From Pyropia yezoensis (taxonomy: Eukaryota > Rhodophyta > Bangiophyceae > Bangiales > Bangiaceae): DNA of 64,000 nt. The DNA lies in assembly GCA_009829735.1 (NCBI GenBank), contig CM020618.1:17593346-17657345 (forward strand). Reading direction: 5' to 3'. The notes under the pieces were generated by a model that ran no database searches, had not been told where the DNA came from, and was given only the letters and a program-made list of their open reading frames with translations. The translations under genes and the position numbers were made by a program. Shown here piece by piece: positions 1 to 64,000 of this stretch. The first letter of the stretch is position 1. Each line of letters begins with the position of its first letter.

Positions 1-1377
1 CTGGGAGCCAGCTACGTCACCCCCCGGGTGCCCATTCGCTGCCAGAAGCTGCACGCGCCTGAAATGGGCCACCCCGGACAACCCGGACGAGGGCGACTGG
101 TGCTTGCGTGCGGTTCCTGTGCGTTCTATCCGCCGGCTGGTTCACGTCGTGCCGGACTTCTCAACTCTGCCGAGGGCACGCGGCGTGGAAGCGCTACCTG
201 CGGGACGTCGCGCACCCGTCGCACAGGCCAGACAGATGCGCTACTTTCTCAACGACTTTTACCCGTGGGGTTAGGCTGACGCACGTCACTGCTTCTACTT
301 CCTTGCACCGGTGACCCCGCGTTGTGCAGCTGTCGCGTGCGCGCTCAATGGCGCCGTCCTAGAGGGACCACGAGCGACGGCGCTTGACGCGCCACTTGCT
401 TCACGCGGCCGCGTTCGAACTCGTCCACCGCGTCAACGTTTGACACTATCGGTAAAAATGTTCAAAAGAGACAGTCTGCCTGTCTCACACGCAACAACCC
501 TCAGCCCTCCACTCACACCCATCCCGGCGTCACTCCGCCACGGCCGCCGCCGCGCTCATCACAGGTCGCACACCCGCACACCGGCGCCGTCGCGTGCAGT
601 GCGCGGCGAAGCGCCAGAAGCATCGTCGGCGGTGCCGTCCACGCCAACGGCTGCGCTCGGCTCGCTCCACGCCTCCACGGACTCCGTGGAGGCCGAAGAG
701 GACGAGGAAGACCACGCAGGGGCACGAAGGTGCCGTCGCACACGGCGCTCCGGTAGAAGAGGAACAAAGGACACGCGCTTTGCGCGGAACATGCGCACAA
801 CGCCAGGGGGAACCCGGACGAGAACGCGGTTGGGCAGTAGACGGCACGCAAAGCTGGCCACGTCGTCAGTCGCATGGCGCGGGATGTACCCTACGACCCA
901 GGAACCGGACCGCGACGACACCCGAACGCGCGAACCGAGAGGGAAGCGGCGAGACCACCAGGTCTGCTCGCGATCCATGATAAAGGGAGAAGGAGGTGAC
1001 GCGCGTGGACACGCGAGGTGTCGGTGGACGAGGGGGTCTCCACCGGGTGGGAGGGGCCGGTGGGCGTCTGCCGTTGTCGGGCGCAGTCGCAAGAGCACCG
1101 CGCCGCGAAGAAGGAAGAGGGTCCGCAGCAGCGCGGGTGCCGCGGTGAGGCACGTGAGCGTGAGCGTGCCAAGCGGGCGGGTCGCGTGCACAACCAGCGA
1201 ACAGCACCTGAGCGCTGAAGCGCCTCTCTGACTCTACGAGAGAATTTTCAAATACGGGCCGGCAAAGGTGCCGGCACGACGAAGTACTGCTCCTGGCCGT
1301 TCAACAGGGAGAGGTCGCCCTCAGGGCGTCTGGTGCCGACGCCACCCGGGCTGTGCGTTCGCCCTGCCCTCGTCCCC
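1..1377. other. GC-rich stretch, no confident gene
   Basis: Very GC-rich DNA that is open in several frames on both strands, which is expected from its composition. The most protein-like frame is on the minus strand (559-1191, 210 codons: hydrophobic start, basic middle, Ser-rich tail). It matches no family I recognise, and the plus strand is open across the same interval (311-1231, beginning at GTG). I see no RNA gene or repeat here. Confidence 0.5.
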
Positions 1378-1518
1378 GACGCGCACTTCATGGCCAAGTC
1401 GATGGCGTTTCGGCAATGGGCAACAGCCCACGGCTTACTGCACCTGCTGTCCAATGGGACCCCGGCCCACAACGGGAGCCCAACGATCGCATTCCGCCGG
1501 CCTAACGCGAGCTCGGCC
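1378..1518 (+). pseudogene. Possible retroelement integrase core scrap
   Basis: The frame reads Asp-Ala-His-Phe, then a Phe-x-x-Trp helix, then HGLLHLLSNGTPAHNG. Retroviral-type integrases have D-x-x-x-F, then (H)G-x-x-H-x-x-S, then P-x-x-NG at this spacing before the catalytic Glu. The Glu expected after NG is not visible, and the frame ends at 1521 without further integrase sequence. This is inferred from spacing alone; a chance resemblance is possible. Confidence 0.3.
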
Positions 1519-1521
1519 TGA

Positions 1522-3699
1522 GCAGGGCCAGGTCATCGACGAGGCAATCGTATCGGTGGGTTCGGTGGGGCTGCCGATGGCCCCACCGAGCTACCATCGA
1601 CGCCCCCCTCGATTTCACGATCCCCATCGAAAGGCCTCGATTGCTCTCGATCGGCTACGATCCTGAAAACGTCCAAAGGTGACGATCGCGACTCGGTGGA
1701 GGTGTGATGGATCTGTAGCATGGTTGGCAAAATGTGTGTATTTTTAGAGTCGCCTTTGATTGGAGTATGCTTTGATTAACGACAGTTTTAATTAATCGCC
1801 GATGTGTCAGTTTTTATACCTTTTTTGATTGTGTACTATATACATGAGAAACTATGCGCCTCCCACAATGCGCCACCAAGAATAAGCGTGGTTGGGCGCC
1901 ATCCAAGCAGACGCAGTACAACGTTAGAGCACCAATGATGTCCTCCTTGCGCGTCTTCTACCCCTCCTCCTTCCCAACGAGCTACGAAAATGGCTTCGGG
2001 TGCATACCGTTTTCGAGAGTCGGGTCGGCTGGCAGCACTCGTGACGATCTACCACAGAGTGCGGCAGGGTCTTCTTCCAGCACCGGTGCGCCTTACGCGC
2101 TGGGGGCTGAACCTGATATGACCGCGGCCGTCGACGAGGCGGCGCCTCGGCGCACCGCCGCGTCTTGGTAAGCGAGCGCGACGCCCATGGCGCCCACGAC
2201 AGCAAAGCAGGCCAGCGCCACCCCGAGCTATCCCGGCACCCAGGTCAGGACCGTGGCGACGGCGCGAACCACCAGGAGTGGAAGGGGGGCGAATACCGTC
2301 GCGAGCGTCCGCAGGGCTGCCGTTGTGGCCGCCGCCGCAGCCGCCACCGAGTCGGCGTCGGTTGACGACGCGGTGGTCGCGGCTGGCGCAGCATGGGCTT
2401 CTACCGGCCATCCACCGACGGCCCTCCCACCACCACCATCCTCGCCATCGGCGCCCGCCGCGACCGCGTCAGCGTCGGTGGCAAGAAGGGCGAGGCTGGC
2501 TGCTTCCACGGCCCCCCCCTCCCGTACCACCGCAACCGTCGCGGGCGACACCGCAGACGGCACAACCACCAGCGCCGCCAGCGCAGCCGCCCCCGCCCCC
2601 GACGTCGCCTGGTGCCGCCGGGCGATGGTGGCCAGGGCGGCCACCAGTGTAGTGCAGTGAGCGACGGTGGTGTTGCGAATCGTAGCGGCTGTGGTGTGTA
2701 CTCGGCAGCTTTAAATTTCAACAATAGAGTACTCACTTGAAAGGTTTTGGTATACTTACTGCCGAAAAGTGCTGTATGATTAATGCAACGGTCGGTTTCG
2801 GGGTTTGATTTGATCTATACTTTAAAATATGTTAAAGTCAATTACTAAAATGTATACATTAAACTCGTGACAACCATGACCTATATCGTGCTTTTCTATA
2901 AAATGCCCGGACAAGAACGTGCGGCGTTTGCGGTGTCTGTTCAGACACTGTTCCATTGGCCTGGGCGGGGGTGGTCTGGACACTACGTCTGACTGAGGCA
3001 AAACGTTCCAGCCACCAGACCCGGGTATTCCAATCTTCTGTATTGCCTCGCGTGAAAAAGCTCGCGATTTATATCTCCCCCCCGGACGTGTCACCCACTG
3101 GCCCGAAAATAAGGCCTCTCCGTTGCTCCTGGTGGGCCTCTCTGTGACCCACTTATTCGCTGAAAAACCCTCCGCACCGCGCCGGGTGGCCCTCTAGAAT
3201 GGGGTGCAAACGCCGCACGTTACGATTCCCCAGGTCGGCTTCCGGCCGATCCATCTGCTAACTAAGGCACTGGAGGCGCCCCTGCCCCCAATTGGCTGGA
3301 ACGCCACAGCCGCAGACACCGGCCAGGCCTGAATTGGGCTCGGAACGCCCCAGGCTCCAGACCGCGTCAGGGAGCTTTCGACGCTGCCCCCCGTAATTAG
3401 GAGTTTCATGGCGGCATTCCATTGGACGAGTTAATAATAGTTGATCCACGGAGGATCTCCCATTCTCTCGTGTTGTGGGAACCTCGGGGACGTTGATTGT
3501 TCGCGTCAGAAACAGAGTCGTGTGCTGTTTTTCGGCAATGACGTGAGGTCATTCTGCAGAGCACACATTTCCGACTGATCGCCTTCTGATCATGGCACAC
3601 GCACCCGCCACTTCGAGAAGGAGGCTGAGCTAGCCTCCTCGTGATCATGGCGCGCCTGTATCGACTTCGTGGCTTCGTGGGGCCTCGGAGTGGATGGGT
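1522..3699. other. Intergenic DNA left of E1
   Basis: Holds an AT-rich patch (about 1720-1860), a low-complexity GCC/CCACC-rich block (about 2180-2660, open on both strands, Ala/Pro/Thr-rich and not believed to be coding), an AT-rich patch (2700-2870), and a copy of a dispersed repeat at 2878-2945. The 3180-3700 part is ordinary sequence with short palindromes. No gene recognised. Confidence 0.5.
2878..2945 (-). repeat. Dispersed repeat, copy 1 (pairs with 18690-18757)
   Basis: The reverse complement shares an almost exact core (TCCGGGCATTTTATAGAAAA and following GCAC) with 18708-18731, with weaker similarity on both sides. Both copies lie in frames that would read SGHFIEKH. The nature of the repeat is unknown. 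Confidence 0.6.
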
Positions 3700-3704
3700 C
3701 TCCC
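3700..3704. repeat. Target-site duplication of E1 (left)
   Basis: CTCCC directly before the LTR start. The same five bases follow the other LTR at 14594-14598. Five bases is the usual duplication length for Ty3/gypsy integrases. Confidence 0.9.
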
Positions 3705-4066
3705 TGTAGCACAATAGGGAATCGTCGCACGTCCACTCTCAGGGAACACTCACCAAAGGGGATCGGCACCAACGTCACCGGGAGGCCAAGGTTGCTGTCC
3801 TTGGAGCGCAAGCCACGGGACCAAGATGGGAGCCCAAATGGGAGGGGTTTGTTGTTCTACCATGGCCGGCGGTAGATCCGCCGCCGGCCCCCTCGTTATA
3901 AACCCTCGGAGACACCACTAACTACCCTCCACCCCAAGATGCAAGTCCCTCTGGTCATACGTAACTCGCGGATACCGTGACCAGTACGAACTCTCAAACT
4001 GAAAGTTTAAGGAATAGTAGTAGCCCCCATAAATAGGGTCACAATACGGTTATCCATATTGCTACA
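3705..4066 (-). repeat. E1 3' LTR (left copy)
   Basis: 362 bp with 7-bp terminal inverted repeats TGTAGCA/TGCTACA. It holds a strong hairpin at about 3864-3890 (GGCCGGCGG and its complement) just before TATAAA at 3897-3902. The partner copy is 14230-14593, and the same LTR family bounds E2. Confidence 0.95.
3897..3902 (+). promoter_or_regulatory. TATAAA in LTR, directed toward the antisense ORF
   Basis: TATAAA is in the plus orientation, that is, antisense to gag-pol and pointing at the 838-aa ORF that starts about 750 bp downstream. The opposite strand reads TTTATA, so this site could serve both directions. It is conserved in all four LTR copies of E1 and E2. Promoter function is inferred. 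Confidence 0.4.
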
Positions 4067-4080
4067 TATCCCCCCCTTAG
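4067..4080 (-). promoter_or_regulatory. Polypurine tract of E1
   Basis: On the element strand this reads CTAAGGGGGGGATA immediately before the 3' LTR, the expected place for the plus-strand DNA primer of an LTR retrotransposon. The same tract sits at 28808-28821 in E2. Confidence 0.75.
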
Positions 4081-4652
4081 ATTCGGCCCGTCCTCGGGTC
4101 GATCCGCATTCGTCTTCCGAATGTAAGTGATCACGCGACCGTTTACCAGTCGGGTGGGGCTTTGCGCCCCTTCGCGGCCGACACTCCTATTCGGGGCTGA
4201 TTGAGGGGGGTGTCCCCCTTGGTATGGCGCGTACGCGGTCCGTTTTCCGGACCGTTGAATTCCCGATGCGGGATTGACTCACGACCCCTTTCCGGGGTGT
4301 GGTGCAAGTGGATCCGCCACCAGGCGTCTGGTGGTAGGGGAGCCCCTCTCGTGTGAACGTGTGAGTTGGGGCGGGGGCTGCCCGCTTTTCGCGGGGGCGG
4401 TTTCGGGGTGACCCCCCCCTTGATTGCCCCGTACGGGGGCACGGCTCCGGCCCAGGTGCCTGGGTGGAGCGCGCGCGTAGCTCCGTGTGGCGCGGGTCGA
4501 CCCGCGCCCCTCTATCGCCCCTCGTTGGGATTCTGGTGGTCATAAGCGCGGGTGCCCGCGCTTCCCTGGCTCGTCTCGGTGTTCCCACCGTACCGAGTCG
4601 TGGCCGGTGCCGGCTTGTTGGCACGGGGGACCCCTGCCGCTCCGGCCTCATC
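4081..4652 (+). other. Leader of the E1 antisense ORF
   Basis: GC-rich, conserved with E2 (28822-29391), including the segment just upstream of the start around 4533-4600. The frame is open from 4464, but E1 and E2 align best as protein from the ATG at 4653, so this is taken as untranslated leader. An upstream non-ATG start or a spliced leader cannot be excluded. Confidence 0.5.
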
Positions 4653-7169
4653 ATGTCAGACCCCGAGGTGCTCGGGGAGGCGGAAGACTTCCCGGTCCGG
4701 GAGGAGATGGAGGACGACGCGCCTGTCGGTCCTACCGCCGCCGAGCGTTACTTGGCGAGCTCGTCGGACGACGACGAGCCTTTGGGCGTCCGATTGTCGG
4801 CCGGAGGATTGTCGTCCGTCTGCAGCGGCACGACGGCGCCGTCGTTTGGCGGTCAACCCGGCGGTCGACCGCGCGTGGCGGCTTCTCCCCCGTCGCTTGG
4901 GGTTGCCCGGATGGGGCCTGGTGCCGGTGCTGGCTCGGCGGCACCTCAAGATGGTCCGCTAAGCGGCGGAGGCGGCGATTCCTTGCCGGCTCCGGTAGAG
5001 CAAGGGCGTCCGGGTGTCCGGTCGGTGCTTCCCCAAGACGGGGCGGGCGATGACGTGGGTGGTGGTGGCGGCGCCCCGCCCGATGTGGCGGGTCAAGATG
5101 GTGCAGGTGCCCGCGCGGTCGGTGCTCCGGCCCCGGAGGCGGTACAAGTGCCTTCTCCTCCTGAAGCGGGGGCGACGTCGACGGGCGGTGCCGCCGACGG
5201 TGCGCTACCCGCGGTGCCGCGGACGCCAAGCGGTCAAGACGTTCCTTCCCCGATGGCGGTCGACACCGGGAGTTACTCCGGGCGGGTGCCCGCCCTTCTT
5301 CTTCCCTCTCGACCCCGCGCTCCTGCGCCGGGGCATCTACCCGTTGGGCTTCCACCGGCGCCGGCGTTTCTTCCTGGGCCTGCCCGGGTCGCTCCGCTGG
5401 GTGGCCGTGTCGTCTTGGTCTGTGGCGGCGTCGCCTCGGCGGGTGGCGGTGACGCCTCTACGGTGGGACACCCCCCGTTGTCGGTCTCCGAGTTGGTGGC
5501 TCGGGTGCGCAGCTTGACCGTTCAAGAAGCCATGGACTCTGCTGGTCGGATGCGGGTGGACTCCCACCCGTCGGGTCACCGTGGAGGCACCTCCCGTCCG
5601 GTCCCGCTGGACCCCTGTTGGGAGCGGGAGTTGGCTCGGCTGGTTGCCCAGCCTGACGCGGTTCGCGTCGAGCATCATTGGATACTCAGTCAGCCGGACG
5701 ACCGGCATGCTCAACTCTGGCGCGCCCGGGTCGGGCGGCCTGAGGCGTCCCTCCACCCCGACTTTGGGGTGAGCGACTTGGTTGCTCCCGCGCTGCCGCG
5801 GGAGGTGGATTACCCCGCGGTTGCCCGCACGGTGGCTGCTTCACGAACCCCCGTAGCGTTCAGGCGCCTCGTGCCCGGAACCAACCGGTATCCCGGTTTG
5901 GAGTATTACCCGGGGGATTACCCGTATCTGTGGCTGACGCCGCCTTTCCCGCCCATGGCTGGGCTGAAGTCGGCGTCCAGCTGGCGTCGCAACCATGGTG
6001 TCATGGCGGACCCTTTTCGCACGGACATAACGTGCGCGTTGTACACCGGTAACGGTCGAGCTCCCGTGTACACTTTGTTGCGCCCGCCTGGGTGGCAAGA
6101 GGGGTGGGAGCCCGCCCCGGCTTTCCGGTTTGACACCGGTCCTTGCCTTCGCTATTCCGGCAGTGTGTTGGCCGGTCGGCCAACGCATGTGCTGCAGGGT
6201 GTTTTCACCCTGGAGGTTACCCTCCGGCAGGTTTCTTCCTTCTTGCTGTCGGTCCGCCGACAGGGCCGGTTGTTTCACCTTCCGACGGGTGTTCGTCGGC
6301 ACCTAGGGGAGCTAGGCGTTGCCGCCATTGCTGACGGGACGGGGCTCGTCCGTGAGCTGACTGCGCTCGTGGCCGTTCACGATGCCGTGAACTGGTCGGC
6401 GGTGGCGACCGTGCCCCCGTTCCGTGACGCGCAACCGGGAACGCTCCCGTTGCCTCGTCACTCGCTGCGTATCCGCCGAGTTACCTCGGGTGAGGATGGA
6501 TACCAAGGGTGGGCGTCCACCGAGTCGGTTCCTGACCTGGGTATTCCCGTGGTACTGCCTGACCCTCTCCAGGTGGGAACCCCCTGGTTCGGTCACCCGA
6601 CTCCTATGGGGACGGGTCGCCGTCGCCGTGAGTGGGACTCCACTGGTGGGGGCCGCGAGACGTATCGTCTTCGTGGGGAGTTCCACCGGATTCCCGGTGG
6701 GCGTTCTTCCCAGGAGTCTGGTCCTCCTTCACGGTCCTACCGTGCTCCTTACCAGGTACCGCCGGCTCCGGAGGTGGCTGTGTCCCCTCCTCCGGCTGTG
6801 GCTCCGGTCCCTCCGGTTGTTCTGGTGGCTTCGACGGCTCCCGTCATGCCCGACGGGGGTCCCCGTTTGTGGTATGAGGGCGTAGCCGCCCTTATCTCTC
6901 GTGAGTTGACGGAGGCGCCTCCGGTTAGCTGGGGGGATATCCCTCCTGGTGCTGCGCTGGTAGGTACTGCGCGTTGCCTCGGCTGGGTGCTTACCCGCCT
7001 CCAGATGGCGCTGGATGCTGTAGAGGCTGGTGACAGCACTCGGGTGAATCTTTGCACTGAGGTGACTCAGGCGCTCAACCGGCGTGAGATAGCCGACCGT
7101 TGGAGTGCGGAAGTGTACGCGACGACGCGTGACTGGCCTCCTCCTACTGACGGGGGTAACCCCTTCTGA
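4653..7169 (+). CDS. Antisense ORF protein of E1 (838 aa), unknown function
   Basis: Lies between pol and the 3' LTR on the strand opposite to gag-pol, running tail to tail with pol. The ATG at 4653 is chosen because E2 has a matching start (both begin MS-x-P-x-VL-x-E) and an acidic N-terminus (EEMEDDAPVG, then SSSDDDEP) follows. Residues about 60-300 are Gly/Pro/Ala/Val-rich and poorly conserved. The conserved core, about 330-620, includes VEHHWILSQPDDRHAQLWR, SASSWRRNHGV and SVRRQGRLFHLPTGVRRH. A second conserved block, from YEGV and VSWGDIPPGAALVG to DRWS-x-EVYA, closes the protein. There is no signal peptide, membrane segment or domain I recognise. Against E2, 14 of 16 changed codons in 5961-6071 are synonymous, so this is a selected protein. 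Extra antisense ORFs at this place are known from some plant Ty3/gypsy elements; whether this one is related cannot be judged here. Confidence 0.85.
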   Translation: MSDPEVLGEAEDFPVREEMEDDAPVGPTAAERYLASSSDDDEPLGVRLSAGGLSSVCSGTTAPSFGGQPGGRPRVAASPPSLGVARMGPGAGAGSAAPQDGPLSGGGGDSLPAPVEQGRPGVRSVLPQDGAGDDVGGGGGAPPDVAGQDGAGARAVGAPAPEAVQVPSPPEAGATSTGGAADGALPAVPRTPSGQDVPSPMAVDTGSYSGRVPALLLPSRPRAPAPGHLPVGLPPAPAFLPGPARVAPLGGRVVLVCGGVASAGGGDASTVGHPPLSVSELVARVRSLTVQEAMDSAGRMRVDSHPSGHRGGTSRPVPLDPCWERELARLVAQPDAVRVEHHWILSQPDDRHAQLWRARVGRPEASLHPDFGVSDLVAPALPREVDYPAVARTVAASRTPVAFRRLVPGTNRYPGLEYYPGDYPYLWLTPPFPPMAGLKSASSWRRNHGVMADPFRTDITCALYTGNGRAPVYTLLRPPGWQEGWEPAPAFRFDTGPCLRYSGSVLAGRPTHVLQGVFTLEVTLRQVSSFLLSVRRQGRLFHLPTGVRRHLGELGVAAIADGTGLVRELTALVAVHDAVNWSAVATVPPFRDAQPGTLPLPRHSLRIRRVTSGEDGYQGWASTESVPDLGIPVVLPDPLQVGTPWFGHPTPMGTGRRRREWDSTGGGRETYRLRGEFHRIPGGRSSQESGPPSRSYRAPYQVPPAPEVAVSPPPAVAPVPPVVLVASTAPVMPDGGPRLWYEGVAALISRELTEAPPVSWGDIPPGAALVGTARCLGWVLTRLQMALDAVEAGDSTRVNLCTEVTQALNRREIADRWSAEVYATTRDWPPPTDGGNPF

Positions 7170-7645
7170 TGGTTGTGGGTGTGAGAGTGAGGGACCCGGT
7201 GACCCTTATGGTAGCCGGGTAGTAGTGAGTATAAACTCATCCCCCGCTGGGGGCATTGCTTGCCTCTGTTTGCTGCCCTGGGGAGTACCCCTTCTGGCTC
7301 AGTGGTGCCTTGCCTCTCGTCCACCTTCTTCCGGTTGGTTCATGCTTGGGGAGGTCATCCTCCCTTACTCTGCGTCTTGGCTTGGAGAGGTCATCCTCCG
7401 GTGTAAGCCCCCTGGTTACTTCGATATTATCGGAGTTATCCTTTACCTTTTTAAGTCAACTTATTAAGGTTCAGGTTTACTTAGTTACCTAAGCTTGACT
7501 CTACTTAGTTACCTAAGCTTGGCTGGACTTAGTAGCCCAAGTCTGATTTGACTTAGTAACCTAAGTCTGCCATAACCATGTCACACCCTACTTAGTAGGA
7601 CTAAGCCCCAGCCCCCAACATCTGAAGACGGTGTCGGTTGGTTTG
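7170..7645. promoter_or_regulatory. Convergent 3' region of E1 with hairpin array
   Basis: Separates the stop of the antisense ORF from the stop of pol. The first 300 bp are strongly conserved with E2 (a CCCGG.../...GCCGGG hairpin near 7197-7222, then repeated GGGGAGGT-ATCCTCC blocks). From 7479 to 7606 there are five short units built on CTTAG-n4/5-CTAAG, each able to fold back, spaced about 24 bp apart. The position suggests shared 3'-end formation for two convergent transcripts; this is inference. Confidence 0.5.
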
Positions 7646-10600
7646 TTACAGGAGGCGGCGTCGCCTCATGTAAGGCATGAGGAGTTGGCGGGGTATATTC
7701 GCCGCCTGTTCCCTGGTGGGTGAGTCGTAACCGACCCACATTACCTTGACGTACCAGGGTTCTGGTAGGTCTGGGTAGGTATGTCCGACAATGCTCTCCA
7801 CTTGGTATGGTATTCCATCCGGTCCCACCGGGTCGTCCGACCGGTGGATGGTAAGTGCCTCACGTAGCAACCCAGCCGGTACCGGCTGAGGATGTTCCGG
7901 CTTCGGCGCCGGTGTGACATCACTCAAACTGATGCGTTGTATCTCCGTATCGGAGTGGAGGATAACAGAGTGGTCATCTCTGTGGAGGACCTGGTACGGT
8001 CCCTTGACCGGTTGCATGAGCTTGTTCCCTCGGAACTTCTGGTGTCTGATATAGACCCAGTCACCTGTCATCAGGGTAGCGTTGCGCACCCGTAGTCGGG
8101 CGTCGAAGTTCTTCTTGTACCGAAGTTGAGTACGGTCGAGGGCACCCTTGAGCTTAGGGATCATCCACGATAGCTTGGCTAACCAAGCTAGGTGGATCCA
8201 TTCGGCCGGACGGCCCTTCGGTGTGTCATACCGAGTGCACCTGTCTGTTGGCAACGTGAGGTTACCCACACCCAGTGGCATGACCCACTCTAGTGGGGCG
8301 ATGTTCGTGCTTCTGTGTGGCCTGGCGTTATACGCCAGGGTGAGTACGGACAGGAGCCTGTCCCATGTGTTCGTGTGCTCGGCCACGTAGCATTTTAGCA
8401 TTTTGACGATGGTTCGGTTGAACCGCTTCACTTGCCCGTTGGTTTGCGGGTGGTAGTCAGACGCCCGACGTGGTTCGATCCCGAACATGCCCATGACCTT
8501 CGTGCAGAATGCCGACGTAAAGTTTGCTCCGTTGTCGGAGAGGAGTTGCTTCATGACTCCGTATGCACTGATCCAGTGGTCAACCACTGCGTTCATGATG
8601 GTGTATGCCGTATCATCCGGGATGGCTGCCGCTCGTGACAGCTTAGTGAAGCCGTCAGACATGACCAGGATGTATCTGTTCCCTTCTTCCGTTACCGGAA
8701 GTGGCCCGAGTTTGTCCATAGCGACTTGCTCGTTGGGCCCATCGGGTGGGAATAGTTTCATAGCAGATGCCTGCCTATGTAGACTCATGCGGTTGCGTGC
8801 ACAGGGGTGGCATCCCCTTACGTGGTCAACCACGTCGACGGCCATTGCTGGCCAGTAGAAGAATCTTCGCATCGCTGCGAACATGCGTGAACCCCCCGGG
8901 TGTCCGGCTGTAGGGTTCTCGTGTTCTCGTTCCATGACGGCTTGCCGCAAGGATACGGGAACCGCGACTTGATGTCGTCCATCGGCGGGTGCCCGCCGGT
9001 ATATGAGTCCGTCTTCATTCTCGGAGAAGATGCCCGCCGTACCGGCCAGGAGGTTGGCGCGACGGCGTCTACAGTCGTCGTCATTGGCTTGTGCCTCGCG
9101 GAAGTCTGCGAGGGTCAGTGGGCACGCGCGGTGTGCCATGGTACGGTCAACCATACCTTGGGTGGCGTTACCCACCATGCAGACCGGTACCACCGGGATG
9201 TCCTCGTCCACCGGTCGGGTATCTCCACTCGGGGTGTCCAGTCGAGACAATGCATCTCCGAGGTGGTGGGATGACCCAGCCTTATAGACGGTACGATAGT
9301 CGTGCTCGGCCATCTTCAGCCTCCATCGGGCTAGCCTCCCATGGCTATCGGAATCCTTGTCACCAAGGTTGAGAAGCCATCGTAGGGGTTCGTGGTCGGA
9401 CCTCACGATGAACCTGGAGCCCTCCAGGTATGGACGGAGCAGTTGTACTGCCCATACAACTCCGAGGCACTCGCGCTCGGTGGCACTATAGTTACGTTCA
9501 GCTGGGTTGAGTGTCCGGCTGAAGTATCCTACCGGACGTAGGGCCGGGATAACGTTATCAGTACCGATCGCCGTCTCTCCCTGTAACAGGGTGCACCCCA
9601 CCTGGAAGTCGCATGCATCGACATCGATGACGAAGGTTCCTCGTCTATGCGGTAACGCAAAGACAGGTGGGGCCAGTAGGGCTCGCTTCAGCGACTCGAA
9701 TGCCTCCTCTTCGCTTGGCGAAGGGGGTTGGAGTACCTTCGGCAAGGTGCTGCTCGTCAAAACCGTTAACGGTTTAGCTATCCGAGCGAAGTCCTTGACG
9801 AACCGTCGGTACACGTTACACATTCCCAGGAAGCTTTTGAGCTGCGTCTGGGTGTTGGGGAACCTGGCGTCCCGGAGTGCCCGGGTATTGGCTTCGAGTA
9901 CCCCTAGGTTACCAGGGGTTATCTGGTGACCCAGATACTCAACTGTCTGCTGGAAGAAGGCGCACTTCTTGAGACGCAGGGTTACCCCGGCGTTCCTCAA
10001 GAGGGTGAGTACCTCGTCCACTTGTTGCACATGGTCATCCATGTTACGCGAGAAGACGATGACGTCATCGAGGTACACTAGGCAGTTACGCCACTTCACC
10101 CCCGACAGTATAATGTCGATAGCCCGCTGGAATGTAGCGGGTGCGTTGGATAATCCGAAGGGCATCCTTAGGAACTCGTACACTCCACTGTGACAGACGA
10201 ACGCTGTCTTGGGGATATCCTCCTCTGCCACTAGGATCTGCCAGTAACCGGCATTGCAGTCGATGGTGGTAAACACTGTAGCTTCCCCCAGGGAGTCGAT
10301 GCATTCATCCATCCTTGGTAAAGGGTATGAGTCCTTCTTGGTTACCAAGTTGAGGCGCCGATAATCGATGCAGAACCGAGGGGTTTGCTCCTTCTTCGGT
10401 ACGATGACTACTGGGGCACCCCACTCCGACATCGAAGGTCGGATCACCTTAGCTTCGCTTATCCTCTTCACTTCTCCGTCAACGATCTCTCGTTGCATAG
10501 GTCCCGCTCGGTGCGGTTGTGACCGGGCGGGTCGTGCGCCTGGTACCAGGTCTATACGATGTTGGGTTGCCCCAATGGTACCCAGGGCCCCGCCTGTCCA

Positions 10601-11812
10601 CATGACGTCATGCTTTCTTAACATCCGTCGTACCCCTTCGGCTACCGAAGGGTGAAGGTGGTCGAGGTCAGCCTCGGCCAGGGTCTTTAATGCTTCTTGG
10701 TCCTTCGGCGGAATATCCGCCGGTACTGGTGGTCGGCCAGGCCTCCCGACGTCGGGTTCGTCCTGCTCGGGGGTATCGGCGGCCGCCAGCACTTCAAGTG
10801 GTTCTACTTGACCCCCCCCTTCCGGGATAAGGATGTCTTTTTCATAGAGCTCGGCAATTCCGAGGATAGTCCCTTTCGGGAGGGTGACTGCCTTACGGCG
10901 ACAGTTCGCCATCACGAGTAGGGACGACCCTCCCGCCGGGAGGTCTATGAGCCCGTTCGCCATGGTCAACCCATGGCGCTTGTACGTTAGCAGGTTGGAC
11001 TGGACTCTGCAGATGCCTCCGAGGTCACCGTTAACCGGGAGGACTGTCTCCGACATTGGCTCAAAGCGAGTTCGCTTGGCCAGCCGAAGTGTCTTCGGCT
11101 CTACGCTTGCGTACACCTCAGCCACTTTGACGTGGCTCGGTTGTAGCGTGAGGTCCCTGACGATATCTGTCTGTCCTCTCTTCGTCCCGTCGGCCTCTTG
11201 CAGCTCGACGGTCTTCCGGCCCGGCCGGATTGCATCAACGTGAACGTTGATGAAGGTGCATCCCAGTATGCAGGGCACCGATAGGGTCTCACATACCAGG
11301 AAGTCGACTTTCGTGGTGAGTTCCCCGATTGTAACCCGCAGCGACATCGCTGCGGTCGTACGAATGAGGCGACCATTCGCGTCCTTGATGGTGGGTCCCC
11401 GGGTCACTCTGACACGCGGGAGCCACTTGTCCGGGAGGGTATCCTTCCGGATAAGGTTGGGCCCAGCTCCTGTATCCAGTACAGGGTAATACGATCGTGT
11501 CGACTGGGGGTCAACCCCCAGTGTGGCTGATACCTTGAAGCTCTCCAAGGTAATCAGCACATGTCCTACACCGATATCCGGTGTTCCTCGGGCATCCTGG
11601 ACAGGGCCCGTAACTGGTTCAACGTGGCGGGGCTTCCCGTCCTCTCCTTCCAACCTTGGAGGTTGGTCATCAATCCCCCGACGCCGTGTCGTCGGGGCCG
11701 GAAGGTGTACCCGGGGATTGATGCGGCGTCGGCTCAACCGCGCTCTCCGTGGGGCTTTCCCCGCGGCAGTCCGGGGTGGCTTGCTTGGGTTACCCCAGCG
11801 ACCCCATGTCAC
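7646..11812 (-). CDS. pol: E1 Pol polyprotein, 1388 codons, integrase active site lost
   Basis: Aspartic protease motif DTGAG at residues 113-117. Reverse transcriptase spans about 430-620 with FCIDYRRLN and YLDD (580-583). RNase H spans about 725-860. Integrase has an N-terminal H/C finger (H964, H971, C1001, C1004) and catalytic Asp1033 and Asp1093. The third acidic residue, Glu in E2 at position 1129 (GQVER), is Lys here (GQVKR), which should abolish integration. A chromodomain-like tail (about 1334-1384: YQVESIV, WYVKVMWVGYDSPT) normally targets integration to chromatin marks. The ATG used by E2 is GTG here. The frame begins 8 nt after the gag stop and is offset from gag. Minus-strand stop is TAA. 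Confidence 0.93.
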   Translation of the reverse strand: MTWGRWGNPSKPPRTAAGKAPRRARLSRRRINPRVHLPAPTTRRRGIDDQPPRLEGEDGKPRHVEPVTGPVQDARGTPDIGVGHVLITLESFKVSATLGVDPQSTRSYYPVLDTGAGPNLIRKDTLPDKWLPRVRVTRGPTIKDANGRLIRTTAAMSLRVTIGELTTKVDFLVCETLSVPCILGCTFINVHVDAIRPGRKTVELQEADGTKRGQTDIVRDLTLQPSHVKVAEVYASVEPKTLRLAKRTRFEPMSETVLPVNGDLGGICRVQSNLLTYKRHGLTMANGLIDLPAGGSSLLVMANCRRKAVTLPKGTILGIAELYEKDILIPEGGGQVEPLEVLAAADTPEQDEPDVGRPGRPPVPADIPPKDQEALKTLAEADLDHLHPSVAEGVRRMLRKHDVMWTGGALGTIGATQHRIDLVPGARPARSQPHRAGPMQREIVDGEVKRISEAKVIRPSMSEWGAPVVIVPKKEQTPRFCIDYRRLNLVTKKDSYPLPRMDECIDSLGEATVFTTIDCNAGYWQILVAEEDIPKTAFVCHSGVYEFLRMPFGLSNAPATFQRAIDIILSGVKWRNCLVYLDDVIVFSRNMDDHVQQVDEVLTLLRNAGVTLRLKKCAFFQQTVEYLGHQITPGNLGVLEANTRALRDARFPNTQTQLKSFLGMCNVYRRFVKDFARIAKPLTVLTSSTLPKVLQPPSPSEEEAFESLKRALLAPPVFALPHRRGTFVIDVDACDFQVGCTLLQGETAIGTDNVIPALRPVGYFSRTLNPAERNYSATERECLGVVWAVQLLRPYLEGSRFIVRSDHEPLRWLLNLGDKDSDSHGRLARWRLKMAEHDYRTVYKAGSSHHLGDALSRLDTPSGDTRPVDEDIPVVPVCMVGNATQGMVDRTMAHRACPLTLADFREAQANDDDCRRRRANLLAGTAGIFSENEDGLIYRRAPADGRHQVAVPVSLRQAVMEREHENPTAGHPGGSRMFAAMRRFFYWPAMAVDVVDHVRGCHPCARNRMSLHRQASAMKLFPPDGPNEQVAMDKLGPLPVTEEGNRYILVMSDGFTKLSRAAAIPDDTAYTIMNAVVDHWISAYGVMKQLLSDNGANFTSAFCTKVMGMFGIEPRRASDYHPQTNGQVKRFNRTIVKMLKCYVAEHTNTWDRLLSVLTLAYNARPHRSTNIAPLEWVMPLGVGNLTLPTDRCTRYDTPKGRPAEWIHLAWLAKLSWMIPKLKGALDRTQLRYKKNFDARLRVRNATLMTGDWVYIRHQKFRGNKLMQPVKGPYQVLHRDDHSVILHSDTEIQRISLSDVTPAPKPEHPQPVPAGLLREALTIHRSDDPVGPDGIPYQVESIVGHTYPDLPEPWYVKVMWVGYDSPTREQAANIPRQLLMPYMRRRRLL

Positions 11813-11820
11813 CCTTCCTC

Positions 11821-14004
11821 TTACTCGTTTCCCGCACTTGGTCGGGTACTGTCTGCCGGGATATCCGGACGAGGAGGTGCCTCCTCGACGGCCAGTACTC
11901 CACCTGGAGCTGGCTGCCTACCCGGTGCGGGTCCGGGTGCTCTGGCGGGATACCCCCCCGTGGATGCCTTGCGTTGCGCAGCTGCCCGCCGAGACTCCTC
12001 GGGGATGAGTGGGCAGGAAGACACCCAGTGCTGGGGATCTCCGCACAACATACACCCGGATGTGCCGCCCCCTCCTTGGGTCCGCATCGGGGTAGCCCCA
12101 TAGGTCCGGTTGCCTCCCTCGGGCGCCCGAGTGCCTGCTCCCTGGTAGGCCTTGGATCCTTGGGTCAGCCTGAACATGGACTCACCCAACCGGTTGGGTC
12201 GGCCCGCAATCTGCGGAGGTGCCTCCGTACGTACCGCCCACGTTGGCAAGGGTTGATGTGGGTTACCCGTCACCGGGGAGTACCCCGTAGTCCGTACATA
12301 CGGGACGCGACGTCCCGCGCCCTCGCTAACCTGGAACTGGGTCCCAGCCAAGGCGATGTACGCTACCGTACCTTGCTCGTCGATCACCGGCGTAGCCAGT
12401 AGCAACAGGTGGCCCTGCTGGTCGACCAGGGGTTCCTCCTCTCCCGTGGGGGCGTAATCGATCGCCACCAGTACTGGTGCGGCCTTACGTTCCACCTTAT
12501 CTTGCCTCGGTATCGGGGTAAGATTGAGCTTGCTCCCCTCACCCTTGGGCTTCGGGGCTAGGGCGCACTCCGGGTGAAGAACCCGGTAGGCGTCCCCCAG
12601 GGACTTGCACATGTGCATCAGTCGACTGAAGATCGTCCGAGCCGTATTCGCTCCCCGTGCGGATATCCGCACGTAGTTGGGTACTCCTGCGAACAGGATA
12701 GCCCGTAGCTCTCCTTCTCCTAGGAGCTTCCCCAGCTCGTAGTCGAGCTCTTGGATCGGGCGTCCGAACATCTCCTCATCCTCCCAGCTCTGGGCGGTGG
12801 CAGTGCGCAGAGCCCGGTAGTGGTCCTCGCATTTGTCCTCACTGAAGTAGCTGCTCAGCAGCTCCTTCAATATCCCACGGTAATCCATGGGGGTTGCCGC
12901 GACTCTCATCCCCGGCATCGGGGATGCCTGGCGAAGGATGCCTCGCACCCGTTCATCAACAAAGAACGGGAGGATCTCCAGGGCTAACCCCTCGTTAACG
13001 AGTGCCTTGTCCGCGGCTGCCTTGAAGCTGGTCAAGAACCCGATGACTGCCAACGGACGTCCGTTCGGTCCCCCGAACGTAGGGACTCCCTACATCAGGG
13101 TCTTCATAGAGCGGATCGCTCGATGCGAGGTATTACGAATCGACTCCGATACGGTGGTGGAACGGTCCTCCAGACGGTAACGTTCCGGAGTCAGTACCGA
13201 ACGGAATACTTCATTGACAATCTCCGTGTCAGCGTCCTGGGTATCCAGTCGCTCGGCCAGCTGGTGAGTAAACTCATCAGACTCCATCCGCTTCAATAAG
13301 CTCGCAGTAACCTGCGCGGTCATATCCTGTACCAGCGACGCTGGTACTTCCGGCATCGGCACCTCGGGTACCCAAGTTTCCTGGCTTCCCCCGTCGTGGG
13401 GATACTGGGACAGGGTACCGCCCCCCCCCATAGCCGATTCTGCCCCGGCGTAAGTGTCCGCCGGGTCGTGTCCGCGGAGTCCGCTTCGGGTGCTCCGAGC
13501 GTAACGCTCCGTGTGACTACGTTCCAACTTGGCTGACGAGTCGGATCCATAACCCGCCGTATCCGGGGGCTGTCCGGGAGTTGCTTTGTCGGGGTCGACC
13601 CCGGTAGACTCCGAAAGGAGACCGGCCGGTTCGAACCGTACCGGTGTGGGAGGAACACGACGGGGTACCGCCGTGTGGCGTGTTGACATCAACACTGCCA
13701 TTGCGTCCTCTGTGCGCTCTTGACGTGCGTCAAGTCCGGAGAACCGGGCCTCGATGCGGGCCAATGATGCCATCAGGGAATCCCCTGGTGAAGGAGGCGG
13801 CGGAGTAAGGTCGTTCGACGACGGTTGAGGCGGGCCACCGCCCCCTGCCGTCCAGGCCGTACCAAACGTCGATCCAGCACCGGAAAGCATCGGCGTCTCA
13901 ATGTTGTCGATCGGGTTCCCGATCCCGGTTCCCGTAGTCACCTCCGGGGTCGGCGCCGACGCCGATCCGTCATCTTGAACGTTCCCCGTCTCTTGGGTAG
14001 ACAT
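11821..14004 (-). pseudogene. gag: E1 Gag, interrupted by one TAG
   Basis: Structural protein of the retrotransposon particle. The start at 14004 (MSTQETGN) is shared with E2. The N-terminal third is Pro/Ser/Thr-rich, the capsid-like middle is helical, and a CCHC knuckle CMLCGDPQHWVSSC near the C-terminus binds RNA. E2 has an intact 727-aa version. In E1 codon 13090-13092 (minus strand) is TAG where E2 has AAG, splitting the frame into an N-terminal part (13090-14004) and a 410-codon remainder (11821-13053). The rest is undamaged, so this is either a single late inactivating hit or a read-through position. Confidence 0.9.
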
Positions 14005-14229
14005 AGTCACCATCAGAAAACCGACGTAACAGTCACCACGAATAAAAGAGCGAGGGGGTAGGTTGGGGAGAGTAACGGTAGATCGCAGTCAAAGGTAACA
14101 ACTCAACACAATCGAACAGATCGCGACACCACGAGTACAAGAAAAGGACCGGATCCCTATCCGTGTGCCAGGGCCGAAGACGGCGTCACCACAAGGGTGA
14201 CGGAAACCCGTCCCCTGCTGCTCCACCAA
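14005..14229 (-). other. E1 5' leader between LTR and gag
   Basis: Contains the primer-binding site next to the LTR and about 200 bp of leader that may hold packaging signals. It is nearly identical to E2 (48927-49151). No ORF. Confidence 0.6.
14211..14228 (-). promoter_or_regulatory. Primer-binding site of E1
   Basis: On the element strand, one base after the 5' LTR, TGGTGGAGCAGCAGGGGA. This is complementary to the 3' end of a tRNA finishing CTGCTCC-A-CCA. The identical 18-mer follows the LTRs of E2 and of the different family E3. I cannot name the tRNA from this window. Confidence 0.8.
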
Positions 14230-14593
14230 TGTAGCACAATAGGGAATCATCGCACGTCCACTCTCAGGGAACACTCACCAAGGGGGATCGGCACCAACGT
14301 CACCGGGAGGCCAAGGTTGCTGTCCTTGGAGCGCAAGCCACGGGACCAAGATGGGAGCCCAAATGGGAGGGGTTTGTTGTTCTACCATGGCCGGCGGTAG
14401 ATCCGCCGCCGGCCCCCTCGTTATAAACCCTCGGAGACACCACTAACTACCCTCCACCCCAAGATGCAAGTCCCTCTGGTCATACGTAACTCGCGGATAC
14501 CGTGACCAGTACGAGCTCTCGAACTGAAAGTTTAAGGAATAGAAGTAGCCCCCCCCTAGATAGGGTCACAATACGGTTGCCCATATTGCTACA
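14230..14593 (-). repeat. E1 5' LTR (right copy)
   Basis: 364 bp, partner of 3705-4066, differing at about ten positions by eye (mostly near the inner end). It should carry the gag-pol promoter on the minus strand; the only TATA-like sequence is the TTTATAA opposite the plus-strand TATAAA at about 14422. Confidence 0.95.
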
Positions 14594-14598
14594 CTCCC
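14594..14598. repeat. Target-site duplication of E1 (right)
   Basis: CTCCC, identical to 3700-3704. Confidence 0.9.
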
Positions 14599-16250
14599 TC
14601 CGGCGCTCCAGCCGAGCGTCTTATCGCAAAAATCACATCGGAACACGCTGTACAACACATTCTGGCACCCCTTTTTATGGTGATCTCCAGCGTGAGGCCC
14701 AAAAGCACCCAATGACCACTGGCAGCTACCAGAAGTTTTTATTCCAGGAGCACTCACCGTCGTCCCCCACCCCCTCCCCCGCCCACATCCGCCATTGTCG
14801 TCAGCTCACCATCCTCACCACCTCAAACCTCCTCCCTCCCGAGCGCCGCGCCGGCAGCGTGGGCGGTAGCACTAGTGGGAGCGGCCGTGGAAGCAGCAGC
14901 GGCAGCGGAAAAGGCGGCAGCGGCGGCGGTGGCGCCGCGGCGACGGCGGCGGCGGCGGTGACAACGCCGAAGCGGCCACGGCCGCGTTGGTGCCCGCGAA
15001 CGCCGTGGTGGGAAGGGGCGGTGGCGGCGGCAGCGGGTAGGGACTGGCAGGGGGGGGGGGGGTAGAAGCTCGTCGGCAGGCGGGCAACACATGCACAGCC
15101 TCAGCGGTGGGGGGAAGGGCTGTGGCGATATTGCGATGCCGCCGTCACCGCTGGGCCCCTACGGGGGGGCGGGTGATAGTGGCGGGGGGGTGGGGTGGCA
15201 ATGGAAGAGGCGGGGGTGAGGGCGGCGGGGTCGCAAGTGGCAGTGGTGCGGTTCAGGGTGGCGGGAACATCCATTCGTTCGCGTCGGCTGTGACGGCCAC
15301 CCCGGCGGCCATCACGCCGTCCTCATCGTCGACGCGGCGGCAGTCGCGGCCGCCGACGGTGGGAGGGCGGCGGCGCTGCTAGGGCACCTCCGAGCTCCCT
15401 GCCGACCAGGCAGCCACTGTCGCGGCGGAACCGGCGGCGGGGGGGGAGGGGGGCGGGCAGAGGGCCCTCGAGCGGCCCGCCAGCCGCGGGGCGGCCGCCG
15501 CCGCCGCCGTCGCGCATGCACTTCCTGCCCGCACCGCGGGGGGGGGGACGGACGGGCGGCACGGGCAGGCGCGCCGCCGCCGCCGCCGGTGCGGCCACCG
15601 CCGAAACAGTCAGCACCCTCCCCACCTCTGCCGCCGCCACCGCCACCGTCACCGCCGCTGCCGACGCCGCGGGTGCCCCCCGTGGCGAGGTCGCCCGCTC
15701 GAGCGGTGGCGCCCCCCCCGCCGCCGCCGATGCCCACGCGGCGGGTGGGGTGGGCCGGGTCGGGCGGTGGCCGCGCCCACCGGCGCCGGCGGCCGCGTCC
15801 TCCGGCACTGGCGCCGGCCTTGCCGCTGCCGCTGCCGCTGACGCTGCCGCTGCCGCTGCCTCCGTGCCCGCGGGCACGCTGGCGCTGCTGCCGCACCCGC
15901 GCCGCGACAAGAACGGGCGGGGCACGGGCGGGGCCCCCACGAAGGGGTCAGTCAGGGGCAGCCGTGGAAAGGTCCATCACAAATGGGTGAGGAGTGCAGT
16001 AGTGGGGAGGTGTTGTGAAGGGATGGTATGGGGGGGGGGAGGAGGCGGGCGGCAGGGAGAGAGCGCGCGCGCGCCGTTGGGGTCGGCATTTTTTTCGCAG
16101 CCGCCGGCCCATCGACTGTGCCGGCGTGGGTTCCCCGCCGCTGTGCAGGCGCGCCTGCTAGCATGCCGCCCTGTCGTGCCCTTCTCCCCCGCGGGGGGAA
16201 GTCCCCCAGCGGTGGAAGCCAGCGGTGGCGGGCCTACCTGAAGCTACCAT
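14599..16250. other. GC-rich low-complexity block
   Basis: About 1.4 kb (14830-16250) of GGC/GCC runs and poly-G or poly-C tracts, open on both strands and rich in Ala, Gly, Pro and Arg whichever frame is read. The longest plus frame (15516-16241, 241 codons) is poly-Ala/Gly with no recognisable motif. I regard it as simple sequence, although a GC-rich first exon cannot be ruled out. Confidence 0.6.
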
Positions 16251-17180
16251 GTGAGAAAACGTGATGTTGTTCCTACCGGGCACACCCGCCCTGTCCATGC
16301 AGACCCTCCCCTCCTCACTATAAACAAACCCTGCGCTCAGGAGCCGCTCCACACCGGGGCTGCTCCCCCCCACCTTCGTCCCTGCCCTCACGCTTGCCCT
16401 ACGGGAGCTTCAGCCGCGATATCCCGGCTGTTGCTCGGTTATCCAGGCCGCGCGATCATCCACGGTTGAACTGTCCAATGGCGAGCCTTTCGATGACCAA
16501 CCCATCTTGATCCGGCCGAGGGGGAAACAGTTCTAACGTTGTGCCTGGATATCCAGGACACTTCTCGTATGCACTATCGTCTCATTGGCTGTTGAGCGAT
16601 GGTGGCTGCTGCCCAGAGACTCTCTTAAGAGGAATACACAATTACAAAACTCATGCGGCGTGAGTGGCGCGGGTGCAGACTTCTCCTGTGCTGGAGGGTA
16701 GTTAATGTCGACCTGTGCGGGAGGTCTCAGCTCGTCAACGAACAATATAAATATACTGCACTAAACATCGACCTCGTCGCAACTCACCTCCGTCGCGCAC
16801 TGCGCACGCTCCCCCATGATCGATGGTGCACCGCTTCCTTCATGTCCCATTGACTCAACCATACGATGATGTTACTGCCCCCGTCCACTCCACCCTGTCT
16901 CTCGAGCAGCCACCACTGTATGTTTCGTCCCCATCCTGCTGGATCACGATGTACGTCTGCCGACGTCCCCCCCCTCCGCTGTTCCCCGTCCCTCCCCTTC
17001 CTCCGCCACACCATTCCCCCACCTTCATTTCTTCTTTCCTTGCTCCTCCTCTTCACTTCCCGAGTGGCGAGTGACGTCGAAAGCGACACCGCCAGGAGGA
17101 GCCCGCCGCGCGGCAACCTGTCCCCCCCCCGCTAATCAACAGGCCTAACGAGAGAAAAAAGAGAGAAAAAAAAAGGCGTG
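16251..17180. other. Unassigned intergenic DNA
   Basis: Ordinary composition with one AT-rich spot AATATAAATATA near 16743-16754 that resembles a TATA box, followed by only short frames (from 16823). No gene recognised. Confidence 0.4.
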
Positions 17181-17280
17181 CTAAGAAAGTGAAACTTTGG
17201 TGGCGCCCCCTTCCCTACCGCCCACCCCACCTAAGAAAGTGAAACTTTGGTGGCGCCCCCTCCCCTACTGCCCACCCCAC
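17181..17280 (+). repeat. 50-bp tandem duplication
   Basis: Two adjacent 50-bp units (17181-17230 and 17231-17280) beginning CTAAGAAAGTGAAACTTTGG and ending CCCACCCCAC differ at only a few bases. Confidence 0.9.
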
Positions 17281-18300
17281 CCCCAGCACACACACCCCCA
17301 CCCTAATACCCGCCCATCCCCCCGGCACCCACCCTCCACCCAGCATCCCCCCCACCCCCGGCACAGAACGCCCCCCAGCACCCACCCATGCCGCACAACC
17401 ACGAGCGCTCCACTGCCATCCCTCACCTACCGCCCACGTCGAGCTCACATAAGCGCACAAATGCGACCGCCACCTCCCCCCCTCATCCGCTATCGCAGTC
17501 ACCGATCGCCTGCACCCCACCAGCAGTCACCGCCGGCGTCACCCCCATCCCGCTGTCGTCACCACCGGGGCCACAAGCACCACCATATGGCGGTGACCGC
17601 TGCGGAAGACCGTGGCGGAAAACCGCCACCTCGACCACCACGACCGCCACCACCACGAAGCTCACCGCCACCACCGTCGCGGTCTCCTGCACCTAGCGAA
17701 CAGTCACTAACAAAAAACGGAGGCGGCCGAGTCGCCCCCAACAACCCGCCCGCCCCATGAGCACCTCCTCCGCCGCCACCACGCCGACCCCCTCCCCCGC
17801 CGACACCCCATCAAACTCCAGCGCAACCATCCCCCTCCCCACAGTAGCTCACTACCTACATCCACCGCAGCCCCCCCCTCCCCCCCCTCCACCGCCATCC
17901 CCCCCCGACTCCACCGCCCCCCCCCCCCCACTCCACCGCCCCCTCCCCCCCTCCACCACCCCCCCCCCCCCCCCCCCCCCCCCCCTCCACCACCACTAAC
18001 GAGCACACTTGCCGTCGTCGTCGAGGTCGCCATCGACCGCCACCCGCAACGCTGACGCCCACCGACGTCACGACCGGCAACCGCCGTCATCGCCACGGAC
18101 AGGGCCGCCGCCACCGTCGCCACGGACACCGACCGCCGCCAAAAAGACAGACGGCGAGCACAACGACAGCACACCATGATCGTCACCACCGTCGCAGCCG
18201 CCGCCGTCACCATCGCGCCCGCCGCCGCCGTCGCCGCCGCAGCCGATCGCCCGCAGCAGTAGCGAGGCCATATCGCGGCGACGACGGCGGTGGCGGCGAC
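17281..18300. repeat. C-rich simple-sequence block
   Basis: CCCAC/CCACC-rich DNA with strong strand bias (C on the plus strand), including a nearly pure C run at about 17949-17987. The downstream part becomes CCG/CAC-rich. Frames on both strands are low-complexity Pro/His/Thr or Gly/Val and are not believed to be coding. Confidence 0.7.
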
Positions 18301-18951
18301 GGACAATCCGCCACCAGAAGCATTCCACGGGTTTCAAACCGTGGCCTGCCAACTCGAGGCCTGTCAATGTGTAGCTGTTGAGCCTTCATCGGTCGATCTC
18401 ATGAAATATCGCGATGTGCCAGGAAATGTGCAGGGTAAGTTTTGAAAATTTGCACATCCCATTCACGCTGGGACTGTTGGGAACGGGCCTCGATCGATCG
18501 CAGAGACGGAGCCACCAGGCAAGCAGCTAACTCGCATCAAAGATGGACCTCTCCCGTGAGGTCTGGCCTTGGTTTACGGCACTCACCAGAGTACTGGAAA
18601 CAGGTCCAGTCACGTGGACAGGCCTGGGCTACCCAAGCTGCCATTGGCTGCCCACGCACTCGCGACTTGGTGGTCCACCTCCGACATAAGAAACGCCGCA
18701 GCACGGTGTCCGGGCATTTTATAGAAAAGCACTATAGTGGACCAGGGCAGTGACATTGTTTAGGGAGCAACGGAAACTACAGTCAGAAATGAGAAAGCCA
18801 TAAAAAACAAGAATGCTGTCGTCACCCGCCATATATCATTTCAGAGTAAGGACCATTGCTGGATCGGGCTGCTCGACAGGGTTGATATATTCCTAAATCC
18901 TGCTCAAGGGTGTATACTATACGTGTAATCGTAGAAACAATCAAACCATAA
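18301..18951. other. Unassigned DNA with dispersed-repeat copy 2
   Basis: No gene recognised. Contains the second copy of the repeat at 18690-18757, in the opposite orientation to 2878-2945, and a short motif CACCCGCCATATAT (18825-18838) resembling CACCCGCCACATAT near 21330. Confidence 0.4.
18690..18757 (+). repeat. Dispersed repeat, copy 2
   Basis: Pairs with 2878-2945 in inverted orientation; the core TCCGGGCATTTTATAGAAAA is identical. Confidence 0.6.
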
Positions 18952-19194
18952 CTATTGTCTCTCATTCAAAGTATTTGGTGCCACGGGTCGTCCACGTCGT
19001 GAATATGTACTATATTCGACCCCGTGACTCCCCCCAGCGACTGCGAAGCAAGCATCACACGCAGTGAGTACAGGGGTGTACGCGGTTATATGACAGCGTC
19101 CCGCCAAAAAGTGGCCCACTCCTGTTCCGACGAGTGTTCCAGGCGAACCGCACCGTACAGCTACTTTGTACACGTAGTTGCAATAATTGCACTG
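18952..19194 (-). pseudogene. Possible BED-type zinc finger remnant of a DNA transposon
   Basis: The minus frame opens right after a TAA and reads MQCNYCNYVYKV, then about 14 residues later GVGHFLAGRCHI. BED fingers of hAT-like transposases have C-x2-C followed by a basic segment and HLAG, then C or H. The C-x2-C, the HFLAG and the following C/H fit that layout. The frame continues about 40 residues without recognisable transposase sequence. It is a fragment at best. Confidence 0.3.
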
Positions 19195-19380
19195 CATTTA
19201 CAATGGATCAGGACTGGCGGCTGGGAAAGCGGAGGCCAGAGCTTTCAATCCAGGTCAAGCTAGCGGAAAGAGGGTATAGAGGGGCCGGGGGCTTGCGGGT
19301 GCGCTGGTGCGTCTACAGCTCGCCGGCACCACAACGGTCAAAAAAAGGCATAGCACACACTGGTCTCCCTCGCCTTCTAC

Positions 19381-19766
19381 TCATTTCAACACCATATATA
19401 CCGCCTCTTCAAAAGCCTCAACTACATCCTCGGCTGCCAGCCCCGGACGAACAGCACTCGATACGTCAGGTGCCGCAATGTCCACGAAGTCCTCGAAGCT
19501 GGTGGTGTTGGCCATGAAAGACTCATCCGTGAGGGTGTTGTCAACAGGAGTCATCTCTCCATGAACTTGCCGACGCACCTCTGCAACAGCCTCCGGCTGA
19601 AGCAGATGAGCTTTAAGCCAGCATTCAGCGAGCTGTTGGGCGGGCATTGTGCGCCACATATCCTCGATGAGATTCCGTGCGTCGATTAAATTTTCGTGAC
19701 CGCCGACGTCGAGGTCCCTTCCGCGTAGGACGCGCCGTGGCGTGAAGCGCAGGGAAAGCGTTCAAA
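19381..19766 (-). pseudogene. Possible C-terminal tail of a DDE transposase (pogo/Tigger-like)
   Basis: A minus frame open from just after a TGA near 19766 to the stop at 19381-19383. It includes ENLIDARNLIEDMW, then an AECWLKAHLL segment, then an acidic tail. In pogo/Tigger (DDE_1) transposases the catalytic domain is followed by a helix ending in W, then a short helix with NCW-x-KAG-(F/L), then an acidic tail; the layout agrees. The catalytic region is missing upstream. The 92-codon part from 19659 begins with ATG and could instead be a small unknown host protein. Confidence 0.4.
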
Positions 19767-21402
19767 AGAAACAGAGGATGCAGCACATGCGCATATACTG
19801 TACATAGTGGTGGATATCGCACGGTGTGCCGGAGGTGGGATCGCGCACGCTGCCTACAAAGGCGACAGCGCCGTGCCATAACTGTGCGTCTACAGAAAAA
19901 TTTCTAATCCAGGACTGCCTCACTCCTCTTAATTATCCTCGCAAATGCTTCTCCATATTGGGCGAGGTACATTCACTCTCGCTAAGGCCGGCCCTCGTGC
20001 GATGTGCGGCTCGATTATGTGATGGGGGTCATATAACTGAGCCGCATATGACCGCGTACGCTCTGTACATCCTTGTCGGCAGACTCTATCGCGTAGCAGC
20101 ACGCTACTATGCCGATCATTGTGCCCTCTCTCGACTCCCCTTCCGTGATCGAAGTCTCCACGATGCATGAGCACACATCCTGGAGAAGGTCGTTCTCCTG
20201 TATTCATTGCGGCAGTGGCCTGGCATGGTCGACGTTGCTCATGCTCACCTGGTCGCGTCGTTACTGCTGACATGCCATCAGTTTCGAGCCGTAAAGCAGC
20301 AGTCGTTTTGACCAAGCATGTGAAAACTGTTCAATGTTTTTGCAGCCGGCAAAATTCGGGGCTTAAGTACTGATACAGCTCTGGCCGTTGTGATAATTCA
20401 TTGATGATTTTATAATTTATCTTTGAGATTAAACTGTCGACCCCTCATCCCTGCTCCTCGAGAGCAAGCCATGGAACGAGATTGTTTTTTTTATACGAGA
20501 AGTATAGAATCTAAAGAACATTTTCCAGTGTAGAAAGTTATTGACGCTTTTGCTTTCTTTGGAGAACGGAACAAAAGTGCTGACGATTTAGAGAACAGAC
20601 GGGGCTACTTCATATAGTTATATTACACGGCGGTTTCGGTGGGCAGAGTCACCGTACTGATCTGTCTTTAGCACGCGGGCCAGCGAGCGTGAGTCACAGA
20701 AGCGGCGCCTGCTCGGTCATTTGGCGCCCATCGTTGTGCAGGCCCACGCGCCCTTAGCGACAATCACATGATGTGAAGCAGTACGAAAACAAGCAAGACG
20801 TCGCACGAGCACAGTGGCGGCCCGTACTACCCAGTCAGCGCAATGAGTTTGTACAAGGTAAATACCTCCTGCTGACGGTAATGCAGGGCATGCCGTTCAA
20901 AAGTTCTCTGCCCTGTCGTTGGTCTTGATCTGGCTCCTGCTCACCAAGGCGGGGGGAGAGATCGCGGAGCGGCCGCTACCCCCAGTGCGATTGGGGATGG
21001 TGAGGCCCTTGCTGGGGTCGGTGGTACCACGGGGGCCGTCCTGGGCCTGCCAAGCTCCTTGAGAGCCGCCAGCCGGGTGGCTGATTGTCGAGGTTGGGGT
21101 GAGGCAGCCGTGGTTCATCCTGTCGTCGTTGGTGGTTTAGCTGATGCTGGCGGACGTGACGACCAGGACGGCGACGGCAATGCGCAGACGCCAGGTCACT
21201 CGAATGTCTTTGCTAATCGCTGACCTGTTGCAGTCGCGTTCCGAACCAGGTGACTTTAGAACGCGCATTTCTCAAAGCAGGCTATCGCGGCTGGGACAAG
21301 CTTCACGAAAATGAAAATTCTATCATCACCCGCCACATATGTACTAAAGCTCCCTACATTGACTTGTGGTGTGCTGTGAAGGGGAATTCGCTTGCCGTTA
21401 GT
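19767..21402. other. Unassigned intergenic DNA
   Basis: AT-richer around 20380-20640, GC-richer around 20900-21200. Short frames only, none recognised. No clear RNA gene or repeat apart from the CCGCCACATATGT motif near 21333, which recurs near 63327 and, reversed, near 62473. Confidence 0.4.
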
Positions 21403-21665
21403 TGACACAGGCGCAAGTGTGGTTGGTAAATGCTCCAACTGTCGATGCCATGTCGGATGGCACCAAAGCTGCTGGCCTCAGCTCATGCACGGGGGGCCAG
21501 CGCGACGCGGCGTGCGAATTCCGTTTTTCAATCAAAACCGGAATTTGCCCTCTGCACCGCGGTGCGTGTCGGTCCAAGACGCCGCTTTCTGTGCGAATGC
21601 TTTCTGAATATCGTATCTGTCCGTGGCCACTCCAAAATCAGCCGCCACACGACGCCGCTAGTGGG
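21403..21665 (+). repeat. 366-bp tandem repeat, left partial unit
   Basis: Matches 51623-51885 closely. It begins in the middle of the unit and ends at GTGGG, where E3 is inserted. It contains the imperfect hairpin GAATTCCG...CGGAATTT (about 21517-21545), also present in the other units. Confidence 0.85.
21661..21665. repeat. Target-site duplication of E3 (left)
   Basis: GTGGG, identical to 51514-51518 after the other LTR. Confidence 0.85.
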
Positions 21666-22133
21666 TGTGGCAGTATTGACCCCCAGGTATGGGGGCATCA
21701 CGTGCCATGCAAGGGGCGGCAGGCCATTAGCCTGACCCGTTCCTCCCCCTGCATTTGGGTCCATATTCCCTAAGTTTGGGATAGTTAGCTTAGTAGTAAA
21801 TCCAACTTGGATTTGAGGGTTTTCTGCATTTATCGTCTTGAATTCTCGTGTGGCCCGGTGGGCAGGTGCTGGGCTGGGAGATTCTGAGTGGCGAGATTCT
21901 GAGGGGACCCTGGGGGGATAGGGGAGGGACAGCGGGGCTTGGCCTTGCTTCCCCGTCCCGACCAAGAAACTGTTGGACCACACACCACCTTCTTGTTTGT
22001 CAGTGGGGGGTTTGCCCCAAAACATGGACAGGGTGTGTGCGACTTGCACTTCTTCCGGTTCCCCCGACACGGGAGGCAGCCCTTGTACACCGCCCCAACT
22101 TGGGTGTCGCGTGTGCGAGAGGTTTTTGCCACA
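21666..22133 (+). repeat. E3 5' LTR
   Basis: 468 bp with 7-bp inverted ends TGTGGCA/TGCCACA. Unrelated in sequence to the E1/E2 LTR. Contains a short hairpin CCCCCAGGTATGGGGG near the start. Partner: 51044-51513. Confidence 0.93.
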
Positions 22134-22135
22134 TT

Positions 22136-22153
22136 TGGTGGAGCAGCAGGGGA
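22136..22153 (+). promoter_or_regulatory. Primer-binding site of E3
   Basis: TGGTGGAGCAGCAGGGGA, two bases after the LTR, identical to the primer-binding sites of E1 and E2 although the LTRs are unrelated. Confidence 0.8.
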
Positions 22154-22252
22154 CAGAGGTAAACTTTACTTCCGGGTGCACCCGGGTGTAGGGAGCCCTC
22201 TGTCTAAGAGGAACGGTGGACGTGGACCGTGTCATACGGATCGTTAGCCAAC

Positions 22253-23603
22253 ATGGCTAGTTCGGACCCCCCGTCGTCTGGGGAGTACACGGGTGACGCA
22301 CGTACTTCAATGCCTTCGAATACTGGTGAGACACTGGTAGGTTTACCTGGGGTCGCAGAGGGACTGGAGGTCCCACAAGCCAGCAGGACTGGAAGTATGG
22401 GCGGGCAGCAGGCCACCCCGACTTAGTCGGGAGTTCATTCGGGTGACACTTCTGATGTGGGTGGGCCGAAGTCTGGCCACCGTGTGGTATACTCAACGGG
22501 AACGTCCCAAGGTGAGAGGACTGTCCCCGCGGGTTCCACCCGGGTTGGAGCCAACTTTGGCATAGAGCCGTCGCCAACTAGGCTTTCGGAGGACGGCGGA
22601 CCTCCGTTGGTCGGCGATGGGCTCGCGCCCATGCCCCCGGTTGAGACCCCTGAGGATCGTGGTTACCCCTCAGGTGGACTCCCGGAGGCGGACCGAGACT
22701 CAACTGGAGTCGATAATCCACTCCTCGCGGAAACTGTCCGTCGAGAGGCGACCAATGTGTTACGGCAGACTTTGCCGGACCTGGTGGTCACGATGACGAA
22801 TACTATTCTGAATCAGATTGTGGCGAGTTTGCCAGATGGCCTTAATGTCCAGACCGGATTGGGGCTTTCGAGCCCATAGGCGCAGGGGGAATCCCTCCTC
22901 ACGCCTACCTCGGGTCGCCCCGAACAGGGGGCGACCCCTGTGACTCCCAACGAGGGAGCCACACCATTCTCGGTGGGGCGTACGCCCTTCACGGGGGAGT
23001 TTCCCTCGGAAACGCCAGCGGCTACACCAAGCTCGCCGCGACAGATTTGTGGAGGGACTCCATTGGTCAGTCCGGATGGAGACCCGGGAGCATAACACTG
23101 CCCGGGCGACCCTGGCCGAGTTGGCTAGGTTCGCCTACCGCAGAGGTGAGGCCTACCGCAAGTTGCGGGAGGAACAACGCCAGGAGCGTCAGGCCGAGTT
23201 GGCCAAGGAACGCGAGGAGGCGCGCCAGGCCAGAGAGCTGAGAGAGGCACGCCGAATCCGCAAGCAAAGGGTAGTAGCTGCCGTGGGAACTTCCCAGGGT
23301 ACCTCTTCGTCTTCCCCAGTCGGGAAGACCCCTCCGGGAACTGACAACCGGTGTTGGAACTGCAACTCCGATGGACACTGGGCATATGATTGCCCCAAGT
23401 TGAGTAAACGCATCCAACAACTTGTTGAGAATGCGAGTAAGAAGTCGGCTACGAACGATGTACGTTCGGGCCGCGAGGGTGGACCTCGACCGGTAGTGGC
23501 GGTCGCCACACCCTCGGCGGGGGGGGCGGACACGTCGTCCTCGGGCTCGTCGTCCTCCCCTTCACCCTCGGATTCAGACGCCAAGTCGGCGGGAAACGAA
23601 TGA
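22253..23603 (+). pseudogene. gag: E3 Gag, two TAG codons and a frame break
   Basis: Frame from ATG 22253 runs through TAG at 22424-22426 and TAG at 22877-22879. The part with the nucleic-acid-binding knuckle lies in another frame from about 23049 (first sense codon GTG). It contains a charged helical stretch (REEQRQERQAELAKEREEAR) and the CCHC motif CWNCNSDGHWAYDC (about 23352-23393), then a Ser/Asp-rich tail ending GNE. The total length, about 450 codons, is well below the 727 of E2, so part of the capsid region is probably deleted. The final TGA overlaps the ATG of the protease frame (ATGA). Confidence 0.85.
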
Positions 23604-24118
23604 CCGTTGGAGCTGGCCGTCCTAAGCTCACAACGGCAGCCTCGGCCAAGTGGGTCAAGAGGACGAACCAACCCTGCCGGATACTGCGGCGACCTAAGGG
23701 AGTCCGCCGACCTCGGGTAGAACTCCCCAAGAACATAAACCCACGTCGGGTCATCGCGGTGCTGACGGGTGAGAACTTCCAGGTGGCGGGACGGGTGCAA
23801 CTAGCCCCCGGCCGTGCCTGCTGTGCCCGTATCGTACTTGATACCGGGTCAGGAGCCTCCTTGATACGCAAGTCGCTATTACCAAAGGAGATGAAGCTCC
23901 AACGCTGCAAGCCTACAGCTGACCATCTGATCAACATCAATGGTGGGGTACTTCCCATCGTTGGTGCCGTGACCCTACCAACTAGGTTGGGAACCCATGA
24001 GGTCGACGTGACCTATGGAGTAGTCGAGAATATATCGGTACCGCTGCTTCTGGGTACCCCTTATGTTGTAACCCAAGTGCCTTTGATATGTGGCCCTGAG
24101 TATTGGGTCAAGTTGTGA
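23600..24118 (+). CDS. E3 aspartic protease domain (start of Pol)
   Basis: 172 codons beginning at an ATG that overlaps the gag stop (ATGA at 23600-23603). The active-site motif VLDTGSGASLIRK identifies a retropepsin-type aspartic protease that would process Gag and Pol. In E1/E2 this domain is fused to RT in one frame; here a TGA at 24116-24118 ends it while the RT frame begins upstream at about 24103, so one base has been gained or lost around 24103-24118. It could alternatively be a programmed shift, but the decay of the rest of E3 makes a mutation more likely. Confidence 0.8.
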   Translation: MTVGAGRPKLTTAASAKWVKRTNQPCRILRRPKGVRRPRVELPKNINPRRVIAVLTGENFQVAGRVQLAPGRACCARIVLDTGSGASLIRKSLLPKEMKLQRCKPTADHLININGGVLPIVGAVTLPTRLGTHEVDVTYGVVENISVPLLLGTPYVVTQVPLICGPEYWVKL

Positions 24119-26127
24119 ATGGGGAGACCATCCCCATCCTTGGTAAAGGAAAGTCTGTGGCTTCTGTGACAGTCTCACAGTCGAAGCCTGTTTGCTCTGT
24201 GATAGAAGGGTTTATTGCTACCCTGCGTTTAGCCCGTAAAGTCACGTTGCCCCCCAACTCGGTGGCGCACGTTGACGTTGTAACTGATTATACGGGGAAC
24301 GGGTTGGTGCATCCTCACCCCCGTCTTGCTCGCAAGCACCAAGTGCATGTTGCCCTTGGCACGATGGACTCCAAAGCCGGGGTCCCGTGGAGGATCCAGA
24401 TTCTGAATCTGAGCTCGTCGCCCAAGTACTTCAAGTCGGGAGCCAAGTTCGGCTATATCGACCAACATGAGGGACCTGTAGTAGCGGTCACCCTCAATGC
24501 GGGCGCGAGTAGCGACCCGAAGCCCGGAAAGGGGAAGCACCAAGCCAAGTCGGCCGCCTCTCCTCGGCCCCATGTGAACATGGAGAAGGTTCCACCCAGG
24601 TTGAGGGTTCAAGTTGAACGCCTCTTGGACCAATATCACAAGTTGTGGGATGGTCAATTGGGACTCATGAGAGCCACCCAACACCGGATCGAGTTGAATC
24701 CCGGTGCACCCCCTATACGCCAACAACCATATAGGGGAGGGCCCCGTTCAAGGGCCCTCGTTAAGGAGCAAGTCGCTCGCATGGAGGCCCTCGATGTGAT
24801 TGAGGCCAGCAACGCCGAGTGGGCGAGTCCGGTGGTTATCGTCCCCAAAGTTGATGGGACCCCACGGTTCTGTATCGACTACCGTAAGCTCAATGAGAGC
24901 ACGGTGAAGGACAGTTATCCCCTACCTAGGATGGACGACTGTCTGGACTCTCTGGGGGAGGCAAACGTGTTCTCTACCCTAGACTGTAACGCGGGGTACT
25001 GGCAAATTCCCATTGCCCCGGAAGACAGGCATAAAACTACATTTACCTGTCACTGTGGTACCTACCAAAGCAAGCGACTATTGTTCGGACTGTGCAACGC
25101 GCCGGCAACTTTCCAGCGCGCTATGGACATGATTCTGGCCGGAGTACGGTGGCAGATCTGTCTCGTGTACCTAGACGATATCGTTGTGTTCTCCCGAAGT
25201 CCGGAGGAACACATTGGCCATCTTGGCCAGGTGTTCAAGCTACTTGCTGACGCCGGTGTGTCACTGAAGGCGAGTATGTGCAACTTCTTCACTCAAGAGG
25301 TGGAATACTTGGGACATGTTGTCCGTCCGGGGCGCCTCAGTGTCAACGAGAAGAACTTGAGAGCCATTCGTAAGCCTCAGTACCCCCGGACCCAGACCCA
25401 CATGAGGAGCTTCCTCGGGATGTGTAACGTGTACCGACGTTTCACCAAGGGCTTCGACAAGGTGGCGAAGCCGCTGAATGAGCTAGTTAGCTCAACGCTA
25501 CCGAAGCATCTGCCTCCCCCAAGTCGGGTGGAGCAGGAATCCTTTGAGACTCTTCGGGACCTTCTGCTGAAGCCCCCTATCTTGGCTATTCCCAGGTTGG
25601 GAGGCCACTACATCCTGGATGTGGACGCAAGCTACGACCAACTTGGTTGTGTGTTGCTTCAGCAGCATCCGCCGGACAAGGAGTACTTGCCGGTGGGATA
25701 CTTCAGCAAAGGGCTGAACTCGGCTGAGAAGAACTACGGAGTCACCGAGTTGGAAGGAATCGCAGTGGTGTGGGCGGTGACGTCACTTCGTCACTACCTA
25801 TAGGGTGAGAAGTTCCTCATCCTCTGTGACCACCGCGCGTTGCAGTTCATCTTCAAGACGGATTGCACGAACACTCGTCTCAACCGGTGGAGGGTGCGAC
25901 TGGCACCCTTCGGCTTTGATACTGAGTACCGACCTGGCAGGCAACATGCCCTTGCCGACGGCCTTTCTCGGGTACCTACCGAGGGGCTGGACACTAACTC
26001 AGTCGATGAGGACATCCCCATCGTGGGGGTAGTCACGCGCTCGGGTCAGGCGTTGGACCCCGAGGCGCCAGGGAACAAGAAGTACTTGCCCCTGTCTCTA
26101 GACGAGGTGGTGAAGGCCCAGGCCTAG
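24103..26127 (+). pseudogene. E3 reverse transcriptase-RNase H with internal TAG
   Basis: Recognised by ATQHRIELNPGAPP, FCIDYRKLN, YLDDIVVFSR and a second conserved block, FLGMCNVYRRF. The frame is open to TAG 25801-25803, which falls inside RNase H where E1/E2 have Glu (RPYLEG). It then continues in the same frame through the RNase H motifs (LILCDHRAL, ALADGLSR) to a second TAG at 26125-26127. This domain copies the RNA genome into DNA and removes the template. It is a different lineage from E1/E2, judged by clear protein divergence, but has the same domain order. Confidence 0.88.
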
Positions 26128-27585
26128 GACCCCTTCTGCAAGTCGCAGAGGGATACGCTGGATACGGTGGCGGAGACGCGGTTCTTCATCGGAGACGATG
26201 GCCTCCTCTTGAGGAGGGGGGTATTCCAGGGGACCGAACAACTTGTCATCCCCGCATCCCTCAAGGACAGTATTCCTGAGAGGGAGCATAAATCTCCCAC
26301 AGGTGGACACCTGGGGTCTAGTAAACTCTACCAGTCCCTGAGGACCCTGTACTACTGGCCGCCCGTGGTGGTGGACATCTATAGTTGGGTGGCTGCCTGC
26401 ACAAGTTGTGCGCAGAACCGTCTGATGGAACGGCGGCCTACTACGGCTATGTTACTGTTCCCGGCCAAGGAGCCCTTTGCCGCGCTGGCAATGGACATCC
26501 TTGGGCCACTGCCAGTGACCGAGGAGGGCAACCAGTACCTCCTGGTCATCTGCGATCGCTTCACGAAACTTACGCGAGCGATCCCTCTGGCAGAGATCAC
26601 GGCCATGTCGGTCGTGTCAGCCTTCCTAGATCACTGGGTTGCCGCGTATGGCATCCCGGACAGTACACTATCAGACAATGGACCGCAATTTGCGTCCGTA
26701 CTGTTTCAGGGAGTGCTGGATATGTTGGGGGTTAAGGCAAACTATGCCACCCCCTACCACCCACAAACTAATGGGCAGGTGGAGCGCTTCAACAAAACTA
26801 TTGTTCGGCAGCTGCGCCACTATGTGAGTGAGCACGTAAAAACGTGGGACCAATACATTTCTATTCTTTTGACTGCCTACAATTCGCAGGTTCACTCATC
26901 CACCGGGGAAGTACCCCTCGCTTTTGTGACCCCCCGTCGCGTGCGGTCTATCGCCCTGCGGCGGCCGCTCCATACTAGAGAGGATGGTGGCAGTACGCCT
27001 ACTCCTACTGAGAGTCAGGCGGAGCTCGCTGCTAGGCTTGAACAACTCATCCCTAAAGTAAGGGCTGAGATGGACAAAGCGCAAAAGCGCTACAAGCGTA
27101 CTTTTGACAAAAAGGTGCGCAATGCTAAGCATGTCCTCGAGCAGGGTGACTGGGTACTGGCTCACTCACACACCACAACTGGGGGTAAGTTGCTATTCCA
27201 GACGAAGGGGCCGTACCAGGTCCTTCGTACTGATGGGCGGCGCTTTACCATCGAAAGTGACGATGGGGTCCGCACAGTAAACGGACAGGACGTGGTCAAA
27301 GTTGCACCACCGCCTGCAGACGACCCAGCTTGGTCGCGTGCGCTGGAAGCGTGGCGCCTGCCCTCACTGCCTGCGGCCAAACATGGCCCGCAGGAGTGCG
27401 TGTTCGATGTGTTCATCGACCACGGATGGGATGAGGACACTAACCGCCTCATGTTGAGGGGGCGTTGGTTCGGCTATAAGGCCAAGGATGATACGTGGGA
27501 ATATGTGGAGGACCTTCCCGCTGAGAAGGTCCGGGCATACTGTGCCCGGAATGATATAGACCCAAACAGCCCCCCCTCAACGTGA
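26128..27585 (+). CDS. E3 integrase with chromodomain-like tail
   Basis: Same frame as the RT part after the TAG at 26125. H/C zinc finger (EREHKSPTGGH ... CTSCAQ), DDE core with AMDILGPLP, TLSDNGPQF and GQVERFNK (all three acidic residues present), then a C-terminal region ending in a chromodomain-like fold (VFDVFIDHG, RGRWFGYKAKDDTWEYVEDL). Terminal stop TGA at 27583-27585, 111 bp before the end of the convergent antisense ORF. No internal ATG marks a start, so it would normally be part of Pol. Confidence 0.88.
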   Translation, partial: DPFCKSQRDTLDTVAETRFFIGDDGLLLRRGVFQGTEQLVIPASLKDSIPEREHKSPTGGHLGSSKLYQSLRTLYYWPPVVVDIYSWVAACTSCAQNRLMERRPTTAMLLFPAKEPFAALAMDILGPLPVTEEGNQYLLVICDRFTKLTRAIPLAEITAMSVVSAFLDHWVAAYGIPDSTLSDNGPQFASVLFQGVLDMLGVKANYATPYHPQTNGQVERFNKTIVRQLRHYVSEHVKTWDQYISILLTAYNSQVHSSTGEVPLAFVTPRRVRSIALRRPLHTREDGGSTPTPTESQAELAARLEQLIPKVRAEMDKAQKRYKRTFDKKVRNAKHVLEQGDWVLAHSHTTTGGKLLFQTKGPYQVLRTDGRRFTIESDDGVRTVNGQDVVKVAPPPADDPAWSRALEAWRLPSLPAAKHGPQECVFDVFIDHGWDEDTNRLMLRGRWFGYKAKDDTWEYVEDLPAEKVRAYCARNDIDPNSPPST

Positions 27586-27696
27586 GGGAAGGCCGAGTAA
27601 CAGTGCCCGGAGAGTGCTTCAAGTCGAAGTGGTACGCAAAGTAACTTTTAACTACAGCCCTAACCCTCACACTCTCACAACGAAGGCAGCTGCCAA

Positions 27697-28444
27697 CTAG
27701 GCATGCATGCTAGACTCTCCAACCCCACGGCCCTCGCCCTCACGTGGAGGCGAGCGGCGAGACCCACGCCGATAACGTTCCCCACCAGTCGGCGGGGCCG
27801 GCGGCTCCAAGTCGGAACCGTCGCGCCCCTCACGGTCGCGCAAGTGGCGACGACCGCGGCTACCCTTCTGCTTGGTCTTGCGCGCAAGTTGGCGACGCAG
27901 ACGCCGGACCGACTCCGACTCTGACGGGGTAGAGGACTCCAAGACGGAATAAGACAACTCATCCTCCGATACGGAGGGAGAGCGCCGCGAGAGTCGGCGA
28001 CGACGGCGAGGAGGCGAGTATTCCCGGCTCGCCCGACGTTTGCCACGCCCAAGTGAGGCTGGCTGGGGCACAATAGCCCCGATGAGAGCCAACTCGGCCG
28101 TCATAAACCCCGCCACCGACTCGCGGTCGCCACCGCAGTACGAACGCGCTCCTCAAGTTGAGGAGTCTCGGAAACTTGAAGGGATGCGGTTGACGCGGCC
28201 AACCAGGAAATGGTGCGCACCAACGTGGTGATCATCATCTCTGAGGTCAGAGGCGTGGCCGGTAACACCAACTGGGGATAAACCGTCAGAACGGTGGCCC
28301 CCAAGTTGGGGGACACCGGAGTGGACGACTCAACGGCCACGTTTATCGGGATGTCCCCGTGCGGCTGGTGGGGGACAGGAGGCAGCGGAGGGGCACGCCG
28401 AGGTGGCGGTGCCCGAGTGTAACTGCGACCCCTGCTCGGGGCCC
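27697..28444 (-). pseudogene. E3 antisense ORF, C-terminal part (Arg/Ser-rich)
   Basis: Continuation, across the E2 insertion, of the minus-strand ORF beginning at 50707. The first frame (28444 down to the TGA at 28101) is rich in Pro, Val and Thr. A frame change around the CCCC run at 28108-28111 leads into a second frame (to TAG 27697-27699) that is rich in Arg/Ser pairs (RREYSPP-like, RRLSRRSPSVSE). This basic tail has no counterpart in E1/E2. RS-type tails often bind RNA or splicing factors, but nothing more can be claimed here. Confidence 0.7.
28440..28444. repeat. Target-site duplication of E2 (left)
   Basis: GGCCC, repeated at 49515-49519. One matching pair flanks the whole 28445-49514 interval, which supports a single insertion. 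Confidence 0.88.
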
Positions 28445-28807
28445 TGTAGCACAATAGGAATCCGTCGCACGTCCACTCTCAGGGAACACTCACCAAGGGG
28501 GATCGGCACCGACGTCACCGGGAGGCCAAGGTTGCTGTCCTTGGAGCGCAAGCCACGGGACCAAGATGGGAGCCCAAATGGGAGGGGTTTGTTGTTCTAC
28601 CTTGGCCGGCGGTGGATTCGCCACCGGCCCCCTCGTTATAAACCCTCGGAGACACTACTAACTACCCTCCACCCCAAGATGCAAGTCCCTCTGGTCATAC
28701 GTAACTTATAGATACCGTGGCCAGTACGAACTATCAAATTGAAAGTTAAGGGTTAGAAGTAGCCCCCCTGATATTAGGGTCACAATACGGACAACCATAT
28801 TGCTACA
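28445..28807 (-). repeat. E2 3' LTR (left copy)
   Basis: 363 bp, TGTAGCA...TGCTACA. Carries TATAAA on the plus strand at 28637-28642, aimed at the antisense ORF as in E1. Two differences from 49152-49514. Confidence 0.95.
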
Positions 28808-28821
28808 TATCCCCCCCTTAG
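28808..28821 (-). promoter_or_regulatory. Polypurine tract of E2
   Basis: Element-strand purine run (TAAGGGGGGGATA) abutting the 3' LTR, as at 4067-4080 in E1. Confidence 0.75.
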
Positions 28822-29391
28822 ATTCGGCCCGTCCTCGGGTCGAGTTGCATTCGGGGTACCGAATGTAAGTGGGTCGCGTGACCGTTTACCCGTCGGGTGG
28901 GGCTTTGCGCCCCGTCGCGACAGACACCCCTTTTCGAGGTTGTCTCAGGGGGGTGCCCCCCTTTGCGTGGTACACACACACGATCCGTTTTCCGGACCGT
29001 TAAATTCCCGATGCGGGTTGCTGTTCACGCCCCCCCTTTCCGAGGGGTGGTGCAAGCGGATCCGCCACCAGGTGCCTGGTGGTAGGGGGGCCCCTCTCGT
29101 GTGGACGATTGAGTGGGGGGCGGGGGCTGCGCGCGTTGCGTGGGGGCGGTTGGGGGTGACCCCCCTTACTTACCCCGTGTGTGGGTGTGGCCCCGTCCCG
29201 CCCATGTGCCTGGGTGGAGCGCGGTCGTAGCCCCGTGGGGCGCGGGTCGACCCGCGTGCCTGCGGCGCTTCTCGTGGCCGTTTGTGGTCATAAGCGCGGG
29301 TGTCCGCGCTTCCCTGGCTCGTCCCGGTTATCCCACCGTACCGGGTTGTAGCCGTCGACGGCTTGTGGGCGCGGGGGACTCCGCACCCGTT
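28822..29391 (+). other. Leader of the E2 antisense ORF
   Basis: Counterpart of 4081-4652. GC-rich with conserved short hairpins; no separate gene seen. The part from 28994 on is repeated from 39241. Confidence 0.5.
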
Positions 29392-31842
29392 ATGATGTCC
29401 TATCCCCAGGTGCTTGAAGAGGAGGAAGACCTCCTGATCGGGGAGGAGATGGAGGACGACGCGCCTGTCGGTCCCGACGCCGCACGTTACGGGGTGAGCT
29501 CGTCTGACGACGACGGGCCTGCGGTGTCCGTCCGTCTGTCGGCCGGAGGACTGTCGTCCGTGTGCAGCGGCACGACGGTGCCGTCGGCCGGAGGTCAACC
29601 CGGCGGTCAACCGCGCGTGGCGGCTTCTGCCCCCTCTCTGCCGGCTGCCCGGATGGAGCCTGGTGCCGGTGCCGGCTCACCGCAGGTACCTCAAGATGGT
29701 CCGCCCTGCGGCGGAGGTGGCGACCCGCAGCCGACTCCGGCTGGTCAAGGGGGTCCGGGGGTCCGGGCGGTGACTCCTCGAGGCGGTCCCGACGTTGACG
29801 CGGGTGATGGTGGCGGTGCGACACCCGGTGCGGTGGGTCAAGACGGTGCGGGTGTCCGCACGGCCGGGGCTCCGGCTCCGGAGGCTGTCCAAGTGCCTTC
29901 CACTTCCGAGGCGGGGGCTACGCCGACGGGTGGTGCCGGCGCCGGTACCATACCTGCGGTGCCGCGGGTGTCGAGCGGTCAAGACGCTCCTTCTCCCATG
30001 GCGGTTGACACCGGGAGTTACTCCGGGCGGGCGCCCGCCCTTCTTCTTCCTCCTCGGCCTCGTCCATCTCCGACGTCGGCCCCTCTGCCGGTGGTGCGTC
30101 CCCCGGCGCCCCCGATTCTTCCTGGTCCTGCCCGGGTTGCCCCGTTGGGTGGCGGCGTCGCCGTGGCGGCGGGTCAACCCGCCATGTCGGTGTCCAACTT
30201 GGTGGCTCGGGTTCGAGGCCTCACGGTGCAAGAGTCGATGGAGTCCGATGGGCGTATGCGGGTGGACTTCCACCTGGTGCATCCCCGTGGAGAATCCTCC
30301 CGGCGCGTCAAGGTGGACCCGTGCTGGGAGCGGGAGTTGGTGCGGCTGGTCAACCAGCCGAACGCGGTCCGGGTGGAACACCATTGGATCCTGAGTCAGC
30401 CGGACGACCGGCATGCGCAGCTCTGGCGCACCCGGGTGGGACGGGGTGAGGTCTACCTCGACCCCAACTTCGGGGTCTGCGACTTGATTGCCCCCGCGTT
30501 GCCGCGGGAGATTGACTACCCGGCTAGTGCTCGGGGGATTGCGGCGGCGGCGGAGCCGGTTGCGTTTGGGGAGACGGTGAGCCGTACCGGTCGGTATCCC
30601 GACTTTGACTACTACCCGGGGGAACCCCCGTATCTGTCGTTGACGGCTCCCTACCCGCCCATGGCGGGGTTGAAGTCGGCGTCGAGTTGGCGACGTAACC
30701 ATGGTGTCATGGCCGATGCGTTCCGCACGGATATAACGTGTGCGTTGCAGACCGGCAACGGTCGTGCTCCGGTATACACTCCCGTGCGCCCGCAGCTATG
30801 GCAGGAGGGGTGGGAACCCGCCCCTGCTTTCCGGTTTGACACCGGCTCCTGCCTTCGCTACTTCGGGAGTGTGTTGGCCTCGCGACCGGTCCACCCGTTG
30901 CAGGGTACCTTCACCCTTGAGGTTACCCTCGGGCAGGCTTCATCCTTCTTGCTGTCCGTCCGCCGGCAGGGTCGTCTGTTTCATCTTCCGACGGGTGTCC
31001 GTCGGCACATCGCGCAGTTGGGCGTGGATCTGATAGCCGCCAAGACCGGGTTGGCCCGGGAGTTCGAAGCCCTGCTGGCTGTTCACGATGCCGTGAACTG
31101 GGCTGGGGTGTTGGACCTTCCCCCGTACCGGGACCCGCAGGCTGGGGCTTCCCCCTTGCCTCGTCACTCGTTGCGTGTCCGGCGTACTCAGCCGGGTGAG
31201 CCCAGTTGCCATGGGTGGGCATCCACCGAGGCTGTTGCTGACCTGGGTATTCCCATGGTTATCCATGACCCTCTTCAGGTCCTTGCTCCGTGGTTCGGTA
31301 ACCCGATGCCGGCGGCGGTAGGCCGTCGTCCCCGAGAGTGGGGCTCTGTGGGTGGGGAGCGTGAGGTGTCCCGTCGTCGGGCGGAGTACCGCCGTGGTTA
31401 CGGTGGAGCCCCTTCGGTAGGGTCCTACCGGGCCTCGTATCAGGTGCCACCGGCTCCGGTGGTAGCCGTGTCGGCTCCTGTGGCTCCTCTGGCTGCGCCA
31501 GTGTCACCTCCCGCCCCTGTCCTACATGACGGGGGTCCCCGTCTCTGGTATGAAGGCGTTGACGCCCTTGTTACCCGCGCAATGCGTGGGGGTCTCTCTG
31601 TTAGCTGGGGGGATATCCCCCCAGGTGCTGCGCTGGTTGGGTCAGCGCGTTGCTTCGGTGGCGTGCTGGACCGCCTCCAGAAAGCTCTGGAGGACGTGGA
31701 GGCTGGCCGCAGCACCCTCGTCCAGCTATGCACCGAGGTAACTCGGGTGGTCGACCGTCGTGACGTTGCCGACCGGTGGAGCACGGAGGTCTACGCGCTT
31801 ACGCGTGAGTGGCCTCCCTCGGGCAGTGGGTCTACCCACTGA
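29392..31842 (+). CDS. Antisense ORF protein of E2 (816 aa), unknown function
   Basis: Same protein as 4653-7169 in E1. Two adjacent ATGs at 29392 and 29395; the second aligns with E1's start and is the only one in the other assembled copy. Acidic N-terminus (EEMEDDAPVG, SSSDDDGPA), Gly/Pro/Ala-rich linker, then the conserved core (HHWILSQPDDRHAQLWR, SASSWRRNHGVMAD, SVRRQGRLFHLPTGVRRH) and the final block (VSWGDIPPGAALVG, ADRWSTEVYA). It differs from E1 chiefly at third codon positions in the core, while the linker is more variable. Convergent with pol, 480 bp apart. No recognised domain; expression would be from the LTR TATAAA at 28637 if that site works. Confidence 0.85.
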   Translation: MMSYPQVLEEEEDLLIGEEMEDDAPVGPDAARYGVSSSDDDGPAVSVRLSAGGLSSVCSGTTVPSAGGQPGGQPRVAASAPSLPAARMEPGAGAGSPQVPQDGPPCGGGGDPQPTPAGQGGPGVRAVTPRGGPDVDAGDGGGATPGAVGQDGAGVRTAGAPAPEAVQVPSTSEAGATPTGGAGAGTIPAVPRVSSGQDAPSPMAVDTGSYSGRAPALLLPPRPRPSPTSAPLPVVRPPAPPILPGPARVAPLGGGVAVAAGQPAMSVSNLVARVRGLTVQESMESDGRMRVDFHLVHPRGESSRRVKVDPCWERELVRLVNQPNAVRVEHHWILSQPDDRHAQLWRTRVGRGEVYLDPNFGVCDLIAPALPREIDYPASARGIAAAAEPVAFGETVSRTGRYPDFDYYPGEPPYLSLTAPYPPMAGLKSASSWRRNHGVMADAFRTDITCALQTGNGRAPVYTPVRPQLWQEGWEPAPAFRFDTGSCLRYFGSVLASRPVHPLQGTFTLEVTLGQASSFLLSVRRQGRLFHLPTGVRRHIAQLGVDLIAAKTGLAREFEALLAVHDAVNWAGVLDLPPYRDPQAGASPLPRHSLRVRRTQPGEPSCHGWASTEAVADLGIPMVIHDPLQVLAPWFGNPMPAAVGRRPREWGSVGGEREVSRRRAEYRRGYGGAPSVGSYRASYQVPPAPVVAVSAPVAPLAAPVSPPAPVLHDGGPRLWYEGVDALVTRAMRGGLSVSWGDIPPGAALVGSARCFGGVLDRLQKALEDVEAGRSTLVQLCTEVTRVVDRRDVADRWSTEVYALTREWPPSGSGSTH

Positions 31843-32322
31843 GGAGTGCTATTGTTTGTGCGGGAGAGGGCCCCGGCAACCCTTATGGTAGCCGGGTAGT
31901 AGTGAGTATAAACTCATCCCCCGCTGGGGGCATTGCTTGCCTCTGTTTGCTGCCCTGGGGAGTACCCCTTCTGGCTCAGTGGTGCCTTGCCTCCCGTCCA
32001 ACTTCTTCCGGTTGGTTCATGCTTGGGGAGGTTATCCTCCCTCACTTTGTGTCTTGGCTTGGGGAGGTCATCCTCCCGTGTAAGCTCCCTAGTTACTTCG
32101 ATATTATCGGAGTTAGCCTTTACCTTTAAGTTAACTTATTGAAGTTCAGGTTTTTACTTAGTTACCTAAGCTTAGCTCTACTTAGTTACCTAAGCTTGGT
32201 TCGACTTAGAAATCTAAGTCTGATTTGACTTAGAAACCTAAGTCTGCCGTACCCACGTCACACCCTACTTAGTAGGTATAAGCCTCACCCCCCAACAGCC
32301 GAAGTCGGTGTCGGTTGGGTTG
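31843..32322. promoter_or_regulatory. Convergent 3' region of E2 with hairpin array
   Basis: Counterpart of 7170-7645. The CTTAG...CTAAG hairpin array lies at 32156-32282. Conservation with E1 is high although it codes for nothing, which argues for a function at RNA or DNA level. Confidence 0.5.
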
Positions 32323-35300
32323 TTACAGTAGGCGTCGTCGCCTCATGTAAGGCATGAGTAGTTGGCGGGGTATATTCGCCGCCTGTTCCCAGGTGGGTGA
32401 GTCGTATCCGACCCACATAACCTTGACGTACCAGGGTCCTGGTATGTCCGGGTCGGTGTGTCCGACCACGCTCTCTACTTGGTATGGAATCCCATCCGGT
32501 CCCACCGGGTCATCCGACCGGTGGGTTGTAAGAGCTTCATGTAGCAACCCAGCCGGTACCGGCTGAGGCTGTTCCGGCTTCGGAGCAGGTGTGACATCAT
32601 TCATACTGATGCGTTGGATCTCCGTATCGGAGTGTAAGATAACAGAGTGGTCATCTCTGTGGAGGATCTGGTACGGTCCCTTGACCGGTTGCATAAGCTT
32701 GTTCCCTCGGAACTTCTGGTGTCTGATATAGACCCAGTCACCTGTTACCAGGGTTGCGTTGCGCACCCGTAGTCGGGCGTCGAAGTTCTTCTTATACCGA
32801 AGTTGTGTTCTGTCAAGGGCACCCTTGAGCTTAGGAATCATCCACGATAGCTTGGCCAACCAAGCTAGGTGGATGCGTTCGGCGGGTCGGCCCTTCGGTG
32901 TATCATACCGAGTGCACCTGCCGGGTGGCAGCGTCAAGTTACCGACGCCTAGTGGCATGACCCACTCCAGCGGAGCAATGTTTGTGCTCCGATGTGGCCT
33001 GGCATTGTATGCCAGGGTGAGTACGGACAGAAGCCTGTCCCAAGTGTTCGTGTGCTCGGCCACGTAGCACTGTAGCATCTTGACGATGGTGCGGTTGAAC
33101 CGCTCCACCTGCCCGTTGGACTGCGGGTGGTAGTCGGATGCCCGACGTGGTTCGATACCGAACATGCCCAGGACCTTTGTGCAGAATGCCGACGTAAGGT
33201 TTGCTCCGTTATCGGAGAGGAGTTGCTTCATGACTCCGTATGCACTGATCCAGTGGTCAACCACTGCGTTCATGATCGTGTATGCCGTATCATTCGGGAT
33301 GGCTGCCGCTCTTGACAGCTTAGTGAATCGGTCAGACATGACCAGGATGTACCTGTTCCCTTCTTCCGTTATCGGAAGTGGCCCGAGTATGTCGATAGCG
33401 ACTTGCTCGTTGGGCCCATCAGGTGGGAATAGCTTCATGGCAGACGCCCGCCTATGTAGACTCATGCGGTTACGTGCACAGGGGTGGCATCCCCGTACGT
33501 GGTCGACCACGTCGACGGCCATTGCTGGCCAGTAGAAGAACCTTCGCATTGCTGCGAACATACGTGAACCCCCCGGGTGTCCGGCTGTAGGGTTCTCATG
33601 TTCTCGTTTCATGACGGCTTGCCGTAAGGACACGGGAACCACGACTTGATGTCGTCCATCGGCGGGTGCCCGCCGGTATATGAGTCCGTCTTCGTTCTCG
33701 GAGAAGATGCCGGCCGTACCGGCCAGGAGGTTAGCACGATGACGTCTACAGTCATCGTCGTTGGCCTGTGCCTCGCGGAAGTCCGCGAGGGTCAATGGGC
33801 ACGCAAGGTGTGCCATGGTATGGTCAGCCATACCCTGGGTAGCATTACCCACCATGCACACCGGTACTACCGGGATGTCCTCGTCCACCGGGCGGGTATC
33901 CCCGCTCGGGGTGTCGAGTCGAGACAACGCGTCTCCGAGGTGGTGGGTTGACCCAGCCTTATACACCGTGCGGTAGTCGTGCTCGGCCATCTTCAGCCTC
34001 CATCGGGCTAGCCTCCCATGGCTATCGGAATCCTTGTCACCAAGGTTGAGGAGCCATCGTAGGGGTTCGTGGTCGGACCTCACGATGAACCTGGAGCCCT
34101 CCAGGTATGGACGGAGCAGTTGCACTGCCCATATAACTCCGAGGCATTCACGCTCGGTGGCACTATAGTTCCGCTCAGCCGGGTTGAGTGTCCGGCTGAA
34201 GTACCCTACCGGACGTAGGTCCGGGATAACGTTGTCGGTACCGATCAACGTCTCTCCCTGTAACAGGGTGCATCCCACTTGTGTATCACACGCATCGACA
34301 TCGATGACGAAGGTACCCCGTCTATGCGGTAACGCAAGGACGGGTGGGGCTAGTAGGGTTCGCTTCAGCGACTCGAATGCCTCCTCTTCGCTAGGCGAAG
34401 GGGGTTGGAGTACCTTGGGTAAGGTACTGCTCGTAAGAACCGTTAACGGTTTAGCTATCCGAGCGAAGTCCTTGACGAACCGTCGGTATACATTGCACAT
34501 TCCCAGGAAGCTCTTGAGCTGCGTCTGGGTGTTAGGGAATCGGGCATCCCGGAGTGCCCGGGTATTGGCTTCGAGTACCCCTAGTTTACCAGGGGTTATC
34601 TGGTGGCCCAGATACTCGACCGTCTGTTGGAAGAAGGCGCACTTCTTCAGACGCAGGGTTACCCCGGCGTTCCTCAAGAGGGTGAGTACCTCGTCCACAT
34701 GTTGCACATGGTCATCCATGCTACGCGAGAAGACGATGACGTCATCGAGGTACACTAGGCAGCTACGCCACTTCACCCCCGACAGTATGATGTCGATAGC
34801 CCGCTGGAATGTAGCGGGGGCGTTGGACAATCCGAAGGGCATCCTTAGGAACTCGTACACTCCACTGTGACAGACGAATGCCGTCTTGGGGATATCCTCG
34901 TCCGCCACCGGGATCTGCCAGTATCCGGCATTGCAGTCGATGGTGGTAAACACCGTAGCCTCCCCCAGGGAGTCGATGCATTCATCCATCCTTGGTAAAG
35001 GGTATGAGTCCTTCTTGGTAACCAAGTTGAGGCGTCGATAATCGATGCAAAACCGAGGGGTTTGATCCTTCTTCGGCACAATAACGACTGGGGCACCCCA
35101 TTCCGACATCGAAGGTCGGATCACCTTAGCTTCACTCATCCTCTTCACTTCTCCATCAACGATCTCTCGTTGCATAGGTCCCGCTCGGTGCGGTTGTGAG
35201 CGGGCGGGTCGTGCGCCTGGTACCAGGTCTATACGATGTTGGGTTGCCCCAATGGTCCCCAAGGCCCCGCCTGTCCACATAACGTCATGCTTTCTTAGCA

Positions 35301-36489
35301 TCCGTCGTACCCCTTCGGCTACCGAAGGGGGAAGGTGGTCGAGGTCAGCCTCGGCCAGTGCCTTCAAGGCCTCTTGGTCCTTTGGCGGCAGGTCCGCCGG
35401 AGCCGCCGATGGGTTAGGCTTCCCGTCATCGGTTTGCTGTCGCTCGGTGGTCTCGGCGACCGCCAGTACTTCAAGTGGTTCCACTTGACCTTCCTTATCA
35501 GGGGTAAGGATATCTCCTTCGTAGAGTTCGGCAATCCCGAGGATAGTTCCCTTCGGGAGGGTGACTGCCTTACGGCGATAGTTCGCCATCACTAGGAGGG
35601 ACGACCCTCCTGCTGGGAGGTCTATGAGACCGTTGGCCATGGTCAACCCCTGGCGCTTGTACGTCCGTAGGTTGGACTGGACTCTGCAGATGCCTGCGAG
35701 GTCGCAGTTAACCGGGAGGACTGTCTCTGACAACGGCTCAAAGCGAGTTCGCTTGGCCAACCGAAGTGTCTTCGGCTCGACGCTTGCGTACACCTCAGCC
35801 ACGTTAACGTGGCTTCCTTGTAGCGTCAGGTCCCTGACGATAGCCGTGTGTCCTCGCTTCGTCCCGTCGGCTTCTTGAAGCTCGACGGTCCTCCGGCCTG
35901 GCCGGATTGCATCAACGTGAACGTTGATGAAGGTGCACCCCAGTATGCAGGGCACCGATAGCGTTTCACATACCAGGAAGTCAACTTCCGTGGTGAGATC
36001 CCCGATGGTAACCTGCAGCGACATCGCTGCGGTCGTACGAATGAGTCGACCATTCGCGTCCTTGATGGTGGGTCCCCGAGTCACTCTGACTCGTGGAAGC
36101 CACTTGTCCGGGAGGGTATCCTTCCGGATAAGGTTGGGTCCAGCCCCTGTGTCCAGTACAGGGTAGTACGATCGTGTCGACTGGGGGTCAACCCCCAGTG
36201 TGGCTGATACCTTGAAGTTCTCCAAGGTAAACAACACATGTCCTACACCGATATCCGGTGTAGCTCGGGCATCCTGAACAGGGCCCTTGTCTGGTTCAAC
36301 GTGACGGGGCTTCCCGTCCTCTCCTCCCAACCTTGGAGGTTGGTCATCAATCCCCTGACGCCGTGTCGTCGGGGCCGGAAGGTGTACCCGGGGGTTGATG
36401 CGGCGTCGGCTCAACCGCGCTCTCCGTGGGGCTTTCCCCGCGGCACTCCGGGGTGGCTTGCTTGGGTAACCCCAGCGCCCCCCGGTCAT
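32323..36489 (-). CDS. pol: E2 Pol polyprotein (1388 aa), intact
   Basis: Same layout as E1 Pol: DTGAG protease (113-117), RT with YLDD, RNase H, integrase and chromodomain. All integrase acidic residues are present (DILGPLP, LLSDNG, GQVERFNR), giving D-35-E spacing. The chromodomain has WYVKVMWVGYDSPTWEQAANIP, with the aromatic Trp that E1 has lost (Arg there). Starts with ATG at 36489, 8 nt after the gag stop. The predicted protein is identical to that at 42568-46734, as expected if both are the same locus. Confidence 0.93.
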   Translation of the reverse strand: MTGGRWGYPSKPPRSAAGKAPRRARLSRRRINPRVHLPAPTTRRQGIDDQPPRLGGEDGKPRHVEPDKGPVQDARATPDIGVGHVLFTLENFKVSATLGVDPQSTRSYYPVLDTGAGPNLIRKDTLPDKWLPRVRVTRGPTIKDANGRLIRTTAAMSLQVTIGDLTTEVDFLVCETLSVPCILGCTFINVHVDAIRPGRRTVELQEADGTKRGHTAIVRDLTLQGSHVNVAEVYASVEPKTLRLAKRTRFEPLSETVLPVNCDLAGICRVQSNLRTYKRQGLTMANGLIDLPAGGSSLLVMANYRRKAVTLPKGTILGIAELYEGDILTPDKEGQVEPLEVLAVAETTERQQTDDGKPNPSAAPADLPPKDQEALKALAEADLDHLPPSVAEGVRRMLRKHDVMWTGGALGTIGATQHRIDLVPGARPARSQPHRAGPMQREIVDGEVKRMSEAKVIRPSMSEWGAPVVIVPKKDQTPRFCIDYRRLNLVTKKDSYPLPRMDECIDSLGEATVFTTIDCNAGYWQIPVADEDIPKTAFVCHSGVYEFLRMPFGLSNAPATFQRAIDIILSGVKWRSCLVYLDDVIVFSRSMDDHVQHVDEVLTLLRNAGVTLRLKKCAFFQQTVEYLGHQITPGKLGVLEANTRALRDARFPNTQTQLKSFLGMCNVYRRFVKDFARIAKPLTVLTSSTLPKVLQPPSPSEEEAFESLKRTLLAPPVLALPHRRGTFVIDVDACDTQVGCTLLQGETLIGTDNVIPDLRPVGYFSRTLNPAERNYSATERECLGVIWAVQLLRPYLEGSRFIVRSDHEPLRWLLNLGDKDSDSHGRLARWRLKMAEHDYRTVYKAGSTHHLGDALSRLDTPSGDTRPVDEDIPVVPVCMVGNATQGMADHTMAHLACPLTLADFREAQANDDDCRRHRANLLAGTAGIFSENEDGLIYRRAPADGRHQVVVPVSLRQAVMKREHENPTAGHPGGSRMFAAMRRFFYWPAMAVDVVDHVRGCHPCARNRMSLHRRASAMKLFPPDGPNEQVAIDILGPLPITEEGNRYILVMSDRFTKLSRAAAIPNDTAYTIMNAVVDHWISAYGVMKQLLSDNGANLTSAFCTKVLGMFGIEPRRASDYHPQSNGQVERFNRTIVKMLQCYVAEHTNTWDRLLSVLTLAYNARPHRSTNIAPLEWVMPLGVGNLTLPPGRCTRYDTPKGRPAERIHLAWLAKLSWMIPKLKGALDRTQLRYKKNFDARLRVRNATLVTGDWVYIRHQKFRGNKLMQPVKGPYQILHRDDHSVILHSDTEIQRISMNDVTPAPKPEQPQPVPAGLLHEALTTHRSDDPVGPDGIPYQVESVVGHTDPDIPGPWYVKVMWVGYDSPTWEQAANIPRQLLMPYMRRRRLL

Positions 36490-36497
36490 CCTTCCTC

Positions 36498-38680
36498 TTA
36501 CTCGTTTCCCGCCCTTGGTAGGGTGCTGTCCGCCGGGACATCCGGCTGAGGAGGTGCCCCCTCGACGGCCAGTACTCCACCTGGAGCTGGCTGCCTACCC
36601 GGTGCGGGTCCGGGTGCTCGGGCGGGATATCCCCCAGTAGATGCCTTGCGTTGCGCCGCTGCCCGCCGAGACTCCTCGGGGATGAGTGGGCAGGAAGACA
36701 CCCAGTGCTGGGGATCCCCACACAACATACACCCGGACGTGCCGGTCCCCCCTTGAGTTCGCATCGGGGTAGCCCCGTAGCCACGGTTGCCTCCCTCGGG
36801 CGCCCGAGTGCCTGCTCCCTGGTAGGCCTTGGGTCCTTGGGTCAACCAGAACATGGATTCCCCCAACCGGCTGGGTCGGCCCGCAATCTGCGGAGGTGCC
36901 TCCGTGCGCACCGCCCATGTTGGCAAGGGTTGGTGAGGGTTACCCGTCACCGGGGAGTACCCCGTAGTCCGCACATACGGGACGCGCCGTCCCGTGCCTT
37001 CGTTGACCTGGAACTGGGTTCCAGCCGGGGCGATGTACGCTACCGTACCATGTTCATCAATCACCGGCGTCGCCGGCAGCAACAGGTGGCCCTGTTGGTC
37101 GACTAGAGGGTCATCCTCACCAATAGGGGTATGTTCGGTCGCCACCAGTACTGGTGCGGCCTTACGTTCCACCTTCTCTTGCCTCGGTACCGGGGTAAGA
37201 CTGGGCTTGCCTCCCTCACCCTTGGGCTTCGGGGCCAAGGCACACTCCGGGTGTACAACCCGGTAGGCGTCCCCTAGGGACTTGCACATATGCATCAGTC
37301 GACTGAAGTTCGTCCGTGCCGTGTTGGCGCCCCGTGCGGATATCCGCACGTAGTTGGGTACTCCTGCGAACAGGATGGCCCGTAGCTCCCCTTCTCCGAG
37401 GAGCTTCCCCAGCTCGTAGTCGAGCTCTTGGATCCGGCGTCCAAACATCTCCTCATCCTCCCAGGACTGGGCGGTGGCAGTGCGAAGGGCCCGATAGTGG
37501 TCCTCGCACTTGTCCTCACTGAGGTAGCTGCTCAGCAGCTCCTTCAATATCCCACGGTAATCCATGGGGGTGGCCGCGACCCTCATTCCGGCATCGGGGA
37601 TGCCTGGCGAAGAATGCCTCGCACCTGTTCATCAACAAAGAACGGGAGGATCTCCAGAGCCAGCCCCTCGTTAACGAGCGCCTTGTCTGCGGCTGCCTTG
37701 AAGCTAGTCAAGAAGCCGATGACTGCCAACGGGCGTCCGTTCGGCCCCCCGAACATAGGGACTCCCTTCATAAGGGGTCTGCATAGAGCGGATCGCCCGA
37801 TGCGACGTATTACGCATCGATTCCGATACGGTGGTAGAGCGGTCCTCCAAACGATAACGTTCCGGAGTAAGAACCGACCGGAAGACCTCGTTGACGATCT
37901 CCGTGTCAGCGTCCTGGATATCCAGTCGCTTAGCCAGTTGATGAGCGAACTCATCGGACTCCATCCGCTTCAGTAGGCTCGCAGTTACCTGCGCGGTCAT
38001 AGCTTCCACCACTGGAAGATGGTACTTCAGGCGTCGGCACCTCGGGAACCCGAGTTGCCTGGCCTCCTTTCGTCGTGGGGGTACTGCGAGAGGGTACCTC
38101 CTCCCCCAATAACCGACTCTCCCCCGGCGTACGTATCCGCCGGGTCGTGTCCGCGGAGTCCGCTTCGGGTGCTCCGAGCGTATCGCTCCGTGTGACTCCG
38201 TTCCAATTCTGCCGACGAGTCGGACCCATACCCCATTGTGTCCGGGGGTTGTCCAGGAGTAGCAACACCGGGTTGACCCTGGTGGACTCCGAAAGTAGTC
38301 CGGCCGGTTCGAACCGTACCGGTGTGGGAGGAACACGACGGGGTCCCGTCGTGTGCCGTGTTGACATCAACACTGCCATTGCGTCCTCCGTCCGATCTTG
38401 ACGGGCGTCGAGCCCGGAAAAACCGGGCCTCGATGCGGGCCAATGATGCCATCAGGGAATCCCCTGGTGAAGGAGGCGGCGGAGTGAGGTCGGTCGACGA
38501 CAGTTGAGGCGGGCCCCGCTCCTGCCGTCCGAGCCGTGCCAAACGTCGATCCGGCACCGGAAAGCATTGGCGTCTCAATGTTATCGATCGGGTTCCCGAT
38601 CCGGTTCCCGTAGTCACCTCCGGGGTCGGCGTCGACGCCGATCCGTCATCTTGAACGTTCCCCGTCTCTTGGGTAGACAT
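36498..38680 (-). pseudogene. gag: E2 Gag as read at the left contig end, frames broken
   Basis: The same gag as 46743-48926, but with about eight single-base gains or losses, all in homopolymer runs and all in the last 1.2 kb before the gap (for example near 37587, 37774, 38016, 38068, 38270, 38418). The clean copy shows that these are most likely consensus errors at a contig end and not biological damage. Confidence 0.85.
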
Positions 38681-38740
38681 GGTCACAATCAGTCAACCGA
38701 CGTATCAATCACCACGAACAAGAGAGCGAGGGGGTAGATT

Positions 38741-39240
38741 NNNNNNNNNNNNNNNNNNNNNNNNNNNNNNNNNNNNNNNNNNNNNNNNNNNNNNNNNNNN
38801 NNNNNNNNNNNNNNNNNNNNNNNNNNNNNNNNNNNNNNNNNNNNNNNNNNNNNNNNNNNNNNNNNNNNNNNNNNNNNNNNNNNNNNNNNNNNNNNNNNNN
38901 NNNNNNNNNNNNNNNNNNNNNNNNNNNNNNNNNNNNNNNNNNNNNNNNNNNNNNNNNNNNNNNNNNNNNNNNNNNNNNNNNNNNNNNNNNNNNNNNNNNN
39001 NNNNNNNNNNNNNNNNNNNNNNNNNNNNNNNNNNNNNNNNNNNNNNNNNNNNNNNNNNNNNNNNNNNNNNNNNNNNNNNNNNNNNNNNNNNNNNNNNNNN
39101 NNNNNNNNNNNNNNNNNNNNNNNNNNNNNNNNNNNNNNNNNNNNNNNNNNNNNNNNNNNNNNNNNNNNNNNNNNNNNNNNNNNNNNNNNNNNNNNNNNNN
39201 NNNNNNNNNNNNNNNNNNNNNNNNNNNNNNNNNNNNNNNN
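38741..39240. other. Assembly gap, 500 N
   Basis: Exactly 500 N, the size of a placeholder gap. Sequence on either side belongs to the same element but is out of order: gag leader on the left, antisense-ORF leader on the right. Confidence 0.98.
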
Positions 39241-39636
39241 GGACCGTTAAATTCCCGATGCGGGTTGCTGTTCACGCCCCCCTTTCCGAGGGTGGTGCAA
39301 GCGGATCCGCCACAGGTGCCTGGTGGTAGGGGGGCCCCTCTCGTGTGGACGATTGAGTGGGGGGCGGGGGCTGCCCGCGTTGCGTGGGGGCGGTTGGGGT
39401 GACCCCCCTTACTTACCCCGTGTGTGGGTGTGGCCCCGTCCCGCCCAGGTGCCTGGGTGGAGCGCGGTCGTAGCCCCGTGGGGCGCGGGTCGACCCGCGT
39501 GCCTGCGGCGCTTCTCGTGGCCGTTTGTGGTCATAAGCGCGGGTGTCCGCGCTTCCCTGGCTCGTCCCGGTTATCCCACCGTACCGGGTTGTAGCCGTCG
39601 ACGGCTTGTGGGCGCGGGGACTCCGCACCCGTTATC

Positions 39637-42084
39637 ATGTCCTATCCCCAGGTGCTTGAAGAGGAGGAAGACCTCCTGATCGGGGAGGAGATGGAGGACG
39701 ACGCGCCTGTCGGTCCCGACGCCGCGCGTTACGGGGTGAGCTCGTCTGACGACGACGGGCCTGCGGTGTCCGTCCGTCTGTCGGCCGGAGGACTGTCGTC
39801 CGTGTGCAGCGGCACGACGGTGCCGTCGGCCGGAGGTCAACCCGGCGGTCAACCGCGCGTGGCGGCTTCTACCCCCTCTCTGCCGGCTGCCCGGATGGAG
39901 CCTGGTGCCGGTGCCGGCTCACCGCAGGTACCTCAAGATGGTCCGCCCTGCGGCGGAGGTGGCGACCCGCAGCCGACTCCGGCTGGTCAAGGTGGTCCGG
40001 GTGTCCGGGCGGTGACTCCTCGAGGCGGTCCCGACGTTGACGCGGGTGGTGGTGGCGGTGCGACACCCGGTGCGGTGGGTCAAGACGGTGCGGGTGTCCG
40101 CACGGCCGGGGCTCCGGCTCCGGAGGCTGTCCAAGTGCCTTCCACTTCCGAGGCGGGGGCTACGCCGACGGGTGGTGCCGGCGCCGGTACCATACCTGCG
40201 GTGCCGCGGGTGTCGAGCGGTCAAGACGCTCCTTCTCCCATGGCGGTTGACCCGGGAGTTACTCCGGGCGGGCGCCCGCCCTTCTTCTTCCTCCTCGGCC
40301 TCGTCCATCTCCGACGTCGGCCCCTCTGCCGGTGGTGCGTCCCCCGGCGCCCCCGATTCTTCCTGGTCCTGCCCGGGTTGCCCCGTTGGGTGGCGGCGTC
40401 GCCCGTGGCGGCGGGTCAACCCGCCATGTCGGTGTCCAACTTGGTGGCTCGGGTTCGAGGCCTCACGGTGCAAGAGTCGATGGAGTCCGATGGGCCGTAT
40501 GCGGGTGGACTTCCACCTGGTGCATCCCCGTGGAGAATCCTCCCGGCGCGTCAAGGTGGACCCGTGCTGGGAGCGGGAGTTGGTGGCGGGCTGGTCAACC
40601 AGCCCGAACGCGGTCCGGGTGGAACACCATTGGATCCTGAGTCAGCCGGACGACCGGCATGCGCAGCTCTGGCGCACCCGGGTGGGACGGGGTGAGGTCT
40701 ACCTCGACCCCAACTTCGGGGTCTGCGACTTGATTGCCCCCGCGTTGCCGCGGGAGATTGACTACCCGGCTAGTGCTCGGGGATTGCGGCGGCGGCGGAG
40801 CCGGTTGCGTTTGGGGAGACGGTGAGCCGTACCGGTCGGTATCCCGACTTTGACTACTACCCCGGGGGAACCCCCGTATCTGTCGTTGACGGCTCCCTAC
40901 CCGCCCATGGCGGGGTTGAAGTCGGCGTCGAGTTGGCGACGTAACCATGGTGTCATGGCCGATGCGTTCCGCACGGATATAACGTGTGCGTTGCAGACCC
41001 GGCAACGGTCGTGCTCCGGTATACCACTCCCGTGCGCCCGCAGCTATGGCAGGAGGGTGGGAACCCGCCCCTGCTTTCCGGTTTGACACCGGCTCCTGCC
41101 TTCGCTACTTCGGGAGTGTGTTGGCCTCGCGACCGGTCCACCCGTTGCAGGGTACCTTCACCCTTGAGGTTACCCCTCGGGCAGGCTTCATCCTTCTTGC
41201 TGTCCGTCCGCCGGCAGGGTCGTCTGTTTCATCTTCCGACGGGTGTCCGTCGCACATCGCGCAGTTGGGCGTGGATCTGATAGCCGCCAAGACCGGGTTG
41301 GCCCGGGAGTTCGAAGCCCTGCTGGCTGTTCACGATGCCGTGAACTGGGCTGGGGTGTTGGACCTTCCCCGTACCGGGACCCGCAGGCTGGGGCTTCCCC
41401 CTTGCCTCGTCACTCGTTGCGTGTCCGGCGTACTCAGCCGGGTGAGCCCAGTTGCCATGGGTGGGCATCCACCGAGGCTGTTGCTGACCTGGGTATTCCC
41501 ATGGTTATCCATGACCCTCTTCAGGTCCTTGCTCCGTGGTTCGGTAACCCGATGCCGGCGGCGGTAGGCCGTCGTCCCCGAGAGTGGGGCTCTGTGGGTG
41601 GGGAGCGTGAGGTGTCCCGTCGTCGGGCGGAGTACCGCCGTGGTTACGGTGGAGCCCCTTCGGTAGGGTCCTACCGGGCCTCGTATCAGGTGCCACCGGC
41701 TCCGGTGGTAGCCGTGTCGGCTCCTGTGGCTCCTCTGGCTGCGCCAGTGTCACCTCCCGCCCCTGTCCTACATGACGGGGGTCCCCGTCTCTGGTATGAA
41801 GGCGTTGACGCCCTTGTTACCCGCGCAATGCGTGGGGTCTCTCTGTTAGCTGGGGGGATATCCCCCCAGGTGCTGCGCTGGTTGGGTCAGCGCGTTGCTT
41901 CGGTGGCGTGCTGGACCGCCTCCAGAAAGCTCTGGAGGACGTGGAGGCTGGCCGCAGCACCCTCGTCCAGCTATGCACCGAGGTAACTCGGGTGGTCGAC
42001 CGTCGTGACGTTGCCGACCGGTGGAGCACGGAGGTCTACGCGCTTACGCGTGAGTGGCCTCCCTCGGGCAGTGGGTCTACCCAC
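39637..42084 (+). pseudogene. E2 antisense ORF as read at the right contig start, frames broken
   Basis: Copy of 29395-31842. Several one-base changes in homopolymers (for example near 40251, 40404, 40494, 40788, 41260, 41370, 41837) break the frame. Judged to be consensus error next to the gap; use 29392-31842 as the gene. Confidence 0.85.
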
Positions 42085-42567
42085 TGAGGAGTGCTATTGT
42101 TTGTGCGGGAGAGGGCCCCGGCAACCCTTATGGTAGCCGGGTAGTAGTGAGTATAAACTCATCCCCCGCTGGGGGCATTGCTTGCCTCTGTTTGCTGCCC
42201 TGGGGAGTACCCCTTCTGGCTCAGTGGTGCCTTGCCTCCCGTCCAACTTCTTCCGGTTGGTTCATGCTTGGGGAGGTTATCCTCCCTCACTTTGTGTCTT
42301 GGCTTGGGGAGGTCATCCTCCCGTGTAAGCTCCCTAGTTACTTCGATATTATCGGAGTTAGCCTTTACCTTTAAGTTAACTTATTGAAGTTCAGGTTTTT
42401 ACTTAGTTACCTAAGCTTAGCTCTACTTAGTTACCTAAGCTTGGTTCGACTTAGAAATCTAAGTCTGATTTGACTTAGAAACCTAAGTCTGCCGTACCCA
42501 CGTCACACCCTACTTAGTAGGTATAAGCCTCACCCCCCAACAGCCGAAGTCGGTGTCGGTTGGGTTG
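42085..42567. promoter_or_regulatory. Convergent 3' region of E2 (second assembled copy)
   Basis: Identical to 31843-32322, with the hairpin array at 42401-42527. Confidence 0.5.
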
Positions 42568-45500
42568 TTACAGTAGGCGTCGTCGCCTCATGTAAGGCAT
42601 GAGTAGTTGGCGGGGTATATTCGCCGCCTGTTCCCAGGTGGGTGAGTCGTATCCGACCCACATAACCTTGACGTACCAGGGTCCTGGTATGTCCGGGTCG
42701 GTGTGTCCGACCACGCTCTCTACTTGGTATGGAATCCCATCCGGTCCCACCGGGTCATCCGACCGGTGGGTTGTAAGAGCTTCATGTAGCAACCCAGCCG
42801 GTACCGGCTGAGGCTGTTCCGGCTTCGGAGCAGGTGTGACATCATTCATACTGATGCGTTGGATCTCCGTATCGGAGTGTAAGATAACAGAGTGGTCATC
42901 TCTGTGGAGGATCTGGTACGGTCCCTTGACCGGTTGCATAAGCTTGTTCCCTCGGAACTTCTGGTGTCTGATATAGACCCAGTCACCTGTTACCAGGGTT
43001 GCGTTGCGCACCCGTAGTCGGGCGTCGAAGTTCTTCTTATACCGAAGTTGTGTTCTGTCAAGGGCACCCTTGAGCTTAGGAATCATCCACGATAGCTTGG
43101 CCAACCAAGCTAGGTGGATGCGTTCGGCGGGTCGGCCCTTCGGTGTATCATACCGAGTGCACCTGCCGGGTGGCAGCGTCAAGTTACCGACGCCTAGTGG
43201 CATGACCCACTCCAGCGGAGCAATGTTTGTGCTCCGATGTGGCCTGGCATTGTATGCCAGGGTGAGTACGGACAGAAGCCTGTCCCAAGTGTTCGTGTGC
43301 TCGGCCACGTAGCACTGTAGCATCTTGACGATGGTGCGGTTGAACCGCTCCACCTGCCCGTTGGACTGCGGGTGGTAGTCGGATGCCCGACGTGGTTCGA
43401 TACCGAACATGCCCAGGACCTTTGTGCAGAATGCCGACGTAAGGTTTGCTCCGTTATCGGAGAGGAGTTGCTTCATGACTCCGTATGCACTGATCCAGTG
43501 GTCAACCACTGCGTTCATGATCGTGTATGCCGTATCATTCGGGATGGCTGCCGCTCTTGACAGCTTAGTGAATCGGTCAGACATGACCAGGATGTACCTG
43601 TTCCCTTCTTCCGTTATCGGAAGTGGCCCGAGTATGTCGATAGCGACTTGCTCGTTGGGCCCATCAGGTGGGAATAGCTTCATGGCAGACGCCCGCCTAT
43701 GTAGACTCATGCGGTTACGTGCACAGGGGTGGCATCCCCGTACGTGGTCGACCACGTCGACGGCCATTGCTGGCCAGTAGAAGAACCTTCGCATTGCTGC
43801 GAACATACGTGAACCCCCCGGGTGTCCGGCTGTAGGGTTCTCATGTTCTCGTTTCATGACGGCTTGCCGTAAGGACACGGGAACCACGACTTGATGTCGT
43901 CCATCGGCGGGTGCCCGCCGGTATATGAGTCCGTCTTCGTTCTCGGAGAAGATGCCGGCCGTACCGGCCAGGAGGTTAGCACGATGACGTCTACAGTCAT
44001 CGTCGTTGGCCTGTGCCTCGCGGAAGTCCGCGAGGGTCAATGGGCACGCAAGGTGTGCCATGGTATGGTCAGCCATACCCTGGGTAGCATTACCCACCAT
44101 GCACACCGGTACTACCGGGATGTCCTCGTCCACCGGGCGGGTATCCCCGCTCGGGGTGTCGAGTCGAGACAACGCGTCTCCGAGGTGGTGGGTTGACCCA
44201 GCCTTATACACCGTGCGGTAGTCGTGCTCGGCCATCTTCAGCCTCCATCGGGCTAGCCTCCCATGGCTATCGGAATCCTTGTCACCAAGGTTGAGGAGCC
44301 ATCGTAGGGGTTCGTGGTCGGACCTCACGATGAACCTGGAGCCCTCCAGGTATGGACGGAGCAGTTGCACTGCCCATATAACTCCGAGGCATTCACGCTC
44401 GGTGGCACTATAGTTCCGCTCAGCCGGGTTGAGTGTCCGGCTGAAGTACCCTACCGGACGTAGGTCCGGGATAACGTTGTCGGTACCGATCAACGTCTCT
44501 CCCTGTAACAGGGTGCATCCCACTTGTGTATCACACGCATCGACATCGATGACGAAGGTACCCCGTCTATGCGGTAACGCAAGGACGGGTGGGGCTAGTA
44601 GGGTTCGCTTCAGCGACTCGAATGCCTCCTCTTCGCTAGGCGAAGGGGGTTGGAGTACCTTGGGTAAGGTACTGCTCGTAAGAACCGTTAACGGTTTAGC
44701 TATCCGAGCGAAGTCCTTGACGAACCGTCGGTATACATTGCACATTCCCAGGAAGCTCTTGAGCTGCGTCTGGGTGTTAGGGAATCGGGCATCCCGGAGT
44801 GCCCGGGTATTGGCTTCGAGTACCCCTAGTTTACCAGGGGTTATCTGGTGGCCCAGATACTCGACCGTCTGTTGGAAGAAGGCGCACTTCTTCAGACGCA
44901 GGGTTACCCCGGCGTTCCTCAAGAGGGTGAGTACCTCGTCCACATGTTGCACATGGTCATCCATGCTACGCGAGAAGACGATGACGTCATCGAGGTACAC
45001 TAGGCAGCTACGCCACTTCACCCCCGACAGTATGATGTCGATAGCCCGCTGGAATGTAGCGGGGGCGTTGGACAATCCGAAGGGCATCCTTAGGAACTCG
45101 TACACTCCACTGTGACAGACGAATGCCGTCTTGGGGATATCCTCGTCCGCCACCGGGATCTGCCAGTATCCGGCATTGCAGTCGATGGTGGTAAACACCG
45201 TAGCCTCCCCCAGGGAGTCGATGCATTCATCCATCCTTGGTAAAGGGTATGAGTCCTTCTTGGTAACCAAGTTGAGGCGTCGATAATCGATGCAAAACCG
45301 AGGGGTTTGATCCTTCTTCGGCACAATAACGACTGGGGCACCCCATTCCGACATCGAAGGTCGGATCACCTTAGCTTCACTCATCCTCTTCACTTCTCCA
45401 TCAACGATCTCTCGTTGCATAGGTCCCGCTCGGTGCGGTTGTGAGCGGGCGGGTCGTGCGCCTGGTACCAGGTCTATACGATGTTGGGTTGCCCCAATGG

Positions 45501-46734
45501 TCCCCAAGGCCCCGCCTGTCCACATAACGTCATGCTTTCTTAGCATCCGTCGTACCCCTTCGGCTACCGAAGGGGGAAGGTGGTCGAGGTCAGCCTCGGC
45601 CAGTGCCTTCAAGGCCTCTTGGTCCTTTGGCGGCAGGTCCGCCGGAGCCGCCGATGGGTTAGGCTTCCCGTCATCGGTTTGCTGTCGCTCGGTGGTCTCG
45701 GCGACCGCCAGTACTTCAAGTGGTTCCACTTGACCTTCCTTATCAGGGGTAAGGATATCTCCTTCGTAGAGTTCGGCAATCCCGAGGATAGTTCCCTTCG
45801 GGAGGGTGACTGCCTTACGGCGATAGTTCGCCATCACTAGGAGGGACGACCCTCCTGCTGGGAGGTCTATGAGACCGTTGGCCATGGTCAACCCCTGGCG
45901 CTTGTACGTCCGTAGGTTGGACTGGACTCTGCAGATGCCTGCGAGGTCGCAGTTAACCGGGAGGACTGTCTCTGACAACGGCTCAAAGCGAGTTCGCTTG
46001 GCCAACCGAAGTGTCTTCGGCTCGACGCTTGCGTACACCTCAGCCACGTTAACGTGGCTTCCTTGTAGCGTCAGGTCCCTGACGATAGCCGTGTGTCCTC
46101 GCTTCGTCCCGTCGGCTTCTTGAAGCTCGACGGTCCTCCGGCCTGGCCGGATTGCATCAACGTGAACGTTGATGAAGGTGCACCCCAGTATGCAGGGCAC
46201 CGATAGCGTTTCACATACCAGGAAGTCAACTTCCGTGGTGAGATCCCCGATGGTAACCTGCAGCGACATCGCTGCGGTCGTACGAATGAGTCGACCATTC
46301 GCGTCCTTGATGGTGGGTCCCCGAGTCACTCTGACTCGTGGAAGCCACTTGTCCGGGAGGGTATCCTTCCGGATAAGGTTGGGTCCAGCCCCTGTGTCCA
46401 GTACAGGGTAGTACGATCGTGTCGACTGGGGGTCAACCCCCAGTGTGGCTGATACCTTGAAGTTCTCCAAGGTAAACAACACATGTCCTACACCGATATC
46501 CGGTGTAGCTCGGGCATCCTGAACAGGGCCCTTGTCTGGTTCAACGTGACGGGGCTTCCCGTCCTCTCCTCCCAACCTTGGAGGTTGGTCATCAATCCCC
46601 TGACGCCGTGTCGTCGGGGCCGGAAGGTGTACCCGGGGGTTGATGCGGCGTCGGCTCAACCGCGCTCTCCGTGGGGCTTTCCCCGCGGCACTCCGGGGTG
46701 GCTTGCTTGGGTAACCCCAGCGCCCCCCGGTCAT
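42568..46734 (-). CDS. pol: E2 Pol polyprotein, second assembled copy
   Basis: 1388 codons giving the same protein as 32323-36489; see that entry for domains. This copy is contiguous with the undamaged gag and the real 5' LTR (49152-49514). Confidence 0.93.
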   Translation of the reverse strand: MTGGRWGYPSKPPRSAAGKAPRRARLSRRRINPRVHLPAPTTRRQGIDDQPPRLGGEDGKPRHVEPDKGPVQDARATPDIGVGHVLFTLENFKVSATLGVDPQSTRSYYPVLDTGAGPNLIRKDTLPDKWLPRVRVTRGPTIKDANGRLIRTTAAMSLQVTIGDLTTEVDFLVCETLSVPCILGCTFINVHVDAIRPGRRTVELQEADGTKRGHTAIVRDLTLQGSHVNVAEVYASVEPKTLRLAKRTRFEPLSETVLPVNCDLAGICRVQSNLRTYKRQGLTMANGLIDLPAGGSSLLVMANYRRKAVTLPKGTILGIAELYEGDILTPDKEGQVEPLEVLAVAETTERQQTDDGKPNPSAAPADLPPKDQEALKALAEADLDHLPPSVAEGVRRMLRKHDVMWTGGALGTIGATQHRIDLVPGARPARSQPHRAGPMQREIVDGEVKRMSEAKVIRPSMSEWGAPVVIVPKKDQTPRFCIDYRRLNLVTKKDSYPLPRMDECIDSLGEATVFTTIDCNAGYWQIPVADEDIPKTAFVCHSGVYEFLRMPFGLSNAPATFQRAIDIILSGVKWRSCLVYLDDVIVFSRSMDDHVQHVDEVLTLLRNAGVTLRLKKCAFFQQTVEYLGHQITPGKLGVLEANTRALRDARFPNTQTQLKSFLGMCNVYRRFVKDFARIAKPLTVLTSSTLPKVLQPPSPSEEEAFESLKRTLLAPPVLALPHRRGTFVIDVDACDTQVGCTLLQGETLIGTDNVIPDLRPVGYFSRTLNPAERNYSATERECLGVIWAVQLLRPYLEGSRFIVRSDHEPLRWLLNLGDKDSDSHGRLARWRLKMAEHDYRTVYKAGSTHHLGDALSRLDTPSGDTRPVDEDIPVVPVCMVGNATQGMADHTMAHLACPLTLADFREAQANDDDCRRHRANLLAGTAGIFSENEDGLIYRRAPADGRHQVVVPVSLRQAVMKREHENPTAGHPGGSRMFAAMRRFFYWPAMAVDVVDHVRGCHPCARNRMSLHRRASAMKLFPPDGPNEQVAIDILGPLPITEEGNRYILVMSDRFTKLSRAAAIPNDTAYTIMNAVVDHWISAYGVMKQLLSDNGANLTSAFCTKVLGMFGIEPRRASDYHPQSNGQVERFNRTIVKMLQCYVAEHTNTWDRLLSVLTLAYNARPHRSTNIAPLEWVMPLGVGNLTLPPGRCTRYDTPKGRPAERIHLAWLAKLSWMIPKLKGALDRTQLRYKKNFDARLRVRNATLVTGDWVYIRHQKFRGNKLMQPVKGPYQILHRDDHSVILHSDTEIQRISMNDVTPAPKPEQPQPVPAGLLHEALTTHRSDDPVGPDGIPYQVESVVGHTDPDIPGPWYVKVMWVGYDSPTWEQAANIPRQLLMPYMRRRRLL

Positions 46735-46742
46735 CCTTCCTC

Positions 46743-48926
46743 TTACTCGTTTCCCGCCCTTGGTAGGGTGCTGTCCGCCGGGACATCCGGCTGAGGAGGT
46801 GCCCCCTCGACGGCCAGTACTCCACCTGGAGCTGGCTGCCTACCCGGTGCGGGTCCGGGTGCTCGGGCGGGATATCCCCCAGTAGATGCCTTGCGTTGCG
46901 CCGCTGCCCGCCGAGACTCCTCGGGGATGAGTGGGCAGGAAGACACCCAGTGCTGGGGATCCCCACACAACATACACCCGGACGTGCCGGTCCCCCCTTG
47001 AGTTCGCATCGGGGTAGCCCCGTAGCCACGGTTGCCTCCCTCGGGCGCCCGAGTGCCTGCTCCCTGGTAGGCCTTGGGTCCTTGGGTCAACCAGAACATG
47101 GATTCCCCCAACCGGCTGGGTCGGCCCGCAATCTGCGGAGGTGCCTCCGTGCGCACCGCCCATGTTGGCAAGGGTTGGTGAGGGTTACCCGTCACCGGGG
47201 AGTACCCCGTAGTCCGCACATACGGGACGCGCCGTCCCGTGCCTTCGTTGACCTGGAACTGGGTTCCAGCCGGGGCGATGTACGCTACCGTACCATGTTC
47301 ATCAATCACCGGCGTCGCCGGCAGCAACAGGTGGCCCTGTTGGTCGACTAGAGGGTCATCCTCACCAATAGGGGTATGTTCGGTCGCCACCAGTACTGGT
47401 GCGGCCTTACGTTCCACCTTCTCTTGCCTCGGTACCGGGGTAAGACTGGGCTTGCCTCCCTCACCCTTGGGCTTCGGGGCCAAGGCACACTCCGGGTGTA
47501 CAACCCGGTAGGCGTCCCCTAGGGACTTGCACATATGCATCAGTCGACTGAAGTTCGTCCGTGCCGTGTTGGCGCCCCGTGCGGATATCCGCACGTAGTT
47601 GGGTACTCCTGCGAACAGGATGGCCCGTAGCTCCCCTTCTCCGAGGAGCTTCCCCAGCTCGTAGTCGAGCTCTTGGATCCGGCGTCCAAACATCTCCTCA
47701 TCCTCCCAGGACTGGGCGGTGGCAGTGCGAAGGGCCCGATAGTGGTCCTCGCACTTGTCCTCACTGAGGTAGCTGCTCAGCAGCTCCTTCAATATCCCAC
47801 GGTAATCCATGGGGGTGGCCGCGACCCTCATTCCCGGCATCGGGGATGCCTGGCGAAGAATGCCTCGCACCTGTTCATCAACAAAGAACGGGAGGATCTC
47901 CAGAGCCAGCCCCTCGTTAACGAGCGCCTTGTCTGCGGCTGCCTTGAAGCTAGTCAAGAAGCCGATGACTGCCAACGGGCGTCCGTTCGGCCCCCCGAAC
48001 ATAGGGACTCCCTTCATAAGGGTCTGCATAGAGCGGATCGCCCGATGCGACGTATTACGCATCGATTCCGATACGGTGGTAGAGCGGTCCTCCAAACGAT
48101 AACGTTCCGGAGTAAGAACCGACCGGAAGACCTCGTTGACGATCTCCGTGTCAGCGTCCTGGATATCCAGTCGCTTAGCCAGTTGATGAGCGAACTCATC
48201 GGACTCCATCCGCTTCAGTAGGCTCGCAGTTACCTGCGCGGTCATAGCTTCCACCACTGAAGATGGTACTTCAGGCGTCGGCACCTCGGGAACCCGAGTT
48301 GCCTGGCCTCCTTCGTCGTGGGGGTACTGCGAGAGGGTACCTCCTCCCCCAATAACCGACTCTCCCCCGGCGTACGTATCCGCCGGGTCGTGTCCGCGGA
48401 GTCCGCTTCGGGTGCTCCGAGCGTATCGCTCCGTGTGACTCCGTTCCAATTCTGCCGACGAGTCGGACCCATACCCCATTGTGTCCGGGGGTTGTCCAGG
48501 AGTAGCAACACCGGGGTTGACCCTGGTGGACTCCGAAAGTAGTCCGGCCGGTTCGAACCGTACCGGTGTGGGAGGAACACGACGGGGTCCCGTCGTGTGC
48601 CGTGTTGACATCAACACTGCCATTGCGTCCTCCGTCCGATCTTGACGGGCGTCGAGCCCGGAAAACCGGGCCTCGATGCGGGCCAATGATGCCATCAGGG
48701 AATCCCCTGGTGAAGGAGGCGGCGGAGTGAGGTCGGTCGACGACAGTTGAGGCGGGCCCCCGCCTCCTGCCGTCCGAGCCGTGCCAAACGTCGATCCGGC
48801 ACCGGAAAGCATTGGCGTCTCAATGTTATCGATCGGGTTCCCGATCCCGGTTCCCGTAGTCACCTCCGGGGTCGGCGTCGACGCCGATCCGTCATCTTGA
48901 ACGTTCCCCGTCTCTTGGGTAGACAT
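46743..48926 (-). CDS. gag: E2 Gag, intact (727 aa)
   Basis: Starts at the ATG at 48926 (MSTQETGN), shared with E1; a GTG six bases upstream is less likely. The N-terminal about 200 residues are Pro/Ser/Thr/Gly-rich; the middle, about 270-450, is a helical capsid-like region (PLAVIGFLTSFKAAADKAL, LEILPFFVDEQVRGIL). The CCHC knuckle CMLCGDPQHWVSSC lies at about residues 651-664, and a Pro-rich tail ends AGNE. It forms the particle and binds the RNA genome. Stop TAA at 46743-46745, then GAGGAAGG, then the ATG of pol in another frame. Confidence 0.93.
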   Translation of the reverse strand: MSTQETGNVQDDGSASTPTPEVTTGTGIGNPIDNIETPMLSGAGSTFGTARTAGGGGPPQLSSTDLTPPPPSPGDSLMASLARIEARFSGLDARQDRTEDAMAVLMSTRHTTGPRRVPPTPVRFEPAGLLSESTRVNPGVATPGQPPDTMGYGSDSSAELERSHTERYARSTRSGLRGHDPADTYAGGESVIGGGGTLSQYPHDEGGQATRVPEVPTPEVPSSVVEAMTAQVTASLLKRMESDEFAHQLAKRLDIQDADTEIVNEVFRSVLTPERYRLEDRSTTVSESMRNTSHRAIRSMQTLMKGVPMFGGPNGRPLAVIGFLTSFKAAADKALVNEGLALEILPFFVDEQVRGILRQASPMPGMRVAATPMDYRGILKELLSSYLSEDKCEDHYRALRTATAQSWEDEEMFGRRIQELDYELGKLLGEGELRAILFAGVPNYVRISARGANTARTNFSRLMHMCKSLGDAYRVVHPECALAPKPKGEGGKPSLTPVPRQEKVERKAAPVLVATEHTPIGEDDPLVDQQGHLLLPATPVIDEHGTVAYIAPAGTQFQVNEGTGRRVPYVRTTGYSPVTGNPHQPLPTWAVRTEAPPQIAGRPSRLGESMFWLTQGPKAYQGAGTRAPEGGNRGYGATPMRTQGGTGTSGCMLCGDPQHWVSSCPLIPEESRRAAAQRKASTGGYPARAPGPAPGRQPAPGGVLAVEGAPPQPDVPADSTLPRAGNE

Positions 48927-49151
48927 GGTCACAATCAGTCAACCGACGTATCAATCACCACGAACAAGAGAGCGAGGGGGTAGATTGGGGAGAGTAACAG
49001 TAGATCACAGTCACAGGTAAAATCTCAACACAATCGATCAGGTCGCAACACCACGAGTACAAGAAAAGGACCGGATCCCTATCCGTGTGCCAGGGCCGAA
49101 GACGGCGTCACCACAAGGGTGACGGAAACCCGTCCCCTGCTGCTCCACCAA
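48927..49151 (-). other. E2 5' leader with primer-binding site
   Basis: The 18-base primer-binding site occupies 49133-49150 (element strand TGGTGGAGCAGCAGGGGA), one base from the LTR. The remainder is leader nearly identical to 14005-14229. Confidence 0.75.
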
Positions 49152-49514
49152 TGTAGCACAATAGGAATCCGTCGCACGTCCACTCTCAGGGAACACTCAC
49201 CAAGGGGGATCGGCACCAACGTCACCGGGAGGCCAAGGTTGCTGTCCTTGGAGCGCAAGCCACGGGACCAAGATGGGAGCCCAAATGGGAGGGGTTTGTT
49301 GTTCTACCTTGGCCGGCGGTGGATTCGCCACCGGCCCCCTCGTTATAAACCCTCGGAGACACTACTAACTACCCTCCACCCCAAGATGCAAGTCCCTCTG
49401 GTCATACGTAACTTATAGATACCGTGACCAGTACGAACTATCAAATTGAAAGTTAAGGGTTAGAAGTAGCCCCCCTGATATTAGGGTCACAATACGGACA
49501 ACCATATTGCTACA
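49152..49514 (-). repeat. E2 5' LTR (right copy)
   Basis: 363 bp, ends TTGCTACA followed by the duplicated GGCCC. TATAAA on the plus strand near 49345. Confidence 0.95.
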
Positions 49515-49519
49515 GGCCC
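49515..49519. repeat. Target-site duplication of E2 (right)
   Basis: GGCCC, identical to 28440-28444. Confidence 0.88.
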
Positions 49520-50707
49520 CCGCAGTGGGTTGAGTCATATAGTCATCGTGAGAGGGCACGGCCATTACTATGGCCTTGTCCGGGGGCGGCGCAGTGTGGC
49601 GATCCACCCCCGGAGCATACGGGTATTCCCCGATGCCCAGCCCCTCTCGTAGTACCACACGGCCGTCGTGAAGTTCACGACCGACCAATACGATCTGGCG
49701 AAGTGCGCCATCGTCCTTGGGCCCGCGGGTGGGGCGGCGCAACTTGTGCTCGATGCTCTCCCACTCGATGAACTTGTGGAGACGGAGCATCTCCTCAAGT
49801 AGAGTGAGTTGTCCTGATGAGCACCCCTCAGCAACTAGCTGAGGGGTGAGCTGTTCCAAACCTTGGATAAGCCGAAGGGGAAGATGCAAGAGCATCCCCG
49901 CCGCTGGACACAAGACACCCAGGTCGACATGACCTCGAGGAGCCCCTGGGTTGCCAACATGGCCCACACCAGGTGATCCGGGCTAGCCGTCAACATGACG
50001 GAGCCTAAGTGGTCGAGCAACCGTGGTAGCAACGCAGGGAACCCGTAGGGGACCTCAACTTGAGGTCACCACTCGGGCTTCTTGGGGTAGTACTGCTCCT
50101 TACTAGCAGCGGACTGCTGCGGAAACTCAATTTGAGCCGAGGTCACCAAGTAGGGACCTCGCCGGAAGTCCTTCTCCATCCGCACATCAAAGTGATGAGT
50201 GTGCGGATCGGCCTCGTGAAGGTACGGGGGGCGAGTTGCCACCGCGTCCCAAGTAAAGGTCGGCAAGTCGCCGGGACCCGGGGTAGTTCCCCCGCGGTCC
50301 ACCATGGCCTTGGCCCGCTGTACGTCTTCGACTTCGTCATCGTCCAGGAAGACAAACTGGTCCGTCCTGAAGCCGGCAGGGAACCCGACCCTACGGGGAT
50401 ACTTCTCCCGTAGGCGGTCCCATGCCCGACTCATCGCTGTGCCAAGTCGGCCACAGCGAAGAACAGTCAGCCCCTCCTCATATAGAGGCCAAGCGGGGTA
50501 AAACCACCGCCCCAAGGCCTCACGTGGGATGACGCGGCCCGCCTCCGGGGGAGATCCCGCCGCCAACCCAAAGCCGGGTGACGCGGGAGTCCCATCCCCC
50601 GGGGCGACCGCGGAGCCCCCGCCGGAAGTCCCGGCGGGCGCTACACCGTAGGAGATGTCCTCCATACGTTCATCAAGAGAGTCAGTCTCCACCCCCGGGG
50701 TCACCAT
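49515..50707 (-). pseudogene. E3 antisense ORF, N-terminal and core part
   Basis: Minus-strand ORF whose probable start is the ATG at 50707 (MVTPGVETDSLDERMEDI), acidic like E1/E2 (REEMEDDAPVG). The frame is open upstream to 50878. It shows the same blocks as E1/E2 in the same order: DVRMEKDFRR against GVMADPFRTD; LGSVMLTA...VSCVQRRG against SGSVLAGR...LSVRRQG; and LLHLP, then L-x2-L and LH-x3-x-W, against LFHLP, L-x2-L and VH-x3-x-W. Damage: TGA at 50066-50068, a one-base frame change at the CCCC run 49896-49899, and the E2 insertion at 49514/49515. Function unknown. Confidence 0.75.
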
Positions 50708-51030
50708 GGCTCTCCCCAAGTTAGGGAGAGACGCCCTGGCTGCAGCTGCACGATACCCGCCTCGAGTTGAGGGGGGCTCGGATCGTGGGTAGATGGGTGG
50801 CCTCCCCAGCGTAGGGCGGCCCAGGGGAAGGTGAAGGGGATGTGTTGGTGATGGTGAAGTGAGAACCGGGGAGAGCAAGCTGCCAAGTGGGCAAGCTTGA
50901 GGAGAGAGGCCGTCAACGTGACCGCCTCCACGTCCACGTTACGTACCCTGGGGGACAGCAAGTCGCGCCCCCAACGCTGAGACGTGCGTTTACGCGCCCC
51001 GTCACAGGGCCGACCGGGTCGGTCGGAACT
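50708..51030 (-). other. Leader of the E3 antisense ORF
   Basis: About 320 bp between the antisense start and the 3' polypurine tract. The upstream frame is open to 50878, but no conserved protein sequence is seen before 50707. Confidence 0.4.
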
Positions 51031-51043
51031 GAGGAGAGGGGAG
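51031..51043 (+). promoter_or_regulatory. Polypurine tract of E3
   Basis: GAGGAGAGGGGAG directly before the 3' LTR. Confidence 0.7.
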
Positions 51044-51513
51044 TGTGGCAGTATTGACCCCCAGGTATGGGGGCATCACGTGCCATGCAAGGGGCGGCAG
51101 GCCACTAGCCTGACCCGTTCCTCCCCCTGCATTTGGGTCCATATTCCCTAAGTTTGGGATAGTTAGCTTAGTAGTAAATCCAACTTGGATTTGAGGGTTT
51201 TCTGCATTTATCGTCTTGAATTCTCGTGTGGCCCGGTGGGCAGGTGCTGGGCTGGGAGATTCTGAGCGGCGAGATTCTGAGGGGACCCTGGGGGGATAAG
51301 GGGAGGGACAGCGGGGCTTGGCCTTGCTTCCCCGTCACGACCAAGAAACTGTTGGACCACACACCATCTTCTTGTTTGTCAGTGGGGGGATTGCCCCACA
51401 ACAGGGATAGAATGTGTGCGACTTGCACTTCTTCCAGTTCCCCCCGACACGGGAGGCAGCCCTTGTACACCGCCCCAACTTGGGTGTCGCGTGTGCGAGA
51501 AGTTTTTGCCACA
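51044..51513 (+). repeat. E3 3' LTR
   Basis: 470 bp, TGTGGCA...TGCCACA. About 15 differences from 21666-22133, clustered in the last 130 bp. Confidence 0.93.
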
Positions 51514-52269
51514 GTGGGTGGTGGGGGGCGTCGAAAATGCCGCTGGTGGGTGGTGGGGGGCGTCGAAATATCGCGGTTTGGCCGACCAGTGCGCATCCAC
51601 GCTGGACCACCGTATGTGTGGCGACACAGGCGGAAGCGTGGTTGGTAAATGCTCCAACTGTCGATGCCATGTCGGATGGCACCAAAGCTGCTGGCCTCAG
51701 CTCATGCACGGGGAGGCAGCGCGACGCGGCGTGCGAATTCCGGTTTTCAAGCAAAAACCGGAATTTGCCCTCTGCACCGCGGTGCGTGTCGGTCCAAGAC
51801 GCCGCGTTCTGTGCAAATGCCTTCTGAATATCGTCTCTGTCCGTGGCCACTCCAAAATCAGCCGACCCACGATGCCGCTGGTGGGTGGTGGGGGGCGTCG
51901 AAAATGCCGCTGGTGGGTGGTGGGGGGCGTCGAAATAACCCGGGTTGGCCGACCAATGCGCATCCACGCTGGACCACCGTATGTGTGGCGACACAGGCGG
52001 AAGTGTGGGTGGCGAATGCTCCAACTATCGATGCCATGTCCGATGGCACCAAAGCTGCTGGCCTCAGTTCATGCACGGGGGGCCAGCGCGACGCGGCGTG
52101 CGAATTCCGATTTTCAATCAAAACCGGAATTTGCCCTCTGCACCGCGGTGCGTGTCGGTCAAAGACGCCTTTTTCAGTGAAAATGCTTTCTGAATATCGT
52201 CTCTGTCCGTGGCCACTCCAAATTCAGCCGCCACACGATGCCGCTGGTGGGTGGTGGGGGGCGTCGAAA
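51514..52269 (+). repeat. 366-bp tandem repeat, two units and a stub
   Basis: Units 51514-51880 and 51881-52246 and a stub from 52247; the left flank of E3 (21403-21665) is a further partial unit. Each unit opens with a G-rich 32-bp segment (GTGGGTGGTGGGGGGCGTCG then AAAATGCCGCTG) itself doubled, and contains an imperfect hairpin around GAATTCC...CCGGAATTT. A minus frame stays open through parts of the array, but I regard that as composition. Confidence 0.9.
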
Positions 52270-52560
52270 AAATGAAAAGATGCTCCACGACGACATGTAC
52301 GATCAGTTTTTTTTTTGCTGTATCTCTGTAAGAAGTGCCCCAGATGGCTGCCCTGATATGTAAACGAGAGTTGTGAAAAACTGGTGTACCGCCCCAATTG
52401 AGGGTGCATTTCTTCCTCAGCAAGCAGGCATTGCCCGCAGAAACGGGCAAGACGGTCGGACTTCTGAGGTGCTTCCGAGTCCGCTAATATGTATTTCGAG
52501 AAAAACGCAGCCTGGGAACCTTCTCTCATATGCGAGTTGTGAAAAACTGGTGTCAGACGG
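52270..52560. other. Unassigned DNA right of the tandem repeat
   Basis: Contains GAGTTGTGAAAAACTGGTGT twice (52369-52388 and about 52534-52553). No gene recognised. Confidence 0.4.
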
Positions 52561-52700
52561 ATAAACGGCCAGGAAAAAAAAGACGGTATCGCGTCCTTCA
52601 CGGTGCGTGCTCCCAGACGATCCAGCCTGGCAGCCCGTGCGCGCACGCGCGCGGGTGTGCGCTGGCGCGGGCCCAATTCGCACGCGCGCCAGCGCCTGCG
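52561..52700 (+). repeat. 140-bp dispersed repeat, copy 1
   Basis: Begins ATAAACGGCCAGG and ends GCGCGCCAGCGCCTG. The 3' part can fold: GCGCTGGCGCG pairs with CGCGCCAGCGC across about 20 bases. Direct repeat of 53375-53514. Confidence 0.8.
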
Positions 52701-53374
52701 CAGTGCTAGTTAAAATAAAACCGCCGTCTCGGAAATTGTAAAATCGATGTTCTGGTGTTGTGCGCATCGTTGCGATCCCTCCCACAACATCATTCCGCCC
52801 GTTTTTCCGCACTTTTTTTTCTACAAAAGCGTGTGCAGCCGTGGCGGGGTCGCCGTTGCGAGCCTCCACCAGTGGGGGTGAAGCACAGCGGTCTGTGCTC
52901 CAGGATGGAACCACTACCACAAGTAGCGGTGACCCCGAAGAATGTACACAAGCGCTTCCAGAAGGGGAGAGGCCAGTGGTGCGCAACGGTTTGCTGGAGA
53001 GTCTGCTCAGATCAACATGCATTGCGGAGGGCAGTGTGCTTCATGCGCATCTTGCCTCCCCGCGGTGGCTACTAAGCTCACTTATTGAATTTTGAGCGGG
53101 TTCTCTGCCGGCTCATTGGATGCCGCCACGCAACTATAACCATCCTACCAAACACTTTTTGGCAAACAGGCTGCCCACGAGATGCGGAGCGCATTGTTGA
53201 CGCGCCCTCATCGCTTGCTGAGCTTCGGATTCGCAAAGAGACCTCCGCAAGCTGTCAACAAGACAACGCACCGAATCGGGTGTTGCGGGCGACGGTTGGA
53301 TAAGGGGCACTGCGCTGGGCGTGGGCTGGCGCGTTGGATCACCTCATGATGCGGGGCGGTGACGGCAAGGGCTA
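52701..53374. other. Unassigned DNA between the 140-bp repeats
   Basis: Several frames of 60-110 codons on both strands; none matches a family I know. No RNA gene seen. Confidence 0.4.
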
Positions 53375-53514
53375 ATAAACGGCCAGGGAAAACAAAAGAC
53401 GTCAGCACGTCCAATACGGTACGTGCTCGCTGACGATCCAGCCTGGCGCACCGTGCGCGCACGCACGCGGGTGTGCGCTGGCGCGGGCCAAATCCATACG
53501 CGCGCCAGCGCCTG
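53375..53514 (+). repeat. 140-bp dispersed repeat, copy 2
   Basis: Same start and end as copy 1 with scattered substitutions; the GCGCTGGCGCG / CGCGCCAGCGC hairpin is kept. A further single arm, TGTGCGCTGGCGCG, occurs at 53859. Confidence 0.8.
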
Positions 53515-54414
53515 GGTTTTGGCTACCCTACCGCCGCGCCAGTGGCAAGGGACAGGGACACGCACGGCGGGAGCTCGTTTCATGCGTGTACCAGCTGTAC
53601 CGTACATACCGACCACCCATGGGGAGGACCCTGGTGCCTGCCTTGCCTGTCGACTTCTGGCGCGGAGGGATCGCCGCACAGACGGCACCTTCTGGAATCT
53701 CCCGCTTGGGGCAGCTGCACTGGCTGCCCGCCCACGCGCCCGGACGGCCGTAAGAACAGGAAGGCAGAAAGCAGAGCCGCAGCGGTGGCGGGGGGCCCCT
53801 TTATTCATGGGCGTTTACAGTAGCCACCTGCGGGCGGCCGTCCAATCCCGGGCCTGACTGTGCGCTGGCGCGCTCCCGCGCGGCACGCAGAGTTGGCAGG
53901 GGCCCCGGCTGAACGCACGGGCTGGCTGCTGTGCTCGCCGGCCCGACGAAGCGCGGCGGGGCGACAGCTCATAATCCTAAGTCACGTCCATACGGCTGCA
54001 CCTCGCGTCTGCGTCCCAGCCAGACCTTGCCGGTTCCTTCAGGCCGAAAGTGGCGCGGCCCCGGCCCCCACCTACCCCCGCACGCGGACGCGCCTATGTG
54101 GGGTGTGCGAGTGTGCGCCATCCGCGGGGTTTGCGAGCGTGCCCCGATCGCGAGGGGAGGATGTCCGTCGGTACTTGAAGGCTGCCACGACGGTGACTCG
54201 ACGGGCGGGGTCCTCCCGCTGCCCACCATCCCCATAGCGACCGTTTGGCCTGCCGCTTCCCACTCAGCGACCGCCAAGCGATCGTCGACGTTGCCCGCCC
54301 GTCACCGCACGAGGAGGACGCGCCGCGCTGTCGCGGACCCCTTCTCCCCCTCCGAGACACTACAGCCGGTGCCCTCGTTCAAGCCGCCCCGCTCCTCGCT
54401 TCTTTTTCGAAGCC
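53515..54414. other. GC-rich region upstream of the protease gene
   Basis: Open in several frames without recognisable protein. Would contain the protease promoter; no clear TATA box is seen in the last 200 bp. Confidence 0.4.
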
Positions 54415-55965
54415 ATGACGGCGGGGCGTCCTTGCCCGCGCCGCGCCTTGGCGGTGTCAGGTCGCTCGGCGGTGTTGGCGGCCGCCGCGGCCGCGGCCGC
54501 GGCGGCAGTCTTGGCGCTATTGGTGTGCCCCCTGGTGGTGGTGGCGGCAGGCGTCCCCGCGGTGGCGCACCCTTCCGGCGGTGCTCCCGCCCTGGGCGTG
54601 TCGGCCCGCTTTACCCGCGAGGTCGTTGACACGTGCGCGGGGATTGTCACCCGCGGCCCCGTGCAGTGCCCATGTGACTTCTCGATGGAGGTGCGCACAC
54701 CCGGGCTCATCGACAGCGTCGCCTGGGAACTGCAGGCAACGGCCCAGCGCAACGGAAAAGAGGTGGAGGTGCTGCGTGTGTCAAGGGTGGCCGCAACCCA
54801 GCCGGCGCGCGACACCGACACACCAGGTGAGTACACGTCGGGTGTTGTGTACCGATCCATCTCAGAGGCCGCGGCCGTGTCGTTTCGCTTGTCGCTCGTC
54901 GCGGAGTCCCTGGCAGCCGAGTGCAAGAACGCGTTGGTCCGGGTGGGGATGGAGCCCAAGCCCGATGCCTGTCCCGTGCGCAACGTGTCCCCGGGGGGAA
55001 AGGGGGGCAACGGCGAGAGCACCCCGCCCACGGGGCCCGCGACAAGGGTGCTGGCACGGGTGGGGGGGGGGGTTCTTGACACGCATGTCCTCGGCGCCCA
55101 TGCCCCCGCCGCTGCCCCCGTTGCCCGCGTCGTAGGCGGTCGCCCCGTGCGGACGCCCGCTGAGCAGTCGCTGCTCGCGCGTGTGCTTGGGCCGACTGGC
55201 ACGTGTACGGGGAGCTTCCTCCCGCCGCACCACGTGGTCACCGCCGCGCATTGCGACGTATCCCTTGGTACCACTGTCCAGGTGTTTCCACGCGCCAGGG
55301 GCCGCGGCGCGCCGGGTGTTATCAACATGACAGTCGCGACCGCCGCAAATCACCCGCGCTATGTCTCCCGACCGCGCCCGCTGCACGACGTGGCCGTCCT
55401 GACACTCCGCCCACCGACAGATCGTGCGGCAGACGTCATCGCCGCCGCCCCGTGGCCGCGGCTCCGCCTCAACGGCGACGCCGACGTGCCCGCCGCGGGC
55501 GACGCGGTGCGGACGGCGGGCTTCGGCCTGGTCGTAGACGCGGGGCCTTTCTCTGACGGGCCACTGTTCGTCGACCAGCCGGCGCTGACGCCCGCCCAGG
55601 CGGCCGCGTACCAGCGGGACGTGGAAGAGCCCGTCGACTATCCCGACGGCCGCGACGGGCCCATTCCTCCCGAGGAGCGGCTGGACCACCCCGCCGTCCT
55701 ATGCACCGCCGTCTGGAGAGGCGATTGCTCTGCGTGCCAAGGCGACAGCGGCGGGCCCGTCTACCATGTGGTGCCGCCGTCCAGGGCGGGCCGTGGCGCG
55801 CCCACGTACGTGCAGGTGGGCATCACCAGCTACGGCCGGGGCTGCGGCGTCCCCGACACGATCGACGTCACCGCCCGCGTGGCCACCTTGAAGGGCTGGA
55901 TTGACTGGCAGATGCGCGCCGCGCCGGGCGGGACTGCCGGCGCCGAGCCGGCAACGCAGTCGTGA
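54415..55965 (+). CDS. Secreted or membrane-anchored S1-fold serine protease (516 aa)
   Basis: Intron-free in this reading. Start at ATG 54415. Residues 17-50 are an Ala/Leu/Val-rich hydrophobic stretch, a signal peptide or anchor. Residues 65-185 form a Cys-containing N-terminal domain I cannot assign. Then comes the chymotrypsin-fold domain: probable activation site RVVGG (cleavage after Arg238), His279 in VVTAAHC, Asp325 in LHDVAVL, Ser445 in CQGDSGGPV. Asp444 and the last cysteine pairs are present. The specificity-pocket position six residues before the serine is Ser439, where trypsins have Asp, which points to chymotrypsin-like preference and not to cutting after Lys/Arg. Hydrolyses peptide bonds, most likely outside the cell or in the endomembrane system. 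It stands alone among repeats; substrate unknown. Confidence 0.88.
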   Translation: MTAGRPCPRRALAVSGRSAVLAAAAAAAAAAVLALLVCPLVVVAAGVPAVAHPSGGAPALGVSARFTREVVDTCAGIVTRGPVQCPCDFSMEVRTPGLIDSVAWELQATAQRNGKEVEVLRVSRVAATQPARDTDTPGEYTSGVVYRSISEAAAVSFRLSLVAESLAAECKNALVRVGMEPKPDACPVRNVSPGGKGGNGESTPPTGPATRVLARVGGGVLDTHVLGAHAPAAAPVARVVGGRPVRTPAEQSLLARVLGPTGTCTGSFLPPHHVVTAAHCDVSLGTTVQVFPRARGRGAPGVINMTVATAANHPRYVSRPRPLHDVAVLTLRPPTDRAADVIAAAPWPRLRLNGDADVPAAGDAVRTAGFGLVVDAGPFSDGPLFVDQPALTPAQAAAYQRDVEEPVDYPDGRDGPIPPEERLDHPAVLCTAVWRGDCSACQGDSGGPVYHVVPPSRAGRGAPTYVQVGITSYGRGCGVPDTIDVTARVATLKGWIDWQMRAAPGGTAGAEPATQS

Positions 55966-57239
55966 AGTCCCGGATGCATCCGCGCGAGGCCGTTGCGGGG
56001 GGGCTCGCACTGTTGCCGCCGCTGCCCGCGAGGGAGGGTTCGGAGGGGAGTGTCATTGACACGGGGGAACACCGGGCGAGAAAGGGGAACACCGCACGAG
56101 GTGCACTCCAGGCCTCGTCAAGGGTGCAGCAGATTGGAATTTGCGTATTGAAATTGGGGGAAAACTGCTTCAGAGCACAAAATATTGTCAAGGAATTAGA
56201 AAGACCCGTCTCACGCCGATCCCCTCGAAACCGACCCGCAGCCAACACCCCCAAACCTCGCCGCTGGTGTCCCCTTGCAGCGGGGCTGCCAAAAAAAGTC
56301 TGTTGTAATAACACAGGCCTGCTGAAGAGGAATCGCTTGCAAAGCGTACGGCTGTGCACAACGCCCCACGCGCTACTGGAGGGATTTACTTGGCGATGGG
56401 CCCCGACTCGCCCTGGCTCTGAAGATGCAACTAAGGCTCGATCAACATTAACATTAAGAATTGATTTGCACGAGGTCGGTGCATCTTGACGTCAAAGGCT
56501 TCCTGTCCCGTAAGCGACCTAAAAGAAGTGTCTTTTTCATCAATGAGGGGGATTACAGTTCCAAATCTCGGTTCTACAACCCTTTGAGGGGGGTTGCAAG
56601 TGCGCTCCCAGGAAGCGATGACGGATCTCAGGGGCGCTACCTAGAAGAGTCTTCGCCCACCTCACGCGCTGGCAAAACAGGGACACGATGCACAGCCCTC
56701 AGAAAGGGTATTACAGGCATATCGAAATAAGGGTATCCGCAGTTTCTGAAGAGAGAAAACTGCAACTGATGTGCGTCGTACAGCGGAAGAATGTCTCAGT
56801 CAAGTCATATGGCCTTCATGCGGGTAAAACAGGCTCCCATATTCTCAAACAGCTCCGCATCATCTAGGTGCCTTAGAGACTGTGCGCTGAAGGACGAGAG
56901 TGCGCACGGGTCGCGCCATGTGTACCTCCTGAGGCACAAGGGGCCAAAATTGACTTACATTTCACTAAACGCACTTTCAAGAGTAAAGAAAGTGCGCGTC
57001 CCCGCAAATGTGTATCTGTGACTCGTAGAAGGCGTGGTTTTTTACTGAATCGTGCGTACGAGGCGCTAGGACGAAAAACCGCAGAATCAGTTTGTATGCT
57101 AATGACATGACTGAAATTCTAGTGAACGCCCCGTAGTGGGTACGAAGTTCCCGCTGAGGCCGCGACGCTTCCGACAAATTTTCTCACGCATGAAAACGTG
57201 CGGGTCAACCGAACCACATGAACACTACGAAAGAAAAAA
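55966..57239. other. Intergenic DNA downstream of the protease
   Basis: Composition shifts from GC-rich to about balanced near 56130. Short frames only; nothing recognised. Confidence 0.4.
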
Positions 57240-57480
57240 GGATGACACAAGTGGTTCCACCATGATCTCCCGGCTAGAGCTCCTGACCGTAAAGAACGTC
57301 AGGATTCTGAGAAGAAATAGTGCGAAGAGTTGCGGCGGCTGTTGTTGGCCTGACATATGACCACAAGATTATATTGCAAAGCGGCTGATAGCAATGTCTA
57401 AACATTTCTGTTCAGGCAAGACAGAACGGTTAACAATTGACCTAAAAAACCTTAATGTGACATTGTCATCAGGGCTGTTC
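57240..57480 (+). repeat. MITE-like repeat, internal partial copy
   Basis: Diverged direct repeat of 62235-62440. Shared blocks include GACACAAGTGGTT, GCTCCTGACCGTAAAG, AGAAATAGTG, GTTGCGGC, GACCACA and GGCTGATAGC in the same order. Confidence 0.6.
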
Positions 57481-60400
57481 AAGGGCATCAGATTTCGCCA
57501 TGTGTATCGTATCGGAGGGTCTCACGTCACGGAGTGTATGAAGCTGACAGTGGACCGTGGCTGAGCCAAGTGTACGAAGCGGAGAGGGAAACACCAGCGT
57601 ATTGCCCAAGGGTATATACCCTTGCTCCAGATTAGGCGTACGTATGACAAAGCACGGACCATCCGAGTGTATTGATACCGGTAAGGACGACTGACTTCAT
57701 CAAAGAAGACGGGAGTATGGTGAAAAAACCACAGTGGAACGCATCGAGCCAGCCGTTTCCGATGAGCAGTGCGCAATCTGATGCCTACAGCCAATCAGAA
57801 GCCTTGCATAATGAGAAACAACGGCGTTCTTTGTACTCCTCTGGGTCATAACAGTACAATGTTGGGGTAACTACGCAAGTTAATGTGGTCAGTGGGCACG
57901 TTGGTATTTTATTGTGTACTTTCTTAATACCCTTGGGAATCTAGGGAAGTGTATTACAGATGCTCTTGGATACCCACTTCCCACCAAAGAGAGTATATGC
58001 CCTCTGAACGGAATTCCGCCATGTGTATCGTGTATACCCTTGATTTGATACATGCGTAGTACCCTTGGCCAGATAGCCTTGAACAGCCCTGATTGTCATT
58101 CGACCAATTCTGACATCTTTCGCGATCAAATGACGCTGAGACAGGCACTGCCACCCACGTGAGCATTCATTCTTCCCTCTATTTGACATGGAATATTTTT
58201 AATCAGACCTATGGGCGCATTTGGTCGCCATGAGAGTTGTCGAACGGCGTTCCTTAGTTCTAGATAGTACCTCAACACGTATCATGAAAACATGAGTATT
58301 CGTTTGAAGTTAATTGTGGCATCCGTTGCCGGGTGCCTCACCTGACTGGCTACCATTGCCTTCATCGCCGTTTGACTGACCCAAGCCGAACGATTTGTAC
58401 AGTCATGCGCCCCATATGATCGACTTTTGCTAAGAACATCTTCAAAGACTTGGCGCAGTGATATTGGTGGCGTTCTCTTTTTCGCGCCCGAGTAACTCAT
58501 TTTTCGTTCTTCAGACGACGCACCTTAACCACGTGCTTATTTATATGGTCCTTCTCCTATTTCCCTTCCTCTTCGCGATCTCTCATTAACATCTCTACCG
58601 AAAGCCAAATGTCACATAGGCTCCTACAGACAGCGGTTCCTTTTTTCTCCGTCGAGCGCGAAGTTTTAGGCGAATGAATCTTCATTCGCTCGTCGTTGGG
58701 GCTCCTCTTGGCCACGAGCACTGCAGAGTTCACGAACGTCATGGGCCTGTATCTCCGCTCTCGGTTGCACCACAGTATTCCATCCCTCCTCTAGACTTGA
58801 GCACCACAGTTGTGGTTACGCAACCATCCAATGTTCGTATTGACAGCCCATCAGAGCAGTGTACGGCTGTTCCAAACGAAACAGACCGCACGAAGTGTCC
58901 AAATACACGGGGAGCATTTCCGAGAAGTGCTGCAAAAAAAAATTGCAAGGTGTACTGAAACTTTATTGGCTGGCAGTACAAAACTATCGACGGAGGAAGC
59001 GCCTTGCGAAATGTTTGGGAGGACGTTTTGGATTGACATTGAGAAAACATTTGGTACGGCTTTGAAACAATCGGGAGACATGGCGACGAGACAAAACATT
59101 GTTATTCGCAGAATTCCTTTTTTGTGTCGTCAAGCACGATGCTGCGTGGGGCTGTGTGCATCGGACTTCTTTTTCGCCAGGGCGCTCGATCGGGGCGCTA
59201 AAAAGCACCTGGCTTGCGCCCCGATATTCGTCATCGGGCCCTGAAATCGCCCGTACGGCCCTCTACGAACTTTGGATGCTGAACACCATTTACAACGGTA
59301 GTACCGCAAGCCGGATGGTCAAGTAGATAGTTTTGGTCGCGTGCCGCTTCTACTTGCGTTTTGGTCCCCCGCTGACCGCTTCGACTTCGAAAAAATCCAG
59401 CTCGGTCACTTGACATAGTAAACATTTGAGCGCGCCGGAATAGCGCCCGCAGAGCCAGGGCGAGTCGGGGCGCATCACGCCCTATTCGTGCTCTCGCATC
59501 GCCCAAAAACACCCTCCAAAAGCGCCTTCGGCGCTTTCCACAGCCCTATTCCCGCGCATGACGAGGACGGGGATGCGAGCATGAGGATCAATCGTTTGAC
59601 ATTCGATTCAGCGTGTGGCTGATTCTGGGCTCGCCCGAGATGTAAGCATATGCCGGAGCAAGTGTGGAACAACTGAGAGAGAGCATACTTTACGAATAAC
59701 ATCCGTCGACTATCAACGAATGTGAATGTCAGGATGACTTCATTGTTGTCCCGGCTTCCGAAGACGAGATGTCTTGAGGACTCCTGCTCGGTCGATTTCA
59801 TTTTTCAGAAGCGGGGACGAAACGCTGTGCCCCAGATAGAACCACATCATGCAAGTACGAAGGTCTCCTGTCGCCGCACGTGTGTTTTTGGCAGTCTTGA
59901 TGATTCTATTGCCAGAAGCTGAGAAGGCACACCCAATTGCTCGCATTAATGGACGGTACTGTGCCTTGAGATGCACTAATTCGGCAAGGGTGGGACACAT
60001 CCGGGCTTACTTCGTGCTCTGTGTGTGCTCGAGCCCAGCCGCTCCGTGTAACGGGCGAAACATCCTTGCTTGCTAATGTGACTTACGCGCACTTTTCTGT
60101 TGCGATCCCGCAATAGTTCTCGAGACATCCTCTAACGCGATGTTGCGGGGTTTTTATGGCGTCAGGGGGCGGGGCGGGAAGAGCGCGGGGGGACGGGGTA
60201 GGGCTGCCTAACGTGCGTGGGGTGCGATTGTTAAAATCAAATCTGGCACTCTTTTTATAAGCGCTGTTCGAGAGCAACGCGCCCTCGTGCCCAACGGGTC
60301 CTGAAGCGCCTGAGGCGCGATCACTATTTGCTTTCTGGCTTTTCCTGGCGTGGAGCTCGCTTTCGCAAATTGGCGGCCGCATCACCCCGACGGCTGCAGC

Positions 60401-62092
60401 GGCTGTGCCGCACGAGCACTACAGAGCCCCTTGAATGCCCCGGCTGAACCTGCTCAGCACCCTAAAGGCCCCGTGTCAGTTCGGCAATAGTGCTTTACAG
60501 AAAATGGTGCTTGTAAGCAGCCAAAGATCTGTACGAAGTTTGGCGATGGCCAAGGACAAGGGAGCGCTACAGTAATGACCATGAGAGCGAGAAGTGATTC
60601 AAAATCAAGACATGGAGTGGTCGGGGATGTCACGAGTGGCTCTTTAGGACGAGCCAAGACAATGGGGTCTTAGGTGCGATAAGGGCTCTGGAAAGATGCT
60701 CACGAAAAGGATGAAATTTATCCAGTAACTCATATTGACAAGCAATCGCTGAGGTCGTCGCGCACACAGTTCTGACATATCCTTGAGGCAAGCCGACGCG
60801 AATTTACGCAAAATGAAACAAGGCACTTTTTGCTTCGCAGCTATAACAAATTTCTGAACGACTTTCCTTGAACAATGCAAGCGGCTGACATCAGAAGAAC
60901 GGAACAACACAGACGAACAAGCTAGCGCCTCACGCATCACCTTTGACAGTGCTTTACTTCATTCAGGTTGAGTCAAAAACAAACAAAGAGAGATAGAAGA
61001 TAGACGCTTGCCAGTGTACCGCCCAGGGCACACCACAGGCCCGCCTGACAAACGAAACATTTGCGCAAAAACACATATGGAGAGAGGATGGTGGGAGTCC
61101 CGAAAGCAAGTCAACGTGCCGGCCACGGCTGGTGAGGAGCGGGAATGAGTGGCGGTTGTCACATAGCGGCGCGAAGCGGCTCCAGCCTCCCCAACGCCGC
61201 CACTCGCGGGCAGGTCCCACGCCCGACGACCAAAAGAGTCAGTCGGCACCCGCCCCGGCAGCGTGCAATTGAAGCCTGTTGCACTCCGCCGACGAAAAAA
61301 CATCGTGGAAAGCTTTACGCAGGCAGTGGCAGATAAATAAGCAGAACCGTTTAACAACCCTGAAACACATTGTTGAGAGCTGGGTTTAAAATATGTCTGA
61401 GTAGAACCTGACAAAACAAATGGCCAGGCTATCTCAAGTTGGCCGAACACTGAAAGGAATAATGTGCAAAACCATTTCGAATAGGTCCACGAATAGGCGG
61501 AAGCGTGTTGGTGTGTGCTTCAACTACGTTCTTTCTGAACCGCAAGGAGCACGAAGTCAACAAGATTCTTCCGGGACCTTAACCCAAACCATGAGGACAT
61601 AGCCACAAGCCTAGGCTGTCGGGAGAAAAGCGTAAACAATTCGGTATGTAACACGTGATCTTAACCCGATTCCTGAGTGCATGGGCACAAACCTGGGCCA
61701 GGGGTGTCATCGGTTCTCAAAGACAAACTGTGCAGAACAGTGTTTCTCCAATGCAATACACTCTTTACGACAACCGTAAGCTTCAAATCCCTAATCGAGA
61801 TGCGCCGGCTGAATTTGACAACGATCTCGGTCGAATGTCGACACCTGCGATGAGCGTACTATACAGACCGATTGCCCTACTCTCGTTCTTCGGAACCGAT
61901 GCCAAGAGAGGACGTGACAAGAATGGAAAAATACTGTACATCTGGCACTTCTCGAGCAATAACAACGCGCTTGACGAAAATTAAAAAATCTTTTCGTTTT
62001 ACAATGTCCGCTTTCACTCTTTGTGCTGGCTGGTGCGCAAAGCACCCAAATGGTTAAGGAGTACGTACATATCTATCTCTCTACATATTGCT
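57481..62092. other. AT-richer intergenic DNA
   Basis: About 4.6 kb with only short frames. One plus frame (58810-59244, 144 codons) has protein-like composition (VQIHGEHFREVLQKKIA, FWIDIEKTFGTALKQ) but no family I know, and it lies in DNA with decayed repeats. CGCCATGTGTATCGT occurs at about 57496 and 58016. No RNA gene, CRISPR-like array or clear regulatory element seen. Confidence 0.4.
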
Positions 62093-62465
62093 GATTTCTG
62101 AATTCTTTCCTGGTGGACCGAGACTCTTTGGGGCGGGCTCTCAGCCAGTCAGATACGCCGCTGGGACCGACTCCCAGGCCGATGTGCCTCCACAGTCTGG
62201 AATCGCCTCTGCTTTCCTTCACATCTCCGGGGAGACAAGTGGTTCTGCCAAGGTCTCCTGGCAAAGCGCTCCTGACAGTAGAAAACCTCAAGCTTCTCAC
62301 AAGAAATAGTGAGAAACAGTTGCGGCCCATTCTGGCCTGGCGCACGACCACATGAGTGGAATGTTCAGCAGCTGATAGCGTTGTCCAGCCAATGCGGTGC
62401 CTGTAAAGTTTAGAAATTGACTCAATGTCTTGGTCTCGGACCACCAGGACGAAACTCAGCACCAG
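62093..62465. repeat. MITE-like element, fullest copy
   Basis: Ends TCCTGGTGGACCGAGA on the left and TCTCGGACCACCAGGA on the right, nearly perfect inverted termini about 15 bp long, enclosing about 330 bp without coding capacity. A partial inverted copy lies at 63150-63315 and an internal copy at 57240-57480. Confidence 0.6.
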
Positions 62466-63149
62466 CAATAGATATGTGGCGGTTTAGTATAGATGACTTA
62501 TTTTTTACGCAAACAAGTTTCTCATTTTCTTATAACAGTCGATCGAACTCGACCAGCACATGCTGCGCATGCTCTTTGTTCTCCACCTCGTCGTCTTGAT
62601 TGTCTCTCACTGCCGTTTCTGTGGAAGAAACAAAGGTCACATACGTTCCAACTAACATGAGGAAAATGTCGAGTACTAAAGGGTTCAGGAATGCTACTTC
62701 CGAGGACAGTGGTTGAATTCTCGGTACTGGCGTGCGTGCCGCGCGCATCAGTCCACAAATTTGTACGCTCGCTGGGGCCACGGCGCTTTTGATTGGACGC
62801 CTTGCATTACGCCGCTCCCAGTACTGGAGGTTTCTGTCGAGCGAGTGTGTCTTACTTCCCGAGAAAGACCAGATCGCATCGCAAGCACTATTCCTTTCGT
62901 TAGTGAGAGCACCTCTATCGGTCCGCCAATTTCCGCCCCCATTCGTCATTCTTTATGGCGAATGCGGCCGAGCATCTCTGTCGCTTGACCGCAAAGCGAT
63001 ATGTCGAAGTCCACGATTGGTTTGACGTGCTCACTGAATTCATGCGGCTTGGCCTCTCCAACTCCTTGGAGCGCTGGCTCGCGGGCAGGCCGGCGCCCCC
63101 ACGGCGAGCAGTTCCCGTGCTGGTTGTGCTGACTCACCTCCCACGTGAC
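62466..63149. other. DNA between the inverted MITE copies
   Basis: Short frames on both strands (longest minus 62530-62949, 139 codons, with a hydrophobic segment), none recognised. Confidence 0.4.
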
Positions 63150-63315
63150 GCTCTGTATCAACTTGTTTCTCCAGATATATGAAGAAAAGTAGAGGCGATT
63201 CCAGCCTGTGGGGGCACATCGGCCTGGGAGTCGGTCCCAGCGACGTATATATCTGACGGGCTGAGAGCCCTTCGCAGAGAGTCACCCTCGGTCCACCAGG
63301 ACATAATTCAGAAAT
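63150..63315. repeat. MITE-like element, inverted partial copy
   Basis: Reverse complement of 62093-62250. Shared blocks include GAGGCGATTCCAG, GCACATCGGCCTGGGAGTCG, GGTCCCAGCG, GGCTGAGAGCCC and TCGGTCCACCAGGA. Confidence 0.7.
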
Positions 63316-64000
63316 TAGAATTAAGCCGCCACATATGTTTCACCACGAATTTTTTTTTAACGTAACGCCACCCTTTGTAAACGGCAGTCTCGAAGATTTT
63401 TCACATGGTTTTCTCATTGTTAAGCCATACGGCCTCGAGATGAGGTGGAGTGGGTCAAGCAGCACCCCCCCGTGTGGATGGCTGTGGCGATGGTGGCTAT
63501 CTGTCGGGGTGCGGTGTTCGGGGGGGGGGCGCGCCCCCAGTCGGGAAAGCTGGCGGGCGATGTCGTTGGGCAGGGTGGGGGGCATGGTGTTCAAGGTCAT
63601 GATAGCAGCGGCAGCTGGCAGTGGCGGTGACCGCGGTAGTGGCTGTGGTGGCATCCGGGAGACGGGAAGGGGGGGCGCGGCATCCTCTACAGGCCCCCTT
63701 TTCACGCTGCCACGTGTGCTGGGGGGGACGGCAGAGGCAACCACGCGCGACGCGCAGGCGGGGAGGTGGGCGGGCAATGGCAGGGGATGTTGTCTATCAC
63801 CGCTCGGCCGGCCTCGCCACCGGGCAGCACATCTTGACCGGCTCGCACGGCGGGCGCGTCGCGTTGATAGGCACGTCGAGCGACCGGACACTGGCCTCTG
63901 TGGGCGCTCCCGTTGGTACGCCATGGCCTGTCACGGGGGGACGGGGGCTGTGGCGAGCCTCAGCTTAACACTGGCCGCTTCCGCTGCGCTGGACACACAG
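63316..64000. other. GC-rich right edge, no confident gene
   Basis: Turns GC-rich after 63430 with G runs. A plus frame 63777-63965 (starts MAGDVVYHRSAGLATGQ) and a minus frame 63340-63924 overlap; neither has a motif I can defend. A gene could begin here and run out of the window. Confidence 0.35.

Follow-up and report, generated by a model that had tools for sequence, protein, structure and literature searches.

The locus examined here raises the question of why a retrotransposon of the red alga Pyropia yezoensis should carry a large open reading frame (ORF) on the strand opposite to gag-pol, whether that ORF is a gene at all and, if so, what its product might do for the element. The ORF lies between pol and the 3' long terminal repeat (LTR) of an element designated E1, near the start of a 64,000-nucleotide stretch of contig CM020618.1 that was analyzed as a whole and is referred to as the window. 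A preliminary description, made from the letters of the window, had reported this ORF together with a homolog in a second element, E2, and the coordinates and lengths that it gave for both were confirmed. The features on which the argument depends are collected in Table 1.

Table 1. Positions of features in the 64,000-nucleotide window
Feature	Position	Strand	Remarks
E1 3' LTR	3705..4066	-	96.98% identity to 14230-14593; TG...CA ends; CTCCC flank
Candidate antisense promoter and 5' UTR (proposed from position)	4067..4652	+	586 nt, from 3' LTR/polypurine tract to antisense ATG
E1 antisense accessory ORF	4653 (ATG)..7169 (stop)	+	838 codons, between pol and 3' LTR
E1 convergent intergenic stretch	7170..7645		476 nt between two stop codons
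E1 CTTAGnnnnCTAAG palindrome array	7479..7565		4 units, 24-bp spacing: 3 perfect, 1 with one mismatch
E1 pol	7646..11812	-	protease-like, RT, RNase H, integrase, weak C-terminal chromodomain
E1 gag	11821..14010	-	one in-frame stop at codon 307 of 729
E1 5' LTR	14230..14593	-	TG...CA ends; CTCCC flank
E2, 3' part of second element up to gap	28445..38740	-
E2 antisense ORF	29392..31842	+	816 codons, homolog of E1 ORF
E2 CTTAGnnnnCTAAG palindrome array	32157..32242		4 perfect units, 24-bp spacing
Scaffold gap	38741..39240		500 N
E3, probably the E2 element assembled twice	39241..49514	-	short length differences interrupt the antisense ORF

E1 is a Ty3/gypsy element (Metaviridae) on the minus strand, as seen from the order of its gag-pol domains, the TG...CA ends of its LTRs and its short target duplication, the pentanucleotide CTCCC found at both ends. 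Pfam matches in pol follow the order RVT_1, RNase H, H2C2 and rve, with a protease match below the cut-off. At the end of pol the chromodomain profile PF00385 gave a weak match to the segment of the type found in E2 and E3 (E = 0.0032; 17.8 bits against a cut-off of 25.1) and a weak match to that of E1 (E = 0.18), and it gave none at E values up to 1 when the whole of pol served as the query. The window also holds another Ty3/gypsy pol, on the plus strand at 24103-27585 and divided into two ORFs (RT/RNase H, followed by integrase with a weak chromodomain), near which no homolog of the antisense ORF was recognizable; the only further tblastn match to the ORF in the window lies at 22808-23110, with an E value of 0.53. 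Other features of the window are a 516-aa ORF at 54415-55965 that contains a trypsin-family domain (E = 5e-21) and is overlapped by long ORFs on the opposite strand, and repeats of about 270-480 bp, 93-97% identical, that are common to 21404-22141 and 51043-52270.

Several lines of evidence demonstrate that the antisense ORF is a real gene and that its plus-strand protein is under purifying selection. First, the stop-free run around the ORF extends for 934 codons, against a longest run of 509 in 2000 mononucleotide shuffles of positions 4067-7645. Second, comparison of the E1 and E2 copies over 810 codons (Nei-Gojobori) gave a dN of 0.197 and a dS of 0.607, a ratio of 0.325, while maximum likelihood with F3x4 codon frequencies gave an ω of 0.292, with a 2ΔlnL of 149.1 against ω = 1; these estimates are drawn from a single pair of nucleotide sequences, E1 and E2, the remaining homologs being proteins only. 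The substitutions are distributed 159/136/289 over the first, second and third codon positions. Third, stops interrupt each of the five alternative frames at 15-36 codon positions, in one copy or in both; frame -2, which shares its third positions with the ORF frame, has 34 of them. Fourth, when substitutions were placed neutrally in 300 runs, the ratio averaged 0.91 (sd 0.09, minimum 0.70) under the same counting as that applied to the observed value, and a mean of 9.3 premature stops arose per 584 substitutions.

Constraint varies along the protein. Residues 1-219, a low-complexity N-terminus, are weakly constrained (ω = 0.62, 2ΔlnL 5.0), and ω falls to 0.221 over residues 220-838, with values of 0.192 in the core (330-640) and 0.199 in residues 641-838; the corresponding value for pol is 0.138. 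The preliminary description had argued for selection from a sample of 37 codons (5961-6071 against 30667-30777), 16 of which differ and 14 of which do so synonymously. That count is exact, and the selection that it suggested is borne out by the full comparison.

The number of independent copies in the window bears on how this evidence is to be read. Over 9.7 kb, E2 and E3 show 99.6% identity; a gap of exactly 500 N separates them, and they have a common outer 5-bp duplication, GGCCC. Because of these three properties they are probably a single insertion assembled twice, which leaves two independent element copies. Both of these carry the antisense ORF. Between the E3 and E2 copies of the ORF, 6 of 2442 aligned bases are substituted, and the lengths disagree at 14 places, thirteen times by one base and once by two; we read this stretch of E3 as poorly polished, its broken frame telling little about decay.

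The preliminary description had also attached weight to the fact that E1 keeps the ORF open despite an interrupted gag and a defective integrase. Both defects were found: gag has its in-frame stop, and the integrase has K at the position where E3 has the E of the motif GQVERFNR, which we take to be the catalytic E of DD35E. The open frame is nevertheless weak evidence for function, since the LTRs of E1 differ at 9 of 362 sites, so that about 31 neutral substitutions, and with them about 0.5 stop codon, are expected in the ORF since insertion.

The E1 protein consists of an N-terminus (residues 1-300), a core (about 300-640, conserved from about 330 onward), an Arg-rich linker (about 650-690, within the segment 640-730) and a helical C-terminal part. 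In E1 and E2, respectively, the first 300 residues are acidic (pI 4.4 and 4.6) and rich in Gly, Pro and Ala, the core has a pI of 9.5 and 8.3, and the linker has a pI of 11.1 and 10.4; the acidic start recurs in the family members P0004 and P0008, and the Arg-rich linker recurs in homologs. Structure prediction was confident in one region only, the C-terminal helices at about 765-826, whose best part reaches a pLDDT of 73-84, and no confident fold was predicted for the core from 17-19 sequences. No strongly hydrophobic or transmembrane-like segment was found (best 19-residue hydropathy means 1.58 and 1.37). An envelope-like protein was considered and rejected, the ORF being antisense and lacking such a segment. 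The profile TRP28/Transposase_28 (PF04195), likewise tried and rejected, gave no match at E values up to 1 with P0001, P0002 or 19 family members, a test in which HMMER filters discard most hits with E values beyond about 0.1, so that very distant kinship could escape.

Searches of Pfam and the PDB returned no convincing family or chain match for the protein, in agreement with the earlier statement that no known domain fits, and because of this the proposal of a new protein family stands. A search of 5.8 billion protein sequences recovered at least 6 homologs, and a profile search at least 17, including those 6, with about 8000 candidates considered in each; they are 40-71% identical to the E1 protein over stretches of 95-665 aligned residues. 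Seven of the 17 homologs listed are Pyropia vietnamensis locus tags (MMPV_009242, 008948, 008454, 001347, 009449, 008444 and 006872), which represent clusters totaling 29 member sequences, point to a repeated gene family in that species and stand there as "hypothetical proteins", a matter of practical interest to annotators; by themselves they would suggest a bangiophyte red alga as the host. The other ten are unnamed contigs. Among the matches listed there is no relative outside Pyropia and unnamed contigs, and among these protein matches, which come without genomic context, no host ortholog was recognized. With pol as the query, no P. vietnamensis (MMPV) protein appears among the best 120 of 1667 matches. 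The kind of gene, an antisense accessory ORF, is a known one; the protein family looks new.

Two sets of comparisons bear on the history of the gene. First, E1 and E2 differ at silent sites by a dS of 0.31 for gag, 0.27 for pol and 0.32 for the opening 150 codons of the antisense gene, along which it climbs to 0.5-0.85 towards the gene end. Divergence then drops abruptly near 7200, from 19 differences in 50 bases at 7155-7204 to none in 100 at 7205-7304. Uneven silent rates may account for this E1/E2 pattern, in which two DNA sequences are compared; divergence is uneven in the 3' LTR as well (10 of 250 bases at 3705-3954 against 16 of 99 at 3955-4054), and one window within gag has a dS of 0.56. 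The 100 identical bases may reflect constraint, for example on a common 3'-end signal, rather than recent exchange.

Second, in a comparison of E1, E2 and P0004, an assembled contig, the sites that group E1 with E2, E2 with P0004 and E1 with P0004 number 49, 9 and 20 in residues 1-199, 1, 3 and 5 in residues 200-259, and 7, 74 and 4 in residues 260-602. The best break in relationship falls at residue 219 and was matched by none of 1000 permutations, in a test that considers the E1+E2 and E2+P0004 classes, leaves out the E1+P0004 class, assumes exchangeable sites and includes a low-complexity N-terminus that is gapped in P0004. That the gene is a mosaic, parts of which were apparently exchanged between element lineages, is thus well supported but from few sequences, and template-switching recombination between related elements would explain the mosaic pattern best.

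The intergenic stretch between the convergent stop codons contains an array of CTTAGnnnnCTAAG palindromes in both E1 and E2, and E3 carries the same four units as E2. Within the window the array is unique to this element, and the chance expectation for exact matches is 0.01. A second palindrome pair, of the GGGAGGTCATCCTCC type and with its members 36 bp apart, occurs at 7344-7399 in E1 and at 32021-32077 in E2. The RNA of the intergenic stretches of E1 and E2 is predicted to fold better than all of 200 shuffles each (z = -2.8 and -3.2), as expected because of the palindromes; the array may be read either as DNA or as RNA. The mosaic history and the array provide testable handles on how the protein acts and on what it binds. 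A dimeric product of the antisense gene could, for instance, recognize the CTTAGnnnnCTAAG palindromes and so balance sense and antisense transcription, in the manner of a phage or plasmid repressor at iteron-like sites. We regard this as a long shot; if it were true, the 3' third of the element would form a self-contained control module with an exchangeable antisense gene, and the retrotransposon would possess its own copy control of the repressor/operator type, swapped between lineages by template switching.

Taking these observations together with the analogies discussed below, we consider the ORF most likely to be an accessory gene in antisense orientation, of the kind represented by Grande gene23 and the TRP28 ORFs of Retand, and probably a regulatory one. 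The faster change of the protein relative to pol, and the apparent exchange of the gene as a module, fit an accessory function better than a catalytic one. We infer an own promoter, as reported for gene23, together with nuclear action and regulation: transcription would start in the stretch between the 3' LTR and the antisense ATG, in which E1 and E2 have diverged by about 18% (104 of 589 aligned bases, in bins spanning 4055-4654), and would run convergent to gag-pol; the product would be a nuclear or nucleic-acid-binding protein; and it would regulate the transcription or retrotransposition of the element, or shield the element from the host. For this mechanism in its entirety, which goes beyond the coding capacity and constraint documented above, we put the chances at about even.

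The main rival to the regulatory reading, which it partly overlaps, is counter-defense, in which the product would block small-RNA or chromatin silencing by the alga and an arms race would drive both divergence and gene swapping. Such a history would fit the mosaic exchange between lineages and the rapid change of the protein, whose dN between E1 and E2 exceeds by far those of pol (0.035) and gag (0.045). The protein has, however, no domain or motif for such a role, and its ω is about 0.2 in core and C-terminus, with no sign of positive selection overall. We consider counter-defense unlikely. The roles that the preliminary description had floated, those of silencing suppressor, RNA chaperone or particle component, found no support beyond guesswork.

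The last of these would make the product a second capsid-like protein or nucleic-acid chaperone, translated from a separate antisense mRNA, and the large size of the protein, its Arg-rich segment and its helical end would suit the task. The gag of E3, however, is an open frame of 729 codons that includes its own CCHC-like knuckle (a very weak match, E = 0.072), and antisense expression is in our judgment an odd route for a protein needed in stoichiometric amounts, so a place in the particle strikes us as quite improbable. Much the same holds for a host gene picked up by the element, or a foreign element nested in it, as a passenger without function for the retrotransposon. The absence of Pfam similarity to gag, pol or known transposable-element proteins would fit such an origin, but the ORF occupies the same position in both copies and has remained constrained at a dS of 0.61, against 0.27-0.31 in gag-pol; moreover, the family is a repeated one in P. 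vietnamensis, and the matches listed contained no recognizable host ortholog. That the antisense RNA itself matters, through double-stranded RNA control of the element, and that the ORF is incidental is hardly credible, for although convergent genes can make double-stranded RNA and antisense transcripts without a protein role exist (PMC7264820), selection in phase with the codons means that a protein is kept, a pattern that RNA alone does not predict.

The reading of the ORF as a regulatory accessory gene draws in part on its likeness to known systems. The preliminary description had drawn an analogy to the extra antisense ORFs of plant Ty3/gypsy elements, and the analogy is apt. LTR retrotransposons with accessory genes in antisense have been reported from flowering plants and fungi, and the functions of these genes are called unknown (PMC7264820, PMC11963269). 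The term aORF-3R covers ORFs that, as in Grande, RIRE2, Retand and the fungal Boty, run antisense in the space separating pol from the 3' LTR (PMC7264820); the ORF studied here has the position and orientation that define this class. In the titles and abstract openings covered, no antisense ORF in a red-algal retrotransposon was recognized.

The closest parallel is gene23 of the maize Ty3/gypsy element Grande, which shares this position and orientation and encodes a protein without clear relatives. It differs in its land-plant host and in that its own promoter and nuclear product are reported, as described in PMC7264820, and the likeness is one of description. The ORFs of Retand and RIRE2 share the place and orientation, and tandem repeats occur in the region between pol and the 3' LTR in about half of the Retand elements that were recently active (PMC11963269), to which the 24-bp palindrome array may be compared. 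The Retand ORF, however, has the TRP28 domain (PF04195), for which DNA binding is predicted (PMC7264820, PMC11963269), whereas the protein described here has no match to it; and Retand belongs to a non-chromovirus lineage of eudicots and Liliopsida (PMC11963269), whereas the pol described here ends in a weak chromodomain-like segment. The brtn gene of Boty, from Botrytis cinerea and Sclerotinia sclerotiorum, shows that an antisense gene in the aORF-3R position is found outside land plants (PMC7264820), although its host is a fungus and the likeness is one of position and orientation. More distantly, HBZ of HTLV-1 is an antisense retroelement gene with a nuclear product (PMC11963269); it differs in host, size and architecture, and we claim no homology to it. 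Set beside these systems, a constrained antisense gene without detectable kin in a red alga would mean that genes of this sort have originated or been retained more than once, and that their role is therefore likely to be general.
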